The notes under the pieces: model-generated
What the model was told of the DNA's origin: nothing
The model's input: the letters and a program-made list of their open reading frames with translations, nothing else
The model's database searches: none
Source of the DNA: a virus
Length of the DNA: 64,000 nucleotides
Strand: one strand, 5' to 3'
Virus record (IMG/VR): IMGVR_UViG_3300040801_003310
Coordinates: 1-64,000 of that record
Made by a program: the position numbers and the translations under genes
In this document: in pieces, positions 1-64,000 of the stretch
Position numbering within the stretch: position 1 is the first letter of the stretch
Layout of the letters: the number at the start of each line of letters is the position of its first letter

Positions 1-116
1 ATTAGACTATGGATGATTTTCATCATCGACAAAGGTCCTGACCCGACAGGAGCGAACCTTTTGTGCATTTCACGCAACCATGCTTCGTTGTTAATGTCTT
101 CTACTTCAATTTTCAT
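1..116 (-). CDS. Hypothetical protein, partial (C-terminus outside window)
   Basis: The reverse strand opens with ATG at 114-116 and stays open to the window edge, giving 38 residues that begin MKIEVEDINNEAWLREMHKR. The stop lies outside the window. I recognise no family. The frame follows the tight minus-strand packing of the neighbouring early genes. Confidence 0.55.
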   Translation of the reverse strand, partial: MKIEVEDINNEAWLREMHKRFAPVGSGPLSMMKIIHSL

Positions 117-130
117 TACTGTTGTTCCTG

Positions 131-352
131 TCAGGACGTAATGATTCTCTTCTTGCTATCGAACGAAAATTGACCAAGCGTTTTGCTGATAACGACAAAC
201 TCACCAAATACATTACGGCTCTGTTCGTCTTCAGACAAGTTAGTCATCCTGGTATCCGGGGCGGATGCAATCTCGCGTTCACGTTCACCCATAAGGGTTA
301 CCAACCATAGAGGCCATTGGTAGTTACCCATTGTGATGTAATCGTTACTCAT
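131..352 (-). CDS. Hypothetical early protein, 73 aa
   Basis: A short acidic/basic mixed protein beginning MSNDYITMGNYQWPLW. It overlaps the end of the next gene upstream by a few bases, as is typical of translationally coupled phage genes. No signal peptide, membrane segment or known motif is visible. It lies in the G+C-richer early region downstream of RNA ligase. Confidence 0.6.
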   Translation of the reverse strand: MSNDYITMGNYQWPLWLVTLMGEREREIASAPDTRMTNLSEDEQSRNVFGEFVVISKTLGQFSFDSKKRIITS

Positions 353-557
353 CGTTTAGCGCCTCGCAATGAACTCCCCATATCGCTTTATCACCAGTCC
401 AAGACATTATTACTGCATCATCTGTTGCTGCGAATATTCCGATTGGTTCCTCGCCTTCTTTTTCTGTCAGCCTGAACACGTCATGTGCTTTAATATCAGA
501 CATCTGAACTACTGTCCAGGTTTCGCCATCTTTACGCTCAACGATTCTAAGATTCAT
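345..557 (-). CDS. Hypothetical early protein, about 70 aa
   Basis: I chose the ATG at 557 (MNLRIVERKDGETW). The longer upstream start would lie deeper inside the RNA ligase gene. The protein is compact, with alternating hydrophobic stretches (WTVVQMSDI, VFRLTEKEGEE, AVIMSW) that suggest a small beta-rich fold. No family is recognised. It overlaps the ligase stop, which implies coupled translation. Confidence 0.6.
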   Translation of the reverse strand: MNLRIVERKDGETWTVVQMSDIKAHDVFRLTEKEGEEPIGIFAATDDAVIMSWTGDKAIWGVHCEALNDE

Positions 558-1680
558 CCTCAACATCCTTAAGCCCAAGTTGCTTCCACTTACCCTTCAG
601 GAAGGCCTTGTAGTCAGTTTCCTTACCGATATATCGGTTCATAGCCAGACCGAAGAACATAGTTCCAGCCAGTTCTTCTTGGCCCAGGATAGCATATTCC
701 TTACGCTCCAGGTGCTTGTTGCGCTCGTAGAATCGCTCTACAGTGTCAACCATGTGGTTGTAGGTCTTCTCAACAAACCGTTCCATCTCTTCAATGGTCT
801 GGATAGCAACCGGGTCCTCGTGGAACAAGGTCTTCATGTCGTCGGTTGCTTCTTCTAGTACAGCCTCAAACAAGCGACGCGGAGAATTGATGTTGTCCTT
901 AGTGTGGTGCAAAGCCAAGTACCAAGTGGTCTTAACCTTCACACGCTGACCAGACTTTAGACGCACAACAAACCCTTCGATACCTTGCATGTCCGGGATG
1001 GACGCAACGAACGCAACCGGGTCGGCAGTTTCAAACCGCTCAGTCCAACGATCAAAAATCTCCGGATAGATAGCCGGGTCAACCTTGGTGCGATCAACAT
1101 ACTCACCGGTGTCCATGCTACGGATGTTCAGCACCCGCAACTCAGCCTCCGGGTAACCCAACACGATGCGGTTGTCCGGCGCCACCCATTCCATGTTAAC
1201 GGTGAAGTCGTAGTCCGCCAAGTGGCGCAGCTCGCGAGCAAACTCCGGGTGATTGCTCAGCCAGTTCATTGCAGCAATTGCCTGGTCCGACGCCAACGAC
1301 GCTTTAGTCTTAAGCATTAGTTCGCTTGAGTCATTCATGTAGGTGCTGATCAACGAGCCGTCTGCTTTATCCTCGATCATATCAATCTGGGTCAGGTCGA
1401 GATCCATAGTAAACGGATTCTCGTACAGGTTGAAGAACTTCTCCATTGGCATTGCAGCCATACGGAGTGGGATCGCGTCGTATCCTTCGCCTTCAATCTG
1501 GAACATCAAGCCGCGACACTCCAATGCACCCGGCTGACAGAAGTCGGTGTACGAGGCCAGCCGGTAGTTGAAGATGCGATAGAACTCGCCGTTCAACTCC
1601 TGGTCCACGAAGTAGAATGCTTCGCTAGACTGAACCAGGGCCATCAAGTCTTCATACAGTTTAGTTTGATATGCGTTCAT
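547..1680 (-). CDS. rnlA: RNA ligase 1 (T4 Rnl1-like)
   Basis: ATP-dependent single-strand RNA ligase that seals 5'-phosphate and 3'-OH RNA ends. In T4 the homologue repairs tRNA cut by host anticodon nuclease. At 377 residues it matches the T4 enzyme (374). The nucleotidyl-transfer motif is EDKADGSLIS with the adenylated lysine near residue 105. Motif IV appears as GIEGFVVR, followed by the motif V-like RVKVKTTWY. The gene is the second in an early operon behind the SprT-like protease. A phage that keeps an RNA ligase probably meets tRNA-cleaving host defences; that is inference. Confidence 0.93.
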   Translation of the reverse strand: MNAYQTKLYEDLMALVQSSEAFYFVDQELNGEFYRIFNYRLASYTDFCQPGALECRGLMFQIEGEGYDAIPLRMAAMPMEKFFNLYENPFTMDLDLTQIDMIEDKADGSLISTYMNDSSELMLKTKASLASDQAIAAMNWLSNHPEFARELRHLADYDFTVNMEWVAPDNRIVLGYPEAELRVLNIRSMDTGEYVDRTKVDPAIYPEIFDRWTERFETADPVAFVASIPDMQGIEGFVVRLKSGQRVKVKTTWYLALHHTKDNINSPRRLFEAVLEEATDDMKTLFHEDPVAIQTIEEMERFVEKTYNHMVDTVERFYERNKHLERKEYAILGQEELAGTMFFGLAMNRYIGKETDYKAFLKGKWKQLGLKDVEDES

Positions 1681-1706
1681 TTAATTTGTTCCAATCCTTT
1701 GCTTTA

Positions 1707-2519
1707 TTATACAGCAACCTTCTTCTTGGCGCGATCATGCAAGCCACTTGCCTTCAGTTTATCAACCTGCATGCTGTTCATAATCGCTTTGATGATGTCC
1801 TGGCGGGTGTAATGAGTGTCAACGTTTACAGTCATTGCCTTGTAAATTTCAACCGCATGCGCAATCTGCGAACCGGTACGCGGAGCCTTGCTTACCTTTT
1901 CGGCAGCCTTGGCCGGGGCCTTTTTCGGTTCTGCTTTCTTGCCCTGAGCAGCCTCGGCATAGGTCACGCGGCCCAGCACGCCAGTCCACACCAGATGCGA
2001 ACCTGCCGGGCAACCTTTGTGACGCATCTTGCGACCGTTCTGAATGTCTTTGTGGTACTTGGGGCCAACCGGAATTTTCGAGCCGCAGCAAGAACACTGA
2101 TACTCATACTTGGTCTTGGTGCGACGAGCCTGACGAACTTTGCTAACGTCCATGTCATGGCAGCGAGTAGGCTCAACACCGAATGCCCGCATAACCTTCT
2201 TCCAGGCAGGGCCGTGCGAGACGCGACGCACACGACCAGTCCTGGTCATACGAACATCGCTACCCCAGATGAAGTTGACAACGCAATGGGCAACCTCATG
2301 GGGGATGGTGTCGTTCATGAAGTCGTCCCAGTGGTCGACCATCAACCCTTCGTTAAGGCGAATACGCATCGACCCAAACGCCTGGCCGGCAGTCGTACCT
2401 TTAAGGTCAAACTGCACAACCGGAACCGGCATGCTCTTGCCGTAGATCGAGTTGGCCATTTCGACAAAATGCTGAATACGGCGGACGGCTTGAGTACGCT
2501 GTTCGTGAGTAAGATGCAT
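1707..2519 (-). CDS. SprT-like zinc metalloprotease
   Basis: A 270-residue protein of the SprT/Spartan type. The zincin motif is IPHEVAHCVV (HExxH) near residue 75. A cysteine zinc-ribbon follows (YQCSCCGSKI ... HKGCPAG), the usual SprT layout. A lysine-rich linker of about 30 residues (KKAEPKKAPAKAAEKVSK) joins a C-terminal helical segment (THYTRQDIIKAI). Relatives cleave DNA-bound proteins; its phage target is unknown. It is the first gene behind the strong promoter at 2551-2579, so it should be transcribed early. Confidence 0.85.
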   Translation of the reverse strand: MHLTHEQRTQAVRRIQHFVEMANSIYGKSMPVPVVQFDLKGTTAGQAFGSMRIRLNEGLMVDHWDDFMNDTIPHEVAHCVVNFIWGSDVRMTRTGRVRRVSHGPAWKKVMRAFGVEPTRCHDMDVSKVRQARRTKTKYEYQCSCCGSKIPVGPKYHKDIQNGRKMRHKGCPAGSHLVWTGVLGRVTYAEAAQGKKAEPKKAPAKAAEKVSKAPRTGSQIAHAVEIYKAMTVNVDTHYTRQDIIKAIMNSMQVDKLKASGLHDRAKKKVAV

Positions 2520-2550
2520 CTTGTGCTCCGTTCTGCTAACCTATGCGTCT

Positions 2551-2579
2551 ATTATAGCGAAACGGTGGCCATGCGTCAA
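2551..2579 (-). promoter_or_regulatory. Sigma70-type early promoter
   Basis: The minus strand reads TTGACG, 17 bases, TATAAT. The -10 lies at 2551-2556 and the -35 at 2574-2579. An A/T-rich block (TTTTAATTACTA) lies just upstream and resembles an UP element. It drives the SprT-like protease, RNA ligase and downstream early genes. It is part of a cassette repeated elsewhere in the window. Confidence 0.85.
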
Positions 2580-2660
2580 CCGAAAATAGTAATTAAAAGC
2601 ACTGGTTTGTAAGTTATTGATTTTGCTAGAGAAAAAAGTGCTTTAAAATCAATGACTTAG
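2580..2660 (-). repeat. Promoter-early-stem-loop (PeSL-like) cassette, copy 1
   Basis: The conserved block contains AGTAATTAAAAGCAC, then AAGTTATTGATTTT, a loop, and AAAATCAATGACTTA on the plus strand. The last two form an inverted repeat. Its distal edge overlaps the stop codon of the upstream gene (2657-2659). Related copies lie near 4958, 5830, 59014 and 63706. Confidence 0.75.
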
Positions 2661-2878
2661 CTTTTTATTTTGCCGCTGGCGATCATCTCTTCAAACTGCC
2701 TGAACAGCCGCTCAAACTTCATCTGGTATACAGATGATGCACCGAGCAAAACATTTGCTAATTCATCTGCTAACGCAGGGTCGGAAATCTTTTCAGAAAA
2801 CTCGGCGGCTTGTTTAAAGGTGTCAACAGATCCCCAACAGTCCATTATTGCTTGTTCAAGGTCAAAACGTGTGGTCAT
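2657..2878 (-). CDS. Conserved small phage protein, 73 aa
   Basis: Begins MTTRFDLEQAIMDCWG and is predicted to be all-helical, with a hydrophobic centre (ELANVLLGASSVYQMKFERLF). It resembles a small unassigned protein I associate with T4-type phages, but that is from memory. The start has a purine-rich AGGAG Shine-Dalgarno just upstream. It is the last gene before the cassette at 2580-2660. Confidence 0.65.
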   Translation of the reverse strand: MTTRFDLEQAIMDCWGSVDTFKQAAEFSEKISDPALADELANVLLGASSVYQMKFERLFRQFEEMIASGKIKS

Positions 2879-2894
2879 TATATTCTCCTAACTA

Positions 2895-3233
2895 TTATTT
2901 GAGATCTTCCCTAAGGCCGTAAGAATACGAAACGGATTCAAAAAAAGCCGAGTCGTGCTTGGGATATTCTGTCACCAGTGGTACATCGCCAATCATAACC
3001 AACGAACGAGTGCAGTCCTGTGGCTGATCTGCGCAGTATTCTAGCGCGGTACGAACTTCTTGACGTTGCATGCAGCCTTCATCCAGAAGGCCTGTTTTGA
3101 AAGTCATCCCTAGGATGCTCCGATACTGCAGAACCATGCAATTTTGTGGTGCAGGGATAAACGCTGCGGGCGATGATGCCATGGCGCTTGCTGAGTAGAT
3201 GAGAATTGCAAAGGCAAACATTGTCGGTTTCAT
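2895..3233 (-). CDS. Small exported protein with signal peptide, 112 aa
   Basis: The N-terminus MKPTMFAFAILIYSASAMASS is a standard Sec signal peptide with cleavage expected after AMA. The mature part of about 93 residues has five cysteines (including QNCMV, EGCMQ, EYCADQPQDC), consistent with disulfides in the periplasm. Helices around RQEVRTALEYCADQ are likely. No family is recognised. An early exported phage protein could act in superinfection exclusion or envelope modification; that is a guess. Confidence 0.65.
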   Translation of the reverse strand: MKPTMFAFAILIYSASAMASSPAAFIPAPQNCMVLQYRSILGMTFKTGLLDEGCMQRQEVRTALEYCADQPQDCTRSLVMIGDVPLVTEYPKHDSAFFESVSYSYGLREDLK

Positions 3234-3257
3234 GCTGTTAGTCCTTAGTTGATTAGA

Positions 3258-3416
3258 TTACCAATCGCGATTTTCGCGGCGTTCTTTTTTACGCTTGCGC
3301 GATTCGCGATGCTCTTCTTCGTGCTTGCGGCGTTTACGATCGTGATTCCAAAACCGCGGATCGTCAAACTCATCCGCGTCTGCGCCCCACTCACGATCTC
3401 GTGCAACGAAACTCAT
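3258..3416 (-). CDS. Small highly charged basic protein, 52 aa
   Basis: Translating the minus strand from ATG at 3414-3416 gives an acidic N-terminal third (ADADEFDDPRFW) followed by a dense basic helix of Lys/Arg/Glu (RKRRKHEEEHRESRKRKKER), ending in TAA. Such peptides are common among phage early genes and may bind nucleic acid. It is spaced 2 bases from the next gene. Confidence 0.6.
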   Translation of the reverse strand: MSFVARDREWGADADEFDDPRFWNHDRKRRKHEEEHRESRKRKKERRENRDW

Positions 3417-3418
3417 TT

Positions 3419-3595
3419 TCAATCCTCGTCCTCGTAGTCCTCGTCAAGGAGGAGATCGTTACGCTGAGCCATTTCGTAAACCTCGGCTTCGCTAAGCCAG
3501 TTCAGGCACAGGTCTGCAACCTGGCGCGGGTCAAGGACATCCTGGTCCATCAGATCCATGATTTTTGCTGTCGTTGGTCGTGCGCTTCTACTCAT
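3419..3595 (-). CDS. Small acidic helical protein, 58 aa
   Basis: Starts at ATG 3593-3595 (MSRSARPTTAKIMDLMDQDV) and ends with a very acidic tail (LLLDEDYEDED). Most of it is predicted helical. It overlaps the preceding gene by an ATGA junction at 3592-3595. No function can be assigned. Confidence 0.6.
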   Translation of the reverse strand: MSRSARPTTAKIMDLMDQDVLDPRQVADLCLNWLSEAEVYEMAQRNDLLLDEDYEDED

Positions 3596-3750
3596 TGCGG
3601 TTTCTCATCTTCGTTAATGATAAGTACATCAGGGAGAGTGTTCAACATCGCCTCGATCTCTGCGATCTGATATTCCAGCGCATCTGCCAAAAACTCTTCG
3701 TTGCCCGGATCATCATACGGGTCGTGAATTTTAAATACGCTCTTGCTCAT
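3592..3750 (-). CDS. Small acidic protein, 52 aa
   Basis: Starts at ATG 3748-3750 (MSKSVFKIHDPYDDPGNEEF) and ends at TGA 3592-3594. It is chained by ATGA overlaps to the genes on both sides, so translation is coupled. It is mostly helical with a net negative charge. No family is recognised. Confidence 0.6.
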   Translation of the reverse strand: MSKSVFKIHDPYDDPGNEEFLADALEYQIAEIEAMLNTLPDVLIINEDEKPQ

Positions 3751-4448
3751 GCTATCGTCCTCACCCTGTTAAACTGAGTCTGTCCGTCGTCACGGTGCGC
3801 TTTAACCGTACCGCTAATACGAATTTTTGTACCGCTGTCCAAGTTCTGCCTGTACGCAAAAAACACAATCTGATCGTCAGCAGTAATCGAAGTGACGTAA
3901 AAGGTGCACCATTTTTCTGAGTATACAGTACGAACCACCTCTACGTCAAGAGTCATTCGCTCACCAATTTCTCCAACGTGCTCTTTTTTTGCATCGCGTA
4001 TGACGCCATCCTGACGTTCGCGTTCAACGCCACGATAGTAAGACATGGGCAACGAAACGAGCTGCGCAAACTGGTAGATACCAAGCGGATTGGTGCTCCA
4101 GTCCTCTATGTCAACAAACTCCAGCACCCCTTTTTCAAAGGAGTTCAATTTGCCCATGATGGCTTTGAAAGTCAGGCCTTTAAAATACTGGTGTACTTCT
4201 TCGCCCAGTTTGAAATCGGCCTCTTCGAGCATTGAGGGATCGCTCAATGCAGTGTAAGCAAAGGTGCGATTTGAAATTGAAGCCGGAATGGTTTCGTTGT
4301 GGTACGAGTCGTAATAACTATCACGATCTTCTTTAACGTAAGTGTACCCGTTCATGCGAAATCCGTATGCAGCCGAAGCCCAAACAAGGCGAGCGTCCTT
4401 GCCCGCAAACAGGTTTTCGTTCATCCGATTTCGAGTGGCACGAGCCAT
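3747..4448 (-). CDS. Conserved hypothetical protein, 233 aa
   Basis: I chose the ATG at 4448 (MARATRNRMNENLFAG), which has a GGAGAG ribosome site a few bases upstream. The in-frame alternative start further upstream is a TTG inside the neighbour. The C-terminal half (GERMTLDVEVVRTVYSEKWC ... IRISGTVKAHRDD) has the alternating pattern of an OB-like beta barrel, reminiscent of single-strand nucleic-acid binding domains. That fold call is tentative. It belongs to the early operon from the promoter at 4929-4957. Confidence 0.65.
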   Translation of the reverse strand: MARATRNRMNENLFAGKDARLVWASAAYGFRMNGYTYVKEDRDSYYDSYHNETIPASISNRTFAYTALSDPSMLEEADFKLGEEVHQYFKGLTFKAIMGKLNSFEKGVLEFVDIEDWSTNPLGIYQFAQLVSLPMSYYRGVERERQDGVIRDAKKEHVGEIGERMTLDVEVVRTVYSEKWCTFYVTSITADDQIVFFAYRQNLDSGTKIRISGTVKAHRDDGQTQFNRVRTIA

Positions 4449-4449
4449 T

Positions 4450-4689
4450 TTACTCTCCGTAAACTGCCCAAAACGCGGCAGGATCGTAGTCAACCTTGTA
4501 TGCCTTGTAGGCTGCCCAGAAATGCTCTGCCCGCCTCATGATTGCGTACATTTCGGCAGCAGTGACAGTCCGTACAACCTCTTCGCCGTGGTAGCCACCG
4601 TCAATGCGAACCTCAAGCTCGCCTGCGCCATCGGCCCAGAAGCCAGGTCGTACCTCAATTTCCCACGGTGGCTCGCGATGTGTGGTCAT
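4450..4689 (-). CDS. Hypothetical early protein, 79 aa
   Basis: Begins MTTHREPPWEIEVRPGFW. A beta-rich first half with a Gly-rich turn (WADGAGELEVRIDGGYHG) is followed by two helices (EMYAIMRRAEHFWAAYKAY). The start has a GGAG site upstream. No homologue is recognised. Confidence 0.6.
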   Translation of the reverse strand: MTTHREPPWEIEVRPGFWADGAGELEVRIDGGYHGEEVVRTVTAAEMYAIMRRAEHFWAAYKAYKVDYDPAAFWAVYGE

Positions 4690-4700
4690 TGCAAGTCTCC

Positions 4701-4898
4701 TTAAATGGCGTAGTGTATCGGACGCTCGTACTTACCGGTAATGTCGTCCCGGTAGATAGTAATATAGCGCCCATCTTCGGTCGTCCAGCTGCGGGTCTCA
4801 CCGTAGTGCAGAGGGGCCCAAGTACAATTCCAATACTCGAGCAAGTCTTCTGCTTCAAGCGCCGCGTTCAGCGTTTCGAACCAATTCTGCTTGGACAT
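4701..4898 (-). CDS. Hypothetical early protein, 65 aa
   Basis: The ATG at 4898 (MSKQNWFETLNAALEAEDL) is the first start after the promoter at 4929-4957, with an AAAGGGTAGGC purine-rich leader. An aromatic-rich centre (YWNCTWAPLHYGETRSW) and a short beta segment (RYITIYRDD) are visible. The function is unknown. Confidence 0.6.
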   Translation of the reverse strand: MSKQNWFETLNAALEAEDLLEYWNCTWAPLHYGETRSWTTEDGRYITIYRDDITGKYERPIHYAI

Positions 4899-4928
4899 CT
4901 GCCTACCCTTTGCCCTAACTATGCCACT

Positions 4929-4957
4929 ATTATAGCCGGATCTACCCAAAATGTCAA
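4929..4957 (-). promoter_or_regulatory. Sigma70-type early promoter
   Basis: Minus strand TTGACA, 17 bases, TATAAT, with the -10 at 4929-4934 and the -35 at 4952-4957. TTTTAATTACTAAAAA lies directly upstream, the same A/T block as in the other early promoters. It is the best match to consensus of the series and drives the small genes 3258-4898. Confidence 0.88.
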
Positions 4958-5006
4958 CTGTTTTTAGTAATTAAAAGCACAGATTTGTAAGTCATTGATT
5001 TTATTA
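4958..5006 (-). repeat. PeSL-like cassette, copy 2 (short)
   Basis: Contains AGTAATTAAAAGCAC followed by TTTGTAAGTCATTGATTTT and then runs into the end of the upstream gene at 5004. The second stem arm is missing, so this copy has the promoter and UP-like block but only half of the stem-loop. Confidence 0.65.
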
Positions 5007-5246
5007 GTATTCTGGTCCTGTGCAGATATGGGTGCCGTTTGCAGTCACCCTGGGCGTAATCCCGCCCCGACTACCCTCGAGGTAATGACACCCTGTCAGG
5101 GCATCAATTCGCAGTGCCATTCCGCTGCGATATTCGCCGTCGGTTGAGTCTCGCCCTATTGGCAAGAACCGCCATGCCAGGGTTAGGACCAGGATCACCA
5201 GGGCCACTCTAAATAGTAGGTTTTTGATATCGTTCCAAACTTCCAC
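5004..5246 (-). CDS. Membrane-anchored small protein, DUF6440-like
   Basis: 80 residues. One membrane segment is near residues 8-28 (NLLFRVALVILVLTLAWRF). A C-terminal domain contains SGMALRIDALTGCHYLEG and GGITPRV. The D-x-x-TG-x-x-YL...GG-x-TP pattern is what I associate with the DUF6440 family, whose function is unknown. The topology would place the domain outside the inner membrane. Confidence 0.6.
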   Translation of the reverse strand: MEVWNDIKNLLFRVALVILVLTLAWRFLPIGRDSTDGEYRSGMALRIDALTGCHYLEGSRGGITPRVTANGTHICTGPEY

Positions 5247-5248
5247 GG

Positions 5249-5671
5249 TTATCTCTCCGTCATGCCAAGTTCAAGTTCAACTATACGTCTCTCAAGCAAA
5301 TTCACGGTCTTCTGCATATACTCCGATTCGAGTATTCTGTTCGAATCTTTGAGATTCTCTATCTCTTTTTTGCGTGTAGAAAGTTCGAGATGAAGACGTC
5401 GCACGTCAGTCGCTCTGTTAATTTTAACTTCGTTTTTCTGAATGGTTTTATTAGTAGCGATTATCCGGATTGGCAGGGAAAATATTTCAATAATCGGCGA
5501 GAATATGTACATGAACACCCAGAAAACAAAAATAAGTATCACCAGGATGAATTTTCCAATGGATACCGCCAGATCAATAAAAATTGATCGTATTGCTTCC
5601 CAATCTGCATGGAATGGTGCTTTATACCAGCTCACAACATGATGCAGGTAGAAAGTGAAATACTTATTCAT
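5249..5671 (-). CDS. Membrane protein with C-terminal coiled coil, 140 aa
   Basis: Hydrophobic segments lie around residues 30-70 (ILVILIFVFWVFMYIFSPII). A long charged helix (LELSTRKKEIENLKDSNRI ... LLERRIVELELGM) has heptad spacing and likely forms a coiled coil. It is an early gene in the operon behind the promoter at 5801-5829. It could be an envelope-modifying factor, but no family is recognised. Confidence 0.6.
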   Translation of the reverse strand: MNKYFTFYLHHVVSWYKAPFHADWEAIRSIFIDLAVSIGKFILVILIFVFWVFMYIFSPIIEIFSLPIRIIATNKTIQKNEVKINRATDVRRLHLELSTRKKEIENLKDSNRILESEYMQKTVNLLERRIVELELGMTER

Positions 5672-5775
5672 TAGTTAGCACCTTTATGCTTGGTTTTGCG
5701 CGAATACTTTGTGCGGTCGCGATAGGTTGCGGGCTTATTAAAGCGATTGGCGAATTTTGCAACTGGCGATTTCAT
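5671..5775 (-). CDS. Very small basic protein, 34 aa
   Basis: I take the ATG at 5775 (MKSPVAKFANRFNKPATYRD), which has GGAG nine bases upstream and is the first start after the promoter at 5801-5829. The longer frame would begin upstream of that promoter. About a third of the residues are Lys/Arg, which suggests nucleic-acid or membrane contact. Confidence 0.5.
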   Translation of the reverse strand: MKSPVAKFANRFNKPATYRDRTKYSRKTKHKGAN

Positions 5776-5800
5776 TAGCCGTCTCCCAAACAATGTGCCT

Positions 5801-5829
5801 ATTTTGCTTGAAAAACGGCTAATGGTCAA
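5801..5829 (-). promoter_or_regulatory. Early promoter with degenerate -10
   Basis: Minus strand TTGACC, 17 bases, CAAAAT, with the -10 at 5801-5806 and the -35 at 5824-5829. The usual TTTTAATTACTAAAA block lies upstream. The poor -10 should make it weaker than its relatives. Confidence 0.65.
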
Positions 5830-5876
5830 CCGAATTTTAGTAATTAAAAGTACGAATTTATAAGTTATTGATTTTA
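5830..5876 (-). repeat. PeSL-like cassette, copy 3
   Basis: AGTAATTAAAAGTACG and TTATAAGTTATTGATTTT are conserved against the other copies. The far edge supplies the stop codon (5874-5876) of the upstream gene. The second stem arm is absent. Confidence 0.65.
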
Positions 5877-6302
5877 TTGAGGAAAATAGTTGCCATATGG
5901 GGACCAAGCATCATTTAAGATAACGGTCCAATGCGCTGGGCCATCGTGACGGCTCATGTAGTATGGCATATTTTTACGCGAAGTAGCTTCAATCCAATTG
6001 TTTCGTGGAATAGCAATCATGTCAATCATGTTAGCCTGGTCCATAGCTTTTTGAATGGCTGGGCCATCAATTATCTTTTTTGCATGCTCAGCGGCTGCTT
6101 TTGCTTCGGCTTCTGATACGCCAAACGCTTCAATGGCTTTTTGCAAAGAAGGAGTCACTTTTGGTTCCTTGCCTGGGGTTGAGTCGTCCCATGTTGTTTG
6201 GCAATATTTTTTCCAATCTTCTTCACTCCAGGTTGGGTTCGCATCGGCCTGGCCAGCAACCACTAGTCCAGTCATTAGTACAGCAAAAATAACGGTTCTC
6301 AT
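5874..6302 (-). CDS. Exported protein with signal peptide, 142 aa
   Basis: The N-terminus MRTVIFAVLMTGLVVAGQADA is a clear Sec signal peptide. The mature protein starts near NPTWSEEDWKKYC and is helical (LQKAIEAFGVSEAEAKAAAEHA), with one cysteine. No enzyme motif is visible. It has its own upstream control region at 6329-6391 carrying both a sigma70-like promoter and a late-promoter-like motif, which is unusual here. Confidence 0.65.
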   Translation of the reverse strand: MRTVIFAVLMTGLVVAGQADANPTWSEEDWKKYCQTTWDDSTPGKEPKVTPSLQKAIEAFGVSEAEAKAAAEHAKKIIDGPAIQKAMDQANMIDMIAIPRNNWIEATSRKNMPYYMSRHDGPAHWTVILNDAWSPYGNYFPQ

Positions 6303-6328
6303 ATTGTTTCTCCAATTGTGTATTACAT

Positions 6329-6391
6329 TTATTTAGCATATTAGTAATATCTAATATACGCATATTATACACATTTGGGAACATTAGTCAA
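6329..6391 (-). promoter_or_regulatory. Promoter region for the exported protein
   Basis: On the minus strand TTGACT (6386-6391), 16 bases, TATAAT (6364-6369). A short inverted repeat, TATTAG/CTAATA, lies at about 6339-6356, where a repressor could bind. A late-promoter-like GCTAAATA lies at about 6329-6337, closer to the gene. Dual early/late expression is inference. Confidence 0.6.
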
Positions 6392-6729
6392 TCATTTTGG
6401 ATTAAGTCCAGATAACGAGAGAACGAACCGTACAAACGAATCATCGAAACAACATTTTCTGAAAAAATGGTTATCTTGGCCATGTTGACATAGTATGGAA
6501 TACGAAGTTTGCTAAGTGCTTTGATTTGCTTGGGGGAATTATAAAAGTAATATTGAAAGTGGTACGGTTTTAGTATTTGCTGCAATGCATTTAATCCAGT
6601 AATTGTTAGCCGCAAATGCTCTTTGTTATTCGAATTTGTTGGCCACCACCATTCTACATAGGCTTTAGAAACTTCAATGTCTAAGTTAGCTTCTTCAATT
6701 ATTGCCTTGGTGAGTTGTAGTTTGTCCAT
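6388..6729 (-). CDS. Hypothetical protein, 113 aa
   Basis: Begins MDKLQLTKAIIEEANLDIEV. It contains a mixed alpha/beta body (HLRLTITGLNALQQIL, YHFQYYFYN) rich in Tyr/Phe. No motif is recognised. It shares a one-base junction with the next gene upstream (6729), typical of a single transcription unit from the late promoter at 7041. Confidence 0.6.
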   Translation of the reverse strand: MDKLQLTKAIIEEANLDIEVSKAYVEWWWPTNSNNKEHLRLTITGLNALQQILKPYHFQYYFYNSPKQIKALSKLRIPYYVNMAKITIFSENVVSMIRLYGSFSRYLDLIQND

Positions 6730-7016
6730 TATGGATAGACATGCTCGCCTTCTTTAAGAAGAACTACAGAGAAGTCAGTGGTTTTGAATTGTTTGTTTAA
6801 CTTCTTAGCCAAATTAATAGCATGTCCAGGATTTGAAAAAGACACTTTTTTGTATTTTGGTCCTGGGTACTGTATTAATAGATTCTGAGTTTTTAAGTTA
6901 ATTGGTTTGTTCTTAAAATATACAGCCCAAATACCATCAGATGCCAACACCTGTTCAGTTTTGTAGGTTTCGCGGTTTGTAATTTCTGCTAGAACATCTG
7001 GTTTTGGACGACTCAC
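6729..7016 (-). CDS. Hypothetical protein, 95 aa
   Basis: Begins MSRPKPDVLAEITNRETYKT. Alternating beta strands (GIWAVYFKNKPINL, NLLIQYPGPKYKKVSF) and a helix (HAINLAKKLNKQF) suggest a small alpha/beta fold. It is the first gene after the late promoter at 7041-7048. The function is unknown. Confidence 0.6.
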   Translation of the reverse strand: MSRPKPDVLAEITNRETYKTEQVLASDGIWAVYFKNKPINLKTQNLLIQYPGPKYKKVSFSNPGHAINLAKKLNKQFKTTDFSVVLLKEGEHVYP

Positions 7017-7040
7017 TGCTTCATACTCCTTTTGTAGAAG

Positions 7041-7048
7041 TATTTATG
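7041..7048 (-). promoter_or_regulatory. T4-like late promoter
   Basis: Minus strand CATAAATA, 25 bases upstream of the ATG at 7016. No -35 hexamer is visible. This fits the T4 late class, recognised by the gp55 sigma factor with the clamp. Confidence 0.6.
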
Positions 7049-7063
7049 ATTAAACTGCGTACA

Positions 7064-7270
7064 TTACCATTTATCTCCTGACACCTCAACCTGGATGATC
7101 TCGTTTGACGATGTTTTTTCTGAATTAAGTTGTTGTAGATGTAAAAGTAATTTTGTAATATCAGCATGCAAGTCTTTTGCTTCCTTTAAAGACATTGGAA
7201 ATTGAGCGCTTGGGTTGCCTTTTGCTTCGGTAGCAGTTATCTTATCAATGAATCTGTTAATGTGTATCAT
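7064..7270 (-). CDS. Hypothetical protein, 68 aa
   Basis: MIHINRFIDKITATEAKGNP, then one long helix (LKEAKDLHADITKLLLHLQQL) with leucine heptads that could dimerise. It overlaps the upstream gene by ATGA. No function is assigned. Confidence 0.6.
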   Translation of the reverse strand: MIHINRFIDKITATEAKGNPSAQFPMSLKEAKDLHADITKLLLHLQQLNSEKTSSNEIIQVEVSGDKW

Positions 7271-7734
7271 GCTTCCTCTGAAAAAATATCGTCATTTATT
7301 AACTTAGGTTCGGTTTGAAACGGTCCTTCAAACTTGTTGCGCTGAAGTGTAATAAGTTTTGGGCAAAACTCAACCGTCCTTTTATCTTTTAGTATAATGT
7401 AATACCCAGCCGCATACCAACTTTTACTATCGGCAGTTTTTGTGTACAGCGGCAATCGATATTGCAGGTTCCATAATGGATTATATGCAGTACCGGAAAC
7501 AGGGTACCCGTGGACATCAGTTGCTTTCTTTGCTTTAGGCTTTGGCATTTCAGTGAAAGTGAAAAGCCCTGATTTTTTCATCTCAGATAAAGTTTTGAAT
7601 GTTCTTGCGTGTTTTCCGTTAATTCTGACTTCTAGCCCAGATTCTTCTTGTGTGACTTGCCCAATTTTAATTTTGTTTTTCCGAAGAATCCAGTATTGAT
7701 CTTTTATAATTGTTTTTGCTTCAAAGGCTGACAT
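7267..7734 (-). CDS. Hypothetical protein, 155 aa
   Basis: Begins MSAFEAKTIIKDQYWILRKN. The first 60 residues form a beta-rich unit (YWILRKNKIKIGQVTQEESG) linked by a lysine stretch (KPKAKKATDV) to a second beta-rich unit ending in an acidic tail. It overlaps the start of the exonuclease operon. No recognisable family. Confidence 0.6.
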   Translation of the reverse strand: MSAFEAKTIIKDQYWILRKNKIKIGQVTQEESGLEVRINGKHARTFKTLSEMKKSGLFTFTEMPKPKAKKATDVHGYPVSGTAYNPLWNLQYRLPLYTKTADSKSWYAAGYYIILKDKRTVEFCPKLITLQRNKFEGPFQTEPKLINDDIFSEEA

Positions 7735-8765
7735 AATTTATTTTCTCGTAAATGTTCAATTTCGCCCGGATATGGTTTAATAATCCAGTTGATAGTATCC
7801 TGGGGATGTTCGCTAAGTCTCCCTAAATCAAATCGACTGCAAAATTTCATAAAATAGAACCCAATTTGATTTGCGGGTTTTCGACTATATATATCAACCG
7901 AGAGGACGTTTTCTATGTCATCGTCGACCATTTCGATGACCTCTCTCGGTTGGGCGGTTAGGTCGATTAATAGCCGGTTCCTTTCATAATCATCTAAAAC
8001 TCGATGTTCGTTTCCATCGTGGTCAGTCCATCGCTGCAACATTAAATTATTCCAGGCAAATCCTTTTTTATCTCGATCACCAAATGCATCAAGCAAGCCA
8101 ATCTTATTTTTTGTACCTTTTTTTCTAGCGCCTGGGTATGCAGAAAAAACATTATCTGTTGGATCACCTCGAATGCATTTTTCAAACAATATCCAAGATG
8201 GGTCACCAATTACCTTATGTTCTCTTGTTTTGTTGTCAATTATTGGTTGACCGTTGTCTCCATACACGCCATCAACTGTAATTAATTCTTTGGTAATACC
8301 ATTGTACTGTTTAACGTTGTTATTTAAAAGTTGATAGAAATCAGTGTCTGAACTTAATATGATGTGTTCGTCGTTGGGATGCAAATGAATCCATCGGGCA
8401 ATAACGTCATCCGCTTCTGCATTTGGACTTCGAATTACTGAGCAATTTGTGTGTTCCTTAAGGTATTTAGTCAATTCATTAAACGTTTCCCAATACAGCT
8501 CATCCTCTTCAACCTGTTCTTCACTTCTGGCTTGTCTTTCTTCTGCTCTTGGCTTTTTATATGGTTCATATACTTCTTTTCTCCAGGAGTGACCTTCAAG
8601 AGCAAAAACAATATGATCCACCTGGACATTCTTTGTCACTTTGGTAATTGACGAAAACATTATATGAATACTTAATCCTAACTTATCGTCTATTGTTGCA
8701 TTTCGACTAGCTGTATGCCGTACACGAAAGAATAAATTAGCGGTGTCGACTGTAAGGTATTTCAT
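7704..8765 (-). CDS. rnh: T4 RNase H-like 5'-3' exonuclease (FEN family)
   Basis: Removes RNA primers and flaps from the lagging strand in phage replication. The FEN signature acids are visible in order: VDTANLFFR at the N-terminus, FALEGHSWRKEVYEPYKK, the EADDVIAR motif, SSDTDFYQLL, and the helix-hairpin region GDPTDNVFSAYPGARKKGT. At 353 residues it is close to T4 RNase H (305) with a C-terminal extension. It overlaps the SGNH-like gene upstream by an ATGA junction, so it is cotranscribed with it. Confidence 0.9.
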   Translation of the reverse strand: MKYLTVDTANLFFRVRHTASRNATIDDKLGLSIHIMFSSITKVTKNVQVDHIVFALEGHSWRKEVYEPYKKPRAEERQARSEEQVEEDELYWETFNELTKYLKEHTNCSVIRSPNAEADDVIARWIHLHPNDEHIILSSDTDFYQLLNNNVKQYNGITKELITVDGVYGDNGQPIIDNKTREHKVIGDPSWILFEKCIRGDPTDNVFSAYPGARKKGTKNKIGLLDAFGDRDKKGFAWNNLMLQRWTDHDGNEHRVLDDYERNRLLIDLTAQPREVIEMVDDDIENVLSVDIYSRKPANQIGFYFMKFCSRFDLGRLSEHPQDTINWIIKPYPGEIEHLRENKLCQPLKQKQL

Positions 8766-9349
8766 ACTAGTTTTGCTCGGATAATGTAATTAAGTAAATG
8801 CTTGGCCCAGGCAGAATGTGCATCTGGACCAAAATGTTCGTTTGAAGTAATTACCGTATCATACCCATGTACATTGAGCCAGGTTGAGAAACAACCTTCG
8901 GGCAAATACGGATCTAAATAACTTACACTAAAATTATAGCGATTATCTGTTGAGATGTCAACTAAGCTGGTATCGCCGTTGAAAAATAAAAAATTAGTAA
9001 AATTGTGACCAATTAAGTATTCATAGAAACCAGTGATGGCCTCTAAATCCTTCTGTGGGGTTTCAAAATTTCCCCATTGTAAAATTACAAATACGTCTTG
9101 CGGTTTTTTATCTGATAACCAGGATTTTGTATTCTCGATTATTTGCCCATTGGTTTGATTAAATCGAGCCTCGGTGTGGAATCCCATTTTAAGCCAAGAA
9201 GATAACAGAGCCCCCCAGGATACTTTTATGTTATCTGGATGTGGTCTTCCTTCAAGATTCCAGTACCGTGCATCTTCGTCAGCACGTTTATATGGGTTAA
9301 CTGCTTCGGCCGCTGCTGTATGCCCGGTGCCGTTGGTATAAAGAATCAT
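8762..9349 (-). CDS. SGNH-hydrolase-like protein, 195 aa
   Basis: MILYTNGTGHTAAA opens with a strand and glycine-rich turn, but the catalytic GDS block is not obvious. The middle has QDVFVILQWGNFE, like block III (G-x-N). The end has FGPDAHSAWAKHLLNYI, like the D-x-x-H block V. I infer a divergent or inactive SGNH fold. A second, more canonical copy lies at 40718. Such proteins are common unassigned genes of marine T4-like phages. Confidence 0.55.
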   Translation of the reverse strand: MILYTNGTGHTAAAEAVNPYKRADEDARYWNLEGRPHPDNIKVSWGALLSSWLKMGFHTEARFNQTNGQIIENTKSWLSDKKPQDVFVILQWGNFETPQKDLEAITGFYEYLIGHNFTNFLFFNGDTSLVDISTDNRYNFSVSYLDPYLPEGCFSTWLNVHGYDTVITSNEHFGPDAHSAWAKHLLNYIIRAKLV

Positions 9350-9657
9350 TCTGGTACGTCTTTATTTTCCCAGGCGCGACCGCAATGCTGACAACTAACG
9401 TGAGTATTTGACTGGCGAGTATATGCGGACCCGCAAGGGCACCTCAAGTCTTGTCTATACTTCATGTATGCTCGAGGATAAACCCTCTGCCAGAGGTCTC
9501 TACTACGCAATGGAGTTTCGGGCAAATCTTTGAGCCCATCGGCCGGAATGCGCAGAAGATTGTGATTGCTCTCCAACGTACATGTACTCTTGGCCTCTAG
9601 TTTTACCTGACCGTCTACCACTAGTGTATCACCAGGGAATAAATTAACCTTATGCAT
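9346..9657 (-). CDS. Protein with C-terminal zinc ribbon, 103 aa
   Basis: The first 45 residues are beta-rich (LFPGDTLVVDGQVKLEAKST). The C-terminus has CPCGSAYTRQSNTHVSCQHC, two CxC/CxxC knuckles 15 residues apart that should bind zinc. It may bind nucleic acid or protein. ATGA overlap couples it to the SGNH-like gene. Confidence 0.65.
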   Translation of the reverse strand: MHKVNLFPGDTLVVDGQVKLEAKSTCTLESNHNLLRIPADGLKDLPETPLRSRDLWQRVYPRAYMKYRQDLRCPCGSAYTRQSNTHVSCQHCGRAWENKDVPE

Positions 9658-10204
9658 ATTTTTCTAACCTATTAATTTCTGCGCTAATACGTTCTATCAT
9701 TTGGTTGACATTTCGTATAGCTGTAACATTTTTTGTATCGTATTTTTGAAGCCGAACTAGTTCTGCATCTAAATAGAATTTAATTTTTTTAGCATCGCGC
9801 ATTTCTTCCGAATGTTCAACATGCCCCATACGGAAGCACGCTCTAAACACTTCGCCTAGCTGAGCATTCATATTACAAAACGATATCAAGTCTTGTAACA
9901 TTGTTGCATCTTCTGGTAAAGGCAACGATACTGGTGTCATTAACTCTAATTCTTCGTTTCCGTAAATGTAGCATAGACGAAAAATCTCGCCAATTTGTGC
10001 ATTCATATTCCGGTAGGAAACCAGATCTTGCATGAATGCAGCATCCTCAGGAAAATCATAATATCCTGCACTCGAGCCATCCGACTTTTCTTTCTTAGTC
10101 CTTGTTGGCAACTTCCCAGGTAAACCGAGTTTGCCGTTGGATTCTGATGCATCCAATTCCTCGTCCCACCCTGCCGGGGGATCTAACACTTCTTTAATAG
10201 CCAT
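9650..10204 (-). CDS. Protein with internal tandem duplication, 184 aa
   Basis: Two similar helical units follow each other. One runs PEDAAFMQDLVSYRNMNAQI; the other, 48 residues on, runs PEDATMLQDLISFCNMNAQL. Each continues into GE(I/V)FR. A third helical part (VNQMIERISAEINRLEKY) closes the protein. This is a gene-internal duplication followed by divergence. The function is unknown. Confidence 0.65.
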   Translation of the reverse strand: MAIKEVLDPPAGWDEELDASESNGKLGLPGKLPTRTKKEKSDGSSAGYYDFPEDAAFMQDLVSYRNMNAQIGEIFRLCYIYGNEELELMTPVSLPLPEDATMLQDLISFCNMNAQLGEVFRACFRMGHVEHSEEMRDAKKIKFYLDAELVRLQKYDTKNVTAIRNVNQMIERISAEINRLEKYA

Positions 10205-10213
10205 TGATTAACC

Positions 10214-10753
10214 TCATTTAATTTTCAACGGAGGAATAAGTATAGATTCAAGTCTAAGATTATCTTCCGTTACTAACACCGTTGATTCACTTTCGTCGTA
10301 AGCGTCAAGCGGGTTATTGGATATAATGTCTCCGCTTGGCAGTTCCATTACTCGAATCGAGAACGACTTCGAAAGTTTCTGCCAAAGTTTTTCACCATCT
10401 GGTGTTTGTTTGCTATCACTCATTAATTGATACCCGTCACTGTGCATAATAGCATGATACATCTTGATTGCTAAATGCATTCCTCGGTAACGAGGTAAAA
10501 CAGATACTCCGTTAATTTGATAATATTTTTTGTTATTAATGATTTTTACCTTGCCAGCAGTAGCCGCAACAATTTCTCCATCGTCAATTAAGTAATACGT
10601 TTGAAACCCATCCTGAAGATTCTTAAAGAAAGCAAACCCGTCGATATCGCCATTGAATCCCGCAGGCTGTTCTCCATCTCTTTTTAATCGAGATAGTCTG
10701 ACACCACCTTGATTGACCCGGTTAATTTCAGTTATATTCACGTCGACCGTCAT
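10214..10753 (-). CDS. GNAT-like acetyltransferase domain protein, 179 aa
   Basis: The GNAT core is suggested by YYLIDDGEIVAATAGKV (strands 2-3), then YQINGVSVLPRYRGMHLAI. In that stretch R-x-x-G-x-x-x resembles the acetyl-CoA pyrophosphate loop, followed by the helix KMYHAIMH. The substrate is unknown. A serine/acid-rich C-terminus follows. It is in an operon with small unknowns. Confidence 0.6.
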   Translation of the reverse strand: MTVDVNITEINRVNQGGVRLSRLKRDGEQPAGFNGDIDGFAFFKNLQDGFQTYYLIDDGEIVAATAGKVKIINNKKYYQINGVSVLPRYRGMHLAIKMYHAIMHSDGYQLMSDSKQTPDGEKLWQKLSKSFSIRVMELPSGDIISNNPLDAYDESESTVLVTEDNLRLESILIPPLKIK

Positions 10754-11096
10754 CTAACCTACGAGATTTTACAGGATGCCGATCGGCTACGTCTTGCTCA
10801 TAAGTTTCCATTACAACATTGCGACAAACAGTCGTGAACCACTGATCGACAAGATCTGCGTCGGTTTTGCCTTGGTATCCTGCGCGTATGAGCTTTGCTA
10901 TAAAGAATTCATTCCAGTCGAGCTCGAATGCACCTGAAGCTACATTCTCTGGATCCACATCCATTGATACTACCGCTACCCACGGTTCTTGTTTTGCTGT
11001 CGCAGCTTCTTTTTGTGACATAAGTTCTTCTCGCTTGCTGTTATCATTATCCTGTAATGATTCTTTTTTTGAAAATAAATTTTTTAACCAATTCAT
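10728..11096 (-). CDS. Conserved phage protein, 122 aa
   Basis: Begins MNWLKNLFSKKESLQ, with a conserved core VSMDVDPENVASGAFELDWN and VCRNVVMETYEQDVADRHPV. I recall similar proteins in T4-like cyanophages without assigned function. The amphipathic N-terminal helix could bind a membrane or partner. Overlaps bind it to both neighbours. Confidence 0.65.
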   Translation of the reverse strand: MNWLKNLFSKKESLQDNDNSKREELMSQKEAATAKQEPWVAVVSMDVDPENVASGAFELDWNEFFIAKLIRAGYQGKTDADLVDQWFTTVCRNVVMETYEQDVADRHPVKSRRLDDGRREYN

Positions 11097-11344
11097 TCTT
11101 TGTCCTTTCCGGTTAACTGCATATATGTATATGCAGAAAGAGTTATCCAGGTTTTTCTTATTGGAACCGGCAACACTTCTATGTCTATTTTTTGTCCTAA
11201 CATTGCCATTTGTCCTGGCCAGATAATTTTATTTGTTTTAGAACAACGATGCCACCAAAGTGCTCGCTCTTTACTCCAACTTGTTCTACGCCATCTTGTA
11301 AAATATTTTGCATGACGGAGAGTTATCTCATCGGGAATTATCAT
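11093..11344 (-). CDS. Small protein of the GKII-PGQMA paralogue family (1)
   Basis: 83 residues. The family core is WSKERALWWHRCSKTNKIIW followed by PGQMAMLG. The same pattern (W-S/T-K ... W ... C ... K-I-I-x-P-G-Q-M-A) returns in the genes at 11328 and, more distantly, 11932. The single cysteine and aromatic cluster are the conserved parts. The function is unknown. Confidence 0.65.
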   Translation of the reverse strand: MIIPDEITLRHAKYFTRWRRTSWSKERALWWHRCSKTNKIIWPGQMAMLGQKIDIEVLPVPIRKTWITLSAYTYMQLTGKDKE

Positions 11345-11663
11345 TGATTTTTAACTTTACATTTTTAAGTTTTTCGATAACCAATGACTCGTTAGTCATC
11401 CACCTGCTGACCCAATTGTAAGAAAGTGTACGGTCGAAGAAGGCTGCATCGCCTCGCCATGCCATTTGGCCAGGCTTTATTATTTTTCCACTAACCATAC
11501 AAGCCCTGAACCACATGCATCTTTTCTTCGTCCAGGTTAAATGCTCGGGTCCAAATCGGCCACTAATTATGTCCATATCGTGCAGATGTTTTTCCATCTT
11601 CTCTTCCATTCTTGTAAGTCTTTCGTCAATTCGATCTCGCAAGTTTTGTACATATGCACTCAT
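11328..11663 (-). CDS. Small protein of the GKII-PGQMA paralogue family (2)
   Basis: 111 residues. An N-terminal coiled-coil helix (LRDRIDERLTRMEEKMEKHL) is followed by the family core TWTKKRCMWFRACMVSGKII and KPGQMAWRG. It overlaps the paralogue at 11093 by 17 bases, which suggests the pair arose by local duplication. Confidence 0.65.
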   Translation of the reverse strand: MSAYVQNLRDRIDERLTRMEEKMEKHLHDMDIISGRFGPEHLTWTKKRCMWFRACMVSGKIIKPGQMAWRGDAAFFDRTLSYNWVSRWMTNESLVIEKLKNVKLKINDNSR

Positions 11664-11875
11664 AATTTTTTTACGCTGTCAATCAATTCAAATACTTCTG
11701 TAAACTGATATCGTTCGCCAGAATTAAATTCAACTACAAATTCACCAAATTCAGCAAACGTTGATGATTCAACCACTAACCAGTTACTATCATCCGCCAT
11801 TCGTTCTTTTAATACCCACAATTCAGAAGTATTCAATTCGCTACGAATAAAATCTAATTTGTCGGGCCAGGCCAT
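11660..11875 (-). CDS. Hypothetical protein, 71 aa
   Basis: The ATG at 11875 (MAWPDKLDFIRSELNTSELW) has a GGAG site upstream, so I prefer it to the longer frame. A beta-hairpin-like end (GEFVVEFNSGERYQFTEVF) is visible. It sits between members of the GKII-PGQMA family but lacks their motif. Confidence 0.6.
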   Translation of the reverse strand: MAWPDKLDFIRSELNTSELWVLKERMADDSNWLVVESSTFAEFGEFVVEFNSGERYQFTEVFELIDSVKKL

Positions 11876-11931
11876 TTTGCTTTTCTCCGTTGTGTACTTT
11901 GAAGCAATGCCAGTTCCAAAACCTGGCATGC

Positions 11932-12177
11932 TTATAACTTTCCAATTAACTTTAAATAGGAGTATTCGCGGTCGCTCATTTTAATTCGCAAATAGTTTAT
12001 GCTTTCTGACTGATCGTGCGATATTTCGGCTGCTACAAAAATCTTTGCAAGAGGCCAAATTATTTTTCCTGTAGTGGTACACCTAAACGGTATTATACAG
12101 CGACGCTGGCGAAACACCAGCGACTTTAAACAAACCTCGTCATCTTGATAGCTCAAGTCCCCCATGCATTCTTCCAA
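11932..12177 (-). CDS. Small protein of the GKII-PGQMA paralogue family (3, divergent)
   Basis: 81 residues. FRQRRCIIPFRCTTTGKIIW followed by PLAKIFVAAE matches the cysteine-GKIIWP part of the two neighbours but has lost the GQMA end. It overlaps the 3' end of queE and is the last gene of the QueE transcription unit. Confidence 0.6.
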   Translation of the reverse strand: MEECMGDLSYQDDEVCLKSLVFRQRRCIIPFRCTTTGKIIWPLAKIFVAAEISHDQSESINYLRIKMSDREYSYLKLIGKL

Positions 12178-13025
12178 ATATCAACTTGCAAGCGCGGAGA
12201 ATACTTATAACCGGTGCTCAATGCCAACGCTGCAACATCTGGTGCTGTTAGGTTATACAGGTCTGATATCCCGCCAACTGGCATTAGATATACGTCACCG
12301 TCCCAGCCAGCATCTTGATAATCATGTATAAAGTGCTTGGCATGCTCAACGTCGATTTTATTTGCTACTACAAACTTCAAATAGGTTTCGCCAAACTGTT
12401 GGTAGCTTGCAACAACTTCTGGTTTAAGTGCTTCGTCGATTCTTTCTCCCGAGCACGGTAATTTTGCAGATACAGAGAACGTTACACGAATTGGCTTAGG
12501 ATTTTTTATCTGTTCCACTAGCAAGAAATTTGCAAAATCTTCTGCAATGGGTTGAGTACCGTTTGTTTCAAACGTAACGTCGGTATATCCGTGCTCTCTT
12601 AATAGCACAAACAATTCCGGATAGGCGCGCTGCCAACCCAATAGTGGTTCACCACCGGTAATAACTAAATGCACCCGTCCATCATTTACTAACCGTCCGT
12701 GAAGAGATTGGCGAACAGTTTCGATCTCTTTCATCACGGCGGGGATTTCTAAAGTAGGCGAAAGGTCCTTAAAGGCTGGGTGCCAACTTGCATATGAGTC
12801 GCAACCGGTTCTTGCTAACGGTAAGTCTTCATATCGCCATTCTGGATGCTTTTTGAAATCTTCTGCAATTTGTTCTGGTTCGGTTGTTTTCTGTGCGGAT
12901 GGCATACCAAATCCGCGGCATTGGAAATTGCATCCAAATGTTCGCAAAAACACCGAAGGCACACCAACAAACTTGCCTTCGCCTTGCAACGAATAAAAGA
13001 TTTCTGCTACTTTAAGTTTTGACAT
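12153..13025 (-). CDS. queE: 7-carboxy-7-deazaguanine synthase QueE (divergent cluster motif)
   Basis: Radical-SAM enzyme that turns carboxytetrahydropterin into 7-carboxy-7-deazaguanine. The N-terminal FYSLQGEGKFVGVPSVFLR is diagnostic of QueE, and VITGGEPLLGW is the SAM-binding GGE motif. The [4Fe-4S] motif is odd. C32-x3-C36 is present, but the third cysteine of the usual CxxxCxxC is replaced by Phe39. The likely third ligand is Cys75 in TGCDSYASW, which aligns with the usual C-D-T that ends the motif. That implies a 38-residue insertion. At 290 residues it is longer than bacterial QueE (about 220). It is cotranscribed with the phosphoribosyltransferase and QueD. Confidence 0.88.
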   Translation of the reverse strand: MSKLKVAEIFYSLQGEGKFVGVPSVFLRTFGCNFQCRGFGMPSAQKTTEPEQIAEDFKKHPEWRYEDLPLARTGCDSYASWHPAFKDLSPTLEIPAVMKEIETVRQSLHGRLVNDGRVHLVITGGEPLLGWQRAYPELFVLLREHGYTDVTFETNGTQPIAEDFANFLLVEQIKNPKPIRVTFSVSAKLPCSGERIDEALKPEVVASYQQFGETYLKFVVANKIDVEHAKHFIHDYQDAGWDGDVYLMPVGGISDLYNLTAPDVAALALSTGYKYSPRLQVDIWKNAWGT

Positions 13026-13549
13026 TAGTCATCCTGCTCCCACGGAAATACTATCCAAGGACTATATTCTTCAGTTTTTGCAATCTGAATTGCGCTATAG
13101 TCTATTGTAGCATCAGAATTACAGTTGTCAACTAAACAGGCAAATCGAACATTCTTATGCCAAATTTCGTTATCCCATGCAAGAGAATTTGGATAGCAAC
13201 CACTGCGCCAATCGTTTTTAATCCAATTGATAGTGGCACCCGAATCGTTTATATCGTCGACAATCAGAATGTTCTTACGGACTGCCCCATCATCAACATC
13301 GTACCCGTATGCCATTTCGGCCATCCAAGTATTTGATTCGAGACCCATTTCTTTTTTATCACGCAACGAAACATCCAAAGTATACATTGGCTTTTTTAGG
13401 AAATGGCTTAGCAATGTTCCTGGGATAAGGCCACCACGAGTAATACCAACAATAAAGTCTGGGTCATATTTAGAAAGAAGAATTTTCCTTGCTAAGCGAA
13501 CAACCTGTTTTTGCAAATCATCAAAGTCATAATAAACTTTAACGCTCAT
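13025..13549 (-). CDS. Phosphoribosyltransferase
   Basis: Type I PRTase fold. VGITRGGLIPGTLLSHFL supplies the first phosphate loop, and ILIVDDINDSGATINWI is the PRPP-binding loop (DD-x-x-DSG). It resembles xanthine/hypoxanthine-guanine PRTases. I chose ATG 13549 (MSVKVYYDFDDLQKQV), which makes an ATGA overlap with the queD stop. Its place between queD and queE suggests a role in handling purine or deazapurine bases, but such genes are also common elsewhere in phages. Confidence 0.8.
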   Translation of the reverse strand: MSVKVYYDFDDLQKQVVRLARKILLSKYDPDFIVGITRGGLIPGTLLSHFLKKPMYTLDVSLRDKKEMGLESNTWMAEMAYGYDVDDGAVRKNILIVDDINDSGATINWIKNDWRSGCYPNSLAWDNEIWHKNVRFACLVDNCNSDATIDYSAIQIAKTEEYSPWIVFPWEQDD

Positions 13550-14139
13550 ACTTCTACCCTGCAATGCGACTTTGGTGTTTCCCAAAACTCAACGGCAACT
13601 ACCTTCACATCCATCTTTGCCATTTTTTCCTGCGCTACTTTTAATAGCCACGCACTCAAGTTTTCGGAAGTCGGTACAAAGTCAACAAACACCATGCCTT
13701 CATACTTCTCATATACTGCCTGACTTACGTCTTTTGGTAAGAATGCTAAATCTGGCATCCAGTACCCTTCTGGAAATGAATTACACTTGGATAAGTCTAA
13801 CTCCCACCCAACCTTTGACATGTCGCCTGATGTGTATGACGATTTAATGTATTCTGGAACCTCGTGTGGCAACAATGGATCGTTACAGTCAAGGATCATT
13901 TTGTGGTCTAATACATCATCAATAAAATTCTTCATCCAACCGAGATGTTTGAAGTCGGTGACCATACCGCGCTCGAGTTCAGTACCTTCAAGCATAACCT
14001 TCAGTTTGCCTTGATGCCCGTGTAAATGCCTACAAGCAAGACAAGCACCTTCCGACCCGGTAAATTCTACATTCAATTGCTGGTTATGTACACGATGGCC
14101 ATAACACCAATCAAAACTTTTATCAATTATCCACTTCAT
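13546..14139 (-). CDS. queD: 6-carboxytetrahydropterin synthase QueD
   Basis: T-fold enzyme converting dihydroneopterin triphosphate to 6-carboxytetrahydropterin. Zinc ligands are seen in FDWCYGHRVHNQ and CRHLHGHQGKL. VTDFKHLGWMK, LDHKMIL, FVPTSENLSAWLL and FWETPKSHCRVEV are standard QueD signatures. At 197 residues it is longer than E. coli QueD (121), like other large versions with a mid insertion (PEYIKSSYTSGDMS). It is directly upstream of the PRTase and queE. Confidence 0.9.
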   Translation of the reverse strand: MKWIIDKSFDWCYGHRVHNQQLNVEFTGSEGACLACRHLHGHQGKLKVMLEGTELERGMVTDFKHLGWMKNFIDDVLDHKMILDCNDPLLPHEVPEYIKSSYTSGDMSKVGWELDLSKCNSFPEGYWMPDLAFLPKDVSQAVYEKYEGMVFVDFVPTSENLSAWLLKVAQEKMAKMDVKVVAVEFWETPKSHCRVEV

Positions 14140-14143
14140 TTTC

Positions 14144-14473
14144 TTAGCCTTTGTTTCTCATTAGTTTTTCGATCAACTTATACTTTTCATATGCATCTTT
14201 AAGAGCTGGATACATTTCGTGTTTTTCAAAATCATCTTGCAAAATTAACAAACGCTCTTCTATCGATTGCATAAATTCTTTCATGCTTTTTCCGTCAATG
14301 GTAATATCAGCATCGCCGGATAATTTCACTCCCTCTTCACTAATGTTCACCTTCTCCTCGGAAGTGTTTTCATAAAAGGTAAGGTGTTGCCCTGAATTCA
14401 TATATGTTGAGTTTGTGATAGTAGCCTCGTGCTCCAGATCCCACGACTCGTAGTTTATTTCATCATCGTTCAT
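14144..14473 (-). CDS. Small protein with C-terminal EAWEKYQ-type motif, 109 aa
   Basis: A beta-rich middle (EKVNISEEGVKLSGDADITI) resembles short virion-associated segments. The end, PALKDAYEKYKLIEKLMRNK, belongs to a C-terminal motif shared with genes at 16463, 20832, 21046, 21404 and 54361. The motif is probably an amphipathic helix that docks on a common partner (inference). Confidence 0.65.
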   Translation of the reverse strand: MNDDEINYESWDLEHEATITNSTYMNSGQHLTFYENTSEEKVNISEEGVKLSGDADITIDGKSMKEFMQSIEERLLILQDDFEKHEMYPALKDAYEKYKLIEKLMRNKG

Positions 14474-14769
14474 TTTGGAGAAGCATCCTCGCCTTCTTCA
14501 ATATTACTAATAACTTCTTCCATGTTGCTACCAGGGCATGAGTAAACTATTTGATAATTTGTATCACTCAATGCTATGCCCGTAGAGACGCAATTTTCAT
14601 CAGCAAATTCAGTTAAGATTTCAAGATTTTTTTGTAGTTGAAATTCTTGGAAGAATACATAAAACAGTCCTATCACCATAATTAGCATTATGCTAGACAA
14701 GATTGATATTGTTATAATATCAGACCTATCAAAATCTGACCATGGAAATTTATATTTTGTTATTTTCAT
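14470..14769 (-). CDS. Single-pass membrane protein, 99 aa
   Basis: A transmembrane segment at about residues 19-41 (ITISILSSIMLIMVIGLFYV) is followed by an exported domain with two cysteines (ENCVSTGIAL, IVYSCPGSN) that could form a disulfide. An acidic tail closes it. It overlaps the preceding gene by ATGA. The role is unknown. Confidence 0.65.
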   Translation of the reverse strand: MKITKYKFPWSDFDRSDIITISILSSIMLIMVIGLFYVFFQEFQLQKNLEILTEFADENCVSTGIALSDTNYQIVYSCPGSNMEEVISNIEEGEDASPK

Positions 14770-14775
14770 TTTGCA

Positions 14776-15090
14776 TTACTTCATCATTTCCATGTTAATC
14801 AATTTAGTCATAGATTCAGTGAAGTCCTCATCATTGGATATTACATATATTGTATCATGATGTCTATCAGTATGGCGATCATACTTTGTAAATCTTACAA
14901 TTTTTCCACCGCTCGCTTTTGTAATTTGGACATTCAGAGGCTCTCCAAATTGGTCAACCTCCCGAATTCTTTGCGGTCGGGAGGAAACGTTGATTTGATC
15001 CTCGTCTTCATTAAACTTCCGATTTTCCGCCTGTAATTCGGCTTCTGCCCGCTTCAATGCACGAAGCCAGGACCTTGCTATCCAACCCAT
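14776..15090 (-). CDS. Hypothetical protein, 104 aa
   Basis: A basic N-terminal helix (MGWIARSWLRALKRAEAELQ) is followed by a beta-rich part (GGKIVRFTKYDRHTDRHHDT) with a cluster of His/Asp that could bind metal. No family is recognised. It lies between folE and the membrane protein. Confidence 0.55.
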   Translation of the reverse strand: MGWIARSWLRALKRAEAELQAENRKFNEDEDQINVSSRPQRIREVDQFGEPLNVQITKASGGKIVRFTKYDRHTDRHHDTIYVISNDEDFTESMTKLINMEMMK

Positions 15091-15101
15091 TTAACTACTC
15101 C

Positions 15102-15782
15102 TTACTTTTTATTATGGAACAATGCCATAAACTCTGCACGGGTGGTTGGATCATTTTTAAATGCACCGCCCATTTTGCTTGTCACAGTAGTAGAGTTAAC
15201 ATCTTCAACACCGCGCGATTTTACGCAATAATGCTGAGCATCTACAATAACTGCTACATTATCTGTTTCAAGGATATACTGTAGTGCATGATAGATTTGT
15301 TCAGTAAGTCTTTCTTGTATTTGTGGACGTTTTGAAAAGTATTCAACAATACGATTCATTTTGGAAAGTCCGAGAACTTTTTTGTTTGGGATATATGCGA
15401 CTGTTGCGCTGCCGTCAATTACTACAAAGTGATGTTCGCAATTTGATTGTACTGAAATATTACGCTCTACAACCATTTCGTCGTAATTCATCTTGTTTTC
15501 GACGGTTGTGCATTTTGGAAATGCATCATAGTCTAAACCCCAAAAGATCTCATTGACAAACATTTTGGCGACACGCTTAGGTGTGTCTCGAAGACTATCG
15601 TCATTGAGATCTAACCCTAGCATTGCCATTATATCGCCAAATCGGCTTTCAATTAATTCGATTTTGTCAGTACGGCTTAGGCTATCTAGCTCGTTGCGAG
15701 GAGTTTCTACTCCACATTTAAGTAAGTGTTGGTGAATTTCTTGACCCAGAACAGGGTCAGTTTTGGTTTTGTTGTAAGACAT
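15102..15782 (-). CDS. folE: GTP cyclohydrolase I (FolE)
   Basis: Converts GTP to dihydroneopterin triphosphate, the first step for both folate and 7-deazaguanines. The zinc site is clear: SNCEHHFVVIDG and AQHYCVKSRGV. DDSLRDTPKRVAKMFVNE and LGLSKMNRIVEYFSKRPQIQ are family hallmarks. At 226 residues it matches bacterial FolE. A strong AAGGAG site precedes the ATG. With queD and queE in the same cluster, its phage role is base modification rather than folate. Confidence 0.95.
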   Translation of the reverse strand: MSYNKTKTDPVLGQEIHQHLLKCGVETPRNELDSLSRTDKIELIESRFGDIMAMLGLDLNDDSLRDTPKRVAKMFVNEIFWGLDYDAFPKCTTVENKMNYDEMVVERNISVQSNCEHHFVVIDGSATVAYIPNKKVLGLSKMNRIVEYFSKRPQIQERLTEQIYHALQYILETDNVAVIVDAQHYCVKSRGVEDVNSTTVTSKMGGAFKNDPTTRAEFMALFHNKK

Positions 15783-15851
15783 TTTTTTCTCCTTCCTAAC
15801 GCGGATGTCTATTGTAAGTCTACCACCTTTGTGTGGTAAAAGTATTTAGCA

Positions 15852-16502
15852 TTATCCTGCGTTTATCGTAATTTTTCTAAGATCAGGGTATTCGACCATT
15901 GAGCTAGGTTTAATATCCCCGCGGGTTAACCGTGCTGCACCAATTATGCATTCTTCGGGGGTCATCCTATAATGATAACCCACAGTAAATTCTTTTTGGG
16001 CTTGCCACGGCGTAATTGATAAATCGCGACCATCATATGCGGCGAGTTTAAGCCACTTGTATGCTTCTTCGTTGTCAGTTAATATTGCGCCACCTCGGCC
16101 CAATTCAAAGGGCTTGCCATAGCCAAAACTCAAACATTCATATTGCCCTTCGCAATACATGTTCTCCTCAAATAATCTAGCACAGTCCCAAATTGGCGTG
16201 TTAACTAATCTGTATTTTAAATGCCATGTCCTATCCATTAACCTATAAGGTATATTCAATTTGTGGAAGATCATTGGCACCGAGAGGTAGGTATATGCTG
16301 GTATACCTACCTCCCAATCGACTTTTAAGTATCGTAAGCACAATTCGATTGCATGAGTGCAGCAATCTGTGGCTACTGCAAACGGTGCACCGGTATATTT
16401 TGCTATTGCTTCTTCAAAATCATCTATAGCATTAAACGGATTATTGTACTGTGATAACGGTTTCACGACTTTAATGCTGACACTGTTATTAACTGATCCC
16501 AT
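15852..16502 (-). CDS. DegT/DnrJ/EryC1-like aminotransferase-fold protein (short)
   Basis: Only 216 residues against about 370 for PLP sugar aminotransferases. FAVATDCCTHAIELCLRYL and VGIPAYTYLSVP match the start of the fold. SFGYGKPFELGRGGAI holds the lysine expected to bind PLP, and ECIIGAARL ends the core. The C-terminal domain is missing. It may be inactive or act with a partner. It sits just before the glycosyltransferase, so a sugar-modifying pair is possible. Confidence 0.7.
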   Translation of the reverse strand: MGSVNNSVSIKVVKPLSQYNNPFNAIDDFEEAIAKYTGAPFAVATDCCTHAIELCLRYLKVDWEVGIPAYTYLSVPMIFHKLNIPYRLMDRTWHLKYRLVNTPIWDCARLFEENMYCEGQYECLSFGYGKPFELGRGGAILTDNEEAYKWLKLAAYDGRDLSITPWQAQKEFTVGYHYRMTPEECIIGAARLTRGDIKPSSMVEYPDLRKITINAG

Positions 16503-16720
16503 GCTTCTTTAACAGCCGGATCGTATTGAATTTGTTTTTTAATTTTTGAAAGCAATGTCAAATCTTTAATAAACAAATCATATCCTTCGAAGTTTGGCAT
16601 AGTGGAAGTCATTCCAACATCAAGACGTTGGCAGCCATCGTTGACTTCTACTTTAAAGTCAGAAACATAAAGATGCCATTCGCTTAGATCTAAAGTCATA
16701 CTATCAAAAAAGATTGCCAT
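16463..16720 (-). CDS. Small protein with EAWEKYQ-type tail, 85 aa
   Basis: Beta-rich N-terminal part (MAIFFDSMTLDLSEWHLYVS, EGYDLFIKDL). It ends PAVKEAWDQLITVSALKS, the shared C-terminal helix motif of this phage's small paralogues. It overlaps both the DegT-like gene and the glycosyltransferase start, so it is coupled to them. Confidence 0.65.
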   Translation of the reverse strand: MAIFFDSMTLDLSEWHLYVSDFKVEVNDGCQRLDVGMTSTMPNFEGYDLFIKDLTLLSKIKKQIQYDPAVKEAWDQLITVSALKS

Positions 16721-17892
16721 TAAAACTTTGATTCAGCAACATAATCACGGTAACGATTACCGTCGCGGCGCCACTTTTCGCCAGTGCCTTCCATGATATC
16801 AATACACCGGTCAACGGTTCCGTTGGTCCAGTCAGAGATCTTGCCCATGTCCTGGTTCTCGTGTGCTAACAGATAAAGTAACTTATCTTCGGCACTATCA
16901 AGACTCCACGGCACATATAACCGATCGTGATCGTTTGCAAATGTTTCTGGGAACGAACGATATGCTGGATATAATACATTAGTACCTAAGGCGTCGGCTT
17001 CAGACACTGTATTTGATACCCAATCTTGTAATGCACAGTTAAATAGCACTCGGCTATTTGCAAGAATCTCATAATATGCATTCTTGGTTAAGTTTTCATG
17101 AATGCTTAACTTGCCTTCATATTCAAGTATACGAGCCCTTTCGATATACTTTGGATTGTTTGAACGCAGAGGCCCACCCTGTAGAACACAAAATTCAATA
17201 TTTGAATCCATTGTATGAACACGTTCTATAAGATCCATATAGAAATCTGGCTGTTTCTCTTGGTCCCATCGTGCTGCAAAAACTACACGCAACGGACGAT
17301 CTTGAAATGCTGGGATATTTTCTACTCGGCTCCTAACCTCTTCTTTACTAAAGGCAAGTCCCGAAATATTATAGATAGGTGCTTTCCATCCAGCAATTCG
17401 CATATGGGCAACCATCTCTTCGTTTGTAGCAAGAACGTGAATGTTTGGCATAGCATTTACCATTTTCTCAAACAAACTCATCCAGTCGCTCATTCCCCAA
17501 ACATGAACAAAGTCGTCGGGGTCGATAGTCTGGGCTAAACAACGAACAAATACTTTTGGTCGATCTTTCTCAGGAATCTGATTCATAATATAACCCAACG
17601 ACTCAATGCCAGGTGTGAACATGTCTTCAAAAAAGATAACATCTTCACCGGTTACTTCACCGTTGCGCATCATCTGGACCAGGTTCATCATCTGGGACAT
17701 TGAGAAGAATGATCTACCATGGGCGTCGAGAACCTGCCCGACTTGGATGCTCTTAGTATTGTCGATCTCCTGACCGGGGACAATTACATAGTCAATGCCA
17801 CGCCTCTTGAACACCCGCTCACTCCAATCGGTTAGCTGATAAGTATATCGGGCCTGATATGACTCTAAGCCCATGTAGATCAATTTTCTCAT
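16720..17892 (-). CDS. GT-B family glycosyltransferase
   Basis: 390 residues. The N-terminal domain starts MRKLIYMGLESYQARYTYQL. The C-terminal nucleotide-sugar domain shows VVFAARWDQEKQPDFYMDLI and SNTVSEADALGTNVLYPAYR, the acidic/E-x-x-A-x-G pocket of GT-B enzymes. Close relatives appear in cyanophages and pelagiphages as far as I recall. The target may be DNA, envelope or virion glycans; the DegT-like neighbour points to sugars. Confidence 0.82.
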   Translation of the reverse strand: MRKLIYMGLESYQARYTYQLTDWSERVFKRRGIDYVIVPGQEIDNTKSIQVGQVLDAHGRSFFSMSQMMNLVQMMRNGEVTGEDVIFFEDMFTPGIESLGYIMNQIPEKDRPKVFVRCLAQTIDPDDFVHVWGMSDWMSLFEKMVNAMPNIHVLATNEEMVAHMRIAGWKAPIYNISGLAFSKEEVRSRVENIPAFQDRPLRVVFAARWDQEKQPDFYMDLIERVHTMDSNIEFCVLQGGPLRSNNPKYIERARILEYEGKLSIHENLTKNAYYEILANSRVLFNCALQDWVSNTVSEADALGTNVLYPAYRSFPETFANDHDRLYVPWSLDSAEDKLLYLLAHENQDMGKISDWTNGTVDRCIDIMEGTGEKWRRDGNRYRDYVAESKF

Positions 17893-18098
17893 ATTACTCT
17901 TCCTTGCCTTACAGGCATAACTTTCATATATACCCGAGCGTTTTTGTCTTCAAAACTCTCAAAGTAAACCCGACCATGATTTGTTACACAAATTGCCTTA
18001 TTAGGGTCAACTAGCTTTACAGACAAAATATCTCCATTAGGATACATTGCTTGTAAAGCAGTCCCAAAATCGTAAGCAGGGGTTACATACCCGTTCAT
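17889..18098 (-). CDS. Hypothetical protein, 69 aa
   Basis: MNGYVTPAYDFGTALQAMYP, then beta strands (DILSVKLVDPNKAICVTNHG, VYMKVMPVRQG). It is probably a small beta barrel. ATGA overlaps link it to the glycosyltransferase and the next gene. The function is unknown. Confidence 0.6.
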   Translation of the reverse strand: MNGYVTPAYDFGTALQAMYPNGDILSVKLVDPNKAICVTNHGRVYFESFEDKNARVYMKVMPVRQGRVI

Positions 18099-18310
18099 GC
18101 CATTTTCTCTTTATCAATGGACCATTGGTCCTTAGCACGTTTTCCTGTACGGAACTTGTTGAACTGCTGGAACGGATACTTCTTCATATTATAAAGATCC
18201 GACTCGTCAAACTTATATCCAAAGTCCCGACAAAAATCTCGATACGCATCCAGGTCATCAAAGATCTGGGTTAGTGCAGGGTTCGAGTATTTGGTGTGCT
18301 TTTTTACCAT
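18095..18310 (-). CDS. Conserved small phage protein, 71 aa
   Basis: The core ALTQIFDDLDAYRDFCRDFG and FDESDLYNMKKYPFQQFNKF is helical. I recall it from T4-like cyanophages, always unassigned. A basic C-terminus (RTGKRAKDQW) could contact nucleic acid. Confidence 0.65.
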   Translation of the reverse strand: MVKKHTKYSNPALTQIFDDLDAYRDFCRDFGYKFDESDLYNMKKYPFQQFNKFRTGKRAKDQWSIDKEKMA

Positions 18311-18357
18311 TGTTGTAGTACCTATGTTATAGTTAAAATAAAGGTTAAGTGTTGTGG

Positions 18358-18768
18358 TTAATATTCAATACGGCAACCACATTCGCCGTCTTCCGAAACT
18401 TCAATTACCATTTTTCGTCCCGGATAACGTATAGCAAGAGTGCTATACAAATCGTCAGCAAGCATTTCGACAGACTTATGATCGATATCGATATGCGTAC
18501 CAAACAAACTTTCGCAATAGTTCAATAACTGATGAAATTCAATTTCGCGGTCATTATGAAATATTTCAACTGCTACTCGAAACTTGAACAGGTGCCGATG
18601 AGTATGCCCTAAATACTTTACGTCTTCTAAACTTACTTCGGTGTTTGCTGCTGGATAGTGATGAAATCCTGCACGTTGAAAAGTAACCCACACATATCGG
18701 GTAGCATTATGCATTTTGTTTACGGCAATTTCACGTAATGCTTGTAGTCTTTGTTCTTCTACGTTCAT
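18358..18768 (-). CDS. Second QueD-like T-fold protein (possible DpdL-type enzyme)
   Basis: 136 residues with a divergent QueD layout. GHTHRHLFKFRVAV matches the H-G-H zinc strand, SVEMLADDLYSTL matches the P-T-x-E-N helix, and VSEDGECGCRIEY matches the closing W-E-T strand with its acid replaced by a C-x-C. Because a full QueD already exists at 13546, this copy probably catalyses another step. CDG decarboxylases named DpdL were proposed for phages with 7-deazaguanine DNA. Equating this gene with DpdL is inference. Confidence 0.6.
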   Translation of the reverse strand: MNVEEQRLQALREIAVNKMHNATRYVWVTFQRAGFHHYPAANTEVSLEDVKYLGHTHRHLFKFRVAVEIFHNDREIEFHQLLNYCESLFGTHIDIDHKSVEMLADDLYSTLAIRYPGRKMVIEVSEDGECGCRIEY

Positions 18769-18783
18769 ATTATGATTATACTT

Positions 18784-19314
18784 TTAAAGTGTTTTGTCGT
18801 CAAGATAATCTGACCAAGTAGTAAAGGTGCGTTCGTCCATTAAGTTATGAATTCTATGTACCCATACTCCTGGGTTGGTTGCTTGAAAATCAGTATCATC
18901 AAGTTTTAAATGAGCATGATAACCTAGTTGGTTAATGTACGGCAATTTCACCGACAATACCGGAATAAATGTTGAATGTCCAACCATAGTAGTTTCGCAT
19001 AGTTGTTCAGCATACTTAACATCAAGGTCAAGCACACACCAATATTTGTATTCCTCCAAGCAAGGCATGATCATTTCTTCCCATTTGCGCCACGCATCGT
19101 AGAGGGTTTCATCTTTGTTTAATGCAAAACTTTGATTAGCACCGAAATAGATAGCTTCGACCTTTTCTTCCTTAGCATACTCAATAATATCATCTACTGG
19201 TTGTAAGCCAACAACAAATAGTGTTCGACGTTTAAGTGTTGGCAAGTGTTCTACTTCAGTTCCGATAAAAAATCTTACGCTTTCATGGCCTTCACGGTTC
19301 ATGTTATTCCTCAA
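18784..19314 (-). CDS. Conserved protein adjacent to dpdA, 176 aa
   Basis: Alternating strands and helices (RTLFVVGLQPVDDIIEYA, VEAIYFGANQSFAL, YWCVLDLDVKYAEQL, FIPVLSVKLPYINQLGY) look like half a TIM barrel or a Rossmann-like fold. FGANQSF and DDTDFQATNPGVW look like conserved active-site loops. It overlaps dpdA by 11 bases, so a role in DNA base modification is likely but unproven. Confidence 0.6.
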   Translation of the reverse strand: MRNNMNREGHESVRFFIGTEVEHLPTLKRRTLFVVGLQPVDDIIEYAKEEKVEAIYFGANQSFALNKDETLYDAWRKWEEMIMPCLEEYKYWCVLDLDVKYAEQLCETTMVGHSTFIPVLSVKLPYINQLGYHAHLKLDDTDFQATNPGVWVHRIHNLMDERTFTTWSDYLDDKTL

Positions 19315-20830
19315 AAATACTTGTATTGATTGTAGGTTTTTCTTTCTTTGTTTTCAAATCTTTTGACGTAAAAATTGTACCAATTTCTCCAAACTTATCA
19401 TCAAACATTGCTCTAGCGTTTCGTGGTTTTGCACCACCCATTCCCCTGGCACCTGGGACCGCTCGCCAAAGAGAATCATAATGTTCAATCTTTTCCATAC
19501 GTTTTTCATAATCGGCTTCGTCAAAGATATCTTTAATAGCTTCACGTATGGTCCAACCGGTGTGTCCACGAACCTTCATTGGTGGATTATGCCCAGCATC
19601 ATGCTGACGATTTGCAGCTTGTACCGCATTAATATGCTGCCAAACATTGTGGCTCATCATCAATGCATATGAAAATGAATCCCAACTAGTTCTTCCTTCT
19701 TTACCAATTTTATTTAGATCTCCAGGTGCATATACGCAAACATCTTTTATCATTAGCCGTTCGGATATTGGCGAATCTTCAAATACGTCATGGATGCCAT
19801 CTTGTAGTACAGCATCTCGGAAAGACCGTGTATCATTTGCATACTTTTTATCATCAGCAGTTGGACTCATAGAATACGACCAACGGCTGTCATCATTTAT
19901 TCGAGTGTGATGATAGATTTGCCCGTTCGCTGTAGCAAGAAATGGACTGGCGCAATCAAAAGAGATAGTAAAGTTTTCGTTGTGTGTTCTTCGGACCGCT
20001 CTTTGTATCTCGGTCAACAAAACTGCCCATTCAAGTTTACTGGTGCCCAAAAAATGCATCCAGTCGTGCATTCCTTTTTCTAAAAGACCTTCGTGGATTA
20101 AAGTGACGATGCGCTTTAACGCGAGCTCTGGCTCGGCCATATTCAGCCCGCCCATTGCCCACCCGCGGAAGAACTTTTCATGCTTCTTTGGGTCACTATA
20201 CTCTTTCATTTCTTCATACCAAGCGTCGGCATCTTTATGATTGCTACCTTGTAATACGTTTAGGAACTTAGCATCATTCGTGCTATGTCGCATAAAATAT
20301 TCGTGATTGTATTTTGTTGCATCTACAGCATCTTGTACAGTTTTGATATTAGTTTTTGCTACCCATGTTGGGTTCGTACAAGTCCAGGTTGGGATATCTA
20401 ATGTCATACTATAATCAGAAATTTGGCATAACCATTTAAGAACGGTACTGCGATATTTCTCAGCTTGTTTATCATTCGGGTTAGTCCAGTCGGCTTCCCA
20501 TACACCCTTGGCAATCTGGAATCCACCTGAGTCGGCAAGTAGCGTGGTATGTTTACCACGCTTGCGAATCATATTTTCTTTTGGTGAATGTTTTGTTAGA
20601 TCTAAATCCGCATGACCTGCTGAATATAACCCCCATTTATAGTGGAATAGTCCTTTTTGAGGATTGAAAAAGTTTAGCATCTCCATTTCAGGAATACCGG
20701 CTGGCATTCTTTCAGACGGAACATAATTTGGATCTTCTTGCTGCTTTCCGATATAGGTCGCATAGAAGGACGATATTGCTGGCAAAAAGACAGCATAATC
20801 GTGTTGTTTACTTGTTAAATCATCTTGCAT
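19304..20830 (-). CDS. dpdA: DpdA, TGT-like DNA guanine transglycosylase
   Basis: 508 residues of the tRNA-guanine transglycosylase superfamily. LLADSGGFQIAKG aligns with the TGT nucleophile-side loop (D-S-G-G-F-Q). FRGWAMGGLN aligns with the substrate loop (A-x-G-G-L). SFDCASPFLATANGQ supplies the second catalytic aspartate. The C-terminal CxCxxC zinc site of tRNA enzymes is absent, as expected for DNA-acting DpdA. It would swap guanine in phage DNA for a 7-deazaguanine, protecting it from restriction. FolE, QueD and QueE upstream supply the base. Confidence 0.88.
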   Translation of the reverse strand: MQDDLTSKQHDYAVFLPAISSFYATYIGKQQEDPNYVPSERMPAGIPEMEMLNFFNPQKGLFHYKWGLYSAGHADLDLTKHSPKENMIRKRGKHTTLLADSGGFQIAKGVWEADWTNPNDKQAEKYRSTVLKWLCQISDYSMTLDIPTWTCTNPTWVAKTNIKTVQDAVDATKYNHEYFMRHSTNDAKFLNVLQGSNHKDADAWYEEMKEYSDPKKHEKFFRGWAMGGLNMAEPELALKRIVTLIHEGLLEKGMHDWMHFLGTSKLEWAVLLTEIQRAVRRTHNENFTISFDCASPFLATANGQIYHHTRINDDSRWSYSMSPTADDKKYANDTRSFRDAVLQDGIHDVFEDSPISERLMIKDVCVYAPGDLNKIGKEGRTSWDSFSYALMMSHNVWQHINAVQAANRQHDAGHNPPMKVRGHTGWTIREAIKDIFDEADYEKRMEKIEHYDSLWRAVPGARGMGGAKPRNARAMFDDKFGEIGTIFTSKDLKTKKEKPTINTSIFEE

Positions 20831-20831
20831 G

Positions 20832-21056
20832 TTAGTTTTTCTGTGTTAACTTCTTAAGCATTTGATATTTTTCCCAGGCTTCTTGTAGACCGGGGGTATC
20901 TAATCTTTGTAATGCATCACCAAGAATCATAGCTTCAAGGCATTCTATGCGCTTAATAAGACGAGTAATAACTATTTCTGTTCTCTCACCTTGCTGCGGA
21001 TCTGCATACATTCCTGAACGAGACAGAAACTCTTGAATCCAACGATCATCGTTCAT
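20832..21056 (-). CDS. Small protein with EAWEKYQ tail, 74 aa
   Basis: A helical N-terminal part (RTEIVITRLIKRIECLEAMI) with leucine heptads ends in PGLQEAWEKYQMLKKLTQKN. It is the first of three neighbouring paralogues (also 21046 and 21404) that share this end. The arrangement suggests tandem duplication of the 3' module. Confidence 0.65.
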   Translation of the reverse strand: MNDDRWIQEFLSRSGMYADPQQGERTEIVITRLIKRIECLEAMILGDALQRLDTPGLQEAWEKYQMLKKLTQKN

Positions 21057-21420
21057 CGACTAACCTCAGCATTGTTTGATACTTTTCCCAGGCTTCTTGT
21101 AAACCTGGATGCTTGTTCCGAAGATGCTCTTCATGATCCCAAACTCCACGAATACGGTACAATTCTTCGCGCAAATTCATAATCTCATCACGCATCTCTT
21201 GTTCGTATGATCTATAACGATTGTCAAATATAGAGTTCCGTTGACGGGATTCTTCATCTTGTACAAACTTTTTTAATTTTTGCAGTTCGGCATTTTGTTG
21301 CGGTTGAGAATAATAGAAATATTTCGATTCGGGAGTTTTCCAGTCTTGCAGTTCTTCAATATAGCGATCCAGGTCCTCGTTAGAAACTTTAATAACTTTA
21401 ATATTAGTTGGGACTGCCAT
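21046..21420 (-). CDS. Small protein with EAWEKYQ tail, 124 aa
   Basis: An N-terminal domain (TNIKVIKVSNEDLDRYIEEL) is followed by long charged helices (EEELYRIRG-type) and the shared end PGLQEAWEKYQTMLRLVDE. It overlaps the paralogue at 20832 by 11 bases. No function is known. Confidence 0.65.
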   Translation of the reverse strand: MAVPTNIKVIKVSNEDLDRYIEELQDWKTPESKYFYYSQPQQNAELQKLKKFVQDEESRQRNSIFDNRYRSYEQEMRDEIMNLREELYRIRGVWDHEEHLRNKHPGLQEAWEKYQTMLRLVDER

Positions 21421-21682
21421 CTCGAGTTAACCCTAATAAAATTTGATATTTTTCCCAAGCATCTTGCAATGCAATATTTTTCCGACGCAATTCTTCATCT
21501 GCAATTTCTTTTTTCAGAAGGGCCTCGATTGCTTGTTCTAGATCATAGACACGCTGATCAATTTCGCCTTTCCAAGGACCAGCTGCAAATTGTATTTCAA
21601 GCCCAGGTCGGCCATTGGCATCCCATTGCGTAGCTTGATCAATTCTTATAAAGCCATCGTATGATACTTTAAATTCAATCAT
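21404..21682 (-). CDS. Small protein with EAWEKYQ tail, 92 aa
   Basis: MIEFKVSYDGFIRIDQATQW gives a beta start. A coiled-coil helix (QRVYDLEQAIEALLKKEIAD) and the shared end IALQDAWEKYQILLGLTRDG follow. The gene overlaps its paralogue downstream and touches the sliding clamp gene upstream, so it is translated with the replication genes. Confidence 0.65.
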   Translation of the reverse strand: MIEFKVSYDGFIRIDQATQWDANGRPGLEIQFAAGPWKGEIDQRVYDLEQAIEALLKKEIADEELRRKNIALQDAWEKYQILLGLTRDGSPN

Positions 21683-22404
21683 TACTTGCTTTGTGCTGGC
21701 AAAATATAAGTGTATTCAGCAAGTCCTGAATTAACAACAATTTGTGATGCACCGTCATCGGATACACGCATTGTTTTATCACCCGGGAGGCTCAATATAT
21801 TAATAACGTGCCCAACTGGCCAATGCCATCCACGTGCTAACGTTCCAGAAACATCATGCTGGAAAACAAAATTACCTGCATGGGTTGAGTGATCACCAAA
21901 ATACATTACGAGATTATTGTCGACGGTTTTCATAACAAACGTTGGTTCGTCGTTATTTGCCTGCGCTTGGTACTTTAGTCGCATAATTGACTGTACGGTT
22001 GGCTCTAGCTCAACGTTCCATTTTACGCCTTTAAACTTAACTGTTTTAAGTTTATCGTCAACAATCTCTTTAACCATAAACCGATAATCGTTTGTAAAGT
22101 CACCATCAGCGTTAGTGAATGTTAACCCAACCGGTCCTTTGCTTGCATCATCTTTCACGACAATTTTTGCATTTTCCTTATAAGGTTCCAAATTCAAAAT
22201 TGTTTTCAGCGTACTCAACGATGGCATACCAAAAGTTCCAATAAACTCTGGAATTGGGTTTAAAAATTTGCCTTGAATGACAACGGACTTATCTTCTGCT
22301 AATCCATGGATCAACGTTTCTTTGTCTGTGCCTTCGATCTTAACTAAATCCACGCAACCTAAATCGTAGGTATGCTGAACTAAATCCAATAGATAATCTT
22401 TCAT
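21682..22404 (-). CDS. 45: Sliding clamp (gp45-like)
   Basis: DNA polymerase processivity ring; in T4 it also activates late promoters. 240 residues compared with 228 in T4 gp45. FIGTFGMPSLSTLKTILNL corresponds to the conserved N-terminal clamp domain stretch. The C-terminal half (FVFQHDVSGTLARGWHWPVG) repeats the clamp fold. I identify it from this pattern plus its position next to the polymerase gene. The late promoters in this window agree with a functional clamp. Confidence 0.75.
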   Translation of the reverse strand: MKDYLLDLVQHTYDLGCVDLVKIEGTDKETLIHGLAEDKSVVIQGKFLNPIPEFIGTFGMPSLSTLKTILNLEPYKENAKIVVKDDASKGPVGLTFTNADGDFTNDYRFMVKEIVDDKLKTVKFKGVKWNVELEPTVQSIMRLKYQAQANNDEPTFVMKTVDNNLVMYFGDHSTHAGNFVFQHDVSGTLARGWHWPVGHVINILSLPGDKTMRVSDDGASQIVVNSGLAEYTYILPAQSK

Positions 22405-22451
22405 TTTGTTTGTTCCTCTTTGATATAGTATACGATAGTCAATTTAATAAA

Positions 22452-23429
22452 TCAACTACTTTGGCCTTCAATCTTTTTGACTATTCCTAAGGTTTGGCCG
22501 CCGCGTAGGGAATTTGATTGTCCTGGCTTTTTAATTTCGAGCCAATGCACGTTTCGGTCTGTGGAGTGGTAGTTTAAAATTTCATATCCTAATCCTTCCG
22601 CTATGCGCGTTAATAGTTTGCCCGGAACATAGGTATATAATCCAGATTCAAAATTTGCAACAGATTGGGAATTGTCGCAATCATTGAATGTAAAAAGTAC
22701 AACGCCGCCAGATCGTAAAAGTAGCAAAAATTCTTCCAGATATGTCTTAATTATTTCAATTGGTCGTTTGTTGAAAAATTCATTCACTACAATAAAACCA
22801 AGTTGGTTATTTGGTATTAAATCTAATAAGTACGGCGCCTGATTCTTTTCTTTTACTACCTTATACCTTAATCGACGTTGATACTGCGGCGTGAATAATT
22901 TGCGTGACGGACTTAATAATGCTGGGGTTTCGTCAATGAGGTATAATGGATCGCACTGGAGCATTGAACTAATTACATTGCCACTAAGTGGACGAATAAG
23001 CATGCCAGCATGCTGCCACGATCCATATAAAGAAATTCTGTCTTTATAATATTTTAGATCATCCTCGTGGTGTATCCAGGTATGAGACTGATGCTCATCT
23101 AGCACCAACTTAGTTATATTTGGATATGCTTGTTGCAAATCATATATCTTATAACTCTTCTCAAATGCATCGTGCTCTAATTCTTGTCTCTTTGATAGAA
23201 GCTCTTCTTTTAGAGAATTCAATAAACTTTCAGACTGATCAATTTTATCAAATATAGATTGCCGACTAATATCTAAGTCATTGACGTATGTTGATATATC
23301 AAACTCTTGATGCCCGTGAGATATATCAGTTGTTATCCTATTAAATTTTGATTCAACTACATCCTTTAAAGGAGACAACGACAAAGTATCAATGGTGTTG
23401 ATATATCTAATTAGTTGGCTAAGTTTCAT
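22452..23429 (-). CDS. Methyltransferase-like protein, 325 aa
   Basis: An N-terminal coiled-coil half (IDQSESLLNSLKEELLSKRQ) precedes a Rossmann-like half. YLIDETPALLSP, GFIVVNEFFNKRP and LLLLRSGGVVLFTFND look like strands 1, 4 and 5 of a class I methyltransferase, but the SAM-binding G-x-G-x-G is not clean. The end is Gln/Gly-rich (GQSNSLRGGQTLG). It lies between the clamp and polymerase genes. DNA or rRNA methylation is a guess. Confidence 0.5.
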   Translation of the reverse strand: MKLSQLIRYINTIDTLSLSPLKDVVESKFNRITTDISHGHQEFDISTYVNDLDISRQSIFDKIDQSESLLNSLKEELLSKRQELEHDAFEKSYKIYDLQQAYPNITKLVLDEHQSHTWIHHEDDLKYYKDRISLYGSWQHAGMLIRPLSGNVISSMLQCDPLYLIDETPALLSPSRKLFTPQYQRRLRYKVVKEKNQAPYLLDLIPNNQLGFIVVNEFFNKRPIEIIKTYLEEFLLLLRSGGVVLFTFNDCDNSQSVANFESGLYTYVPGKLLTRIAEGLGYEILNYHSTDRNVHWLEIKKPGQSNSLRGGQTLGIVKKIEGQSS

Positions 23430-26138
23430 TTAAAATTCAAATAACGTTGAAAATGTAGTTGACATGTCTGTATGTGCAGCAATGTCCCAATCCAATACGC
23501 CTAATAAGTTTTCTACCTTCTGATCAACTACCGTTATTTCCATGGTCTCATCATCATACGGCAAATCTTTAAACCACTGTGGAATATTGTGTTCGTCTGT
23601 CGGTCTGGCAATACTTGTTATTCCCAATGCATTAGGTTTAAGTTTACAGATAATTGCTTTCATCCCATCTTGCATTTCTGTAGTATAATTATCGCCATTG
23701 AGTCGACGGAGTTTATTATAGTTATACCCAGCACGAACATGCCCTGGCAATCTTGCCGAAGTACCGTGCTTTCGAATCGAGTCTTCTTCTAATGCTGTAT
23801 ATTTGGTTAAGTTATTAATACGTTTAGGCGAGCCTTTTTCCCAAGGAGGAATATTCGTGAACTCACTTTTAAACGTTATTACTTTTTCAATAATTTTTTC
23901 TCTGTCGGCCCCAGTTAGTACATCATACAATAGTTCTTTAAGAAATTCTTGAATAATATAAGGAGTATCAGATCTCTTTAAGTCTAACCCCATGGCCTTA
24001 ATTTCGCCGGGCGTTCCGTCTTTGTCTTTGCGCTTACCTTCTTTATCAACAACCATAATGGCATAACGCTTCTTAGTTATAAACAACGCATTAGATCCAA
24101 CTACCTCCCGGCCGCACTTAATAAGGCTACCTTTGTCTTCTGGGCAATGAAATGCTTTGCTCATAAATGCAGGAAAAGACTTATTAACTTCATCTGCAAT
24201 AGAATCATATAATGAAATTGCTATATCAGCATTCCATTCTTGCTCACCACGAGCAATAGCGTCCTGTAATACAGGCCAGGCTGAGAAATATGCCGAATCG
24301 GTATCGCCATATATAATGCATTGTCCTGTATGATCATATTCGCCAGTTAAACATTCGTTAACATAAGCATCCATGTGCTTGGCAATAGCACGACCGGTCA
24401 ATGTGGTTGACTGTCCGATACGCTTGTCAAAGAATCGACAATGTGGATTTAGAAGTGCGCCATATAGAGAGTTAAGGTTGATCTTCTTAACTAACTGGCG
24501 CTTGTCCCAATACTCTTCTGCTACAGCGTCGCCTGTTGCAATCGCTTCCTTGAGTTTCTTTTGCATTTCTTTGCGTTCGGAATACCATCTAGCCAATAGA
24601 CCGGGTATAATTCCGTCTTTTTCAAACGTAAAGATTGTACCATTGGCTGTTATGCCCCATTTACAATCTTCGTTGAAAACCATATTATATACGTCGCGGG
24701 CGGTATGTTTTGTTGCCTGGCCGTTTTGCCAATCTATAATAATTTCGGTGGTTGGATCTTTTTCCATAACTTTACTATATTCTAGCGAACCAAACAATCC
24801 TTCCCATGCGGCAGCAAAAGATTTTCCTTTACGCATTTTACCTTTGGCATTAGGCTTATCTGCCATTTGCTCTTCGATATACTTGTCGGTCATCACTGGG
24901 CGTAATTGTCCAACAATAGTTTCGTTGGTCATGTTTAGAGCGCGAATGGCCGACGGATAAAGTGAATTGATGTCAACCGAACCAATCCATTTGTGCAATC
25001 CTTTCTTAGGATAAGCGACATAGGCGCCTGCGGCTTGAGTTTCACCTTCGCCCGGTCGTACCTTGTCTGGTACAACCATTCCTCGTTCGTGTGTTTCGTT
25101 AATAATTGCTTGCTCAGTAACTGCAACAGCACCCATAGTTTTAGGAATAAGGACCGTGTTTGCATGTGCAACAGCATTGGCTAAGTCGATGAACTTTAGT
25201 TTCTTGTCCAGCTTAAACAATAAGTGAGCATCTTGACGGTTATAATCAATAAATGTGGGGAAGTCATTATTGTAAAGCTGATCTAATGTACCCTCATATG
25301 CTACCTTGCGTTCATCTAATTCATACTCGCCGATTGCATCTAAGCTATAGGAATGCATTTCGTGATAGGTATACTTGCGATATAATTGCATGTAATCTAA
25401 ATGTATACGACCAACAAGATCATATGTCACTTGTTCAGCGCCGAACCTTTCAAATGTTCTTTTCTTAGGAAGTTTGTTCCAAAGACAAAATTTCCTGGTA
25501 TCGTCTTTACTCAAAACTCGAGTAATACGATTAACCATGTATGGTACGTCATACCCTTCGCTGTTCCACCCGCTTATAACATCAGCGTCTTCGATTATAT
25601 CTAAAAAGTCTTTGAGCAATTGCGCTTCATCTTTATACAAAAATGTATTATCAAATGCTTCGGCAATTTCTTGTGCTTCTTCCCATGAAATGCCTTTAGG
25701 TGGTACCGCCAAGGTAATAAGTTGATCCATCCAATCAAGATAAATCGATACCGCCGTGACTGCGTTAAACGGGTCAGTGACCGGCGAGAAACCTTTTTCG
25801 TGATGAAAGTCTACCTCGATATCAAAAAACGCTATTTGCAGTTTTGGCGCATCGATGTTTTTATAGAAACTTTCTAATACTCGAGCAATCGGTGTAAAAT
25901 CCGATTCATACAATTTTTTACCAGACATCATTCTTTTTTCACGTTGGAATGACTTATTTGTTCTGGTTGTAAACTTTGAAACCGGATCACCGTAAATCGA
26001 GAGAAATTTCCCTTTTGGATCGTCGTAGTAAAATGTGTATTCGGCCGGGAAGGTCTTGTATATCCGTTTTCCGTCAACCCGTTCAACTACGTTGACTACA
26101 TCACTCTCTTTCTCGTAGTAGGCATCAACAAAGCTCAT
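23430..26138 (-). CDS. 43: Family B DNA polymerase (gp43)
   Basis: Replicative polymerase with proofreading, 902 residues (T4 gp43: 898). Exonuclease motif I is AFFDIEVDFH, followed by VISGWNSEGYDVPYM. Polymerase motif A is VDINSLYPSAIRALN. Motif B is KINLNSLYGALLNPHCRFFD. Motif C is IYGDTDSAYF. The gene abuts the methyltransferase-like gene and the DsbA-like gene, so it is expressed from the promoter at 26426-26454. Confidence 0.97.
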   Translation of the reverse strand: MSFVDAYYEKESDVVNVVERVDGKRIYKTFPAEYTFYYDDPKGKFLSIYGDPVSKFTTRTNKSFQREKRMMSGKKLYESDFTPIARVLESFYKNIDAPKLQIAFFDIEVDFHHEKGFSPVTDPFNAVTAVSIYLDWMDQLITLAVPPKGISWEEAQEIAEAFDNTFLYKDEAQLLKDFLDIIEDADVISGWNSEGYDVPYMVNRITRVLSKDDTRKFCLWNKLPKKRTFERFGAEQVTYDLVGRIHLDYMQLYRKYTYHEMHSYSLDAIGEYELDERKVAYEGTLDQLYNNDFPTFIDYNRQDAHLLFKLDKKLKFIDLANAVAHANTVLIPKTMGAVAVTEQAIINETHERGMVVPDKVRPGEGETQAAGAYVAYPKKGLHKWIGSVDINSLYPSAIRALNMTNETIVGQLRPVMTDKYIEEQMADKPNAKGKMRKGKSFAAAWEGLFGSLEYSKVMEKDPTTEIIIDWQNGQATKHTARDVYNMVFNEDCKWGITANGTIFTFEKDGIIPGLLARWYSERKEMQKKLKEAIATGDAVAEEYWDKRQLVKKINLNSLYGALLNPHCRFFDKRIGQSTTLTGRAIAKHMDAYVNECLTGEYDHTGQCIIYGDTDSAYFSAWPVLQDAIARGEQEWNADIAISLYDSIADEVNKSFPAFMSKAFHCPEDKGSLIKCGREVVGSNALFITKKRYAIMVVDKEGKRKDKDGTPGEIKAMGLDLKRSDTPYIIQEFLKELLYDVLTGADREKIIEKVITFKSEFTNIPPWEKGSPKRINNLTKYTALEEDSIRKHGTSARLPGHVRAGYNYNKLRRLNGDNYTTEMQDGMKAIICKLKPNALGITSIARPTDEHNIPQWFKDLPYDDETMEITVVDQKVENLLGVLDWDIAAHTDMSTTFSTLFEF

Positions 26139-26398
26139 TACTCAGCACGACCTACTGTTTCTAAAATAGTTTCTAATAGATCGTAATCGTCACGTGCAAT
26201 TTGGAAGTTAGACTTATATGCAGTTTTAACCGCTTTCTTTAAGATAGCAGGTTTAATTTCCATTTCTTCTGCGATAGCTTTAATGGTATCATTTAGGCCA
26301 CCGTTGAGAACTTCTATTTCTCCCAATACACCAACACCTTCGTTAATTAAACTAGTTAATTTAGCCTTTTCTTCTGGTGTAAAAATTTTGTCTGACAT
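26138..26398 (-). CDS. dsbA: DsbA-like late-transcription/dsDNA-binding protein
   Basis: About 86 residues, the length of T4 DsbA (89), a double-strand DNA-binding protein linked to late transcription. The pattern of a helix (KAKLTSLINEGVGVLGEI), then KAIAEEMEIKPAILKKAVKT and YDLLETILETVG, matches the phage DsbA layout. I take the second ATG (MSDKIFTPEE) because it is spaced correctly from AAGGAG. It is the first gene after its own sigma70-like promoter, with the polymerase next. Confidence 0.7.
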   Translation of the reverse strand: MSDKIFTPEEKAKLTSLINEGVGVLGEIEVLNGGLNDTIKAIAEEMEIKPAILKKAVKTAYKSNFQIARDDYDLLETILETVGRAE

Positions 26399-26425
26399 GT
26401 ACATATTCTCCTTTAATAATAGTTA

Positions 26426-26454
26426 ATTATAACAAATTGCGAGAGGACAGTCAA
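26426..26454 (-). promoter_or_regulatory. Sigma70-type promoter for dsbA and polymerase
   Basis: Minus strand TTGACT (26449-26454), 17 bases, TATAAT (26426-26431). The -35 directly touches the T tract of the terminator at 26454-26486. It differs from the PeSL-type promoters in lacking the TTTTAATTACTA block. Confidence 0.82.
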
Positions 26455-26486
26455 AAATATAGGCATCGATTCGATGCCTATATTTT
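26454..26486 (-). terminator. Rho-independent terminator of the late operon
   Basis: Perfect 16-bp inverted repeat (AAAATATAGGCATCGA and its complement) around a one-base centre, ending in TTTT on the minus strand. It follows the stop of the 903-residue gene at 26501 and closes the late block before the dsbA promoter. Confidence 0.8.
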
Positions 26487-26500
26487 ACCAAAATGAGAGA

Positions 26501-29212
26501 TTACTGACCTAGTCCTAACGTATGAACGTCGTCGACTGGACCGCCAGGTAGATCAATGCCTTTCTTTTGCGCAAGCATTCGAACCTTAAGCAGTTTTTGT
26601 TTAATTGCTGGTGATTGTCCTGTTCTCTTGTAAAGCCCTAATAGGTTAGTCCAGGCATCTTTAATGTCTTGTACTTCTTTTGTGCCACCAATCTCAGCAC
26701 GAGCTTTCTGTCCGCCACGATTTATACCGTGTGTTTTTGCTTTACCCGCCCATTCTGGACTCCCGGTAAATTCAAAATCTTTTGGTTGATCCATTGGATC
26801 ATCAATCTGGAAAGTTGCAATCGATTCCGTGATTTTATTTAAATAACCGAAAAATTTTCTTTGCTCGTTAAATTGATTATAATCTTTTGAATCTAAATAC
26901 TTTTTGCTTGCTATATCTGCCAACTCAGTTGGTGTTAAATTAAATGTCTTGGCAAGAGTTTCAAGCCCCCGAATTTCTTCTGGCTTCTTTCCGTTATCAA
27001 GCATACGGGCCAAGTTTTTAAGATTTACTTTCTTTTCAATGTATGAGACCGGCCATGACTCTTTAAGATTCTCGCCTTGCGCGATCCAACCATCCTGTGC
27101 TAAATCTTCAACGGAGGATCCACGAACTACTCCGCCGTCATTGAACACCATTGCATGCTCGCCAGACTCTGGATTTACTGCATGTAATGCAATTTCGGTC
27201 ACTGGGTTATCTTTTGTTGCTAAGCGACGACGAACATATACAACACCATCGAACTCGAATCCCATGCTATCCGCCGCTTCTTGCTGGAGTTGGTTTGGCG
27301 TAGTGTCTGGAGCTTCTGTTAAATCCTCCATAGCGAAATAAACATCCGGCATTACTTCATCTTTTTTCTTATTTTTTTCAGTGCTAGGTTTACTTGGACC
27401 AAACTTTTTAGCTTTTGGATTACGAGCCTTTTCCGAATCGGCTTGTGCAAAGTTAATCGCTTGTGCCATGTCTTCGTCAAAAATAGTATCATAGTCGCTG
27501 GTTAAAATATGATATGGCGCACCTTTAGCAATGTTAGCCTTTACCTTTTCTAAACGTGGATCGTCTGGTTTGTAATAGTATTTTTTGCCACCGTCGATAT
27601 GCTGGACAATTACTTTACCTGTTGGGTCAATGCCGTCGCCTTTCTTACCGTAGGACTTAACGGTAACATCCATGTCTGCTATGCTTTCGCCTGTAATGCG
27701 ACCAACTGAGTCACGCTTTGGTGCAGCCGCTGCAATTTCCTCAGACCACGGAATAACTTGAAAGTTAGGATCAATTTTGAAGTTTACTGCTTTACCGTGT
27801 GGTCGTGTAAGTGCTTTGCGATATGTGTTATTTCCAGTTTTAACTAGTGCAAGTTCTGTATTATTGGGATTGTAAAATCTAAAACCACGCTTGATTTTAT
27901 AGAACGGAACTGTTCCGTCCATGTCGGCCATGCCTTCGCCTGCGATCTTTTTGTATTTCTTTTGTGCTTTAAACGCAATGCGAGCATCACGAGCAGCATC
28001 CTCATCGCCAAAGTGTTTAGCATATTCGGCATCTAAGTTACCCGAGAAGCCATAATCATCTGCACGATTCTTGGCTTTGCGCTTACCGTAGCCTGGGACA
28101 AACTTACGAGCCATTCCTTCAATGCCTCTGGCTTCTTCGACATCCTCATACCATCCTTTGTTTGCGTTCTGACCATACCAACCTTTACCTGTCTTAGACG
28201 AGTCTGGTGCATTATATGCATCGTACTCTTCATGACTTAGGTACATATCGGTGTCTGGATCATAATATCGACCTTCGCGTGGGTCATAATATAAAACTTT
28301 TCCTGAGGTAGTACGGAAAGGACCTTCAAGTCCGTCTCGCTCTTGATAACGATCGTCAATTGGCGGCAATACTGAATACCCTTCTTTTAATTTCGAAAGT
28401 GCTTCTTTTTCTGCTGCCGCGGCATTCCATCCTTTGGACATATAATCTTTTAGTAATGAGACCATCTCTGGATTGTCAGCATACTTGTTAAGCATTTTTT
28501 CCTTAGCAGCGAGCATTGCTTCCATATCGCGCTTCTGGCCTTCTGCACCCCAACCTTCTCTAACTTTGTCGGTATCTTCTTTAGTGGCCGGTCGCTTGCC
28601 TTTTGACCACGGACCAGGAATTGTCATGCGTGATGGGTCCGGGTGTGGATTACTAATATAATCATCTGGACGTTTAAAATCAATGCCTAGGTGCTGCAAA
28701 TCTTTCATAATAAAACTAAGTTCTTGTATATCAATATTGGTGATTTTATTGATTATACGCTCGCGCTGTCGCGCTGGCAATTCTTTTGCTTTTGGGTGTG
28801 TTTGCATCAAACGAATCATTGCTTTTCGTGGATCGCCTCTGACCCCGTACCAAATTCCGTAACGTGGATCTAAATCTTTGAACTTTTTACTTTCTTCTTG
28901 TACTTCATTTTTTGTTACGTTTTTAATTGGGCCTTTGTATGTATTGCCGTTTTCGTGCTTAATCCAGACGCTATACTCGTCCATGTCAATAATGGTACCG
29001 TAGAAGCCAGCACCGCCTTTAGCACCAAATCCTAAGTGTACCTTATCTCCAACTTGTAAAGAATCGTCTTCTACAATTTCGGTTTCAGCTACAGCCTCGT
29101 CAATGTCTGCTTCCGACATGCATGTACGCTTCTTAAGTTTTTGTAAGCGTCCTTCGCTTTCTTTTAACTTCTTAGGCCCTTTCATGCCTTCAAACATTTC
29201 AAATAGTTTCAT
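26501..29212 (-). CDS. Large virion-associated protein, 903 aa, with possible capsid leader
   Basis: The N-terminus MKLFEMFEGMKGPKKLKESE carries F-E/G and L-K-E/S, both resembling prohead-protease cuts. A KOW/Tudor-like unit follows near residue 55 (VGDKVHLGFGAKGGAGFYGT). The rest is a chain of short repeated-looking modules rich in Gly, Lys and Tyr (KGWYGQNANKGWYED, GESIADMDVTVK). I see no enzyme motif. It is the last gene of the late operon and is probably an internal head or tail component. The function is unknown. Confidence 0.75.
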   Translation of the reverse strand: MKLFEMFEGMKGPKKLKESEGRLQKLKKRTCMSEADIDEAVAETEIVEDDSLQVGDKVHLGFGAKGGAGFYGTIIDMDEYSVWIKHENGNTYKGPIKNVTKNEVQEESKKFKDLDPRYGIWYGVRGDPRKAMIRLMQTHPKAKELPARQRERIINKITNIDIQELSFIMKDLQHLGIDFKRPDDYISNPHPDPSRMTIPGPWSKGKRPATKEDTDKVREGWGAEGQKRDMEAMLAAKEKMLNKYADNPEMVSLLKDYMSKGWNAAAAEKEALSKLKEGYSVLPPIDDRYQERDGLEGPFRTTSGKVLYYDPREGRYYDPDTDMYLSHEEYDAYNAPDSSKTGKGWYGQNANKGWYEDVEEARGIEGMARKFVPGYGKRKAKNRADDYGFSGNLDAEYAKHFGDEDAARDARIAFKAQKKYKKIAGEGMADMDGTVPFYKIKRGFRFYNPNNTELALVKTGNNTYRKALTRPHGKAVNFKIDPNFQVIPWSEEIAAAAPKRDSVGRITGESIADMDVTVKSYGKKGDGIDPTGKVIVQHIDGGKKYYYKPDDPRLEKVKANIAKGAPYHILTSDYDTIFDEDMAQAINFAQADSEKARNPKAKKFGPSKPSTEKNKKKDEVMPDVYFAMEDLTEAPDTTPNQLQQEAADSMGFEFDGVVYVRRRLATKDNPVTEIALHAVNPESGEHAMVFNDGGVVRGSSVEDLAQDGWIAQGENLKESWPVSYIEKKVNLKNLARMLDNGKKPEEIRGLETLAKTFNLTPTELADIASKKYLDSKDYNQFNEQRKFFGYLNKITESIATFQIDDPMDQPKDFEFTGSPEWAGKAKTHGINRGGQKARAEIGGTKEVQDIKDAWTNLLGLYKRTGQSPAIKQKLLKVRMLAQKKGIDLPGGPVDDVHTLGLGQ

Positions 29213-29844
29213 TATTCAATATCCTGATTCTGACCAATTTTATACTGGACTTCTAAAATATCTTCGTACACTTCTTGTAATAATGTTTCGTCTTTACATT
29301 GCTTAACTAATTGAGTTAGATCTTTTATTTCAATATATATTTCACGTTTAATTTTCTTAGACTTGCCTTCAGCTAAATCATAAGTGCCTTTATCGTTTTG
29401 GTGTAACTTCTTCTTTTCTTTGCCCTGTACTTCTTTATCGTTGTTTTCAATTTCGTTAAAAGAACGCAAGATGTCGCTAAACGATTGCTTTTTACCTAAT
29501 GTCTCTTCATCAATTGGCTCTTCGGAAATTACTTCCTCGCCAGCATCCGGATCGCCTTCTTCGCCGCCTACTAGGTAATTGCTAGCCGGGTGTTTACTAT
29601 CACTATTTTTACCCATTTTGTGACTACCAGGCATATATGGCTTATAATGTGCGCCAGGGCCACCGCCAATTTTTTCGCCGCCTTCGTTAATGGTCTCTTC
29701 AGTTACAGCATGAAAATTCCTTAAAATATCTAGCATTGGATCCGCGGATCCTTGGGCACCGTTAGTTGATGCTTTATTAGCCATTCTTTGCTGTCCGGCG
29801 TGGTCGAAACCTTTAAGTATTTTATTCATCATTGGATCATTCAT
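29212..29844 (-). CDS. Virion-associated hypothetical protein, 210 aa
   Basis: Low-complexity, charged protein. SADPMLDILRNFHAVTEETI is followed by INE/GG and DLAE/GK, which look like internal prohead-protease sites. EVQGKEKKKLHQNDKGTYDL leads to a long C-terminal helix (REIYIEIKDLTQLVKQCKDE). It may be a core or internal protein. It overlaps the upstream gene by one base. Confidence 0.65.
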   Translation of the reverse strand: MNDPMMNKILKGFDHAGQQRMANKASTNGAQGSADPMLDILRNFHAVTEETINEGGEKIGGGPGAHYKPYMPGSHKMGKNSDSKHPASNYLVGGEEGDPDAGEEVISEEPIDEETLGKKQSFSDILRSFNEIENNDKEVQGKEKKKLHQNDKGTYDLAEGKSKKIKREIYIEIKDLTQLVKQCKDETLLQEVYEDILEVQYKIGQNQDIE

Positions 29845-31031
29845 TATTTTACTCCCATTTTAGGCTGGCGCTTACCTTTACCACGCGGAGTACGCGGCTC
29901 TTTTAACTTTGCGCCTTTTACAAATTCATCGTATGGCAATTTTTTATATTGCTTTTCTTCTTTAGATTCGTATGCATCGTAATCTTTAAGCATTGGGTCT
30001 TCTGGGTCAATTTCAAAGTCTTCAGGCTCGTCAAATCCATGACTGAACAATAAATCTTCTAATTGGCCTAGGTACTTCTCTTCAATAAACATCATGTCGC
30101 CTTGCCAATCAAAATCAAATTTGGAGTAAGCAAGTTCCATTGCGTTCTCGTTGTTAAACACGACTTCAATCATTTCGTCGCCCATAGCTTCGTGAACTTT
30201 CTTTTTAGCAGTGAACATGCTACGCAATACACGAATAGAGCCTTTCTGATAGTCACCATTGATATCAATGATGTAAGACTTTGGAGCACCTTTATATGAG
30301 CCGTGATGTATCTCACCGATTGTCCCTTCCGTGCCTTTGCGTGGCCCGCGTGTGATAACTACCCAATCACCTGGCTTTAATGCCTCGTTGACTGCTTCAA
30401 TAGACTCGCGTATTTGCACTACCTTAACCATTTCCTTATGGCCGTACTTTCTGTTCCATGCTGCTGCCCATTTCTCAGCTGACTCCTGATCAGGGTAAGT
30501 GCGTATCCAGCCGCCAACTTTAGTATCAACCACTGCAAAATTAGTATTTTTACTACCACCTAAATTAGAACCGGTCTGCAATAAATCATCATCGGCATCT
30601 TCGCCAAAGAGTCCTTTGTGCTTTTTCTCGCGGTGAATTGTTCCGCCCATTGGAGCCGATACAGAAGCTACTGCTCCTGCACTTGACGCGCCTGCGGATG
30701 CTGTTTCACCAACAGCTTCTTTATATTTCCTGGATGTTTTTTGCTGTTTAACAAAGTGATTAAATGCAGCCTGCGGGTCATTTTTAACCTTTATAGAACG
30801 TTGTGCTCCGTTGTTCATATAAATAAACAAATCGCCCGGGCCCATATAATCATCTGACGCCCATGCAGCATTGCCTACTACTTGCCCTGTCTTATTATTA
30901 ACAATTTCGTAGTCGGTGCTTTTAACATTGATATCTGGTACATAGTCTACTTCGCTGCCCGGCTCTAAAAATTTTGATCGGTTAACAGCCCGCAGCGTAT
31001 ATCCTTCTGTAATAAACTCTTTTGCTCTCAT
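29844..31031 (-). CDS. Candidate packaged internal protein, 395 aa, capsid leader MRAKEFITE
   Basis: MRAKEFITE followed by G resembles the T4 internal-protein leader, which ends I-A-E before the cut. Further candidate sites are QIRE/S and AVNE/A. The middle has WIRTYPDQESAEKWAAAWN, then a KOW-like unit (LKPGDWVVITRGPRKGTEGT). The C-terminus has an alpha/beta unit (EVVFNNENAMELAYSKFDFD). No enzyme signature is visible. It would be cleaved and held in the head if the leader works. Confidence 0.7.
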   Translation of the reverse strand: MRAKEFITEGYTLRAVNRSKFLEPGSEVDYVPDINVKSTDYEIVNNKTGQVVGNAAWASDDYMGPGDLFIYMNNGAQRSIKVKNDPQAAFNHFVKQQKTSRKYKEAVGETASAGASSAGAVASVSAPMGGTIHREKKHKGLFGEDADDDLLQTGSNLGGSKNTNFAVVDTKVGGWIRTYPDQESAEKWAAAWNRKYGHKEMVKVVQIRESIEAVNEALKPGDWVVITRGPRKGTEGTIGEIHHGSYKGAPKSYIIDINGDYQKGSIRVLRSMFTAKKKVHEAMGDEMIEVVFNNENAMELAYSKFDFDWQGDMMFIEEKYLGQLEDLLFSHGFDEPEDFEIDPEDPMLKDYDAYESKEEKQYKKLPYDEFVKGAKLKEPRTPRGKGKRQPKMGVK

Positions 31032-31315
31032 AGTATCCTAAATCTTGTATTATCTATTACTTCGCCGGGCCCAAAATGTATATGCGTGTTACTAATTTTA
31101 AACTCTGCTAATTGCGGCCCAACTTTTTCTAATCTAATAGTATATTCGCCCGGGCTTCCTAATATTTGCAACATTTCTCTAATATAGTGTTGATCGCTAT
31201 AGTTATATGTACGTTCAGTCATTAATTCATGATTGACATAAATTCTATATTCTGGTGGGAATCCTGCCCACTTACACGATAAATCAAACACCACTTTTAC
31301 AAATTTTGCTGCCAT
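31028..31315 (-). CDS. Conserved structural-type protein, 95 aa
   Basis: I take ATG 31315 (MAAKFVKVVFDLSCKWAGFP). The longer frame starts inside the next gene. All-beta pattern (PEYRIYVNHELMTERTYNYS, EYTIRLEKVGPQLAEF) like a small jelly roll found in phage structural proteins. A late-promoter motif lies only 4 bases upstream and no Shine-Dalgarno is close. Confidence 0.65.
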   Translation of the reverse strand: MAAKFVKVVFDLSCKWAGFPPEYRIYVNHELMTERTYNYSDQHYIREMLQILGSPGEYTIRLEKVGPQLAEFKISNTHIHFGPGEVIDNTRFRIL

Positions 31316-31319
31316 ACAG

Positions 31320-31327
31320 TATTTATG
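31320..31327 (-). promoter_or_regulatory. T4-like late promoter, start codon at the expected +1 region
   Basis: Minus strand CATAAATA, separated by CTGT from the ATG at 31315. It overlaps the stop of the M15-like gene. It should drive the late operon 31315 to 26501. Confidence 0.6.
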
Positions 31328-31739
31328 GCAATAACACTGTAAACCTTTCTCCATTACGGACGTCAACATGCAAATAGTCGTCGCCCGTCATAATCGTAGT
31401 TATATACTCAAATTCTTTTAGCGCAGATCCGTTCAAAATGTCATTTTTTACTTCTGCAATATCAAAATTTTCAAATCTGATATTTGCTGCACGACCAAAT
31501 GCGTGCTGACTGAAGCCATTATGGAATGGACATTCTGGCGTCCGCAGCCCATTCCATTCGTGTTCGCCGCCATATGCCCAATCATTTATCAGCATTGGTC
31601 CATAAACATCACGCATTCTATCCATTGTTATTAATAGCCGTTCGTCGAGCAATTCCCAACCGCAATTGCCGCACTGATTATAAATGTGCCTCGGCACAAA
31701 ATCTTGAAGTTTAAACCAACCACTTGTATATAAACGCAT
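31323..31739 (-). CDS. M15-like peptidase fold protein with Asp-to-Asn change
   Basis: 139 residues resembling D-Ala-D-Ala carboxypeptidase/endolysin M15 domains. GFSQHAFGRAANIRF corresponds to S-x-H-x-x-G-x-A-x-D, and YLHVDVR to the second zinc histidine. The zinc-binding aspartate is Asn here (AAN), so catalysis is doubtful. The start ATG 31739 (MRLYTSGWFKLQDF) is preferred. It may be a structural or recognition version, or an enzyme with altered metal ligands. Confidence 0.7.
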   Translation of the reverse strand: MRLYTSGWFKLQDFVPRHIYNQCGNCGWELLDERLLITMDRMRDVYGPMLINDWAYGGEHEWNGLRTPECPFHNGFSQHAFGRAANIRFENFDIAEVKNDILNGSALKEFEYITTIMTGDDYLHVDVRNGERFTVLLP

Positions 31740-31741
31740 AA

Positions 31742-31954
31742 TTATGTCCACGGTCTGCCATCAACTAACCCGCCCGCATTTGGATTATCAACCAATGGGT
31801 CAGTATTATTACCAGCTGGATAGCGAGTTGGTAATTGGGTTACATCGAGAGTATCTCGACGACCTGTTGTACCGCGTTTTGCCGCTGCTGCTGCCAATTT
31901 CGCATCTTGTCTATCACGCTTTAACGGTAATGTTGAAATGCCATTTGCTGCCAT
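31742..31954 (-). CDS. Conserved small structural-type protein, 70 aa
   Basis: MAANGISTLPLKRDRQDAKL, with an alanine-rich helix and a Gly/Pro/Asn-rich tail (TQLPTRYPAGNNTDPLVDNP). I recall close relatives in marine T4-like phages. It is likely a small virion component or linker. The function is unknown. Confidence 0.65.
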   Translation of the reverse strand: MAANGISTLPLKRDRQDAKLAAAAAKRGTTGRRDTLDVTQLPTRYPAGNNTDPLVDNPNAGGLVDGRPWT

Positions 31955-31971
31955 AATTTACCTCTTAATTT

Positions 31972-32559
31972 TCATCCGTAAATCCACTTATCTACTAACT
32001 TGTATTTAATGTTAAATGCACTCATAAACAATTGTAATTCATGTAAGCACTCATGACGTCCACCACCACCCATTAACGATCCACTCAGCTTGTGTAAATC
32101 AGCAATGTTAATATCTGGAACATAAATGTTGTCGTCATATAGTTCGCTTCGCCAGGAATCGCCAACTAATTCTGCTAATTCCTCTTCTTCTATATCGCGA
32201 CTATCGTTCAAATTGTTCATTACTAAATGACGAACAACTTTAATGATATCACGATTATCAACGCCCATATCCATCCAGTTACGCAAAAAGGCATAAGTCT
32301 TTTCGCGGTACTTTACCCGACGGGCAATATTTTCATCTAATCCATATTCTATATAATGCCAGGCTACTTCATCAACGGTGTCTTCGATACCAACGTCCTC
32401 GCCGTTGAAAAAGCAAGTAATAAATGCTGGGCGTTTTTGATTAATAAATTCGCATGCGTTCTCAATCGCATCGTCGTAACCTGCGGTCTTCATGTAAGCA
32501 GGTTGGAAGTCAACTAAGATAACGCTATTTTGATTAGCCTCTGTTATTATTGACCTCAT
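31972..32559 (-). CDS. Cysteine-hydrolase/isochorismatase-like protein, possible packaged enzyme
   Basis: MRSIITE/ANQNSVILVDFQPAY: the I-T-E/A junction resembles a prohead-protease leader, and SVILVDFQPAY is how isochorismatase-like hydrolases begin (catalytic Asp at D-F-Q). A helix pair (IKVVRHLVMNNLNDSRDIEE) and a Gly-rich loop (LMGGGGRHECLHELQ) follow. The usual catalytic Cys cannot be placed with certainty, so enzymatic activity is uncertain. It overlaps the NTase-amidoligase gene. Confidence 0.55.
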   Translation of the reverse strand: MRSIITEANQNSVILVDFQPAYMKTAGYDDAIENACEFINQKRPAFITCFFNGEDVGIEDTVDEVAWHYIEYGLDENIARRVKYREKTYAFLRNWMDMGVDNRDIIKVVRHLVMNNLNDSRDIEEEELAELVGDSWRSELYDDNIYVPDINIADLHKLSGSLMGGGGRHECLHELQLFMSAFNIKYKLVDKWIYG

Positions 32560-35318
32560 TGTGTTACGCCCTCATAATGCGCAGGATCATTCATTAAGTT
32601 CCTTGCTATCAATGAATGTAATTCGTTCCGTGTAGTAAACTTTCCATGAATGTTTTCATACTCGACACCCTTCTGTATTGCTGCCCGTATGCTCGATTCA
32701 TCAGTATTATGCAACATAGCTAATCGTTGAGCAAGTTCGCTGGCTTTTGTCGGATCTAAATTTATCTTTTTAGTTCTAGGCGCATTTTTTGCCTGCAACT
32801 CTTTAATCTTCTTTACTAATTGTTGCTTTGTCATTGATCCTGATGCAAACAAAGCAAACAGACGAAGTGCTTCTTCTGTGCGTTGTCCTTTAGACTTTAG
32901 ACCAGACGATGCTAACTTGTAGAGTTTCTTTGCGTAGTCTTTCTTATATGCTTCTGGGTTGGCAGCTACAGCATAAGCAACTATGAAACGATTAATCATT
33001 GGTACGATATCCGATTCCCATCTTTGTAGATATGCTGCACCACCTGCCATTCGGAACTCAATTCTATTAGACTTTAAACCAATTGACGTATATTTTCCAA
33101 AGTCAAGTCGATCTCCCAAGTTATGCATTAAGGTTTTATCAAGTTTACGACGAACTTGTTCAATAAATTCTATGAACCCTTTTGCTCCTGAGCCGCCACC
33201 TGCTGCAACACTTAAAATATTATCCATTTGTTGAACTGCACTAATTGCATAAGTGTTTAGTTCTCGGCCAAACTTTTTAAGTAAGTATTGATCACCAACC
33301 ATTAATACTAATTTAGGGTAATCTAAACTATTGTGATCTACACCTTGTAAACTAACGTTAATGTGTAATCCGCAAGATGGAGTTGTATATGCGCCGTTGC
33401 TAACAAGATACTTAACAGTTTCTGAAAACTGCTCCATTGCGTCAGTGTATTCAAGTGCTGGCGAAACTATCTCAAAGCCAGCATCGCCATCTTCGGGAAT
33501 TATAGAGGTATCTTCCTCAATGTTCCATTCACTGCGATGACCACTATCATCGGATTGACCACTGTGATAATCGCCAGTGGCTACAATATCAAGTCCAGCT
33601 TCGTTATACAAATCGCTTGCAATTTTTTCAGCAAGATCTGCATCATATACTTCGTCAGTTAACGAACCGCCTGGCCAATACAAGTCGTCACTATAGTCAA
33701 AGAATAGATCTTGCATGTTCTCATAACCTTTATGATTTTTGAGCCATGCTGCAACAGTCCATTGACTATCATCCCAGGCTAATTCATTTTCGTAAAAATC
33801 GGTTAGATAGAAATCTAACATAGCATCGTTAAATGTATCGTTCTCTTCTACAAACAAACGATGGTATGTTTGTGATTCGTCGGACAAATCATCAACAATA
33901 TCTCCCCACTCTAATGCACTACCAAACTTCTCAAATGATTCTTGCGCTTTGTCGATTATTACTTGTGCTTCACTTCGATCCATGTCATGGTAGTCGACTA
34001 AGAAATCTAATTTTTGCTCAACATCTTGTCCTGGTGTCGCCTTGGCTGATTCAGTTTTTTCGGATGTCCACTCAGCTGACTCATCTTGCAACCACTCTTC
34101 GTAATCATTTCGCAGACCTCTAAAATCTGCTTCGTCGTTGTGCGAAAAGAAACTTTCAATATCTTCCCAAGTAGTAGATATAGTAATTTCTCCACCGGTA
34201 TCTGATTCAAAATCGGTTTTGTTTCGGGGCCAACAAACTTCTAACTCAACACCAATTATTGGCATTGATGTTTTAACCAATTTCCCAACTTCGCCCTTAA
34301 GGAAGCCAGGAGACATATTCAATTCAAATAGCTCATCGATTGACTCTCGTAAAAGAGGAGGACGGCCATCTTTGTCTACAGTAAATCCAACCTTGCCTGC
34401 TTCAATTTTAATCTGATCTACACCAACATCATCGGTTGTGTTTACTCCTTTAACGATGCGACCATCTTCGACCAATTTTGTGGCTGCTGCATAAACAGCG
34501 TTAAACGAATACTTGTCAAATAAACCAGAGTTGTGTTTATACATTGACTTAATTGATTCACTAATTTGTTTTGAATTGTCGAGATAATTAAATTCTTGTA
34601 TATCTGTATTTTCTAAACTTAGTATCTTATCTTCGTGGTCGTATTTCTTATCCCAAAGTTTCTTAAACAGTCCTTGTTTACGAAGCATTTTAAATGCTAA
34701 GTTTTCTGGGCTAAACTCACCACCTTGAGCTAGACCAGCGCGGCGATATCTCTTTAAAACATCTAGCACGTTTTTCAGGTACACGAGGTCATCTGCAGCC
34801 AACGCTTGCAATGATAACTGGCGCAATTTTTCATACTTTAATTTTGTTGCAATATCATCTAAGTTTGCTCGTCGCTTGGTGGGTATTTTATTCCAGTCGT
34901 TGCGATTAACAGAATATTCACCTAAACTTGAATGTGGCTGTCTGACATCTTGTACATAGACCTCAACGTCGTATCCTTTAATTTTGATGTCATGTTGATC
35001 ATTGTATTGATACTTTTTAGCGTCAAACAATTCTCGATAAACTTCGTCTTGACTTAATTGATTAAAATCTACTACTAAATGTAAATCGATATCAGAATAT
35101 GGTGTATATGAATAAGCAGCATTAGACCCAGATATTGTTATATCAACCAATGCTAAATTAGATATGCCAATGAATTCGATAAAATCTTGAGCTATCTCTA
35201 ATAACTTTGCTCGAACAGGAGGGCGCATTTCATCCCCAACAAATAACTGAGGATTTAGTTCTGAATGAAAATTTATTGCATCAGAGAGATTATACGAATC
35301 TAATTCATTGATATTCAT
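32556..35318 (-). CDS. Nucleotidyltransferase-amidoligase fusion, 920 aa
   Basis: Residues about 55-85 hold a polymerase-beta-type NTase site: ISGSNAAYSYTPYSDIDLHL (G-S then D-x-D). Residues about 350-660 look like an amidoligase. IIGVELEVCW gives the first acidic strand, GFEIVSPALEY the E-x-V-S-P loop, and CGLHINVSL the C-x-H-x-N/H-x-S motif. A helical C-terminus follows (RKLDKTLMHNLG, AKKLYKLASSGLK). Amidoligases form amide bonds between carboxyl and amino groups. The fusion would combine nucleotidylation and ligation on one chain. The substrate is unknown. Confidence 0.75.
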   Translation of the reverse strand: MNINELDSYNLSDAINFHSELNPQLFVGDEMRPPVRAKLLEIAQDFIEFIGISNLALVDITISGSNAAYSYTPYSDIDLHLVVDFNQLSQDEVYRELFDAKKYQYNDQHDIKIKGYDVEVYVQDVRQPHSSLGEYSVNRNDWNKIPTKRRANLDDIATKLKYEKLRQLSLQALAADDLVYLKNVLDVLKRYRRAGLAQGGEFSPENLAFKMLRKQGLFKKLWDKKYDHEDKILSLENTDIQEFNYLDNSKQISESIKSMYKHNSGLFDKYSFNAVYAAATKLVEDGRIVKGVNTTDDVGVDQIKIEAGKVGFTVDKDGRPPLLRESIDELFELNMSPGFLKGEVGKLVKTSMPIIGVELEVCWPRNKTDFESDTGGEITISTTWEDIESFFSHNDEADFRGLRNDYEEWLQDESAEWTSEKTESAKATPGQDVEQKLDFLVDYHDMDRSEAQVIIDKAQESFEKFGSALEWGDIVDDLSDESQTYHRLFVEENDTFNDAMLDFYLTDFYENELAWDDSQWTVAAWLKNHKGYENMQDLFFDYSDDLYWPGGSLTDEVYDADLAEKIASDLYNEAGLDIVATGDYHSGQSDDSGHRSEWNIEEDTSIIPEDGDAGFEIVSPALEYTDAMEQFSETVKYLVSNGAYTTPSCGLHINVSLQGVDHNSLDYPKLVLMVGDQYLLKKFGRELNTYAISAVQQMDNILSVAAGGGSGAKGFIEFIEQVRRKLDKTLMHNLGDRLDFGKYTSIGLKSNRIEFRMAGGAAYLQRWESDIVPMINRFIVAYAVAANPEAYKKDYAKKLYKLASSGLKSKGQRTEEALRLFALFASGSMTKQQLVKKIKELQAKNAPRTKKINLDPTKASELAQRLAMLHNTDESSIRAAIQKGVEYENIHGKFTTRNELHSLIARNLMNDPAHYEGVTQ

Positions 35319-35337
35319 GGTTGATCCTTCATAAGCA

Positions 35338-35345
35338 TATTTATG
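35338..35345 (-). promoter_or_regulatory. T4-like late promoter
   Basis: Minus strand CATAAATA, 20 bases upstream of the ATG of the NTase-amidoligase gene, with AAGGATC as ribosome site in between. No -35 is visible. Confidence 0.6.
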
Positions 35346-35381
35346 AAGTTTCAGGTTAGAATATACGAATAAAGTGTATAG

Positions 35382-36080
35382 TTATCTTTTATAGCGGAAT
35401 TCGTGAAGACGTACTTTTGCTTCTAATAACCTAGCTTTTCTCAAAACTGTGGCGGCTCGATCTTCAAGCAACCATGAGCGTTGCTTGCTCAAACGCAATA
35501 TAGTTTCAATTAGTGATAGACGTTTATCAAATAATGGTTTTAGTTTTTTCCCTTGCGGACCATACAAATCAATTAGTAATGCTGTGCGCCCTTTATCGTC
35601 GGATTTTAGATACAGTGCCCGAATTTCGGACGCCGAACGAACTGATCTACCACCAAGCGAAAAATCTAATGTTGGTAAAAGATAAACGTATCCATGCTGT
35701 GATAACGGTTTGAGTTTCTTGGATAACGGTTGCATGTACGACGGTGAACCATCTTTTTTTGGTGCGAATGAAAACCGTTCGGCATCTTTTTCACTAACTG
35801 CAAATACAATTGCAGTTTGGTCCGGATCAACGTGATCGGTAATTTCACGCGGCATATATGGGTTTTTTACTTCGACAATTTTATCGCCAGGGATTCCAAG
35901 CAATTCCATCATTTTCTTCTTTTCTTCGAACGAAAACGGTGAAGATACCGGGGCCTGTTTCCCAGAAGATACCACGTATACATTTTCATCACCAAACTTT
36001 TTAGTTAGTGCTTCGTAGACAGATCGGTGACCTTTATGAAAAGGATGGAATCTTCCGCCATAAATTACAATAGTACGCAT
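35382..36080 (-). CDS. HxGH nucleotidyltransferase (NMN adenylyltransferase-like)
   Basis: MRTIVIYGGRFHPFHKGHRS holds the cytidylyltransferase-fold motif (GG-x-F-x-P-x-H-x-G-H). The second motif ending in I-S-x-x-x-R is represented by RSASEIRALYLK. Such enzymes transfer AMP or CMP to phosphate substrates, as in NAD synthesis. A basic C-terminal helix (LLEDRAATVLRKARLLEAKV) is added. An AATAAATA motif lies 6 bases before the ATG. Confidence 0.75.
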   Translation of the reverse strand: MRTIVIYGGRFHPFHKGHRSVYEALTKKFGDENVYVVSSGKQAPVSSPFSFEEKKKMMELLGIPGDKIVEVKNPYMPREITDHVDPDQTAIVFAVSEKDAERFSFAPKKDGSPSYMQPLSKKLKPLSQHGYVYLLPTLDFSLGGRSVRSASEIRALYLKSDDKGRTALLIDLYGPQGKKLKPLFDKRLSLIETILRLSKQRSWLLEDRAATVLRKARLLEAKVRLHEFRYKR

Positions 36081-36086
36081 GTAATT

Positions 36087-36094
36087 TATTTATT
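36087..36094 (-). promoter_or_regulatory. Late-promoter-like motif before the nucleotidyltransferase
   Basis: Minus strand AATAAATA, 6 bases upstream of the ATG at 36080. No Shine-Dalgarno lies between. A weaker match than the others in this series. Confidence 0.45.
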
Positions 36095-36401
36095 CTTTCT
36101 TGAAATCAATTACTGTGGCTTTTGATACCGGAGCCGGTTCGTTAAGTCCGTTTAATGCCTTTTGGAATTGAGAAAAGCCGGACCAAAATTCTACTACCAT
36201 AGCATTGTATCGATTGATACCGCTTGGGTGTTTATTAAGTTCTTGGTCGAGTCTCCACTGTCGCCTGCGGGCTAAGATTTGCTTTTCTTCGTCGAGTGTA
36301 GAAAAGTATTCTTCTAATATTTCTTTTTTTCTTGCTTCAAATGCAGTTGGATTATCTTTTGCTAACAATACCAGTTCGTCAAAGTAATCCAGTATGTTCA
36401 T
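36090..36401 (-). CDS. DUF3135-like protein, 103 aa
   Basis: LDYFDELVLLAKDNPTAFEA and RKKEILEEYFSTLDEEKQIL are followed by RRRQWRLDQELNKHP and MVVEFWSGFSQFQKAL. This order (L-A-x-x-x-P-x-x-F-E, then Q-W-R-x-D, then a final helix) is what I know from the bacterial DUF3135 family of unknown function. It is a likely structural or assembly factor in the phage. Confidence 0.65.
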   Translation of the reverse strand: MNILDYFDELVLLAKDNPTAFEARKKEILEEYFSTLDEEKQILARRRQWRLDQELNKHPSGINRYNAMVVEFWSGFSQFQKALNGLNEPAPVSKATVIDFKKE

Positions 36402-36403
36402 GT

Positions 36404-36769
36404 TTAATAGCTCAATACAACTTTTGTAATACTGCCTGAGAGGAATCCCTCAACTCGTACACGAATCCACGTAAAGTTTCCTTCGATGTTCTCTACCTCA
36501 TTTTCAGTCAATGGACTGATGGATCCATCTATCATTCCGATAGAAAACCACGATGCATTGTTATTGTCAGAATCAAGAGTAGCTTCTAAATGCAGAATTC
36601 CTTCAAAGTTATTTAAAAACCAAGCAATGGTTTGAAGCCCTTTATCTTTTGTATAATACGCGGCTGCTTTACTCGGTATTCCTGCGAAATCTGTACTTAC
36701 GCCGTCGTAATTCTCAGATGCAACGCCATGTGTTGTTTCGGGCAAAATTGTATATGATGAAGTTTTCAT
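36404..36769 (-). CDS. Virion structural-type protein, 121 aa
   Basis: All-beta protein with Gly/Ser turns (GVSTDFAGIPSKAAAYYTK, GNFTWIRVRVEGFLSGSI). It resembles small tail/neck structural proteins of cyanophages and pelagiphages that end F-x-W-V-R-V. The late promoter TATAAATA lies 5 bases upstream, so the ATG would be the first transcribed base. Confidence 0.65.
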   Translation of the reverse strand: MKTSSYTILPETTHGVASENYDGVSTDFAGIPSKAAAYYTKDKGLQTIAWFLNNFEGILHLEATLDSDNNNASWFSIGMIDGSISPLTENEVENIEGNFTWIRVRVEGFLSGSITKVVLSY

Positions 36770-36773
36770 AGCA

Positions 36774-37523
36774 TTATTTATATGGAATTATTTCTAATAT
36801 CTCCCCAATCACCCCGGGGGCTAGCATAGAAAGCATAATTTCTAGTTTTTCGTCATTTACATTTATATAGTGGTGGGCTTCTAGATGATGTCCCGATACA
36901 AACTTATAACGTGACGGCGCTTTTGACAGATAAACTTTTAGCGATGGGCTAACTTCAATTTGCCCTTCGTAGGTTTCTATAAATGACCTTAGCCCAGCTA
37001 TTACACTTCCGGTGCATAGCTTATGCCGCATTTTAATTCTATATTTGTAATCCGTGGATTTGCGTTTAATTGTCCCTTTTGGACGATCAATGACGCATTT
37101 TGTAATAACCAGTGGATCCCTAATCAACCTTCTATTAATATGGGGGAATTCTTCATACATTTTTAGCAGGTCGTTTACAACGGACAGATCGTTAATGTAA
37201 ACAACCGCCATCTTAGAAGTAATGCTCACCAAACGATCGGGATAAGACGAGAGTATATCGAATACCCTTGTGGTCGAATCGATGTTTATTTCGGACCAAT
37301 AATCAGGATCAACAATCCGCGGCGCTGTTTTATTGAGTTTCGCTCGCTTATGGAACATCGTTGGAATATTTTCTCGCAACAAAGTACGATTGCTTATTCC
37401 TCGCAACAGAATAGCAGTCGGTAGATAAAACTCTACCGAATACTCATACTTGTCGTAAAAAAATCGATCCCTTTTCTTAATTCTTGGGTTTAAATTGATC
37501 GAGGACAATATATCCATTTCCAT
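36774..37523 (-). CDS. Conserved phage protein, 249 aa
   Basis: Contains VYINDLSVVNDLLKMYEEFP, VITKCVIDRPKGTIKRKSTD and KYRIKMRHKLCTG, ending IMLSMLAPGVIGEILEIIPY. I recall similar proteins near DnaJ/Clp-type genes in pelagiphages, unassigned. The alpha/beta pattern is clear but no active-site motif is. It overlaps the 3' end of clpA by 47 bases. Confidence 0.65.
   Translation of the reverse strand: MEMDILSSINLNPRIKKRDRFFYDKYEYSVEFYLPTAILLRGISNRTLLRENIPTMFHKRAKLNKTAPRIVDPDYWSEINIDSTTRVFDILSSYPDRLVSITSKMAVVYINDLSVVNDLLKMYEEFPHINRRLIRDPLVITKCVIDRPKGTIKRKSTDYKYRIKMRHKLCTGSVIAGLRSFIETYEGQIEVSPSLKVYLSKAPSRYKFVSGHHLEAHHYINVNDEKLEIMLSMLAPGVIGEILEIIPYK
36775..36782 (-). promoter_or_regulatory. T4 consensus late promoter, leaderless configuration
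   Basis: Minus strand TATAAATA exactly, then ATGCT, then the ATG at 36769. With T4 geometry (motif at about -13 to -6) the start codon is +1. No Shine-Dalgarno is seen upstream. Confidence 0.7.
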
Positions 37524-39801
37524 TATCGTTCTCTACTTCTGAAGAATTATGAGTCGGTGTAGTGTTTAACTGCAAAACATCTTCATTGAATGTAATATTG
37601 GTACCATCATAACTTACACGAATAGTTTTGTCGGTTAACGATTCAAATAACATTTTTTCAGCTAGTGGGACTTTAATTAGCTCGTCGATTTTACGGGCAA
37701 GTGGTCTTGCACCCATTTTACTATCATAGCCAACATCCACTAAGTGATCAAAAACAGATTCATCAACTTTGATTTTAATGTTCTTGCTTTTTAGTTTATT
37801 TTTCAAATCATTGATAAACTTGGCAATTACCTTTTTAATTGTGAATTCATCTAGTTTACCAAACTTAACAATTGAGTCGATTCGGTTTCGAAGCTCTGGT
37901 GCAAAGAACTCTTTAATTGCTTTATCTTCTTCCCCGGTTCGTTGTAAATCATTACTAAAACCAATTTGGTTCTGCTCATTTGCGCGAGCGCCAAGGTTCG
38001 TTGTCATAATGATAATGCAATTGCGCAAAGAAACAGTTTTCCCGGACGACGAAGTAATATGTCCTTCATCTAATGCTTGAAGCATGATGTTAGAAACATC
38101 TGGGTGGGCTTTTTCGATTTCATCTAATAGTAAAATCGAATATGGGTTTTTGCTAAGTGCCGAGATTAGTTTCCCGCCACCGAGTGCGCCCTCATCAAAC
38201 CCAACATACCCTGGCGGTGCACCAATTAGTGTCGAAACTGTATGTCTCTCGTGATACTCGCTCATATCAAACCGTACGAGTTCCATATCTAACAGATCTG
38301 ATAACAACTTAGCCAATTCTGTTTTACCGACACCAGTTGGTCCAGTGAACAGGAAAGATGCAACCGGTTTATTGTCTGATCCTAATCCTGCAAAACTAAT
38401 GTTAATGCGTTTAGTGACAGCATCTACCGCAGCATCTTGACCATATAGTTTTGATTTGATGTTAATATTTAGATCTTGAACTTTCTTGCTGTTTTCATTG
38501 CGAAGACGTTCGGTTGGGATTTTTGTTGACTTGCTTACCTGTACAACAATCTTGTTAGCATCAATGATAGCACCGATGTTGTCGAGCGCCCTTTCGGCTG
38601 CGCAAGCAGCGTCGAGAATATCTATGGATTTGTCTGGGTTCATTCGATCGTGAATATACCTGGAGCTCAAATCAACCGATGTAATAATTGCGTCAGTATT
38701 GATGTTTACATTATGAAACTCTTCAAGACGCTTTGCAACACCAGTTAAGATTTTTATTGTGGTGTCGTGATCTGGTTCGTCAATAATTAATTTATAGAAC
38801 CGTCGCATTAATGCTTTATCTTTCTCAAAGCTCTCGTAATACTCATCCCACGTGGTGTTAGTAATAACCTTAATTTTCCCACGAGTGATTGCTGGCTTCA
38901 ACATATTAGAAAAGTCAAGCGAACCACCACTTGCTGAAGAGCCAGCACCTTGCATGGTATGTCCTTCATCAATGAACAATATACCGTTGCCCATCGACTC
39001 CAACGATTGAATTACTTTTTTAAACTTTTCTTCGAAGTCGCCTCGATATTTGCTTCCGGCAAGCATTGAACCAATTTCGAGGCTCCATACAATATGGTCG
39101 TCGAGGAAGGCGGGGACATCTTTTGCTACAATTTTTTGTGCCAGACCTTCAGCAATTGCTGTTTTACCGACACCCGGATCCCCAATCATTAAGACGTTTG
39201 ATTTGAACTTTTTAGCAAGAATGTCAATTGCATCACGAATTTCTTGCGAGCGTCCAATCAATGGTTCTAGTTTACCTTCCTCGGCGAGTTTATTCAAATT
39301 CATGCAAAACTCTTCCAACACTTCGCTAGCTTGCTCGTTGGTAAGTTTTGTTTCACCTTGCTGATAGTTTTCATTCCAATACTTTGCAAAGTCTTCACGA
39401 TCATCTAACCCATACTTTAACATAAAGTAGTATGCATGGGTATTAGTTTCGGAGGTAATTGAAAGGAAAAGATCTGCGGTTGTGACATATCGCCGACCAG
39501 AAAACAAAACTTGGGTCACTGCCCGATTAAAAACCCTCTCAAGAGTGTTAGTGCGTTTTGGTTGATATTTTGGATCATTTGGCGGCGTTGTTAAGAGACT
39601 AGTTAGGTATTCTTCTATATCTTTGATCATCTCATCGACGTCAATACCATAACTCTGCAATACTTTATAAAACGGTTCGTAGCTAACCAGTGCCAAAAAC
39701 AGGTGTTCGACTAATACGTATTCGTGTTTTTGTTTCTTTGCAACAGCAATAGCGTAATCGGTAATTTGTTCGATCTCTGGATTAATTTGCATATTGTTCA
39801 A
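37477..39801 (-). CDS. clpA: ClpA-like AAA+ unfoldase
   Basis: 774 residues with the ClpA layout: an N-domain (residues 1-140), D1 with Walker A GDPGVGKTAIAEG and Walker B LFIDEGH, and D2 with GPTGVGKTELAK and LLLDEIEKAHPDV. The D2 loop ANEQNQIGFSND carries the IGF tripeptide that docks on ClpP. ClpA unfolds proteins and feeds them to ClpP. A phage ClpP exists at 59638. The start is a TTG at 39801 or the ATG three codons on. No ClpS is visible. Confidence 0.95.
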   Translation of the reverse strand: MNNMQINPEIEQITDYAIAVAKKQKHEYVLVEHLFLALVSYEPFYKVLQSYGIDVDEMIKDIEEYLTSLLTTPPNDPKYQPKRTNTLERVFNRAVTQVLFSGRRYVTTADLFLSITSETNTHAYYFMLKYGLDDREDFAKYWNENYQQGETKLTNEQASEVLEEFCMNLNKLAEEGKLEPLIGRSQEIRDAIDILAKKFKSNVLMIGDPGVGKTAIAEGLAQKIVAKDVPAFLDDHIVWSLEIGSMLAGSKYRGDFEEKFKKVIQSLESMGNGILFIDEGHTMQGAGSSASGGSLDFSNMLKPAITRGKIKVITNTTWDEYYESFEKDKALMRRFYKLIIDEPDHDTTIKILTGVAKRLEEFHNVNINTDAIITSVDLSSRYIHDRMNPDKSIDILDAACAAERALDNIGAIIDANKIVVQVSKSTKIPTERLRNENSKKVQDLNINIKSKLYGQDAAVDAVTKRINISFAGLGSDNKPVASFLFTGPTGVGKTELAKLLSDLLDMELVRFDMSEYHERHTVSTLIGAPPGYVGFDEGALGGGKLISALSKNPYSILLLDEIEKAHPDVSNIMLQALDEGHITSSSGKTVSLRNCIIIMTTNLGARANEQNQIGFSNDLQRTGEEDKAIKEFFAPELRNRIDSIVKFGKLDEFTIKKVIAKFINDLKNKLKSKNIKIKVDESVFDHLVDVGYDSKMGARPLARKIDELIKVPLAEKMLFESLTDKTIRVSYDGTNITFNEDVLQLNTTPTHNSSEVENDNGNGYIVLDQFKPKN

Positions 39802-39967
39802 TTTCCTGTTCCTTTTTCTTTCCGGTTAACTGGACAACGGGCGATCCGTTGCTATCAATTAAATGATGGAAATTTGCTCCATCACCATGGATTGTATACG
39901 TTAAGTGAATAATAGTATCTTTTGATGAAGAAGTAAACGATTTTGGTCTGTTTGTTATTTTGGACAT
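39782..39967 (-). CDS. Small protein upstream of clpA, 61 aa
   Basis: MSKITNRPKSFTSSSKDTII, then a beta segment (HLTYTIHGDGANFHHLID) and a charged C-terminus (QLTGKKKEQEIEQYAN). It overlaps the clpA start by about 20 bases. It is not ClpS. An adaptor role with ClpA is possible only by position. Confidence 0.55.
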   Translation of the reverse strand: MSKITNRPKSFTSSSKDTIIHLTYTIHGDGANFHHLIDSNGSPVVQLTGKKKEQEIEQYAN

Positions 39968-39978
39968 ATTAAAAATAT

Positions 39979-40725
39979 TTAGCCCCGAATTTCCTTTATT
40001 TGAGTTAAAAGGTCATCTGGAATATCCGTCGGAATGGTTGCTTCCACTTTTACGAACATATCGCCTTTGTGCAGGTAATTTTGGCGAGAATGTGCTCCGT
40101 GGCTTTTGAGTCGCAATTTTGTTCCCGGTTGCGTCATTGGAGGGATTGTGACTCGAACCTTGGTTCCATGGATGGTTGGAACATCTCTGGTGGTTCCAAT
40201 TATTAAGTCCCAAATACTAAACTTTTCGATTCTTGTTAGGTTTAACCCATCCATTGACCAAACAGCGTCATTTTGAATGTGAAATGTGACTAAAACGTCT
40301 ATTGATGCAAGCAACAATCGCGGATAGTTAATCGTTTCGCCATTTCCAACACCGGGCGGAACATCCACTTCAATATTGTAAAACTCGGCATGATTGGCTA
40401 ATTGTATTAGTAAAGTGTATTGCCCGCCGTTGACTGCTTTTTGGATAGATATGTCTGCATCAATGTTAATATATCTAGATGGTCGACGATCATGGAACCA
40501 CCCTTTGCCGCTATAGATATTTTCACTCCGGACCGTTCGTTCATATTGAGAATCGGTCATTGGTGGCAAATCTTTTATTTTTTCGTAGGCTTCTTTTAGT
40601 TGTTTAAACTTTTCAGCATCGCCACCTTTGTCAGGGTGGTGCTTAGATCTTAATTTTTTCCACGCGGTTTCACGTTCTTCTTTTGTAGACGACGGAGAAA
40701 TTCCTAATAGCTTATATTCATTCAT
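39979..40725 (-). CDS. DnaJ/CbpA-like co-chaperone
   Basis: J domain at the N-terminus with the HPD motif (WKKLRSKHHPDKGGDAEKFK) that stimulates Hsp70. No Gly/Phe zinc-finger region is present. The C-terminal part (YTLLIQLANHAEFYNIEVDV, VRVTIPPMTQPGTKLRLKSH) is the DnaJ substrate-binding domain, including P-P-G-V-G-x-G. At 248 residues it is a short CbpA type. It would recruit host DnaK. It is downstream of the SGNH gene and upstream of clpA. Confidence 0.9.
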   Translation of the reverse strand: MNEYKLLGISPSSTKEERETAWKKLRSKHHPDKGGDAEKFKQLKEAYEKIKDLPPMTDSQYERTVRSENIYSGKGWFHDRRPSRYINIDADISIQKAVNGGQYTLLIQLANHAEFYNIEVDVPPGVGNGETINYPRLLLASIDVLVTFHIQNDAVWSMDGLNLTRIEKFSIWDLIIGTTRDVPTIHGTKVRVTIPPMTQPGTKLRLKSHGAHSRQNYLHKGDMFVKVEATIPTDIPDDLLTQIKEIRG

Positions 40726-41437
40726 ACCGTTTTAGCGTCTTAAATGTATCGCGATCTCTTAGCATTTGAAATGCTGCCCAATGGGCTTCTTCTAGCGGGT
40801 GCCAATAATCGCTAATTGGATAATTGTTATCTTTGGACCAATGATAGAACCCAACGCCATCAAACCATACGATTTTATCTTTAAAGATATTTTGAAGCTC
40901 TTTAATTATAAGCAAGGATGAATGCCAGGGGTCCTTATATATTAACTCGTCAATGCAGGTGATGATGTATTTGTACTGATTTAGCTCAAGGAAACTTATA
41001 ATCCCATTAATAACTTTTAATGATTCTACCTGGTCCCAATTTGAAGATTGTATATTTTTATAATACAATTCAAATAACGGATCGGACTCTGTTCCTGATG
41101 GACGTACCGTTGACCATTGCTTTGTAGTATCATTTAAAAAGTCATAGCGATCGCGCCAGGTGAAGTTAACTGAGATTACATCGTCTTTATCAAACAGCAC
41201 GGCGGATTCAAAGAATCGACGATATATTGTTTGGTTAGAGCATCCTTCCTGAGCCAAACATTTGTAATCTAAATCTAGATAGTCTGCAAGATGCTTCTGC
41301 CAGGTGCGGCGAGAGTACATATCGCAATATTTTCTATCAGTGTTTTTATATTCTTTGAAGAATTGGTCAGACAACATGGTGTCGCCCATATCGGACCCCC
41401 ATGTAAAACTATCACCAAATGCTATTAGCTTTGCCAT
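40718..41437 (-). CDS. SGNH/GDSL hydrolase-like protein, 239 aa
   Basis: MAKLIAFGDSFTWGSDMGD carries the GDS block with the catalytic serine. DVISVNFTWRDRYDF corresponds to block III. The end SDYWHPLEEAHWAAFQML supplies the W-H-P block with the catalytic histidine. Members hydrolyse esters on sugars or lipids. A possible role in surface polysaccharide modification is inferred. An 18-bp palindrome immediately precedes its ATG. Confidence 0.75.
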   Translation of the reverse strand: MAKLIAFGDSFTWGSDMGDTMLSDQFFKEYKNTDRKYCDMYSRRTWQKHLADYLDLDYKCLAQEGCSNQTIYRRFFESAVLFDKDDVISVNFTWRDRYDFLNDTTKQWSTVRPSGTESDPLFELYYKNIQSSNWDQVESLKVINGIISFLELNQYKYIITCIDELIYKDPWHSSLLIIKELQNIFKDKIVWFDGVGFYHWSKDNNYPISDYWHPLEEAHWAAFQMLRDRDTFKTLKRYE

Positions 41438-41455
41438 TGCATAATTAATTATGCA
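41438..41455. repeat. 18-bp perfect palindrome before the SGNH gene
   Basis: TGCATAATTAATTATGCA is a perfect palindrome ending directly at the start codon of the SGNH gene. It could be a protein-binding operator or an RNA hairpin covering the start. No terminator T tract follows. Confidence 0.5.
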
Positions 41456-41470
41456 AGTTTTATGCAGGCT

Positions 41471-42028
41471 TCAAAGAATGCCGGCCTGCGACCTTATAAT
41501 ATCTAACTCTGGGTCTTTGTCAAGACGTTTGGATTTTACTGGAATTCCTGCTGCTATGCGCATCTCGTTCATCGAAGCATCGGTTTTTTCTTCATGACGT
41601 CGCCATTCTCTTGGCGACAATATCAATACATTCGATAATGTATCTTCATCAAATTTAAATTCATGATCTTTAAATGTGATCGTCCAATCGTCAACGGAAT
41701 GCTCGGTGAGGGTTTCTAAATCATCCAGCAATTCTTTGATTTGTCGAACAGCTCTGGTCCGACGTTGAATTTCTAAATATACCAAATATCGGTTTGGTTT
41801 TATTTCACCAGGACTACGATCTGCATCTAGTACAAAATCATACCCTTTTTCGAACCAATTAATTAAATCATCAGCTACCTTATCTGATCGAACATAAAAA
41901 CTTATGACCATAATATCATCGTCATCGCCCATCTTCGAAACAAACTCATCAATATGCAAGGTTGGTTTGATAAGGCCAACCATGTCTTTATATTGTAGTC
42001 CCTCGTTAAGCAAATGGTTGTTCGGCAT
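41471..42028 (-). CDS. Phage protein with possible capsid leader MPNNHLLNE, 185 aa
   Basis: The ATG at 42028 has AGGA upstream and gives MPNNHLLNE followed by G, resembling the L-x-E/G cleavage rule of the T4 prohead protease. The body is alpha/beta (HIDEFVSKMGDDDDIMVISF, NRYLVYLEIQRRTRAVRQIK). Its end RLDKDPELDIIRSQAGIL may be an assembly tail. It overlaps its neighbour by 23 bases. The function is unknown. Confidence 0.65.
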   Translation of the reverse strand: MPNNHLLNEGLQYKDMVGLIKPTLHIDEFVSKMGDDDDIMVISFYVRSDKVADDLINWFEKGYDFVLDADRSPGEIKPNRYLVYLEIQRRTRAVRQIKELLDDLETLTEHSVDDWTITFKDHEFKFDEDTLSNVLILSPREWRRHEEKTDASMNEMRIAAGIPVKSKRLDKDPELDIIRSQAGIL

Positions 42029-42596
42029 TGTCTTCGTCCTGAGTTTCAATTTCGTCAGCAAGTTCTTCGTCTGTATCATCATATGCTGATGCTTGGTCTA
42101 AGTCTTGCTCGTATGCTAAATCTAAGTCTTCAAGGTCAATATTCTGATCTTCAAGTTCTATCGAACCTTCACGAATATCGGAGATTAAATCTTTCGGCAT
42201 AACAATTTCAACTAGCCATATATCTTTATCGATTAACTTGGGTTTTTTTGTTCCGCCAATGAAGTCGTCGTAATCTTGTACTTTGGTTGGCACCTTCATT
42301 TTTGTTTTCTTATAGCTAACTTTACAATCAAACGGTAATAAACGTTTCGCGCCGCGGGGATCTGGCATTAGTTCCAATGGCCACATAAATGTACAAGCTA
42401 CCGAATACCTGGATATTTCGGGCCCTTCTATTAATTCCCCTAATATCCAATTCTGGAAGGCGTATATATCAAGCTCATCGATCACTCTTTCGAAATCTAG
42501 TAATGTCGCCATAGAGCCATCGCTCATATAGAGATTCTTAATAGTTTCTGCTACACGCCAATAATCCGATGGGCCTTTAAATAAATCTTGATTCAT
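42006..42596 (-). CDS. Conserved structural-type protein, 196 aa
   Basis: The ATG at 42596 gives MNQDLFKGPSDYWRVAETIK. The longer frame starts upstream of the late promoter. Core FERVIDELDIYAFQNWILGE, FMWPLELMPDPRGAKRLLPF and DKDIWLVEIVMPKDLISDI, followed by a very acidic tail. I recall such genes in marine T4-like phages, in structural neighbourhoods. CATAAATA lies 5 bases upstream of the ATG. Confidence 0.65.
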   Translation of the reverse strand: MNQDLFKGPSDYWRVAETIKNLYMSDGSMATLLDFERVIDELDIYAFQNWILGELIEGPEISRYSVACTFMWPLELMPDPRGAKRLLPFDCKVSYKKTKMKVPTKVQDYDDFIGGTKKPKLIDKDIWLVEIVMPKDLISDIREGSIELEDQNIDLEDLDLAYEQDLDQASAYDDTDEELADEIETQDEDNAEQPFA

Positions 42597-42601
42597 GCAA
42601 T

Positions 42602-42609
42602 TATTTATG
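42602..42609 (-). promoter_or_regulatory. T4-like late promoter, leaderless configuration
   Basis: Minus strand CATAAATA, then ATTGC, then the ATG at 42596. No Shine-Dalgarno is visible between or close upstream. Confidence 0.65.
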
Positions 42610-42735
42610 ACGTTATCATTTTTGATTGCGTAAGAAGTTAGCCAGATATTTAGTTTAAAAATAGCCAAAAATCAATACACACAATAGTCCTATGCCAAAA
42701 TGCCTTAAATAAAATTAGTTAAGGAGACTAATACT

Positions 42736-43452
42736 TTGGCAAAACAAAACAGAAAACGTAATACGCAACAAAACAACAGCATCAATTTTAACGAAGCTGT
42801 AAAAACGAAACTACGTGAGACAGTTTTAATACCAAAAACGAGAAATCAAGAAAGGTACATAGTAAGTTTGTTAGACGACGATAAAGATATTGTTATAGCA
42901 TATGGCCCTGCAGGAACAGGAAAAACATACCTAGCAATGCAGGCAGCAATTAAAAGTTTACGACAAGGAAAATGCGAAAGAATTGTATTAACTAGACCCG
43001 CAGTGGGAGTGGAAGACGAAAAGCACGGGTTTTTACCAGGCACATTAGAAGAAAAAATGGCGCCATGGACTCGACCGCTATTAGACGTTCTAAGAGAATA
43101 TTACACACCACCTGAAATTCAGAAAATGCTAGAAAACCAAATAGTTGAAATTTCACCCCTAGCGTTTATGCGTGGGCGTACATTTAAAGATGCATGGATC
43201 ATCGGTGATGAAATGCAAAATGCTACGCCAGGTCAAATGAAAATGCTTTTAACTCGCATTGGTGAAGGAAGTAAAATTGTTGTTACAGGAGACGTCGAGC
43301 AAACCGATAAAAAGAAAGCTGATAATGGCCTACTTGATCTATGCGGAAGACTCCAAGAATGCATACCTAATGCATTCTCTCTATGTAATTTAGATATTAA
43401 AGATATACAGCGACACCCTACCATTGAAACAGTTTTAAAAATATATGCCTAA
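42736..43452 (+). CDS. phoH: PhoH-like ATPase
   Basis: One of only two plus-strand genes. 238 residues. Walker A is AYGPAGTGKTYLAM, Walker B is AWIIGDEMQNA, and sensor-like VVTGDVEQTD follows; all are PhoH hallmarks. PhoH genes are very common in marine phages. A link to phosphate stress is often assumed but not proven, and an RNA-helicase-type role is also discussed. The start is TTG at 42736, supported by AAGGAGAC 8 bases upstream. Confidence 0.93.
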   Translation: MAKQNRKRNTQQNNSINFNEAVKTKLRETVLIPKTRNQERYIVSLLDDDKDIVIAYGPAGTGKTYLAMQAAIKSLRQGKCERIVLTRPAVGVEDEKHGFLPGTLEEKMAPWTRPLLDVLREYYTPPEIQKMLENQIVEISPLAFMRGRTFKDAWIIGDEMQNATPGQMKMLLTRIGEGSKIVVTGDVEQTDKKKADNGLLDLCGRLQECIPNAFSLCNLDIKDIQRHPTIETVLKIYA

Positions 43453-43456
43453 GGAT

Positions 43457-43491
43457 AATGGGTTTGGTTCGTTAAATAAACCAAACCCATT
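43457..43491. terminator. Bidirectional terminator between phoH and the symporter
   Basis: Thirteen-base perfect inverted repeat AATGGGTTTGGTT ... AACCAAACCCATT with a 9-base loop, lying between two converging genes. T tracts are short, so efficiency is uncertain, but its position is right for both transcripts. Confidence 0.7.
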
Positions 43492-43497
43492 ACTACT

Positions 43498-44937
43498 TTA
43501 CACCCGGTCTCTAAGGCTAATAAGATAGCTCATGATTCCGCTGCCGAGTATTGCAAACAAAGTTCCTGCAATAGTCAAAGTATTTCCACCATCGAAAAAC
43601 TTTCCGTATAGATAGATAGGAAATCCAATTGAATAAGCTAAAACAATACCCCAAAATATTCCTCGTTCGGTGATAATTTTTGGATTCATTAAATGCAACA
43701 TCGTTGGCAACCAAATAGTTGCCCGCATAATACCATAGAATAAAAAGATTGTTAATATTGTCATTCCTGGCCAATTCGCTATAATAAGGGCCAAGACAAT
43801 CATTACGAGCATTCCGGACCGTCCCCAAAACACCTCAGATTTGCTACTCTTAATCTTATTACGAACATCATGACCAAAGAGTGAAGCTGATGACGAAAGA
43901 TGGCTGTCAAGGACTGACACCAATCCAGCGAACAATATAAAAACGAATAAAATTAATGTCCAGCTAGGCAAATTTGCGCCAAGCGTAATAACAGTAGTCA
44001 TTCCTACCGACTCGGGCGAAATATCTAATCCTTGACCAGCAGCAATAAATCCAAGCAAGCCGACAGAAACTGGAACAACAACAAACACCAATGCACTACC
44101 AGTAAATGCTGTTATAATTTTATCTTTCTTAATAGCAAACGCTCGTTGATAGAAACTATTATCTCCCCAAAATGCACCAAGATGCCCTAGCGCCATTGAA
44201 AAACCAACTCCTAAAAAGAAATTTATAACAAATTCATTACCAAATAAAGAATCGCCTAATCCAGTAACGCCACCGAGTCCTGCTTGCAAAACATCAATTC
44301 CACCTGCATTAGAAATAACCCACGGTATAAAAATTGCCAATCCGGTCCAGAGAACAAAGATTTTAAAAATTTCTGTAACTACTGACGCTTTTAATCCATT
44401 TTGTATTACATATAGTAACGCAATACCAGATAATACAATTGTAGAAAAATGATAGTTTATTCCTGTTATTGTTTCGATTGTTTTTGCGCCCGCTAACGCA
44501 TTTAATGCAAACGCGCATGTGGCTAATACCCAAACTTCAAGTAAAAATATGTTTTGTACTCTTCCACTAAATTTTTCTTTCATGTATCCTGAGATGGTAA
44601 ACCCATCTGGTAAGTTATGTCTAATCTTCTTAGCGAAAATTCCAAATAGTACCATTGTTAGAGTATTTCCAACAGTGAACCAAAATAGACCAGCCAGTCC
44701 GCTTTGAAATGCCATCTGCGCAGATATGAAGATAGCCGGGGCCCAAGTCCAGGCTGCGCCGATGCTTAGTGCTCCTGCAAAGCCGCCGAGCTCTCGCCGA
44801 GCAACCAGGAAACTATTTTTATTTGCAGAGTAACCTTTTGCAAAATACCTAGTTAACCCAAGCACCATTAAAAAATATACAAATAATATTCCCCATCCGA
44901 CCCATTGCTCAAAAATCGGAAACCCGTTTATATTCAT
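43498..44937 (-). CDS. Sodium:solute symporter (SSS family)
   Basis: 479 residues with about 13 predicted membrane segments, full length for the family. Family features include FLVARRELGGFAGALSIGAA in TM2, then FWFTVGNTLTMVLFGIFAKK, and FAGLVSVLDSHLSSSASLFG in TM8, where paired Ser/Thr normally bind sodium. Relatives import proline, pantothenate, urea or sugars with Na+; the substrate cannot be read here. It has an AAGGA site and overlaps the HAD gene by 4 bases. Base use is like that of its phage neighbours, so it is resident rather than contamination. Confidence 0.92.
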   Translation of the reverse strand: MNINGFPIFEQWVGWGILFVYFLMVLGLTRYFAKGYSANKNSFLVARRELGGFAGALSIGAAWTWAPAIFISAQMAFQSGLAGLFWFTVGNTLTMVLFGIFAKKIRHNLPDGFTISGYMKEKFSGRVQNIFLLEVWVLATCAFALNALAGAKTIETITGINYHFSTIVLSGIALLYVIQNGLKASVVTEIFKIFVLWTGLAIFIPWVISNAGGIDVLQAGLGGVTGLGDSLFGNEFVINFFLGVGFSMALGHLGAFWGDNSFYQRAFAIKKDKIITAFTGSALVFVVVPVSVGLLGFIAAGQGLDISPESVGMTTVITLGANLPSWTLILFVFILFAGLVSVLDSHLSSSASLFGHDVRNKIKSSKSEVFWGRSGMLVMIVLALIIANWPGMTILTIFLFYGIMRATIWLPTMLHLMNPKIITERGIFWGIVLAYSIGFPIYLYGKFFDGGNTLTIAGTLFAILGSGIMSYLISLRDRV

Positions 44938-45536
44938 AGTTCTATTCCTTTTTTTATAATTTCGTAGATCTCTGCCCAGTTTTTAACTCGTGGTATTTCT
45001 GGATGATCAAAATGCATAGTGTAACCATGCTCCATTAGAATTGGTTTTAACCCTAATTCTAATCCGTCGGTAGCATTGGTTATACTATCTTCCAGCCAGT
45101 ATAGCCCGGTTCCTTCAAACTTGGTAAGATACTCTTTTTTTGGAGATCCAATTGACAAACACTCTACGTGATCGAATATTCCTGGTCCGAATACTTTATC
45201 TAAGTTCATTCTTCTAAGTTTACCGGCATGAGGATCTGAACTCATACTAGTAACAGCATGGAAAGTATATCCATGCTCTCTACTTAACTTACGAACATAC
45301 TCGTGAGCATCCCTTAAAGCTGGAATAAACCCAATGGCTGCCGACTCGTTAAATTGCTCAACAAACGACATTGCATGTTCATCTGTAATGCCATATTGTT
45401 TTGCTAAACTCCAGAACAAGCCAGGGTCAACTACAGCGGGAGTATGCCCTTTAGAATCCATCCATATATGGAAGGCATATTCCCAGTTTAGAAGTACGCC
45501 ATCAACATCCGTCAGTATTAACTTTTTCGAGCTCAC
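44934..45536 (-). CDS. HAD-superfamily phosphatase, 200 aa
   Basis: LTDVDGVLLNWEYAF supplies HAD motif I (D-x-D-G). HAVTSMSSDPHAGKL is in the motif II position (T/S), and YWLEDSITNATDGLELGLK holds the motif III/IV acids (E-D-S). The substrate is unknown; nucleotidase activity is a common HAD role. The start is GTG with GAGG upstream. It is coupled to the symporter by an ATGA overlap. Confidence 0.82.
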   Translation of the reverse strand: MSSKKLILTDVDGVLLNWEYAFHIWMDSKGHTPAVVDPGLFWSLAKQYGITDEHAMSFVEQFNESAAIGFIPALRDAHEYVRKLSREHGYTFHAVTSMSSDPHAGKLRRMNLDKVFGPGIFDHVECLSIGSPKKEYLTKFEGTGLYWLEDSITNATDGLELGLKPILMEHGYTMHFDHPEIPRVKNWAEIYEIIKKGIEL

Positions 45537-45801
45537 TGGTAACCTCGTCTAGCAATGCATACCCTGCTTCGAGAGTCTCAATAACTTTCCTATAATTCTG
45601 TTTATAAAAATTGCTAACTCGATCAAAATCCCTAGGGCCTGCCGCTAGGTCCGCCCGAAGCTTAACTATTTTTCTTTCTTTATAATCTAAAATAACCATG
45701 GCTCGAGTCATATGCTTATCTTTAAGTCGGGGCTCGATCGTTATCTTTTCGTTATATTTGCCATCTGGCTGCTGAAGGTATTCTATTACTAGGTATCTCA
45801 T
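45502..45801 (-). CDS. Conserved small phage protein, 99 aa
   Basis: MRYLVIEYLQQPDGKYNEKI, then TRAMVILDYKERKIVKLRAD and FDRVSNFYKQNYRKVIETLE. It has an alpha/beta pattern and I recall it from pelagiphages. It takes the position behind gp44 where T4 has gp62, but it is only half the length and I do not see gp62 features. The function is unknown. Confidence 0.65.
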   Translation of the reverse strand: MRYLVIEYLQQPDGKYNEKITIEPRLKDKHMTRAMVILDYKERKIVKLRADLAAGPRDFDRVSNFYKQNYRKVIETLEAGYALLDEVTSELEKVNTDGC

Positions 45802-46736
45802 TAATCGTTTCCTTGTTTTGCTATTGTGATAAGTTTAACTAGTGTTGCACTTAAATTTATTTCAGGATCAGCAACAAACGAATGGTTAACCAACCCGTCT
45901 CGAATTGCTAGAATTGCTGCATCTTGCTGTTCTTCTGTTTTGCCCCAAAGAGACAAATTATCATACATCCAACGATATAGTCCTTCCATGTCTTCAGCCC
46001 TGACACTCGAGCAAAGCAATTCTCTCCCTTTAGTATACTTGCCTGTTTTAAATAATTCAACCACTTCTATCTTTGAATCAATTGAACTGCCTTCGTCGCC
46101 GTGCGGTTTAACTAATGTTCCACTGGTAGAATTCATTTGTACCAAATTCAAGCATTTTCTTAAATCTGGATAAGTTGCCTTTACATATGTATCGAGTGTT
46201 TCTATTTCAAATTCAATATCTTCATACAATAAAACCTGGGCTACTCGAGCAGTAAACTCAACTTGATCTAGTCTGTCAATATGAAAACCTTGACATCTTG
46301 AATGCAATGCAGGAATAATGCGATTTGGGTAATTACATGTTAATATAAACCTAGCCGATGCATGATATGTTTCCATTACTCCGCGAAGTGCAGCCTGTCC
46401 GTTAGGGCTAATATAATCGGCCTCATCTAACAATACCACTTTAAAGTCACCAAATGGCATTGTTTGTACGAATCCAGTAATTTTATCCCGGATGGTATCA
46501 ACACTATTCTCGCGAGAAGCGTTAATCTCTAGTACATCGTACTCGTCTATACCAACTTCATTGATTAGAATTTTTGCTAGTGTAGTTTTACCGGTGCCGG
46601 CTGCACCCGAGAATAACAAATGCGGAATTGCCTTTTCTTTAATCCAGGCTTGTATTTGTTTCTTTTGTTCTTCGTCACGAAAAACATACCCATCAATGGT
46701 ATTAGGACGATATGACTCAACCCATAACTCTCTCAT
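45801..46736 (-). CDS. 44: Clamp loader large subunit (gp44, AAA+)
   Basis: Loads the sliding clamp at primer ends using ATP. 311 residues (T4 gp44: 319). RPNTIDGYVFRDEEQKKQIQ, Walker A GAAGTGKTTLAK, Walker B VVLLDEADYIS, sensor 1 ILTCNYPNRIIPAL and the arginine-finger region SRCQGFHIDRL are all present. It is downstream of the zinc-finger gene and the promoter at 46991-47019. The small subunit gp62 is not recognised in the window. Confidence 0.94.
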   Translation of the reverse strand: MRELWVESYRPNTIDGYVFRDEEQKKQIQAWIKEKAIPHLLFSGAAGTGKTTLAKILINEVGIDEYDVLEINASRENSVDTIRDKITGFVQTMPFGDFKVVLLDEADYISPNGQAALRGVMETYHASARFILTCNYPNRIIPALHSRCQGFHIDRLDQVEFTARVAQVLLYEDIEFEIETLDTYVKATYPDLRKCLNLVQMNSTSGTLVKPHGDEGSSIDSKIEVVELFKTGKYTKGRELLCSSVRAEDMEGLYRWMYDNLSLWGKTEEQQDAAILAIRDGLVNHSFVADPEINLSATLVKLITIAKQGND

Positions 46737-46972
46737 TTTTTCCCCTGAAGTTTATTAAACACCAATTCTTTCATAATAGGATTTTCGTATGGCTCACGAG
46801 TCACTTCTGTTGTAACTTTAAGTCGACCGGCGCCTCGACATATTAGACAAACGGTGTGATGATATTCATACTCGCCAACGTGATAGTCGACAAGTTCTTG
46901 TCTAGTGTTTGATCCAGTACCTTTGCACTCGGTACAAAGAATAATTTCTACAGTTTTGGTCTTGTTGGCCAT
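46733..46972 (-). CDS. DnaJ-type zinc-finger protein, 79 aa
   Basis: IILCTECKGTGSNTR and VCLICRGAGRLKV are two C-x-x-C-x-G-x-G knuckles, the pattern of the DnaJ zinc domain. The protein lacks a J domain. It may complement the zinc-less DnaJ at 39979, or be an independent small regulator. It is the first gene after the promoter at 46991-47019 and overlaps gp44 by 4 bases. Confidence 0.75.
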   Translation of the reverse strand: MANKTKTVEIILCTECKGTGSNTRQELVDYHVGEYEYHHTVCLICRGAGRLKVTTEVTREPYENPIMKELVFNKLQGKK

Positions 46973-46984
46973 TAAAAACCTCTT

Positions 46985-47019
46985 GATGTTATTTTATAAT
47001 AACAACGCCAAGAGGTCAA
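46985..47019 (-). promoter_or_regulatory. Sigma70-like promoter inside a dyad
   Basis: Minus strand TTGACC (47014-47019), 17 bases, TAAAAT (46991-46996). The region is an imperfect palindrome: CCTCTTG ... CAAGAGG outside, and TGTTATT/AATAACA inside. The -10 lies within it, which is suggestive of an operator. It drives the zinc-finger protein and clamp loader. Confidence 0.7.
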
Positions 47020-47028
47020 TTTATTTGA

Positions 47029-47304
47029 TTACTTCATTAAGTAGGCAGTGCCAAAAATTATTGCAAGTACAAGAAAAGAAACAGCTAATGGTACCCAATC
47101 AATACTAACCGGGCCGTGATCTTCTTCTAGATCCAACTCCTTGCTTTTTTCTTGTTCTCTAATATAATCTTGATACGCAATAACTTCGGTAATTAAGATA
47201 TTCTTTTTCTTGCGGAGATCTACTTCTAAGTCCCATGTCTCTTTAGCAAATTCTGCAATTTGCGATTTGGTCATTTGTGCTAATTCTTCTCTAGTCTTAT
47301 ACAT
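47029..47304 (-). CDS. C-tail-anchored membrane protein, 91 aa
   Basis: The start I favour is ATG 47304 (MYKTREELAQMTKSQIAEFA), two bases after the GroES-like stop. Upstream ATGs lie inside that gene. A coiled-coil helix (EVDLRKKKNILITEVIAYQD) precedes one C-terminal membrane segment (WVPLAVSFLVLAIIFGTAYL). The function is unknown. Confidence 0.6.
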   Translation of the reverse strand: MYKTREELAQMTKSQIAEFAKETWDLEVDLRKKKNILITEVIAYQDYIREQEKSKELDLEEDHGPVSIDWVPLAVSFLVLAIIFGTAYLMK

Positions 47305-47305
47305 T

Positions 47306-47722
47306 TCAATCTCTCTGCGTTCCATCATTATGAAGTGACCCGTCGATAATACGTCTATCGGATTGTCCAACAACTGCTGTTGACCATGTTTCATCAACTT
47401 GAGGTTCATTACTTACTAACAAAATATCATTGTTATCAATCATTCGCAATACAACATCTTCGCCGTTGACATCCATTGTGACGCCACGAGTCCATCGTCC
47501 ATGTGCCACTAAGACATACTCTCCTACTGCTACATCATGTTGCTCTGGGCCTACAGCAAATACTCTTCCCCAACGTGGGCGAATACCTGTTGATTTTGTA
47601 TCATCACTAGGAATTATAATTCCGCCGGACGAAAGCCTTTCACTAAATTCCATATCTGCAACCAGAATACGATCTCTTAGCGGACGAATATGCTTAGCAT
47701 GATATTTTGTTATTGATGCCAT
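47306..47722 (-). CDS. GroES-like co-chaperonin (gp31-type)
   Basis: MASITKYHAKHIRPLRDRIL starts the Cpn10 fold. FSERLSSGGIIIPSDDTKST is the mobile-loop region with I-I-I-P, expected to dock on GroEL. GRVFAVGPEQHDVAVGEYVL matches G-x-V-x-A-V-G-x-G, followed by VNGEDVVLRMIDNNDIL. At 138 residues it is longer than GroES (97), as is T4 gp31 (111). The ATG at 47722 has AAAGG upstream. It probably helps fold the phage capsid protein via host GroEL. Confidence 0.88.
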   Translation of the reverse strand: MASITKYHAKHIRPLRDRILVADMEFSERLSSGGIIIPSDDTKSTGIRPRWGRVFAVGPEQHDVAVGEYVLVAHGRWTRGVTMDVNGEDVVLRMIDNNDILLVSNEPQVDETWSTAVVGQSDRRIIDGSLHNDGTQRD

Positions 47723-47732
47723 TATTTTACCT

Positions 47733-48335
47733 TTAAATCTTCTTAACGCCGTCGACCCCACGAGCTTCTTCTCTTGGAGTTTTTAGTGGTTCTTGTTTAA
47801 CCTCTCTGGCCTTAGCAATTGCTGCTGCTAACCCTTTTGGTTTTGATACCTCATCAATTACTTTTTCGAGCAACTCGTTTGACACTTCATCAACTGGTGT
47901 TGGTACCACTGGTTGTGGTGATGCAATTTCTGGTTGTGGCTTGACAACAGGCGGTGTAGGTGGTAGTGTTTTAGCAACAGGTTTTGGCATTGGTGCTGCT
48001 GGTTTTGGTTGCACCACTGGTTGGCTAACTTCAACTACCGGCTGCTTTTGTTCGGTTTCAACATACTGACTTTCGATATACTTTCTTGCGATATTCTTGG
48101 CAGCTTTAATAGAGTTCATAACCGGCGCATCCTGAACCAAATTTTCAATTTGGCGGCGACCGCCTTTGGACGGTCTTCTGGTATTTGTTGCAACCGTTTC
48201 GTTTAGTTGATTTTCTTTGCGATTTTTGCCCTTTGCTAAATTGCCAACAGGTTGCGTTTTTTCATTTCGTAATACAAGCTCATCCATATTCAATGGTTTG
48301 CCTTGTAGTGTCTTTACTATGTTCTTTTTGGACAT
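47733..48335 (-). CDS. Proline-rich conserved phage protein, 200 aa
   Basis: The N-terminus MSKKNIVKTLQGKPLNMDEL, then QPVGNLAKGKNRKENQLNET, is conserved among T4-like marine phages as I recall. The middle is a Pro/Val/Lys repeat-like linker (PKPVAKTLPPTPPVVKPQPE). The C-terminal helix is LLEKVIDEVSKPKGLAAAIA. It may be an assembly or linker protein. An AGGAGC site precedes it, with a late-promoter-like motif upstream. Confidence 0.65.
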   Translation of the reverse strand: MSKKNIVKTLQGKPLNMDELVLRNEKTQPVGNLAKGKNRKENQLNETVATNTRRPSKGGRRQIENLVQDAPVMNSIKAAKNIARKYIESQYVETEQKQPVVEVSQPVVQPKPAAPMPKPVAKTLPPTPPVVKPQPEIASPQPVVPTPVDEVSNELLEKVIDEVSKPKGLAAAIAKAREVKQEPLKTPREEARGVDGVKKI

Positions 48336-48358
48336 TTACTTGCTCCTAGTAATATGCG

Positions 48359-48366
48359 TATTTATT
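48359..48366 (-). promoter_or_regulatory. Late-promoter-like motif
   Basis: Minus strand AATAAATA, 23 bases before the ATG at 48335, with a normal AGGAG site in between. First base deviates from the T4 consensus. Confidence 0.5.
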
Positions 48367-48880
48367 ATCGTAGGAACTCACCAGGATCCAAATCATAATA
48401 TATCGAGTTAATTCTATGTACTTTCATTTTATACAATATGAAGCTAGCTACCGAACTGCCTCGGCCAACACCCCAGACAATATTATTCAATTCCATTAAA
48501 TCAACCAAATACTTTAAATATCTGAGCAAATCAAATAACCCACGCTCTTGGTACATTAGCAGCTCACGACCGCAGCGTTGCAACTCAACTTCGTTTTCGC
48601 ATAGGTCTAATATATACTTTGCAATATCTAATTCTTTATACTCGTCTGGCATCCACCAATCAGTCTGACAAATTCGGTCAAATTCTTCTACACTCAACCC
48701 GTTGTCAACATATGATACTAGTGCGTTGTATCCAACTAGTAGATTTGTCCTAGACAAATCATGCATCGGATTCTCAATCAAAAACGGTCCTGGCTTTTCT
48801 ACTGAGTCTGGAAGTTTATTTAAAACATCAAAAACTTCTTCTTCAGTAAAAACGTGTTGCCCGTAACGATCAATCTTCAT
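48365..48880 (-). CDS. DNA polymerase III alpha-like fragment, 171 aa
   Basis: Starts MKIDRYGQHVFTEEEVFDVL at ATG 48880. The C-terminal part VWGVGRGSSVASFILYKMKV and INSIYYDLDPGEFLR matches the palm entry of bacterial Pol III alpha (G-P-G-R-G-S ... Y-x-L-x-I-x-x-x-D-P-x-x-x-D-L-x-x-E-R-F-L). The protein ends just where the catalytic aspartates (D-x-D) should follow, so it cannot polymerise. Similar short genes occur in T4-like cyanophages. Its role is unknown. Confidence 0.75.
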   Translation of the reverse strand: MKIDRYGQHVFTEEEVFDVLNKLPDSVEKPGPFLIENPMHDLSRTNLLVGYNALVSYVDNGLSVEEFDRICQTDWWMPDEYKELDIAKYILDLCENEVELQRCGRELLMYQERGLFDLLRYLKYLVDLMELNNIVWGVGRGSSVASFILYKMKVHRINSIYYDLDPGEFLR

Positions 48881-49550
48881 CTTTGTTTTTATTTCGTCTT
48901 GTTTTGAAATGAACGATGTTACTTTTGCCGTCCGCTGGTGATGACGGGGTAGGATCAAATAGGCCGTCGACTTCATAATCCTCGTCAGCATCCCAATGCA
49001 AGTCCATATCTACCCAGTCGAGGTCGGGCACGAACTCTGATACTTCTTCTTCGGTTGTTAACGTAACAAACCTAGGAGCAGGATCATTCCACCAATATAT
49101 TACTTCATCAGATAATATACGTCCAATCTCAGTTTCTTCAAAATCGTCATCGTCCTGGTATGAATATACATACTCGATATGACGTCCGAGTTCCGATGAA
49201 ATTGAACTCGTTGTAATATAGAAAGTGTCCTCAATAACCGAATTAAGTTTTGCTGTTAGAACAAATTGTATAATTTGATCCACCGGACCAGGTTGTGGGA
49301 CTGTTAGTACCGGAATCCCTGCTTGCGCATATTTTAATATAACGTCAGTCTCATCTTCAACAACAAAAATTGAATTCGCTGCTATTTCATTGATTACATA
49401 GGACATCCGATCAAATGCAACATTGTGATCTATATCATTGTCGGTTGTTGGAAACAATTCCAATTTTAGTGTATAGCGGTTAAACTTTAACGATCCATTT
49501 AGATGGATACCAGATAAGAATTCAAAACTATATTTAATACTAGTGCTCAT
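48870..49550 (-). CDS. Hypothetical protein with acidic C-terminal half, 226 aa
   Basis: MSTSIKYSFEFLSGIHLNGS and NSIFVVEDETDVILKYAQAG give an alpha/beta start. DQIIQFVLTAKLNSVIEDTF follows, and then a strongly acidic, Trp-rich stretch (DLDWVDMDLHWDADEDYEVD) that might mimic DNA. No family is recognised. It overlaps the Pol III-like fragment by 11 bases. Confidence 0.6.
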   Translation of the reverse strand: MSTSIKYSFEFLSGIHLNGSLKFNRYTLKLELFPTTDNDIDHNVAFDRMSYVINEIAANSIFVVEDETDVILKYAQAGIPVLTVPQPGPVDQIIQFVLTAKLNSVIEDTFYITTSSISSELGRHIEYVYSYQDDDDFEETEIGRILSDEVIYWWNDPAPRFVTLTTEEEVSEFVPDLDWVDMDLHWDADEDYEVDGLFDPTPSSPADGKSNIVHFKTRRNKNKDED

Positions 49551-49786
49551 GATATGTCGATTTTCCCTTGGTGGTTGTTGCCGTCACCGTTAAATAGTTC
49601 ATTAACCATTTCTAGTTGTGCCCTAGAATAGCTTTCATATACCATCTGTAGTTGATTAATCATTGGCTGATTACCAGTGCGGTATGCAAAATTTAGTCGA
49701 GTAACTATGTCACGTATTTTATTTTGTATCTCTTCAAGTGTATGCTCTTTTTTTAACTGAGCAACATTTAATGATGGGTGTTCCAT
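49547..49786 (-). CDS. Conserved small phage protein, 79 aa
   Basis: Helical. EEIQNKIRDIVTRLNFAYRT, then GNQPMINQLQMVYESYSRAQ. I recall a related small protein in cyanophages with the F-A-x-R-T-G-N-Q stretch. ATGA overlap couples it to the gene at 48870. The function is unknown. Confidence 0.65.
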   Translation of the reverse strand: MEHPSLNVAQLKKEHTLEEIQNKIRDIVTRLNFAYRTGNQPMINQLQMVYESYSRAQLEMVNELFNGDGNNHQGKIDIS

Positions 49787-49809
49787 AGTTGATACACTCT
49801 TTGTTCGAT

Positions 49810-50214
49810 TTAAAGATCGCCTTCTTTACGATTCTCTGAATGGTGTACTTCAAACTTTCCACCAGGATAACGACTCTCAAGTTTTTCAACGTTTTCGTCG
49901 ATTAGTTCTTGCATTTCATGATCTAATGCAATACAAGCAACCATAACGTAAAACAAGATATCGCCAAGCTCACGCATCAAGTGGTATCGGTTTTCTTCAG
50001 TTAGCTCCTTGCCTTGCCACTGGATCTTCTTAACAATCTCCATGAACTCACCGGCTTCGGCTGCCATACCATCTGCTGCTGTTAGCAGAGCTGGGATATT
50101 GATATTTGAATGCTTAGTATGCAATGCCTGTAAACGAGCAACCATTGCTTCAAAGTTTTTGCTTTCTTCGGATAGTAATCCGCGAACAAATTCTTTATAA
50201 GTTAAAAGGTCCAT
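49810..50214 (-). CDS. mazG: MazG-like NTP pyrophosphohydrolase
   Basis: All-alpha NTP-PPase fold. AADGMAAEAGEFMEIVKK carries the first E-x-x-E metal pair, and HLMRELGDILFYVMVACIAL the E-x-x-D pair, with LDHEMQELIDENVEKLESRY closing. It is single-domain at 134 residues. Phage MazG proteins hydrolyse (d)NTPs and were proposed to alter (p)ppGpp, which later work questioned. It has its own sigma70-like promoter at 50238-50266. Confidence 0.88.
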   Translation of the reverse strand: MDLLTYKEFVRGLLSEESKNFEAMVARLQALHTKHSNINIPALLTAADGMAAEAGEFMEIVKKIQWQGKELTEENRYHLMRELGDILFYVMVACIALDHEMQELIDENVEKLESRYPGGKFEVHHSENRKEGDL

Positions 50215-50237
50215 ATATACTCCTAGTCTAGACTGTT

Positions 50238-50266
50238 AGTATATAGTGGACCTGCTATGTAGTCAA
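50238..50266 (-). promoter_or_regulatory. Sigma70-type promoter for mazG
   Basis: Minus strand TTGACT (50261-50266), 17 bases, TATACT (50238-50243), with a purine-rich AGGAG ribosome site before the ATG at 50214. Confidence 0.75.
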
Positions 50267-50278
50267 ATAGTTTGGCTA

Positions 50279-51010
50279 TTACCAAGTTGCGGCTGCAGAA
50301 CGAACCCAAATTGGTGTGACCCCATCATAATCGGCAATGCAAACATAAATGTGGCTTGCGTCGCCGACTACCATTCCTTTTGTATCGCCTGCCTCACCTA
50401 CTGTTGTTGGTGGTACTACAGTACGACGTGTTGTATATAAATGGTCAACAAGATACATTTCTGTTGCTTGCGATGAAGTGACAAACTCAAATAGATAATC
50501 GCCTGGTGGGAGATCAAATTCTTTAGTTGCATTATTGAAATAACGGACGCTTACCCCGTTCAAAATGGTTGCTGGTGTATCCAAAACAATGTTCCAGGTT
50601 GACGAAATTACATTTAACTCAACCATAATCGATGTATGTGTATTAGATGCGGGAATATTGGAAAATGCCAATATGATATCACCGCTAACTTCTAATTTAT
50701 GATAGGACCCTTGCGATTGATCCAATGTCGTTGAGCCAGTGGAGACCGAACCATAATTAACCAATTTCAAACGAGGATTAAGAAGAGTTGGGAATCTCAA
50801 ATCAACACCATCTAGGTCGTTGTCCAGTGACTCACCTGTTATTGCTGCTTTGAGCACTGATTTTTGGTGCAGTTCGTTAATTTCATCCCTAACCGTTTCA
50901 AAGTTAGTTTTAATATTGGTAAAATTATCACGAAAGCCTTGACTATCGTTATCTTGACCAGCAATCGGATATGCTGTATCAATTGTATTCGGGTTTACTG
51001 TAGAGGCCAT
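50279..51010 (-). CDS. Tail-fibre-type structural protein, 243 aa
   Basis: The N-terminus (IDTAYPIAGQDNDSQGFRDN, then FTNIKTNFETVRDEINEL) is the collar-like start common in phage fibre proteins. A beta-rich middle follows. The last 50 residues (DTKGMVVGDASHIYVCIADY) match the C-terminus of the 90-residue protein at 53374. It has a GGAG site and the late promoter at 51033-51040. Confidence 0.75.
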   Translation of the reverse strand: MASTVNPNTIDTAYPIAGQDNDSQGFRDNFTNIKTNFETVRDEINELHQKSVLKAAITGESLDNDLDGVDLRFPTLLNPRLKLVNYGSVSTGSTTLDQSQGSYHKLEVSGDIILAFSNIPASNTHTSIMVELNVISSTWNIVLDTPATILNGVSVRYFNNATKEFDLPPGDYLFEFVTSSQATEMYLVDHLYTTRRTVVPPTTVGEAGDTKGMVVGDASHIYVCIADYDGVTPIWVRSAAATW

Positions 51011-51032
51011 TTATATCTCCGTTATTTGCTTA

Positions 51033-51040
51033 TATTTATG
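51033..51040 (-). promoter_or_regulatory. T4-like late promoter
   Basis: Minus strand CATAAATA, 22 bases before the ATG at 51010, with a normal GGAG ribosome site between. Confidence 0.65.
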
Positions 51041-53369
51041 TATTAGCGTCGTTGTCTACTATTTTAACTTGGGGGAACATAATATAGCGATCAAACCTAT
51101 CAGTATCCTCGTACAAATCAACTGGGCTAATAAACCTGGTACTTCCTTGATCGAACGTGGTTTCGTAAATCTCATCAACTGTTGAGTATTGACGATCAAA
51201 GGTAGTCATAATAGCCGATTCCCATTCCTGGTCATCAATGTCCCAGTGTTGGGTTAATCGAAAATCAAGTGTAAATCGATCTAAGAAGAAGTTAATAGTA
51301 TTGAACGGTGATCCAAATCGTTGTTGTATACGATATGCCACTAATTTTGAATTCCCGGGTGTGGTGTATGCAATTACCCAAGCCGGGACAAACCCAAGAA
51401 CTCGTCCATCTTCTTGTTTACTCAACATCCATCTTGGAAGGATCCTAGATACCTGACCGATTTCCGAAATTACCTGGCTACGCATATTTTCCAAACTGTT
51501 TGGATAAACCTCATTAATTTCTTCCTGGATGACATTCCCTGGACCTAAATTAATTACGTTTGCAGCCAAATTGACTTTCTTTGAAATACTAACACCTTGT
51601 GGGTTTACAAGGTCATCAATTACTCTTGAATACACCACTTCGTATAATACATTTCCTTCATCGTCTAGTGCTCTTGCGGTTTTTATTTCGCCTAGTGTGA
51701 TCTGTTTTTTATAATGGTTTAAGTTCATAGCTGCAAAATAATCTTCAATTGCCGCCGGACTTAGCCCATAGGCATGATGATAAATTACATTACTAGCTAC
51801 GCCAAAGTTTGGATCATCGCGGCGATAAATTAACCTAGGATCAAAAACATCAGTGTTTTGCAATATTGTTTCTATTAGATATCGATCGTCTCTTGGCGGC
51901 ATAGCTTTAGCATACAATACATTATATGGTTGATCGTTAATAACCGCTATCATTAATGTAAACTCTTTAACCGCAGATACTAATCCATCACTTGAGTATG
52001 CCTCTACAGTAATTTTAAACGTACGATCAAAAGTAGTAGGATCAATTTCTAAACGAGTACCTCTTTCAGAATCAAACGTCGTTGTACCGCCATCGAGCAT
52101 AAATGTTTTAAATGATGTTCGTCCAACTATATTACCAGATGGAAGCAAACGTAATCCCTGCGGCAATTTGCTATATTCGCCAGCCTTAAATCTATACTGC
52201 AATAGAGAAATAGGATGACTAGCTTCTACATATAATGTGCTGAATTCACCATTATTAACATATCCAAGAAACGCTGGTGTTATCCAAATGACATCGGCCT
52301 CTCCATCGCCAATGAGTGTTATATTATAACTGTACGGAACGCTTGAGATAGCGTTATCAATCTCGCGGAACAATTTTATTTGAAAGTTATAGCTTTGGTT
52401 TACTAATCCAATATCTGGTAGGTAGCCATAAATCCAGCCGCTGGACGAATCCAAGAACAGCCCTGTGGGCAATGCTCCGCCTACTACTGTATATTCAATG
52501 GCATACCCATCAACATCTTCGCCAACTAATTGATAAGCATAAAAATTATCATGGCGAACTTCACCTAAGTTGCCTCCGGTGTAGTTAATTAAGTATGGTC
52601 CACGTTGTGCTATCGAATCGGCTGTAATGAAACCGTTATCGGCAGTAAAGTCAACGTTGTCAGCCGTCATTGCATTTCGACTGAGAACAAAGATTGAATA
52701 CTTTCTTGTGCTTATATCTTTGCCGTCGGTTATTTGCAAAGTGAATTCATATGCGGTACTAACTGATTTTGAACCTATGTCAAATGGATATTGATCATAT
52801 AATGTTCCGTCTCGATCGAACCCAATGAATGCTAAATCAACTTCTAGTGCTGGTGCAATAAACCCAGTTATTCTTCCGTGTTTGGATATTTGTACACCAT
52901 CTGGCAACGTTCCTGAAATAACCTCAATTGTAATTTCATCAATGTCGTCCAGGTCTCTCCATTCAATTTGATAGTCTATAGTAGTACCGTCAAAGTATTG
53001 ACCAATGGATCCACTTGGAGTAATAAACTCTGGTGCATCTTGTCCGGTGACTGTTAGACTAAATGTTCTGTCAGCAATTCGATTCGCTTGTGATGTTGCT
53101 CTAATTGTGAATTTCGATTCGGTATTCTCGGATACCTCTGCCGGTACTCCTTTAAAATCAGCAATTGAAATTGGGATGCCTTCGAGTATTCCGTTCTTTT
53201 GTACTTGTACACCAGCTGGTAATTTCCCTGCCAACAAAGAATACTCAATCTGAGTTGGATCGGTTGGGAAATCTGGATCAATCGCTCGAAGGGCAATCGA
53301 ATAAAATCGTCCTTCAGGAACTGTTCCTAAACTTCCTGCTTCTGTTTGCCAGACTGGTTGTTGAGACAT
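51036..53369 (-). CDS. Large tail/baseplate adhesin with Ig/cadherin-like domains, 777 aa
   Basis: Several putative Ig-like (He_PIG/cadherin type) modules follow one another. The pattern is (L-P-x-G-x-x-x-x-x-G-x-I-x-G), as in GKLPAGVQVQKNGILEGIP, GTLPDGVQISKHGRITGFI, GALPTGLFLDSSSGWIYGY and KLPQGLRLLPSGNIVGRTS. The C-terminal third is different (IYHHAYGLSPAAIEDYFAAM, VDEIYETTFDQGSTRFISPV) and may be the trimerisation or attachment part. It probably forms a host-contact structure. Confidence 0.8.
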   Translation of the reverse strand: MSQQPVWQTEAGSLGTVPEGRFYSIALRAIDPDFPTDPTQIEYSLLAGKLPAGVQVQKNGILEGIPISIADFKGVPAEVSENTESKFTIRATSQANRIADRTFSLTVTGQDAPEFITPSGSIGQYFDGTTIDYQIEWRDLDDIDEITIEVISGTLPDGVQISKHGRITGFIAPALEVDLAFIGFDRDGTLYDQYPFDIGSKSVSTAYEFTLQITDGKDISTRKYSIFVLSRNAMTADNVDFTADNGFITADSIAQRGPYLINYTGGNLGEVRHDNFYAYQLVGEDVDGYAIEYTVVGGALPTGLFLDSSSGWIYGYLPDIGLVNQSYNFQIKLFREIDNAISSVPYSYNITLIGDGEADVIWITPAFLGYVNNGEFSTLYVEASHPISLLQYRFKAGEYSKLPQGLRLLPSGNIVGRTSFKTFMLDGGTTTFDSERGTRLEIDPTTFDRTFKITVEAYSSDGLVSAVKEFTLMIAVINDQPYNVLYAKAMPPRDDRYLIETILQNTDVFDPRLIYRRDDPNFGVASNVIYHHAYGLSPAAIEDYFAAMNLNHYKKQITLGEIKTARALDDEGNVLYEVVYSRVIDDLVNPQGVSISKKVNLAANVINLGPGNVIQEEINEVYPNSLENMRSQVISEIGQVSRILPRWMLSKQEDGRVLGFVPAWVIAYTTPGNSKLVAYRIQQRFGSPFNTINFFLDRFTLDFRLTQHWDIDDQEWESAIMTTFDRQYSTVDEIYETTFDQGSTRFISPVDLYEDTDRFDRYIMFPQVKIVDNDANT

Positions 53370-53373
53370 CTTC

Positions 53374-53655
<282 letters not shown>

Positions 53656-53670
53656 TCATTATAGTTTTAG

Positions 53671-53678
53671 TATTTATC
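53671..53678 (-). promoter_or_regulatory. T4-like late promoter
   Basis: Minus strand GATAAATA, 24 bases before the ATG at 53646. It lies just downstream of the terminator at 53697-53720, so the tail genes begin a fresh late transcript here. Confidence 0.6.
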
Positions 53679-53696
53679 CATAACGCATATCCAAAT

Positions 53697-53720
53697 AAAA
53701 AGCCCCTTGCGGGGCTTTTT
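53697..53720. terminator. Rho-independent terminator
   Basis: AAAAGCCCC, TTGC loop, GGGGCTTTTT: a strong G+C stem with T tracts on both strands. It closes the minus-strand early unit at 53722-55162 before the tail genes. Confidence 0.88.
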
Positions 53721-53721
53721 A

Positions 53722-53889
53722 TTACTTTCTATCTAAGATGTTAAGTAGTTTTTTCGTGGGTTTTTTCTTATCTCGAGGAGGTTTATTTCCTCTAAGTTCT
53801 TTTACAAATGAATCAACTTCAGTTTGGATATCCAATTTGTTGATTTCATTTATAACCTCTTCTAAAAAATCACTCTGCGTTCTTTTCAT
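53722..53889 (-). CDS. Small protein with basic C-terminus, 55 aa
   Basis: Read from ATG 53887-53889: MKRTQSDFLEEVINEINKLD, then a Lys/Arg/Pro tail (RGNKPPRDKKKPTKKLLNIL) and TAA. It overlaps the histone-like gene by 20 bases. The charge pattern suggests nucleic-acid contact. Confidence 0.6.
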   Translation of the reverse strand: MKRTQSDFLEEVINEINKLDIQTEVDSFVKELRGNKPPRDKKKPTKKLLNILDRK

Positions 53890-54046
53890 CAATGATTTCT
53901 TTACGGCGGGTTTTTACAAGTTTACTAATTTCGCCTAGTGCTTTGCGAGCACGGGTACCAGCGGCCTTTACGCCTTTCTCAGTAAACTTTGTATTTTCTG
54001 CGATGTACGCTTCAATTTGAGCTAAGATTTGTTCGTGTGTTGTCAT
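53870..54046 (-). CDS. Histone-H1-like small basic protein, 58 aa
   Basis: From ATG 54044-54046: MTTHEQILAQIEAYIAENTK, then KGVKAAGTRARKALGEISKL and VKTRRKEI. The K-A-A-G-T-R-A-R-K-A-L-x-E-I core is a conserved phage DNA-binding pattern I know from T4-like cyanophages, annotated as histone H1-like. A perfect AAAGGA site lies 8 bases upstream. Confidence 0.72.
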   Translation of the reverse strand: MTTHEQILAQIEAYIAENTKFTEKGVKAAGTRARKALGEISKLVKTRRKEIIDEKNAE

Positions 54047-54071
54047 TGTAAGTTTCCTTTAAAATACGATA

Positions 54072-54347
54072 CTATTTAAGCAAAATATAAAGTCCAAGCA
54101 AGTTAATGGCAGTAAAAACCGAAACCATAACTAAAGTCCAGACTAATTCTCTCTTATAGTAGACATATATGCCAACTGAAGACCCGATAGTATACATAGA
54201 ATACACCATGAGCATATCGGGTTCTTTGGCTGTTAGGGCGAGATATAATGCTGCTGAAGTTTGCATCATAACACTAAACATTTCTAAAAAGAATAGTGTC
54301 GGGCTTTGATGGTAATTCCTTAGCAGGTAATTTTTAACTCGCTCCAC
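54072..54347 (-). CDS. Membrane protein, three segments, 91 aa
   Basis: Hydrophobic segments at about residues 20-38, 45-60 and 70-88 (FFLEMFSVMMQTSAALYLAL; MVYSMYTIGSSVGIYVYY; VMVSVFTAINLLGLYILL). The size would allow a holin, but nothing specific supports that and it is in an early-type cluster. The function is unknown. Confidence 0.65.
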   Translation of the reverse strand: MERVKNYLLRNYHQSPTLFFLEMFSVMMQTSAALYLALTAKEPDMLMVYSMYTIGSSVGIYVYYKRELVWTLVMVSVFTAINLLGLYILLK

Positions 54348-54360
54348 TTCGTAATTATCC

Positions 54361-54828
54361 TTAATTTTCGTTGGCTTGTTTTTTTGCTAGCGTTGCAACC
54401 AACTGAAAATGGTCCCACGCTTCCTTAACCGCAGGAATTTCTAGAAGCTCTCCCGCTTCATCAACCATAGCTTTTACAGCTCGCCTGGCAATTTCGTTTG
54501 TAGACTTGCGATAAATCTGTAGCTGGTCAGAATTCTCAAAACTTTCTTTAAGTTCGTTCCATAATTCAACTTGACGTTCAGTTAGTTTATCCGCCGGGGG
54601 CATGACATCAAAAATGTTTATCAGCTCTGTCGAAATTGCCTTCTCGGCAACTGCACCTGCTGCAACCAGCGCCGCATAATCGGGATTAATTAATCTACGA
54701 GTTGACCGAAACCCCGCTGTAATCGTCAATAAGTGGTGCCCTTTTGGGAGAGCGTTGAACAGGTCGGGGTCATGTACCTGTACTGGATGGTACCTACGGC
54801 CTTTCTTCTTGTAAAAAAGCTCAGACAT
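54361..54828 (-). CDS. Protein with EAWEKYQ-type tail, 155 aa
   Basis: RRYHPVQVHDPDLFNALPKG and LLTITAGFRSTRRLINPDYA form the first half, followed by a helical part (RQVELWNELKESFENSDQLQ). It ends PAVKEAWDHFQLVATLAKK, the tail motif also seen at 14144, 16463 and 20832-21682. It is far from the other members. It overlaps the membrane protein gene upstream. Confidence 0.68.
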   Translation of the reverse strand: MSELFYKKKGRRYHPVQVHDPDLFNALPKGHHLLTITAGFRSTRRLINPDYAALVAAGAVAEKAISTELINIFDVMPPADKLTERQVELWNELKESFENSDQLQIYRKSTNEIARRAVKAMVDEAGELLEIPAVKEAWDHFQLVATLAKKQANEN

Positions 54829-55162
54829 CTACCACTCCTGGAGTTCCTATTACAATTGACAATGCAAACAATATGACTAACACCGCCAAGAGTACCATCC
54901 CTGGCGTATCTAGTCCGTTGGTTTTTCCGTTTGTTGGCATAACCAATCCGTAGAACTGAACCAGCGGGAATATTACCAATAACCCCCACCATTTATTATG
55001 GCCAATATTTTCCCACCGCCACATCGACACCATTAGCTGAGCAATAATCAGCAAGATCATTAGTGTTAACGAAAGCGACAACGAAACGTTAGCCATTGCG
55101 ACTGCTAAAGAAAAAAGAATATTTATCCCAACTATAGATAAAAAATAAAACACCCGTGTCAT
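54821..55162 (-). CDS. DUF805-like membrane protein, 113 aa
   Basis: Four hydrophobic segments. MWRWENIGHNKWWGLLVIFP resembles the DUF805 signature R-x-H-D-x-G-x-S-x-W-W between segments. DUF805 inner-membrane proteins have no known function. It is early, at the head of a minus-strand unit. Confidence 0.65.
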   Translation of the reverse strand: MTRVFYFLSIVGINILFSLAVAMANVSLSLSLTLMILLIIAQLMVSMWRWENIGHNKWWGLLVIFPLVQFYGLVMPTNGKTNGLDTPGMVLLAVLVILFALSIVIGTPGVVDV

Positions 55163-55186
55163 AGTCGACTCCTAACGCTCAAAAAG

Positions 55187-55233
55187 AAACCCGCGAATGC
55201 CATGAGGTATGTTCAATACATGGCACTCACGGG
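55187..55233 (-). terminator. Rho-independent terminator
   Basis: On the minus strand CCCGTGAGTGCCATG, a 14-base loop, CATGGCATTCGCGGG (two mismatches), then TTTCTTTTT. It follows the gene at 55253 and separates it from the DUF805-like gene. Confidence 0.82.
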
Positions 55234-55252
55234 CTCCTTCGCCCTGATGGGC

Positions 55253-55630
55253 TTATTCAGCGATTGCTTCGGCGAGCTCTTTCTCGATGAACTCTTCAAC
55301 CTTTGGGTCAGACTTGCCAGACTTAGCCTTGGTCTTGACGTTCTTGGTGATGGTTGCCTTGACCTCAGCACGCTTACCTGCTTTGCTCTTCTCGGCAATT
55401 TTCAGGTCAACAACCTCGGCCTCAACGTCGTTGAGTTCGGTATTTGCGCGGAGCCACTCGAGAGCAGCCAGTTTGGTCATACCGGACGGTAGTTCATGCA
55501 GTTTGATATCCGTGCATCCTGCTTTGTCCAGGATCTTAACACGGGCTGCGAGATCGTTCGCCCAACGAGGTTTAACGGTGCCATCAGCATTGACAGCGGT
55601 ACCAACAACAGTAAAGGTTTTTTCGCTCAT
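55253..55630 (-). CDS. Hypothetical early protein, 125 aa
   Basis: I prefer the ATG at 55630 (MSEKTFTVVGTAVNADGTVK), 8 bases from AAAGGAG, over the ATG two codons earlier. LHELPSGMTKLAALEWLRAN and VEAEVVDLKIAEKSKAGKRA are followed by an acidic end. It is monocistronic: strong promoter at 55784-55812 and terminator at 55187-55233. Such isolation implies high early expression. Confidence 0.7.
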   Translation of the reverse strand: MSEKTFTVVGTAVNADGTVKPRWANDLAARVKILDKAGCTDIKLHELPSGMTKLAALEWLRANTELNDVEAEVVDLKIAEKSKAGKRAEVKATITKNVKTKAKSGKSDPKVEEFIEKELAEAIAE

Positions 55631-55783
55631 AATCATTCTCCTTTAGAGAAATTGACGTTAATGTAAATTGGCATTTTATGCCGGTTAAGTTAGCCTTCTC
55701 GGCCGGTATTTGAAAACACTTACAAGGTTTTCTATTGTAACTGTTTTCGGTTCTGGTTGAACAGTACCATTCAACATAATACT
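55631..55783 (-). other. Long 5' leader of the 55253 gene
   Basis: About 145 bases between the expected transcript start and the ATG, with no gene. It contains GCCGGTTAAG and GGCCGGTATT segments and AAAACACTTACAAGGTTTTC. These could form short stems, but nothing matches a riboswitch I know. Confidence 0.4.
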
Positions 55784-55812
55784 ATTATAATGGTTTTCGG
55801 TTCGGTTGTCAA
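55784..55812 (-). promoter_or_regulatory. Sigma70-type early promoter
   Basis: Minus strand TTGACA (55807-55812), 17 bases, TATAAT (55784-55789). Near-perfect consensus, without the TTTTAATTACTA block of the cassettes. Confidence 0.88.
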
Positions 55813-55819
55813 CCGGTTT

Positions 55820-56023
55820 TTAAAGTCTGATCATCCACGGTGCAGGATTATAGTTGGATCCGCCCGACCGAACTTCAACCGGTATTGAGATAACATTATT
55901 CATACCATACTGCGCACTCAGCATCTGCTGGGCGGCAAACGATGAATCTGCTTGGAATCGAACCGTATGAGGGATACGGCTGTTGCCATTTCGAACGTAG
56001 ACTTTTGCTTCCCAAGTTTTCAT
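55820..56023 (-). CDS. Conserved small phage protein, 67 aa
   Basis: The ATG at 56023 gives MKTWEAKVYVRNGNSRIPHT, then VRFQADSSFAAQQMLSAQYG. It looks like a beta-beta-alpha unit I recall from cyanophages (Q-A-D-S-x-x-A-A-x-Q-x-L-x-x-Q-Y-G). GATAAATA lies 5 bases upstream and there is no Shine-Dalgarno. Confidence 0.68.
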   Translation of the reverse strand: MKTWEAKVYVRNGNSRIPHTVRFQADSSFAAQQMLSAQYGMNNVISIPVEVRSGGSNYNPAPWMIRL

Positions 56024-56028
56024 ATTGA

Positions 56029-56036
56029 TATTTATC
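56029..56036 (-). promoter_or_regulatory. T4-like late promoter, leaderless configuration
   Basis: Minus strand GATAAATA, then TCAAT, then the ATG at 56023. It is the only late motif I found in this early-type region. Confidence 0.6.
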
Positions 56037-56291
56037 CTACTTAACCGGAATCTCACCATCGTGGACCAGACGATCCATAATCCACCAATCTGTAAGGATC
56101 TTTCGACGGCCATTTTTCGACACCGCATAATGCGGTGGAATGGGTTGCCAGCCACGATTAAACCCTCTCTGCTTTTTCAACGGCTTAAGGATGCCGTCGA
56201 TCTTCATCGAGTAAAGTTTCTCCTCACTCAGATGCCAGAAATATCCCGGAAACCCTTTGACAGCAGCAAACCCGTCGGGTATCCTAATCAT
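56037..56291 (-). CDS. Hypothetical protein, NUMOD4-like, 84 aa
   Basis: GFPGYFWHLSEEKLYSMKID, then PHYAVSKNGRRKILTDWWIM, resembles the Y-x-V-S-x-x-G motif of NUMOD4 modules found with HNH endonucleases, but no HNH domain is attached. Whether this is a remnant of a homing nuclease cannot be decided. Confidence 0.5.
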   Translation of the reverse strand: MIRIPDGFAAVKGFPGYFWHLSEEKLYSMKIDGILKPLKKQRGFNRGWQPIPPHYAVSKNGRRKILTDWWIMDRLVHDGEIPVK

Positions 56292-56926
56292 TTGCCGTTC
56301 CAGCCTTTAAGGGTTGCTAACGTGAGTTCCGACAAGAACCCGTCGTCTGGAATCAAAAACGTTTCCTCAATCGATTCAAACTTAAACTCTCGGGTCTTGT
56401 CCTTCAAGTCGTCTCCATATATCGCCCAAACGTTATGATTAGTCCAGCGGGTCACTCGGCCGACTTTCAACGTTTTATATTGGCCAACACCAAACACCCA
56501 ATCGCCTTTCTTGAGTTCTTGCTTGAACTTGTTGATTGGTGCTTTCTTTTCGACCGGCTCGTGTGTTTGTACGTTGCGTTGATATTTGGTTTTGTGCTGC
56601 CCAACAAGAACGTCAGCATGCTGCGTTCCAATTCGACCTTTTTTGATCTTGCCTTGGTCGTCTTCGGCCTCGTACAAATATGTGCCGCCATATGCGGAAA
56701 TTCGTTTGCCGTCAGTTCCGAGGCTAACCTCAAGACCGTAAAGGAGACCAATTGTTCCTGCGGTTGCAGTAGCTCTGACCTCAATAAAAACGCCGTCGGG
56801 TACTGTTACCTCACCAACCTTTGTGAAGTGGTAACGAGTGTAAGCCCGACCTCGATAATCTTTGAGCTGCTCTTCTTTGGTTTCAACACCTTGACAAGAC
56901 TTTAGCAGTTCTTCATAACCGGCCAT
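56288..56926 (-). CDS. Hypothetical early protein, 212 aa
   Basis: An all-beta first half (GEVTVPDGVFIEVRATATAG, TIGLLYGLEVSLGTDGKRIS) and a second beta unit (LKKGDWVFGVGQYKTLKVGR) with a KOW-like G-D-W-V. No enzyme motif. It overlaps its neighbours on both sides. Confidence 0.6.
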   Translation of the reverse strand: MAGYEELLKSCQGVETKEEQLKDYRGRAYTRYHFTKVGEVTVPDGVFIEVRATATAGTIGLLYGLEVSLGTDGKRISAYGGTYLYEAEDDQGKIKKGRIGTQHADVLVGQHKTKYQRNVQTHEPVEKKAPINKFKQELKKGDWVFGVGQYKTLKVGRVTRWTNHNVWAIYGDDLKDKTREFKFESIEETFLIPDDGFLSELTLATLKGWNGK

Positions 56927-57134
56927 TAAACTCCCCCAACGTCATCACTTTCTCAAACGTGCGGCCTCGGCCGTCAAAATTCATCGGCGTAACAAAGCGG
57001 ATCACTTCGCGGGTGCCTTCGCGCACATAACCAAAGCATTTATTCTGGCGCAGAATATAGAAATGATTCGGAACATGGTAATCTACATTCCATTTCGTTG
57101 TCTCTTTGTACAATCCCATTTTCTGATCCGCCAT
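56913..57134 (-). CDS. Hypothetical early protein, 73 aa
   Basis: MADQKMGLYKETTKWNVDYH, then beta strands (HFYILRQNKCFGYVREGTRE, VIRFVTPMNF). Small and probably globular. Overlaps the gene at 56288. Unknown function. Confidence 0.58.
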   Translation of the reverse strand: MADQKMGLYKETTKWNVDYHVPNHFYILRQNKCFGYVREGTREVIRFVTPMNFDGRGRTFEKVMTLGEFNGRL

Positions 57135-57135
57135 T

Positions 57136-57570
57136 TTATGAACCCATGCTAAATTGTACTATCTGAGTGCCGCCTTCGTCAACCGATTTTACACGCACAC
57201 CTTCAAGGAATACGTGATGGTAATCTTTAACCGTGTGGATCATTTCGTTGGCCAGCACTGCTATATCAATCCAGCGCGGTTCGATGATTGGCTCACTTTG
57301 GTAATTATGTGCGTCACCACGTTGCACCCAAAAGTCGTCAACGGTTTCCACAAAAATGCACCGCCCGGTCAATGCTATAGCGTCGAGTGATGCCGGGACT
57401 GAATAAATTACTGCCACCTTACCAAGTTCGGGGTTTCGAATCAGATCAAACAGGTGCCGATCATGTACTCGCTGCGCCCATTCTTGTTCAATACGCTCAT
57501 CCGAAAGGTCACGATGCGGTTCGATTTGGCGATTGATCAATTTGATAATTGGCGTATATTTCTCTTTCAT
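57136..57570 (-). CDS. Hypothetical early protein, 144 aa
   Basis: KLINRQIEPHRDLSDERIEQ begins a helical region, followed by alternating strands (LGKVAVIYSVPASLDAIALT, RCIFVETVDDFWVQRGDAHN) and helices (IAVLANEMIHTVKDYHHVFL). The Rossmann-like order is suggestive only. Overlaps the winged-helix-like gene by 4 bases. Confidence 0.6.
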   Translation of the reverse strand: MKEKYTPIIKLINRQIEPHRDLSDERIEQEWAQRVHDRHLFDLIRNPELGKVAVIYSVPASLDAIALTGRCIFVETVDDFWVQRGDAHNYQSEPIIEPRWIDIAVLANEMIHTVKDYHHVFLEGVRVKSVDEGGTQIVQFSMGS

Positions 57571-57854
57571 TCTACGAATCCACCTAGTTTAACCCACTCG
57601 ACATATTCAGGTTTAAGCTCGATTGTGATCTCAAATCCCTTAACCGTTCCTTGTCGCGGTCCAAAATAAATATTATACTGGTTGCGCCCAATGATCGTTG
57701 CTATCCCACGTTCAACAAGTTTACGACATGCATTAACTTCTCGTCGACCAGAACTTTGCGTATCGTACCCAGCTGAATGCCGCCAGTGGCCGAGACGCAG
57801 CCCACGACTGGTGATGTCTTTGAGAACCTGTTGTTCGGTTTTGCCCAGCTTCAT
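57567..57854 (-). CDS. Winged-helix-like small protein, 95 aa
   Basis: KTEQQVLKDITSRGLRLGHW and RREVNACRKLVERGIATIIG look like helices H1-H3 of a winged helix, with QYNIYFGPRQGTVKGFEITI as the wing. DNA-binding regulation is possible. It is coupled by ATGA overlaps to its neighbours. Confidence 0.55.
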   Translation of the reverse strand: MKLGKTEQQVLKDITSRGLRLGHWRHSAGYDTQSSGRREVNACRKLVERGIATIIGRNQYNIYFGPRQGTVKGFEITIELKPEYVEWVKLGGFVE

Positions 57855-58102
57855 TCGAGTATCAACGTTTCAGACATGAAACCACGCGACTTGACACGAC
57901 GGTAGCCAACAAACCGCAAATAACTCGGTCCAATGTCATAACCGCTGCCATCCTGGGCGACGAGGCGCTCCTTGTACAGATAGAGCTCGTTGCCCACTTT
58001 CATATCTTTGTAAGACAGCCATCCAGGGACTTCAATGAGCGCGAACACCGGAACGAACCACGGAGTTTCGTTAATTACTTCCTGGTACTCACTTACTCTC
58101 AT
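57851..58102 (-). CDS. Hypothetical early protein, 83 aa
   Basis: The ATG at 58102 gives MRVSEYQEVINETPWFVPVF. The longer frame would overlap the next gene deeply. Beta-rich (ALIEVPGWLSYKDMKVGNEL, YLRFVGYRRVKSRGFMSETL). Unknown function. Confidence 0.58.
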   Translation of the reverse strand: MRVSEYQEVINETPWFVPVFALIEVPGWLSYKDMKVGNELYLYKERLVAQDGSGYDIGPSYLRFVGYRRVKSRGFMSETLILE

Positions 58103-58310
58103 TGCTAGTATCCTCGTACGCCCTGGCAACAACTTCGCCCATACGACGAAACAGCGCCGGATCTTCCATAGTCTCCTTGACGACGATGTAACCAATTCCC
58201 TTGACCATGATGATTTTCATCTCAGGATTGTCCATCGCTTGACGAGCATACCTGCGCCGTTCGATGCCAGTGATCTCGTACACTGATTGAGTGGGATTTT
58301 TCATAGCCAT
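58089..58310 (-). CDS. Hypothetical early protein, 73 aa
   Basis: MAMKNPTQSVYEITGIERRR, then KIIMVKGIGYIVVKETMEDP and a helical end (FRRMGEVVARAYEDTSNESK). Overlaps the downstream gene by 14 bases. No family is recognised. Confidence 0.58.
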   Translation of the reverse strand: MAMKNPTQSVYEITGIERRRYARQAMDNPEMKIIMVKGIGYIVVKETMEDPALFRRMGEVVARAYEDTSNESK

Positions 58311-58319
58311 TATTGGTGC

Positions 58320-58634
58320 TCACCCAAACTTCGCCAGCGCATTCAGAACACGCTTCGATCCACCGGACTTCTTCATTACGAAGTAGCCATTCTTGAGTGC
58401 GCTAATTGCGCCGACACCACCGCAGTCTGTGCCCCAAGTCGAGCCCGGGCGAGTGGTGGGCAGCAGGCCGAGGATGGAACCATATTCCATGTCCGCAGTT
58501 ACGAGCGCATCGTTATCGCCCGGGGTAAACTCTTTGGAAATCTCCAGGATGTCGCCACGGACATCGTATTCCCAACCGTAAGCCTTACACAGGTCACGGA
58601 TTTCTTCTGCCGTTTCTTTTGCAGTAAGCGACAT
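58320..58634 (-). CDS. Hypothetical early protein, 104 aa
   Basis: The ATG at 58634 gives MSLTAKETAEEIRDLCKAYG, then WEYDVRGDILEISKEFTPGD. The long upstream extension in this frame runs through the next gene. The Gly-rich end (RPGSTWGTDCGGVGAISALK, GYFVMKKSGGSKRVLNALAK) resembles a short loop-beta unit. Unknown function. Confidence 0.6.
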   Translation of the reverse strand: MSLTAKETAEEIRDLCKAYGWEYDVRGDILEISKEFTPGDNDALVTADMEYGSILGLLPTTRPGSTWGTDCGGVGAISALKNGYFVMKKSGGSKRVLNALAKFG

Positions 58635-58635
58635 C

Positions 58636-58953
58636 TTAGGTCCTCCACTTATGACCGGTGATAACGTTGACCACTTCAGTACCAGGGCCAAATGCATTCC
58701 GGGCTTCAAACCGCTCTTCGAGCGTTGGCATGGTTGCCCGAGAAGCATAGTCAAGGAAGGCGTTAGCCACGTATTCCTGCCTTGCTGTTTCAGTAGCAGA
58801 GATACAGCTCGAGTCAATAAGTCCGGCGGTGTAAAGTTCTTGGATTGCATCGGCCATCAACGGACGGAACTCACCGTCCTTCATCAACCAACCAGCAGCA
58901 CCATTGCGGAACTTGACTTCGCCCTCGTTAAACTTTTTGATCACGTAGCTCAT
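58636..58953 (-). CDS. Hypothetical early protein, 105 aa
   Basis: The ATG at 58953 (MSYVIKKFNEGEVKFRNGAA) is the first start after the promoter at 58985-59013. A helix-rich centre (EFRPLMADAIQELYTAGLID, RQEYVANAFLDYASRATMPT) is followed by a beta end (GTEVVNVITGHKWRT). Unknown function. Confidence 0.62.
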   Translation of the reverse strand: MSYVIKKFNEGEVKFRNGAAGWLMKDGEFRPLMADAIQELYTAGLIDSSCISATETARQEYVANAFLDYASRATMPTLEERFEARNAFGPGTEVVNVITGHKWRT

Positions 58954-58984
58954 CGTTCGTTCGTTTTCTTTAAAGTATGTGCAT

Positions 58985-59013
58985 ATTATAGTGCCCAGAA
59001 TGCTAACCGTCAA
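58985..59013 (-). promoter_or_regulatory. Sigma70-type early promoter
   Basis: Minus strand TTGACG (59008-59013), 17 bases, TATAAT (58985-58990), with ACTAAAATTTGGATGATTTT between it and the conserved TTTTAATT block. It should drive 58953 down to 55820. Confidence 0.85.
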
Positions 59014-59214
59014 CCAAAATCATCCAAATTTTAGTAATTAAAAGCACGGATTTGATCAGGGCGGTTTTTGGTGGGCTAGCAGCATATTGACCCCCGTTTA
59101 TGCTGCATTTTGTAAGCATTAAAGTATTATTTCTTTTAAAATCAATGACTTAGCTAAACGAGTGAATTTGCCCAAACAAACAGAACCATTAGTAAAATCA
59201 ATGACTTACTGTAA
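59014..59214 (-). repeat. PeSL-like cassette, copy 4, partly duplicated remnant
   Basis: Plus strand AGTAATTAAAAGCACGGATTT is followed by a region with a GCAGCATA/TATGCTGC stem (59079-59106). Two copies of AAAATCAATGACTTA then follow, at about 59138 and 59191. The doubled arm suggests two cassettes that collapsed together when a gene between them was lost. No gene is seen in the 265 bases between 58953 and 59279. Confidence 0.65.
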
Positions 59215-59226
59215 CACTCAAAATTA

Positions 59227-59260
59227 GACCCGCATTGCGCGGGTCTTAAGATTAGTTATT
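59227..59260 (-). terminator. Probable terminator after the winged-helix gene
   Basis: Stem AGACCCGC/GCGGGTCT with a short centre, followed on the minus strand by AATTTT. It lies downstream of the stop at 59279. The T tract is short. Confidence 0.6.
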
Positions 59261-59278
59261 ATTATTGTTTGCCTGGAA

Positions 59279-59536
59279 TCAGGCTAGTTCAGCGCGGGCG
59301 CGTGACCCATTAACGTCGCGGGCAGAAATTGCGTATGCAGTTTCACCAAACTCGTTCTCAATCTGACGAACCACTAGCCCAGCGCGGCGAAGCTCGCTCA
59401 TTCGGGCGCGAAGGTTCTGAATTCCGTAGAACTCACGAGCCTGACGTTCGGACAAGGTCTTGCCAGTACCGCGTAGATAATCATGCAGGAATTCGGTTTG
59501 TGAAGTCTGCAGACGTGTTACTTTAATTTTTACCAT
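59279..59536 (-). CDS. Winged-helix/HTH regulator-like protein, 85 aa
   Basis: KTLSERQAREFYGIQNLRAR is the helix-turn-helix, MSELRRAGLVVRQIENEFGE the recognition helix and first wing strand, and TAYAISARDV the second wing strand. The size and order match small phage DNA-binding proteins. It has its own promoter at 59595-59623 and terminator at 59227-59260, as expected for a regulator. Confidence 0.72.
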   Translation of the reverse strand: MVKIKVTRLQTSQTEFLHDYLRGTGKTLSERQAREFYGIQNLRARMSELRRAGLVVRQIENEFGETAYAISARDVNGSRARAELA

Positions 59537-59594
59537 TTCTCAATCTCCTCAATCTGTCTAAAGTTTTATTGCATCTGTTGTGCAATGTAAAAAC

Positions 59595-59623
59595 ATTTTA
59601 TTATAATTGTAGCAATTCGTCAA
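59595..59623 (-). promoter_or_regulatory. Sigma70-like promoter for the winged-helix gene
   Basis: Minus strand TTGACG (59618-59623), 17 bases, TAAAAT (59595-59600). It lies immediately downstream of the clpP stop. Confidence 0.7.
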
Positions 59624-59637
59624 CGCAATTGGCAATA

Positions 59638-60228
59638 TTAGTCTACCCGTTTATCCAAAATGCGATCTGCCAATCCATATGCTACTGCCTTATCAGCAGT
59701 CATAAAGTTATCGCGATCGGTGTCTTTTAAAACGGTCTCGTATGGTTTTCCGGTGTGCTTAACGTATACTTCATTTAAAACCTTTTTCCAACGTAGTGTT
59801 TCGTTGGCGTGGATTTCAACGTCCGACGCTTGCCCTTGGAAACCAGAAAGAACTTGGTGAATCATATGCGTTGAATGCGGTAGCATTAACCGTTTTCCAG
59901 GTGCGCCAGCGCAGGCAAGTAACGAACCCATACTTGCTGCTTGTCCAACGATAACAGTGCAAACATCTGGTTTAATGAATTGCATCGTGTCGTATACGCC
60001 CATCCCTGCTACAACGTCGCCACCGGGAGAGTTAATATACATAGTAATGTCTGCTTCTGGATTTTCTGCTTCCAGGAATAGCATTTGAGCAATCAAAACA
60101 TTACAAACCGGTTCTGTCACTGGTCCGCTCAACATAATAATGCGATCTTTCATTAACCGCGAATAGATGTCGTATGCACGTTCGCCACGGGGTGATTGTT
60201 CAACAACGATTGGAATTAAACCAGACAT
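59638..60228 (-). CDS. clpP: ClpP protease
   Basis: Tetradecameric serine protease subunit, 196 residues. The catalytic serine lies in [14 protein letters not shown], the histidine in [13 protein letters not shown], and the aspartate in [14 protein letters not shown], so the triad is intact. [20 protein letters not shown] is the oxyanion-side loop. With the ClpA at 37477 (IGF loop present) it could form a complete phage ClpAP, or replace host ClpP on host ClpA/ClpX. An AAGGAG site precedes the ATG. Confidence 0.96.
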
Positions 60229-60294
60229 AAAATCTCCTTTTACTAATTGTTAGTAGTTTACGCTAAATAACACAATAATACAACAATTACGAGC

Positions 60295-61848
60295 ATGAAA
60301 ATACACGAACTATTAAACGAATCTATTCTTTTTGAATCGCGAGGCTTAGCTGCACGATCGCCAGGCGATCCATTTGTCTCTGTTGACGGCTCCGAAGATC
60401 CAATGGAATTTGTATCCATTGAATTTATTCCTAATTCGGGCAATCTCGAACGTGATGAACTAGTTTTGGCAGTGGAATCAGCAGAAGAAGAAAACGAAAA
60501 TATAATCTGGACCAATAAAAACACCAAAGGGATGGGCGGGTTTGGTCTGGCACGATTCCGTACTGAGGACGGTAACGAACGAGTGTATGGTAGGTTTTTT
60601 AAAGAAATCAAACTTCCGCATGAAACCAATCCGTGGGAAAACAAAGGAATACCCGGATATCAATTTGCTAGCAAAGTCGCAAAAAAGGAATCGGCCGGAT
60701 ACCAGCCAACTGAAGTATTATCTAACCTAGATAATTTAACGGCTGAAGATATCGTTGCACAGGTGCAAAAAAAGTTTGGAGCAAGGCATCCATTGACTAT
60801 TGCAGCCAAGGCAGTGAGCTCAGGTGTATCATTCCCTATAACTGTCCCGGCCGTTGAAGGGGTTGACATCTCTTCATTCTCAAATTACTTCTGCGAAATA
60901 CTCCATCCTATTGCTCTACAGCGCGGTCTATACTCTGGAAATGCTGGGGAGGCCGCGGAGAAGTTCTTAGGTGAAGACGGCTTTGAAAATACAAAAATTA
61001 GTTTTGGCACTTCAAAAACCGAAGGTTTGTCAGATAGCATTTTAACGTCCGACGACGGTCTATCAATTAAGGTTAGCTCTAAAGCTGGTGCTGGAGCATC
61101 TGCAAGTGTTAAGAATTTAAGTAATGCCATTGAAGATATTAAAAAAGCAGGCAATCATAAATTATTAGCCAAACTTGGTTCTACAATGGAACTATTATCG
61201 TTTATCGAAAAAGGGACGGCCAAATCAACACCCATTACCTTAGCCCAACACTTTGGCATTATTAATGAAAAAGAAGCCAATCAAGTTCGGGCTTTAGAAA
61301 AAGCTACAGTTACTGGATTAGAAACCTTTGAGACCGTGTCAAATCATGGCGGTGGGCTAAGTAAAAGACTACAGAAGATATTTAATGGTCGATCACCCAA
61401 GGATCCCTCGTCAGCTAATCCGTTTTTTCATATGTTAACTTGTTTAGCATATTTGGTAGCAGACCATGTCAATGATCCTAAATCTAAAATTTCATTCAGT
61501 ACCGATGCAGCTAAAATTTTAAACCACTCGGCATTAGTACAAGTTCATACTAAAGCTAAAGCCAGTGGTGACAAATGGATATTGCAGGCATTTGAAACTA
61601 AGTATCCTGGAAATTTTGATATTAAGGTTGCTCTTGATCCATCTAAAGCATACGCGGCTACAAATATTAAAGGTAATATTACATTTAAAATACTCAAAAG
61701 CGGGCAAGACCCTAGAAAGTATTATGTTGATAGTGCTAAATCAGACTCGGCTGCTAAAAAGAAAGAACCCACCAAGAAAGTTACAGCGGCCGACCCAAGT
61801 GGTACCAAGTCGACCGAAAAAGGAAAAACTGGTCGAGCTAAACGATAA
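60295..61848 (+). CDS. Plus-strand orphan, possible packaged protein with nuclease-like core, 517 aa
   Basis: MKIHELLNE/S resembles a prohead-protease leader (L-x-E/S). The middle GLSDSILTSDDGLSIKVSSK has the D ... I-x-V-x-x-K spacing of PD-(D/E)XK nucleases, followed by AGAGASASVKNLSNAI. The C-terminus is lysine/serine-rich (KKKEPTKKVTAADPSGTKST), which would suit DNA contact. GCTAAATA lies about 25 bases upstream. A packaged nuclease or host-takeover protein is inference. Confidence 0.65.
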   Translation: MKIHELLNESILFESRGLAARSPGDPFVSVDGSEDPMEFVSIEFIPNSGNLERDELVLAVESAEEENENIIWTNKNTKGMGGFGLARFRTEDGNERVYGRFFKEIKLPHETNPWENKGIPGYQFASKVAKKESAGYQPTEVLSNLDNLTAEDIVAQVQKKFGARHPLTIAAKAVSSGVSFPITVPAVEGVDISSFSNYFCEILHPIALQRGLYSGNAGEAAEKFLGEDGFENTKISFGTSKTEGLSDSILTSDDGLSIKVSSKAGAGASASVKNLSNAIEDIKKAGNHKLLAKLGSTMELLSFIEKGTAKSTPITLAQHFGIINEKEANQVRALEKATVTGLETFETVSNHGGGLSKRLQKIFNGRSPKDPSSANPFFHMLTCLAYLVADHVNDPKSKISFSTDAAKILNHSALVQVHTKAKASGDKWILQAFETKYPGNFDIKVALDPSKAYAATNIKGNITFKILKSGQDPRKYYVDSAKSDSAAKKKEPTKKVTAADPSGTKSTEKGKTGRAKR

Positions 61849-61849
61849 C

Positions 61850-61876
61850 AAAAACCCCGCGTCAGGCGGGGTTTTT
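61850..61876. terminator. Rho-independent terminator
   Basis: AAAACCCCGC, a short loop, GCGGGGTTTTTG. It directly follows the plus-strand orphan and also faces the minus-strand genes from 62020, so it can stop both. Confidence 0.88.
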
Positions 61877-62019
61877 GTTCATATAACAATTTTATCCAAG
61901 TATCTAATATATAACTATTGTTTTGAGGGCTTTTCTCAGTTTATTGCTTTCGCTCACCTGTACCCGACATGTCATTTCAATCTAATCTATTTCAGTAACT
62001 CTTTAATATTTAGTATCAA

Positions 62020-62217
62020 TTAAAAATGTCGCATATTCATAATCCTCATCAGGGTAACAAACCTCGACATGTTTTTGCAGTCTGTAAATGAGACAACTAT
62101 GTATTGCGTCCCACCTTCTACAGTATAGTTGGTTTTAAACCGCCCGTCAAGTCGTTTAACAACATTCTGGACATATACTGCATTGCCGCCTTTGGCCCAG
62201 AACGACATGGAACACAT
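62020..62217 (-). CDS. Hypothetical early protein, 65 aa
   Basis: MCSMSFWAKGGNAVYVQNVV, then KTNYTVEGGTQYIVVSFTDC. Beta-rich, with a basic end (RFVTLMRIMNMRHF). It abuts the gene at 62217 by one base. Unknown function. The 143 bases between it and the terminator hold no gene I can support. Confidence 0.58.
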   Translation of the reverse strand: MCSMSFWAKGGNAVYVQNVVKRLDGRFKTNYTVEGGTQYIVVSFTDCKNMSRFVTLMRIMNMRHF

Positions 62218-62480
62218 TAGAACTTACTCGTCCACTGATTAATCAGATGGTTGCCGTCGATGATCTGCCCAACCCGCTTGGCCGAGATCATTTTGCCGCC
62301 ACCAGGTTTTGGAAAAGCGTCAACATATTGAAATTCGGTCTGCGTAAGCGCCAGGCGGAGATCGTAAGTAACAGCTTCTATTGCCTCTCCGTTGCTCAAT
62401 GCAAACACGCCGCTACCGTTGAGCAACAGAATTGCATCATCGTCAAGAATATCGTAATCGTTAGCTTTTACGTTAGTCAT
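62217..62480 (-). CDS. Hypothetical early protein, 87 aa
   Basis: MTNVKANDYDILDDDAILLL, then beta strands (AIEAVTYDLRLALTQTEFQY) and KMISAKRVGQIIDGNHLINQ. Possibly a small beta-sandwich. Overlaps the upstream gene by 8 bases. Unknown function. Confidence 0.58.
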   Translation of the reverse strand: MTNVKANDYDILDDDAILLLNGSGVFALSNGEAIEAVTYDLRLALTQTEFQYVDAFPKPGGGKMISAKRVGQIIDGNHLINQWTSKF

Positions 62481-62814
62481 CCTCTTTTTCCTCGTGTCGA
62501 AGTTGGCTCACCAAATACTGGTTACGAACATCCTGCTCTTTTCGTTCCAGTCGCTTTTGCGTAAACAACTTCAGGTGGTTAACATAATAATCGCGGGCCC
62601 ACTGAACACCATGGAGGAACGATGCGACTTCATCCATGTCGCCAAAATAAATTCGAGCGCCGCTAACAAACGTCGGCCAGCATTCGCCATCGGTGGTTAA
62701 AACAAACCGATTGTCGTTGGTGAACGGTGACTGACTGAACGTAAACCCCAATTGGCTTGCTTCTTCCATTAGCTGTACAAGGGCTCGGTATTCGGTTATT
62801 CCTACTCCACGCAC
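62473..62814 (-). CDS. Hypothetical early protein with duplicated start region
   Basis: I take the GTG at 62814 (start codon then RGVGITEYRALVQLMEEASQ), with AAGGAG 9 bases upstream. The same AAGGAG plus GTG was copied 42 bases upstream (62856), so a 14-residue longer form is possible. YFGDMDEVASFLHGVQWARD is helical, and the C-terminus is very charged (KRLERKEQDVRNQYLVSQLR). Confidence 0.6.
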   Translation of the reverse strand: MRGVGITEYRALVQLMEEASQLGFTFSQSPFTNDNRFVLTTDGECWPTFVSGARIYFGDMDEVASFLHGVQWARDYYVNHLKLFTQKRLERKEQDVRNQYLVSQLRHEEKEDD

Positions 62815-63122
62815 TGACTTTCTCCTTGGTAGTAAGTGGGGTAATACCCCACGCACTGACTTTCTCCTTGGTAGTATGAACTAAGGACTACAATATACAC
62901 TCGATCTGGATGATCTGCAACCTTTTCGCCAACGCATGACGATGGGGTCCACTTAACTTTTGAAAAATCCTCCGGCCGTATAGGACCATAATCGGTCAGG
63001 GCTTGGAGCGACTTTTCAGAAATTGTCTCACTGGGAGACATTGGGCGGGCTGTTAGCGTCATGCCGCGGTGTTTGAATTTAAACGGTTTCATGAAAAACG
63101 CATCAACTGCATCGTAGCTCAT
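62802..63122 (-). CDS. Hypothetical early protein with repeated C-terminus, 106 aa
   Basis: MSYDAVDAFFMKPFKFKHRG, then LTARPMSPSETISEKSLQAL. The last residues repeat YYQGESQCV twice (14-residue period) because of the 42-base duplication at its 3' end. Before that event the protein probably ended after the first copy. Unknown function. Confidence 0.6.
   Translation of the reverse strand: MSYDAVDAFFMKPFKFKHRGMTLTARPMSPSETISEKSLQALTDYGPIRPEDFSKVKWTPSSCVGEKVADHPDRVYIVVLSSYYQGESQCVGYYPTYYQGESQCVE
62807..62876. repeat. 28-base direct repeat, 42-base period
   Basis: Identical copies of CCACGCACTGACTTTCTCCT... lie at 62807-62834 and 62849-62876. Each carries an AAGGAG ribosome site and a GTG start on the minus strand. 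The period is divisible by three. Confidence 0.85.
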
Positions 63123-63358
63123 ACTTTGAAAACCTCGCGAGCAATATTCAATGCATCATTACGACCGTCACTCATGCCACGGTTATATGTTTTCTCAAAG
63201 GCATCGCGCATTGCATTTGCCATAGCTTGGCCATCGAGACCCACATCACCATCCTTAAAAAGGGCTGCAACACTTTCCTGGGGGTTGCCGGCGTGGTCGA
63301 GATATTCTGCAACAACCTCGAAGAAAACACCGTTACGCTTAACCACAAACTTGACCAT
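63119..63358 (-). CDS. Hypothetical early protein, 79 aa
   Basis: MVKFVVKRNGVFFEVVAEYL gives a beta hairpin, then a helix (DGQAMANAMRDAFEKTYNRG). ATGA overlap with the gene at 62802. Unknown function. Confidence 0.58.
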   Translation of the reverse strand: MVKFVVKRNGVFFEVVAEYLDHAGNPQESVAALFKDGDVGLDGQAMANAMRDAFEKTYNRGMSDGRNDALNIAREVFKV

Positions 63359-63643
63359 TTACATGCTCCAGTAGGTTTCGGAACTCGGATCACAGCACCG
63401 CGGGGTGTTCACGCTGATCCGCACGTCCTTACCGGACATCAGGTTCTTGACGACTTTGATCTTCTCGATGTTTGCGCGGAAGTAACCAACTTCGGCAACG
63501 TCCCAATTGTAACGATGCTCGATTTTACCCTTCTTCCATGCACGGGTCAGTGCGGCTTTAGCAGCGGCTTCGGTTGCGTAATACTCTTTGCCCTTCACGT
63601 ACAGAGTGCGGGTGGTTTCTTTGTTGTACACGACGTATGCCAT
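63359..63643 (-). CDS. Hypothetical early protein, 94 aa
   Basis: MAYVVYNKETTRTLYVKGKE, then YATEAAAKAALTRAWKKGKI and YNWDVAEVGYFRANIEKIKV. The beta-beta-helix-beta order, with an exposed basic helix, resembles small phage proteins that begin M-x-Y-V-V-Y-N. It is the first gene behind the promoter at 63677-63705, preceded by AGGAG. Confidence 0.65.
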   Translation of the reverse strand: MAYVVYNKETTRTLYVKGKEYYATEAAAKAALTRAWKKGKIEHRYNWDVAEVGYFRANIEKIKVVKNLMSGKDVRISVNTPRCCDPSSETYWSM

Positions 63644-63676
63644 TTGCTTGCTCCTGTTTGCTTACCCTATGCGTCT

Positions 63677-63705
63677 ATTATATGGATTTTGGGCGGGGCA
63701 GTCAA
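63677..63705 (-). promoter_or_regulatory. Sigma70-type early promoter
   Basis: Minus strand TTGACT (63700-63705), 17 bases, TATAAT (63677-63682), with TTTTAATTACTAAAAAC directly upstream and ACGCATAGG just downstream, as in the promoter at 2551. Confidence 0.87.
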
Positions 63706-63790
63706 CCGTTTTTAGTAATTAAAAGCACAGGTTTGTAAGTCATTAATTTTGCTAGAGAAAAAACTCTTTAAGAATCAACAACTTACAATT
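63706..63790 (-). repeat. PeSL-like cassette, copy 5
   Basis: AGTAATTAAAAGCACAGGTTTG, TAAGTCATTAATTTTGCTAG and AAGAATCAACAACTTA closely follow copy 1 (2580-2660), with a few changes in the stem. The distal edge abuts the stop of the next gene at 63790. Confidence 0.72.
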
Positions 63791-64000
63791 CAGTAGGAAT
63801 AATCGACGTCTGACTCCCAATCGGACAGCATATCGTCCAGTGCAGAAAACCGCTCCATCAGCCCGTTAGTGGCCGCCAGGTGACGATCACGCATCATGAT
63901 GACTTGGGGGTCCACTTCGTGGGCGATCATGTTGATCAGTTCGTCGCGCTGGGTAGCGAGTGCAACATATATGTCCTGGATTTCTTGACGGGAAAGTTCG
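63790..64000 (-). CDS. Hypothetical protein, partial (N-terminus outside window)
   Basis: The minus-strand frame is open from the window edge to TGA at 63790-63792. It reads ELSRQEIQDIYVALATQRDE, then helices with RDRHLAATNGLMERFSALDD and the acidic end WESDVDYSY. Predicted to be helical. No family is recognised. Confidence 0.6.
   Translation of the reverse strand, partial: ELSRQEIQDIYVALATQRDELINMIAHEVDPQVIMMRDRHLAATNGLMERFSALDDMLSDWESDVDYSY

What the first reader, a model, noticed from the sequence alone, without database searches (positions are those of the whole stretch)
32556..35318. Nucleotidyltransferase-amidoligase fusion of 920 residues
An N-terminal NTase site (GSN ... SDIDLH) and a large amidoligase-type domain (VELEVCW, FEIVSP, CGLHINVS) lie in one reading frame under a late promoter. 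Amidoligases are linked to peptide tagging and small-molecule synthesis. A phage that packages or expresses both activities late could modify a virion or host protein, or a nucleotide-linked metabolite. It is flanked by another nucleotidyltransferase (35382) and a hydrolase-like gene (31972), so the block 31.3-36.1 kb may be one pathway.
Basis: partly seen in the sequence, partly recalled or inferred. Interest (0 to 1): 0.75.

Follow-up and report, generated by a model that had tools for sequence, protein, structure and literature searches.

The report
Mix-and-match phage enzyme, probably head-packaged
A T4-like environmental phage makes a 920-residue protein joining a nucleotide-transferring enzyme to a peptide-bond-forming enzyme; hundreds of uncultured phages carry relatives of these two parts, the first joined to many different partners, and sequence signals suggest they are loaded into the phage head, perhaps cut apart there, and delivered into the host.

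Summary
One uninterrupted ORF (32556-35318, minus strand, 920 aa) fuses a Pol-beta/MNT-type nucleotidyltransferase (residues 1-240) to an Amidoligase_2 (glutamine-synthetase/GCS-like) domain (328-800). Catalytic residues of both are conserved in relatives.

It is not a one-off. IMG/VR scans found 549 places with the NTase and 440 with the amidoligase. In the non-redundant loci read here the NTase is a constant head joined to interchangeable modules: HExxH zincin, amidoligase, NT5C, GNAT, ART-PolyVal, ParB, deaminase, Gp88. That is the signature of phage 'polyvalent proteins'.

New here is a likely delivery route. The NTase gene heads a cluster whose downstream genes carry N-termini like T4 capsid-targeting sequences (84/428 downstream, 8/484 upstream, p=5e-21). 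Stand-alone amidoligases carry the same tag. A prohead-protease-like motif, [LIV]xE, sits before the amidoligase in 44/44 fusions, and related phages encode a gp21-type protease and gp23 capsid.

Best reading: a modular, head-packaged effector protein that modifies host targets after injection, possibly cut at the junction by the head protease. Packaging, cutting and substrates are inferred. 'One pathway' is only partly supported; the 'late promoter' is not.

The parts
32556..35318 (-). 920-aa NTase-amidoligase fusion gene
34599..35318 (-). Pol-beta/MNT-type nucleotidyltransferase head, residues 1-240
   Evidence: PHROG 36119 E=1.5e-42; motif residues invariant in 23 relatives
35085..35129 (-). 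GSX10DXD active-site motif, residues 64-78
35304..35312 (-). I-N-E at residues 3-5: possible short capsid-targeting tag ending in a prohead-protease-like [LI]xE (compare T4 Alt, cut at ITE-6)
   Evidence: the only [LI]xE column kept in at least 80% of the NTase alignment (22/23); T4 Alt from PMC5694885
34344..34463 (-). linker, residues 286-325 (RIVKGVNTTDDV...GRPPLLRE): resembles the C-terminal ending of non-fused NTase proteins (TALTVDVxP...GIPPLL)
   Evidence: compared by eye
34323..34331 (-). junction motif L-F-E (330-332) just before the amidoligase: candidate head-protease cut site
   Evidence: 22/22 in alignment A2, the only [LI]xE column kept in it; [LIV]xE in 44/44 fusions
32919..34337 (-). 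Amidoligase_2 (GS/GCS-like) domain, residues 328-800, with a long insert at about 375-585
34239..34253 (-). amidoligase ExE strand (GVELE, 356-360)
   Evidence: G356, E358, E360 at 1.00 in 23 sequences
33351..33374 (-). amidoligase CGLHINVS (649-656)
   Evidence: G650, H652, S656 at 1.00
33051..33062 (-). amidoligase IEFR (753-756)
   Evidence: E754, F755, R756 at 0.96, the missing row being a truncated contig
32571..32729 (-). weak DUF5661-like C-terminal segment, residues 864-916
   Evidence: 7.1 bits, E=3e-4 for one sequence; suggestive only
35382..36080 (-). HIGH-type cytidylyl/adenylyltransferase-like gene, conserved upstream neighbour
   Evidence: PF01467 E=1.3e-9; NMN-adenylyltransferase-like; 36/36 amidoligase-fusion loci
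31972..32559 (-). downstream gene (MRSIITEA...; VILVDFQPAY), no significant family hit; kept in 4/5 loci of the same sub-type
29844..31031 (-). 395-aa protein with capsid-targeting-like N-terminus MRAKEFITEG and a KOW-like motif
26501..29212 (-). 903-aa protein with tag-like N-terminus MKLFEMFEG
   Evidence: looser match, by eye

Best explanation
The gene encodes a two-enzyme member of a modular 'polyvalent' effector family of T4-like (often giant, uncultured) phages. A constant MNT-type nucleotidyltransferase head, expected to move an NMP from an NTP onto a protein or small molecule, is fused to an ATP-dependent amidoligase of the glutamine-synthetase/GCS-like type, expected to form an amide bond between a carboxylate and an amine. 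Shown here: both domains, conserved active sites, repeated module swapping, and a gene cluster rich in proteins with a shared capsid-targeting-like N-terminus. Inferred: the protein is co-assembled with the prohead core, the phage gp21-type head protease trims it and may cut at [LI]xE between the domains, and the mature enzymes are ejected with the DNA and modify host proteins or metabolites early in infection. Substrates are unknown.
For: Domains and catalytic residues; the amidoligase model matches phage amidoligases in BFVD (E=7.9e-18), and GS and YbdK fill the top PDB ranks, though not significantly. Modularity: same NTase head with zincin, NT5C, Gp88, GNAT, ART-PolyVal, ParB_N, M48 and deaminase; 18 architecture changes on the NTase tree. 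Delivery: tag-like N-termini in 84/428 downstream vs 8/484 upstream genes, p=5e-21; in one 315-kb phage contig all 5 strict tags lie within 15 genes downstream of the fusion, p=6e-8; 42/45 stand-alone amidoligases carry a tag plus [LIV]xE[IVLA]xM, and the latter is at the junction in 44/44 fusions. Machinery: gp21-type protease in 7/8 and gp23 in 7/7 related contigs; their capsid proteins carry kept LxE sites near the N-terminus. Precedent: T4 Alt, an injected enzyme, is cut at ITE-6 and LTE-619 (PMC5694885); the first 10 residues of IPIII suffice for packaging (PMC9026906). No confirmed NTase relative in 84,980 bacterial/archaeal genomes at pattern sensitivity.
Against: No proteomics on any member with this fusion. 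The window protein does not carry the strict M[RK]xxEF tag, only MNINEL. [LIV]xE is short; the junction motif could be kept because it belongs to the first helix of the amidoligase. The window record is a fragment without a recognised head protease, so the protease is inferred from relatives. The window protein has two modules and no zincin. Full-length model confidence is low (mean pLDDT 62).
Confidence: 0.6

Rival explanations
1. It is an ordinary intracellular bifunctional biosynthetic enzyme: the NTase activates and the amidoligase couples a small molecule, with the cytidylyltransferase-like and 31972 genes as further steps of one pathway.
For: Cytidylyltransferase gene upstream in 36/36 amidoligase-fusion loci; the 31972 gene in 4/5 loci of the sub-type.
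Against: The two enzymes are found apart in many phages, the amidoligase as stand-alone genes, up to four in one stretch (L231), and the NTase alone or with unrelated partners such as ART, GNAT, ParB and zincin. A dedicated pathway would not be expected to swap partners this way (18 changes).
Confidence: 0.15
2. It acts late inside the infected cell on phage virion proteins or host factors and is not injected; the tag-like N-termini mark another shared feature, such as binding to the assembling head core.
For: Stand-alone homologue AUZ94978 lies near the portal gene in Atu_ph07; no direct proof of injection.
Against: In T4 the N-terminal tag, cut after (L/I)xE, marks packaged and ejected proteins (PMC9026906, PMC5694885).
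Confidence: 0.2
3. The junction motif is only part of the amidoligase fold; the protein may be packaged but stays one chain. (This rival concerns the cutting step only and overlaps with the best explanation.)
For: Flanking residues M335, P337 and L340 are kept as well; the motif also stands near the N-terminus of stand-alone amidoligases, where no domain separation is needed.
Against: It is the only [LI]xE column kept across the 600-residue alignment, and it matches the kind of site T4 gp21 cuts.
Confidence: 0.45

Closest known systems
Polyvalent proteins (Iyer et al. 2017, PMC5512222)
   Same: Multi-domain phage proteins joining unrelated enzymes; zincin, ART-PolyVal, ParB, GNAT and Pol-beta NTase modules; predicted to be injected
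   Different: In that paper Pol-beta NTases are mainly from firmicute mobile elements next to ArdC-N, and the word amidoligase does not occur in its main text. Here an MNT-type NTase is the fixed head in T4-like phages, beside genes with capsid-targeting-like tags
T4 internal proteins and Alt (capsid-targeting sequence, gp21 cleavage)
   Same: N-terminal tag ending in (L/I)xE, gp21-type protease, cluster of variable cargo genes
   Different: Different enzymes; the window protein has only a degenerate tag; processing not shown; an internal cut between two enzyme domains is not among the T4 cuts described in the papers read (Alt loses pieces at both ends)
Amidoligase_2 (PF12224), phage amidoligases such as Atu_ph07 AUZ94978
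   Same: ExE, E-x-x-S-P, HxN/HxG, EFR motifs; model matches phage amidoligases
   Different: Here fused to an NTase, with a long helical insert between ExE and the rest
MNT/ANT nucleotidyltransferases (MntA antitoxin, AAD(9), ANT(4'))
   Same: GSX10DXD plus a third acid; top fold matches
   Different: Own PHROG family (36119) with a conserved KKYQYNDQ segment; below the NTP_transf_2 cut-off; matches in the PDB not significant

Membership tests
Polyvalent proteins | two or more domains of disparate activity in one polypeptide | tested here: met
   NTase + amidoligase
Polyvalent proteins | shares the domain network of the class (zincin, ART-PolyVal, ParB, GNAT) | tested here: met
   met in relatives with the same NTase head; the window protein itself has none of these modules
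Polyvalent proteins | encoded by a tailed phage with capsid-packaging machinery | tested here: met
   gp23 7/7 and gp21-type protease 7/8 related contigs; portal and terminase not searched; the window record is a fragment without the protease
Polyvalent proteins | packaged in the virion and injected with DNA | not testable with these tools
   needs virion proteomics
Amidoligase_2 (PF12224) | score above the curated cut-off | tested here: met
   34.5 vs 22 bits
Amidoligase_2 (PF12224) | conserved candidate metal/ATP-binding residues (ExE, E, H, ExR) | tested here: met
Amidoligase_2 (PF12224) | glutamine-synthetase/GCS-like fold | tested here: inconclusive
   GS and YbdK top the PDB list but E is about 0.3; phage amidoligase models E=7.9e-18
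ATP-grasp ligases | ATP-grasp match in sequence or fold | tested here: not met
   no ATP-grasp family or structure among the listed matches
Pol-beta/MNT nucleotidyltransferase | GSX10DXD and third acidic residue | tested here: met
   G64, S65, D76, D78 and E119 invariant in 23
Pol-beta/MNT nucleotidyltransferase | Pfam NTP_transf_2 above cut-off | tested here: not met
   14.5 vs 21 bits in the window protein; 21.5 in relative L031
T4 internal (CTS) proteins | N-terminal tag M[RK]xxE[FL]-[IL]xE | tested here: not met
   window protein starts MNINELDSY: [IL]xE at 3-5 but no M[RK]xxEF; downstream genes and stand-alone amidoligases do carry it
T4 internal (CTS) proteins | cut by the prohead protease and retained in the head | not testable with these tools
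   needs mass spectrometry or a protease assay

The most novel reading that the evidence does not exclude
A head-packaged polyprotein: the phage loads one chain holding an NTase, an amidoligase and, in relatives, a zincin and further enzymes, and its capsid-maturation protease cuts at [LI]xE sites placed between the domains, so that head maturation also releases separate effectors for injection.
Probability: 0.35. Interest if true: 0.8.

Novelty: new variant of a known kind. Interest (0 to 1): 0.62.

Why it matters
It links two separately described ideas, polyvalent proteins and T4-style capsid targeting, through a short N-terminal tag that can be searched for. That would let one list candidate injected effectors in hundreds of uncultured giant phages from sequence alone, and it points to amidoligases and MNT-type NTases as early anti-host enzymes. 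The motif gives a cheap test: does the head protease cut between the domains?

Tried and rejected
ATP-grasp reading: no match. Late promoter TATAAATA: not enriched. One pathway of three genes: conserved order only within the phage group. First structure job used a MAFFT alignment (A1) in which the amidoligase segments were partly misplaced onto the NTase, so the amidoligase half of that model is not used; a second job on a clean alignment (A2) was run. Sequence searches of the PDB with the protein and both profiles gave nothing significant. PADLOC and NCBIfam: no match for the window protein. Scan of cellular genomes for the NTase: none confirmed. DUF5661 at the C-terminus: weak only.

Full report
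What is there. The ORF at 32556-35318 (-) is a single 920-residue frame without stops. Residues 10-235 match PHROG 36119 (E=1.5e-42); the GSX10DXD motif at 64-78 and E119 make it a Pol-beta/MNT-type nucleotidyltransferase, with the motif's G, S and both D, and E119, invariant in 23 relatives. Residues 586-663 match Pfam Amidoligase_2 above its cut-off; aligned relatives place the whole domain at about 328-800, with E358, E360, D603, E616, H652 and S656 invariant and EFR at 754-756 missing only in a truncated contig. The domain model (mean pLDDT 66, best strands 80-90) matches phage amidoligases, including one of Atu_ph07 (best E 7.9e-18); glutamine synthetases and YbdK fill the top PDB ranks without significance. 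The NTase part ranks ANT(4'), AAD(9), LinB and MNT high, again not significant.

Not a one-off. Pattern scans of IMG/VR found 549 places encoding the NTase and 440 encoding the amidoligase. Each of those two scans returned only the best 80 loci, and what follows rests on the loci read. Among non-redundant complete ORFs: NTase without zincin or amidoligase 62, amidoligase alone 45, NTase-zincin-amidoligase 35, NTase-zincin 9, NTase-amidoligase 5. Many of the other NTase proteins carry different modules: NT5C and Gp88, GNAT, ART-PolyVal, ParB_N, M48 and cytidine deaminase. Several modules also occur as stand-alone genes: amidoligase (45 ORFs), NT5C and DUF6934. On a tree of 114 NTase domains the architecture changes at least 18 times. 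In cultured phages the NTase stands alone (S-N03), a zincin-matching gene alone (B23) and the amidoligase alone (Atu_ph07). No confirmed NTase relative was found in 84,980 cellular genomes. This is the pattern of polyvalent proteins (PMC5512222), whose main text does not mention amidoligases.

The neighbourhood. ClpA, two small genes, the cytidylyltransferase and then the NTase fusion keep their order: the cytidylyltransferase is upstream in 33/33 NTase-zincin-amidoligase and 3/3 NTase-amidoligase loci with enough sequence. Downstream genes often begin with M[RK]xxE[FL][IL]xE. Across non-redundant loci 84/428 downstream genes but 8/484 upstream genes have the strict form (p=5e-21). In two long phage contigs plus the window, 13 of 764 genes have it against 1 of 3230 internal methionines (p=5e-9). 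The pattern was written after reading these N-termini in some of the same loci, and related loci are not independent, so the p-values describe the asymmetry and are not a blind test. Most of the 45 stand-alone amidoligases also start with M[RK] tags such as MRAKNFIAEAELFEINMSPG (42/45 carry tag and motif).

The junction. Directly before the amidoligase, [LIV]xE[IVLA]x[MQ] is present in 44/44 fusions. In the 22-sequence alignment it is the only place where [LI]xE is kept, and in the NTase alignment the only such site is residues 3-5. T4 gp21 removes N-terminal tags of about 10-20 residues from internal proteins and cuts Alt at ITE-6 and LTE-619 (PMC7411985, PMC9026906, PMC5694885). Related contigs encode a gp21-type protease (7/8) and gp23 (7/7), and six of their capsid proteins keep LxE sites near the N-terminus. 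I infer, without direct proof, that these proteins are head cargo and may be cut at domain junctions.

Limits. The window protein lacks the strict tag and the zincin. The record is a fragment without a recognised head protease. The motif could be structural. Enzyme substrates cannot be predicted; MNT-like nucleotide transfer to proteins and GS-like amide formation are expectations from family membership. The linker before the amidoligase and much of the insert at 375-585 are modelled with low confidence.

Noticed in passing
L231:1859-11199: Four amidoligase paralogues in one stretch of a single phage contig, three with MRAKQF/MKFTEF-type N-termini.
   Followed up: no
L006, L010, L014 and others, residues about 236-290 of the fusion: A low-complexity linker between NTase and zincin: a lysine run, YG-FGG-YYYPGY, then GGGDGGGES[VIL]xE; GES[VIL]xE in 25 of 49 such proteins.
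   Followed up: partly
C-termini of L147-L209 NTase proteins; L032, L038, L050 internally: A recurring about 50-residue element (GYIPS...DPRFKTALTVDVxP...GIPPLL), at the C-terminus in 26 cases and internal in 5, in some fusions lying before the amidoligase.
   Followed up: partly
window 35327-35348 (-): An 8-bp inverted repeat CTTCATAA/TTATGAAG overlaps the CATAAATA site and the GAAGGA ribosome-binding site just before the fusion gene.
   Followed up: no
window 43498-44937 (-): A phage-encoded sodium:solute symporter (PF00474, E=6.6e-23).
   Followed up: no
window 12153-14139 (-): A radical-SAM gene and a 6-pyruvoyl-tetrahydropterin-synthase-like gene close together; possibly 7-deazaguanine synthesis.
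   Followed up: no
window 37477-39801 and 59638-60228 (-): The phage encodes a ClpA-like ATPase (by eye) and a ClpP protease (PF00574, E=2e-76); ClpP homologues lie next to the NTase in other phages.
   Followed up: no
window 60295-61848 (+): A 517-aa protein with a strict tag-like N-terminus (MKIHELLNES), no family match.
   Followed up: no
window 31323-31751 (-): Endolysin-like protein (PHROG 894, E=9.8e-13) within the cargo-like cluster.
   Followed up: no
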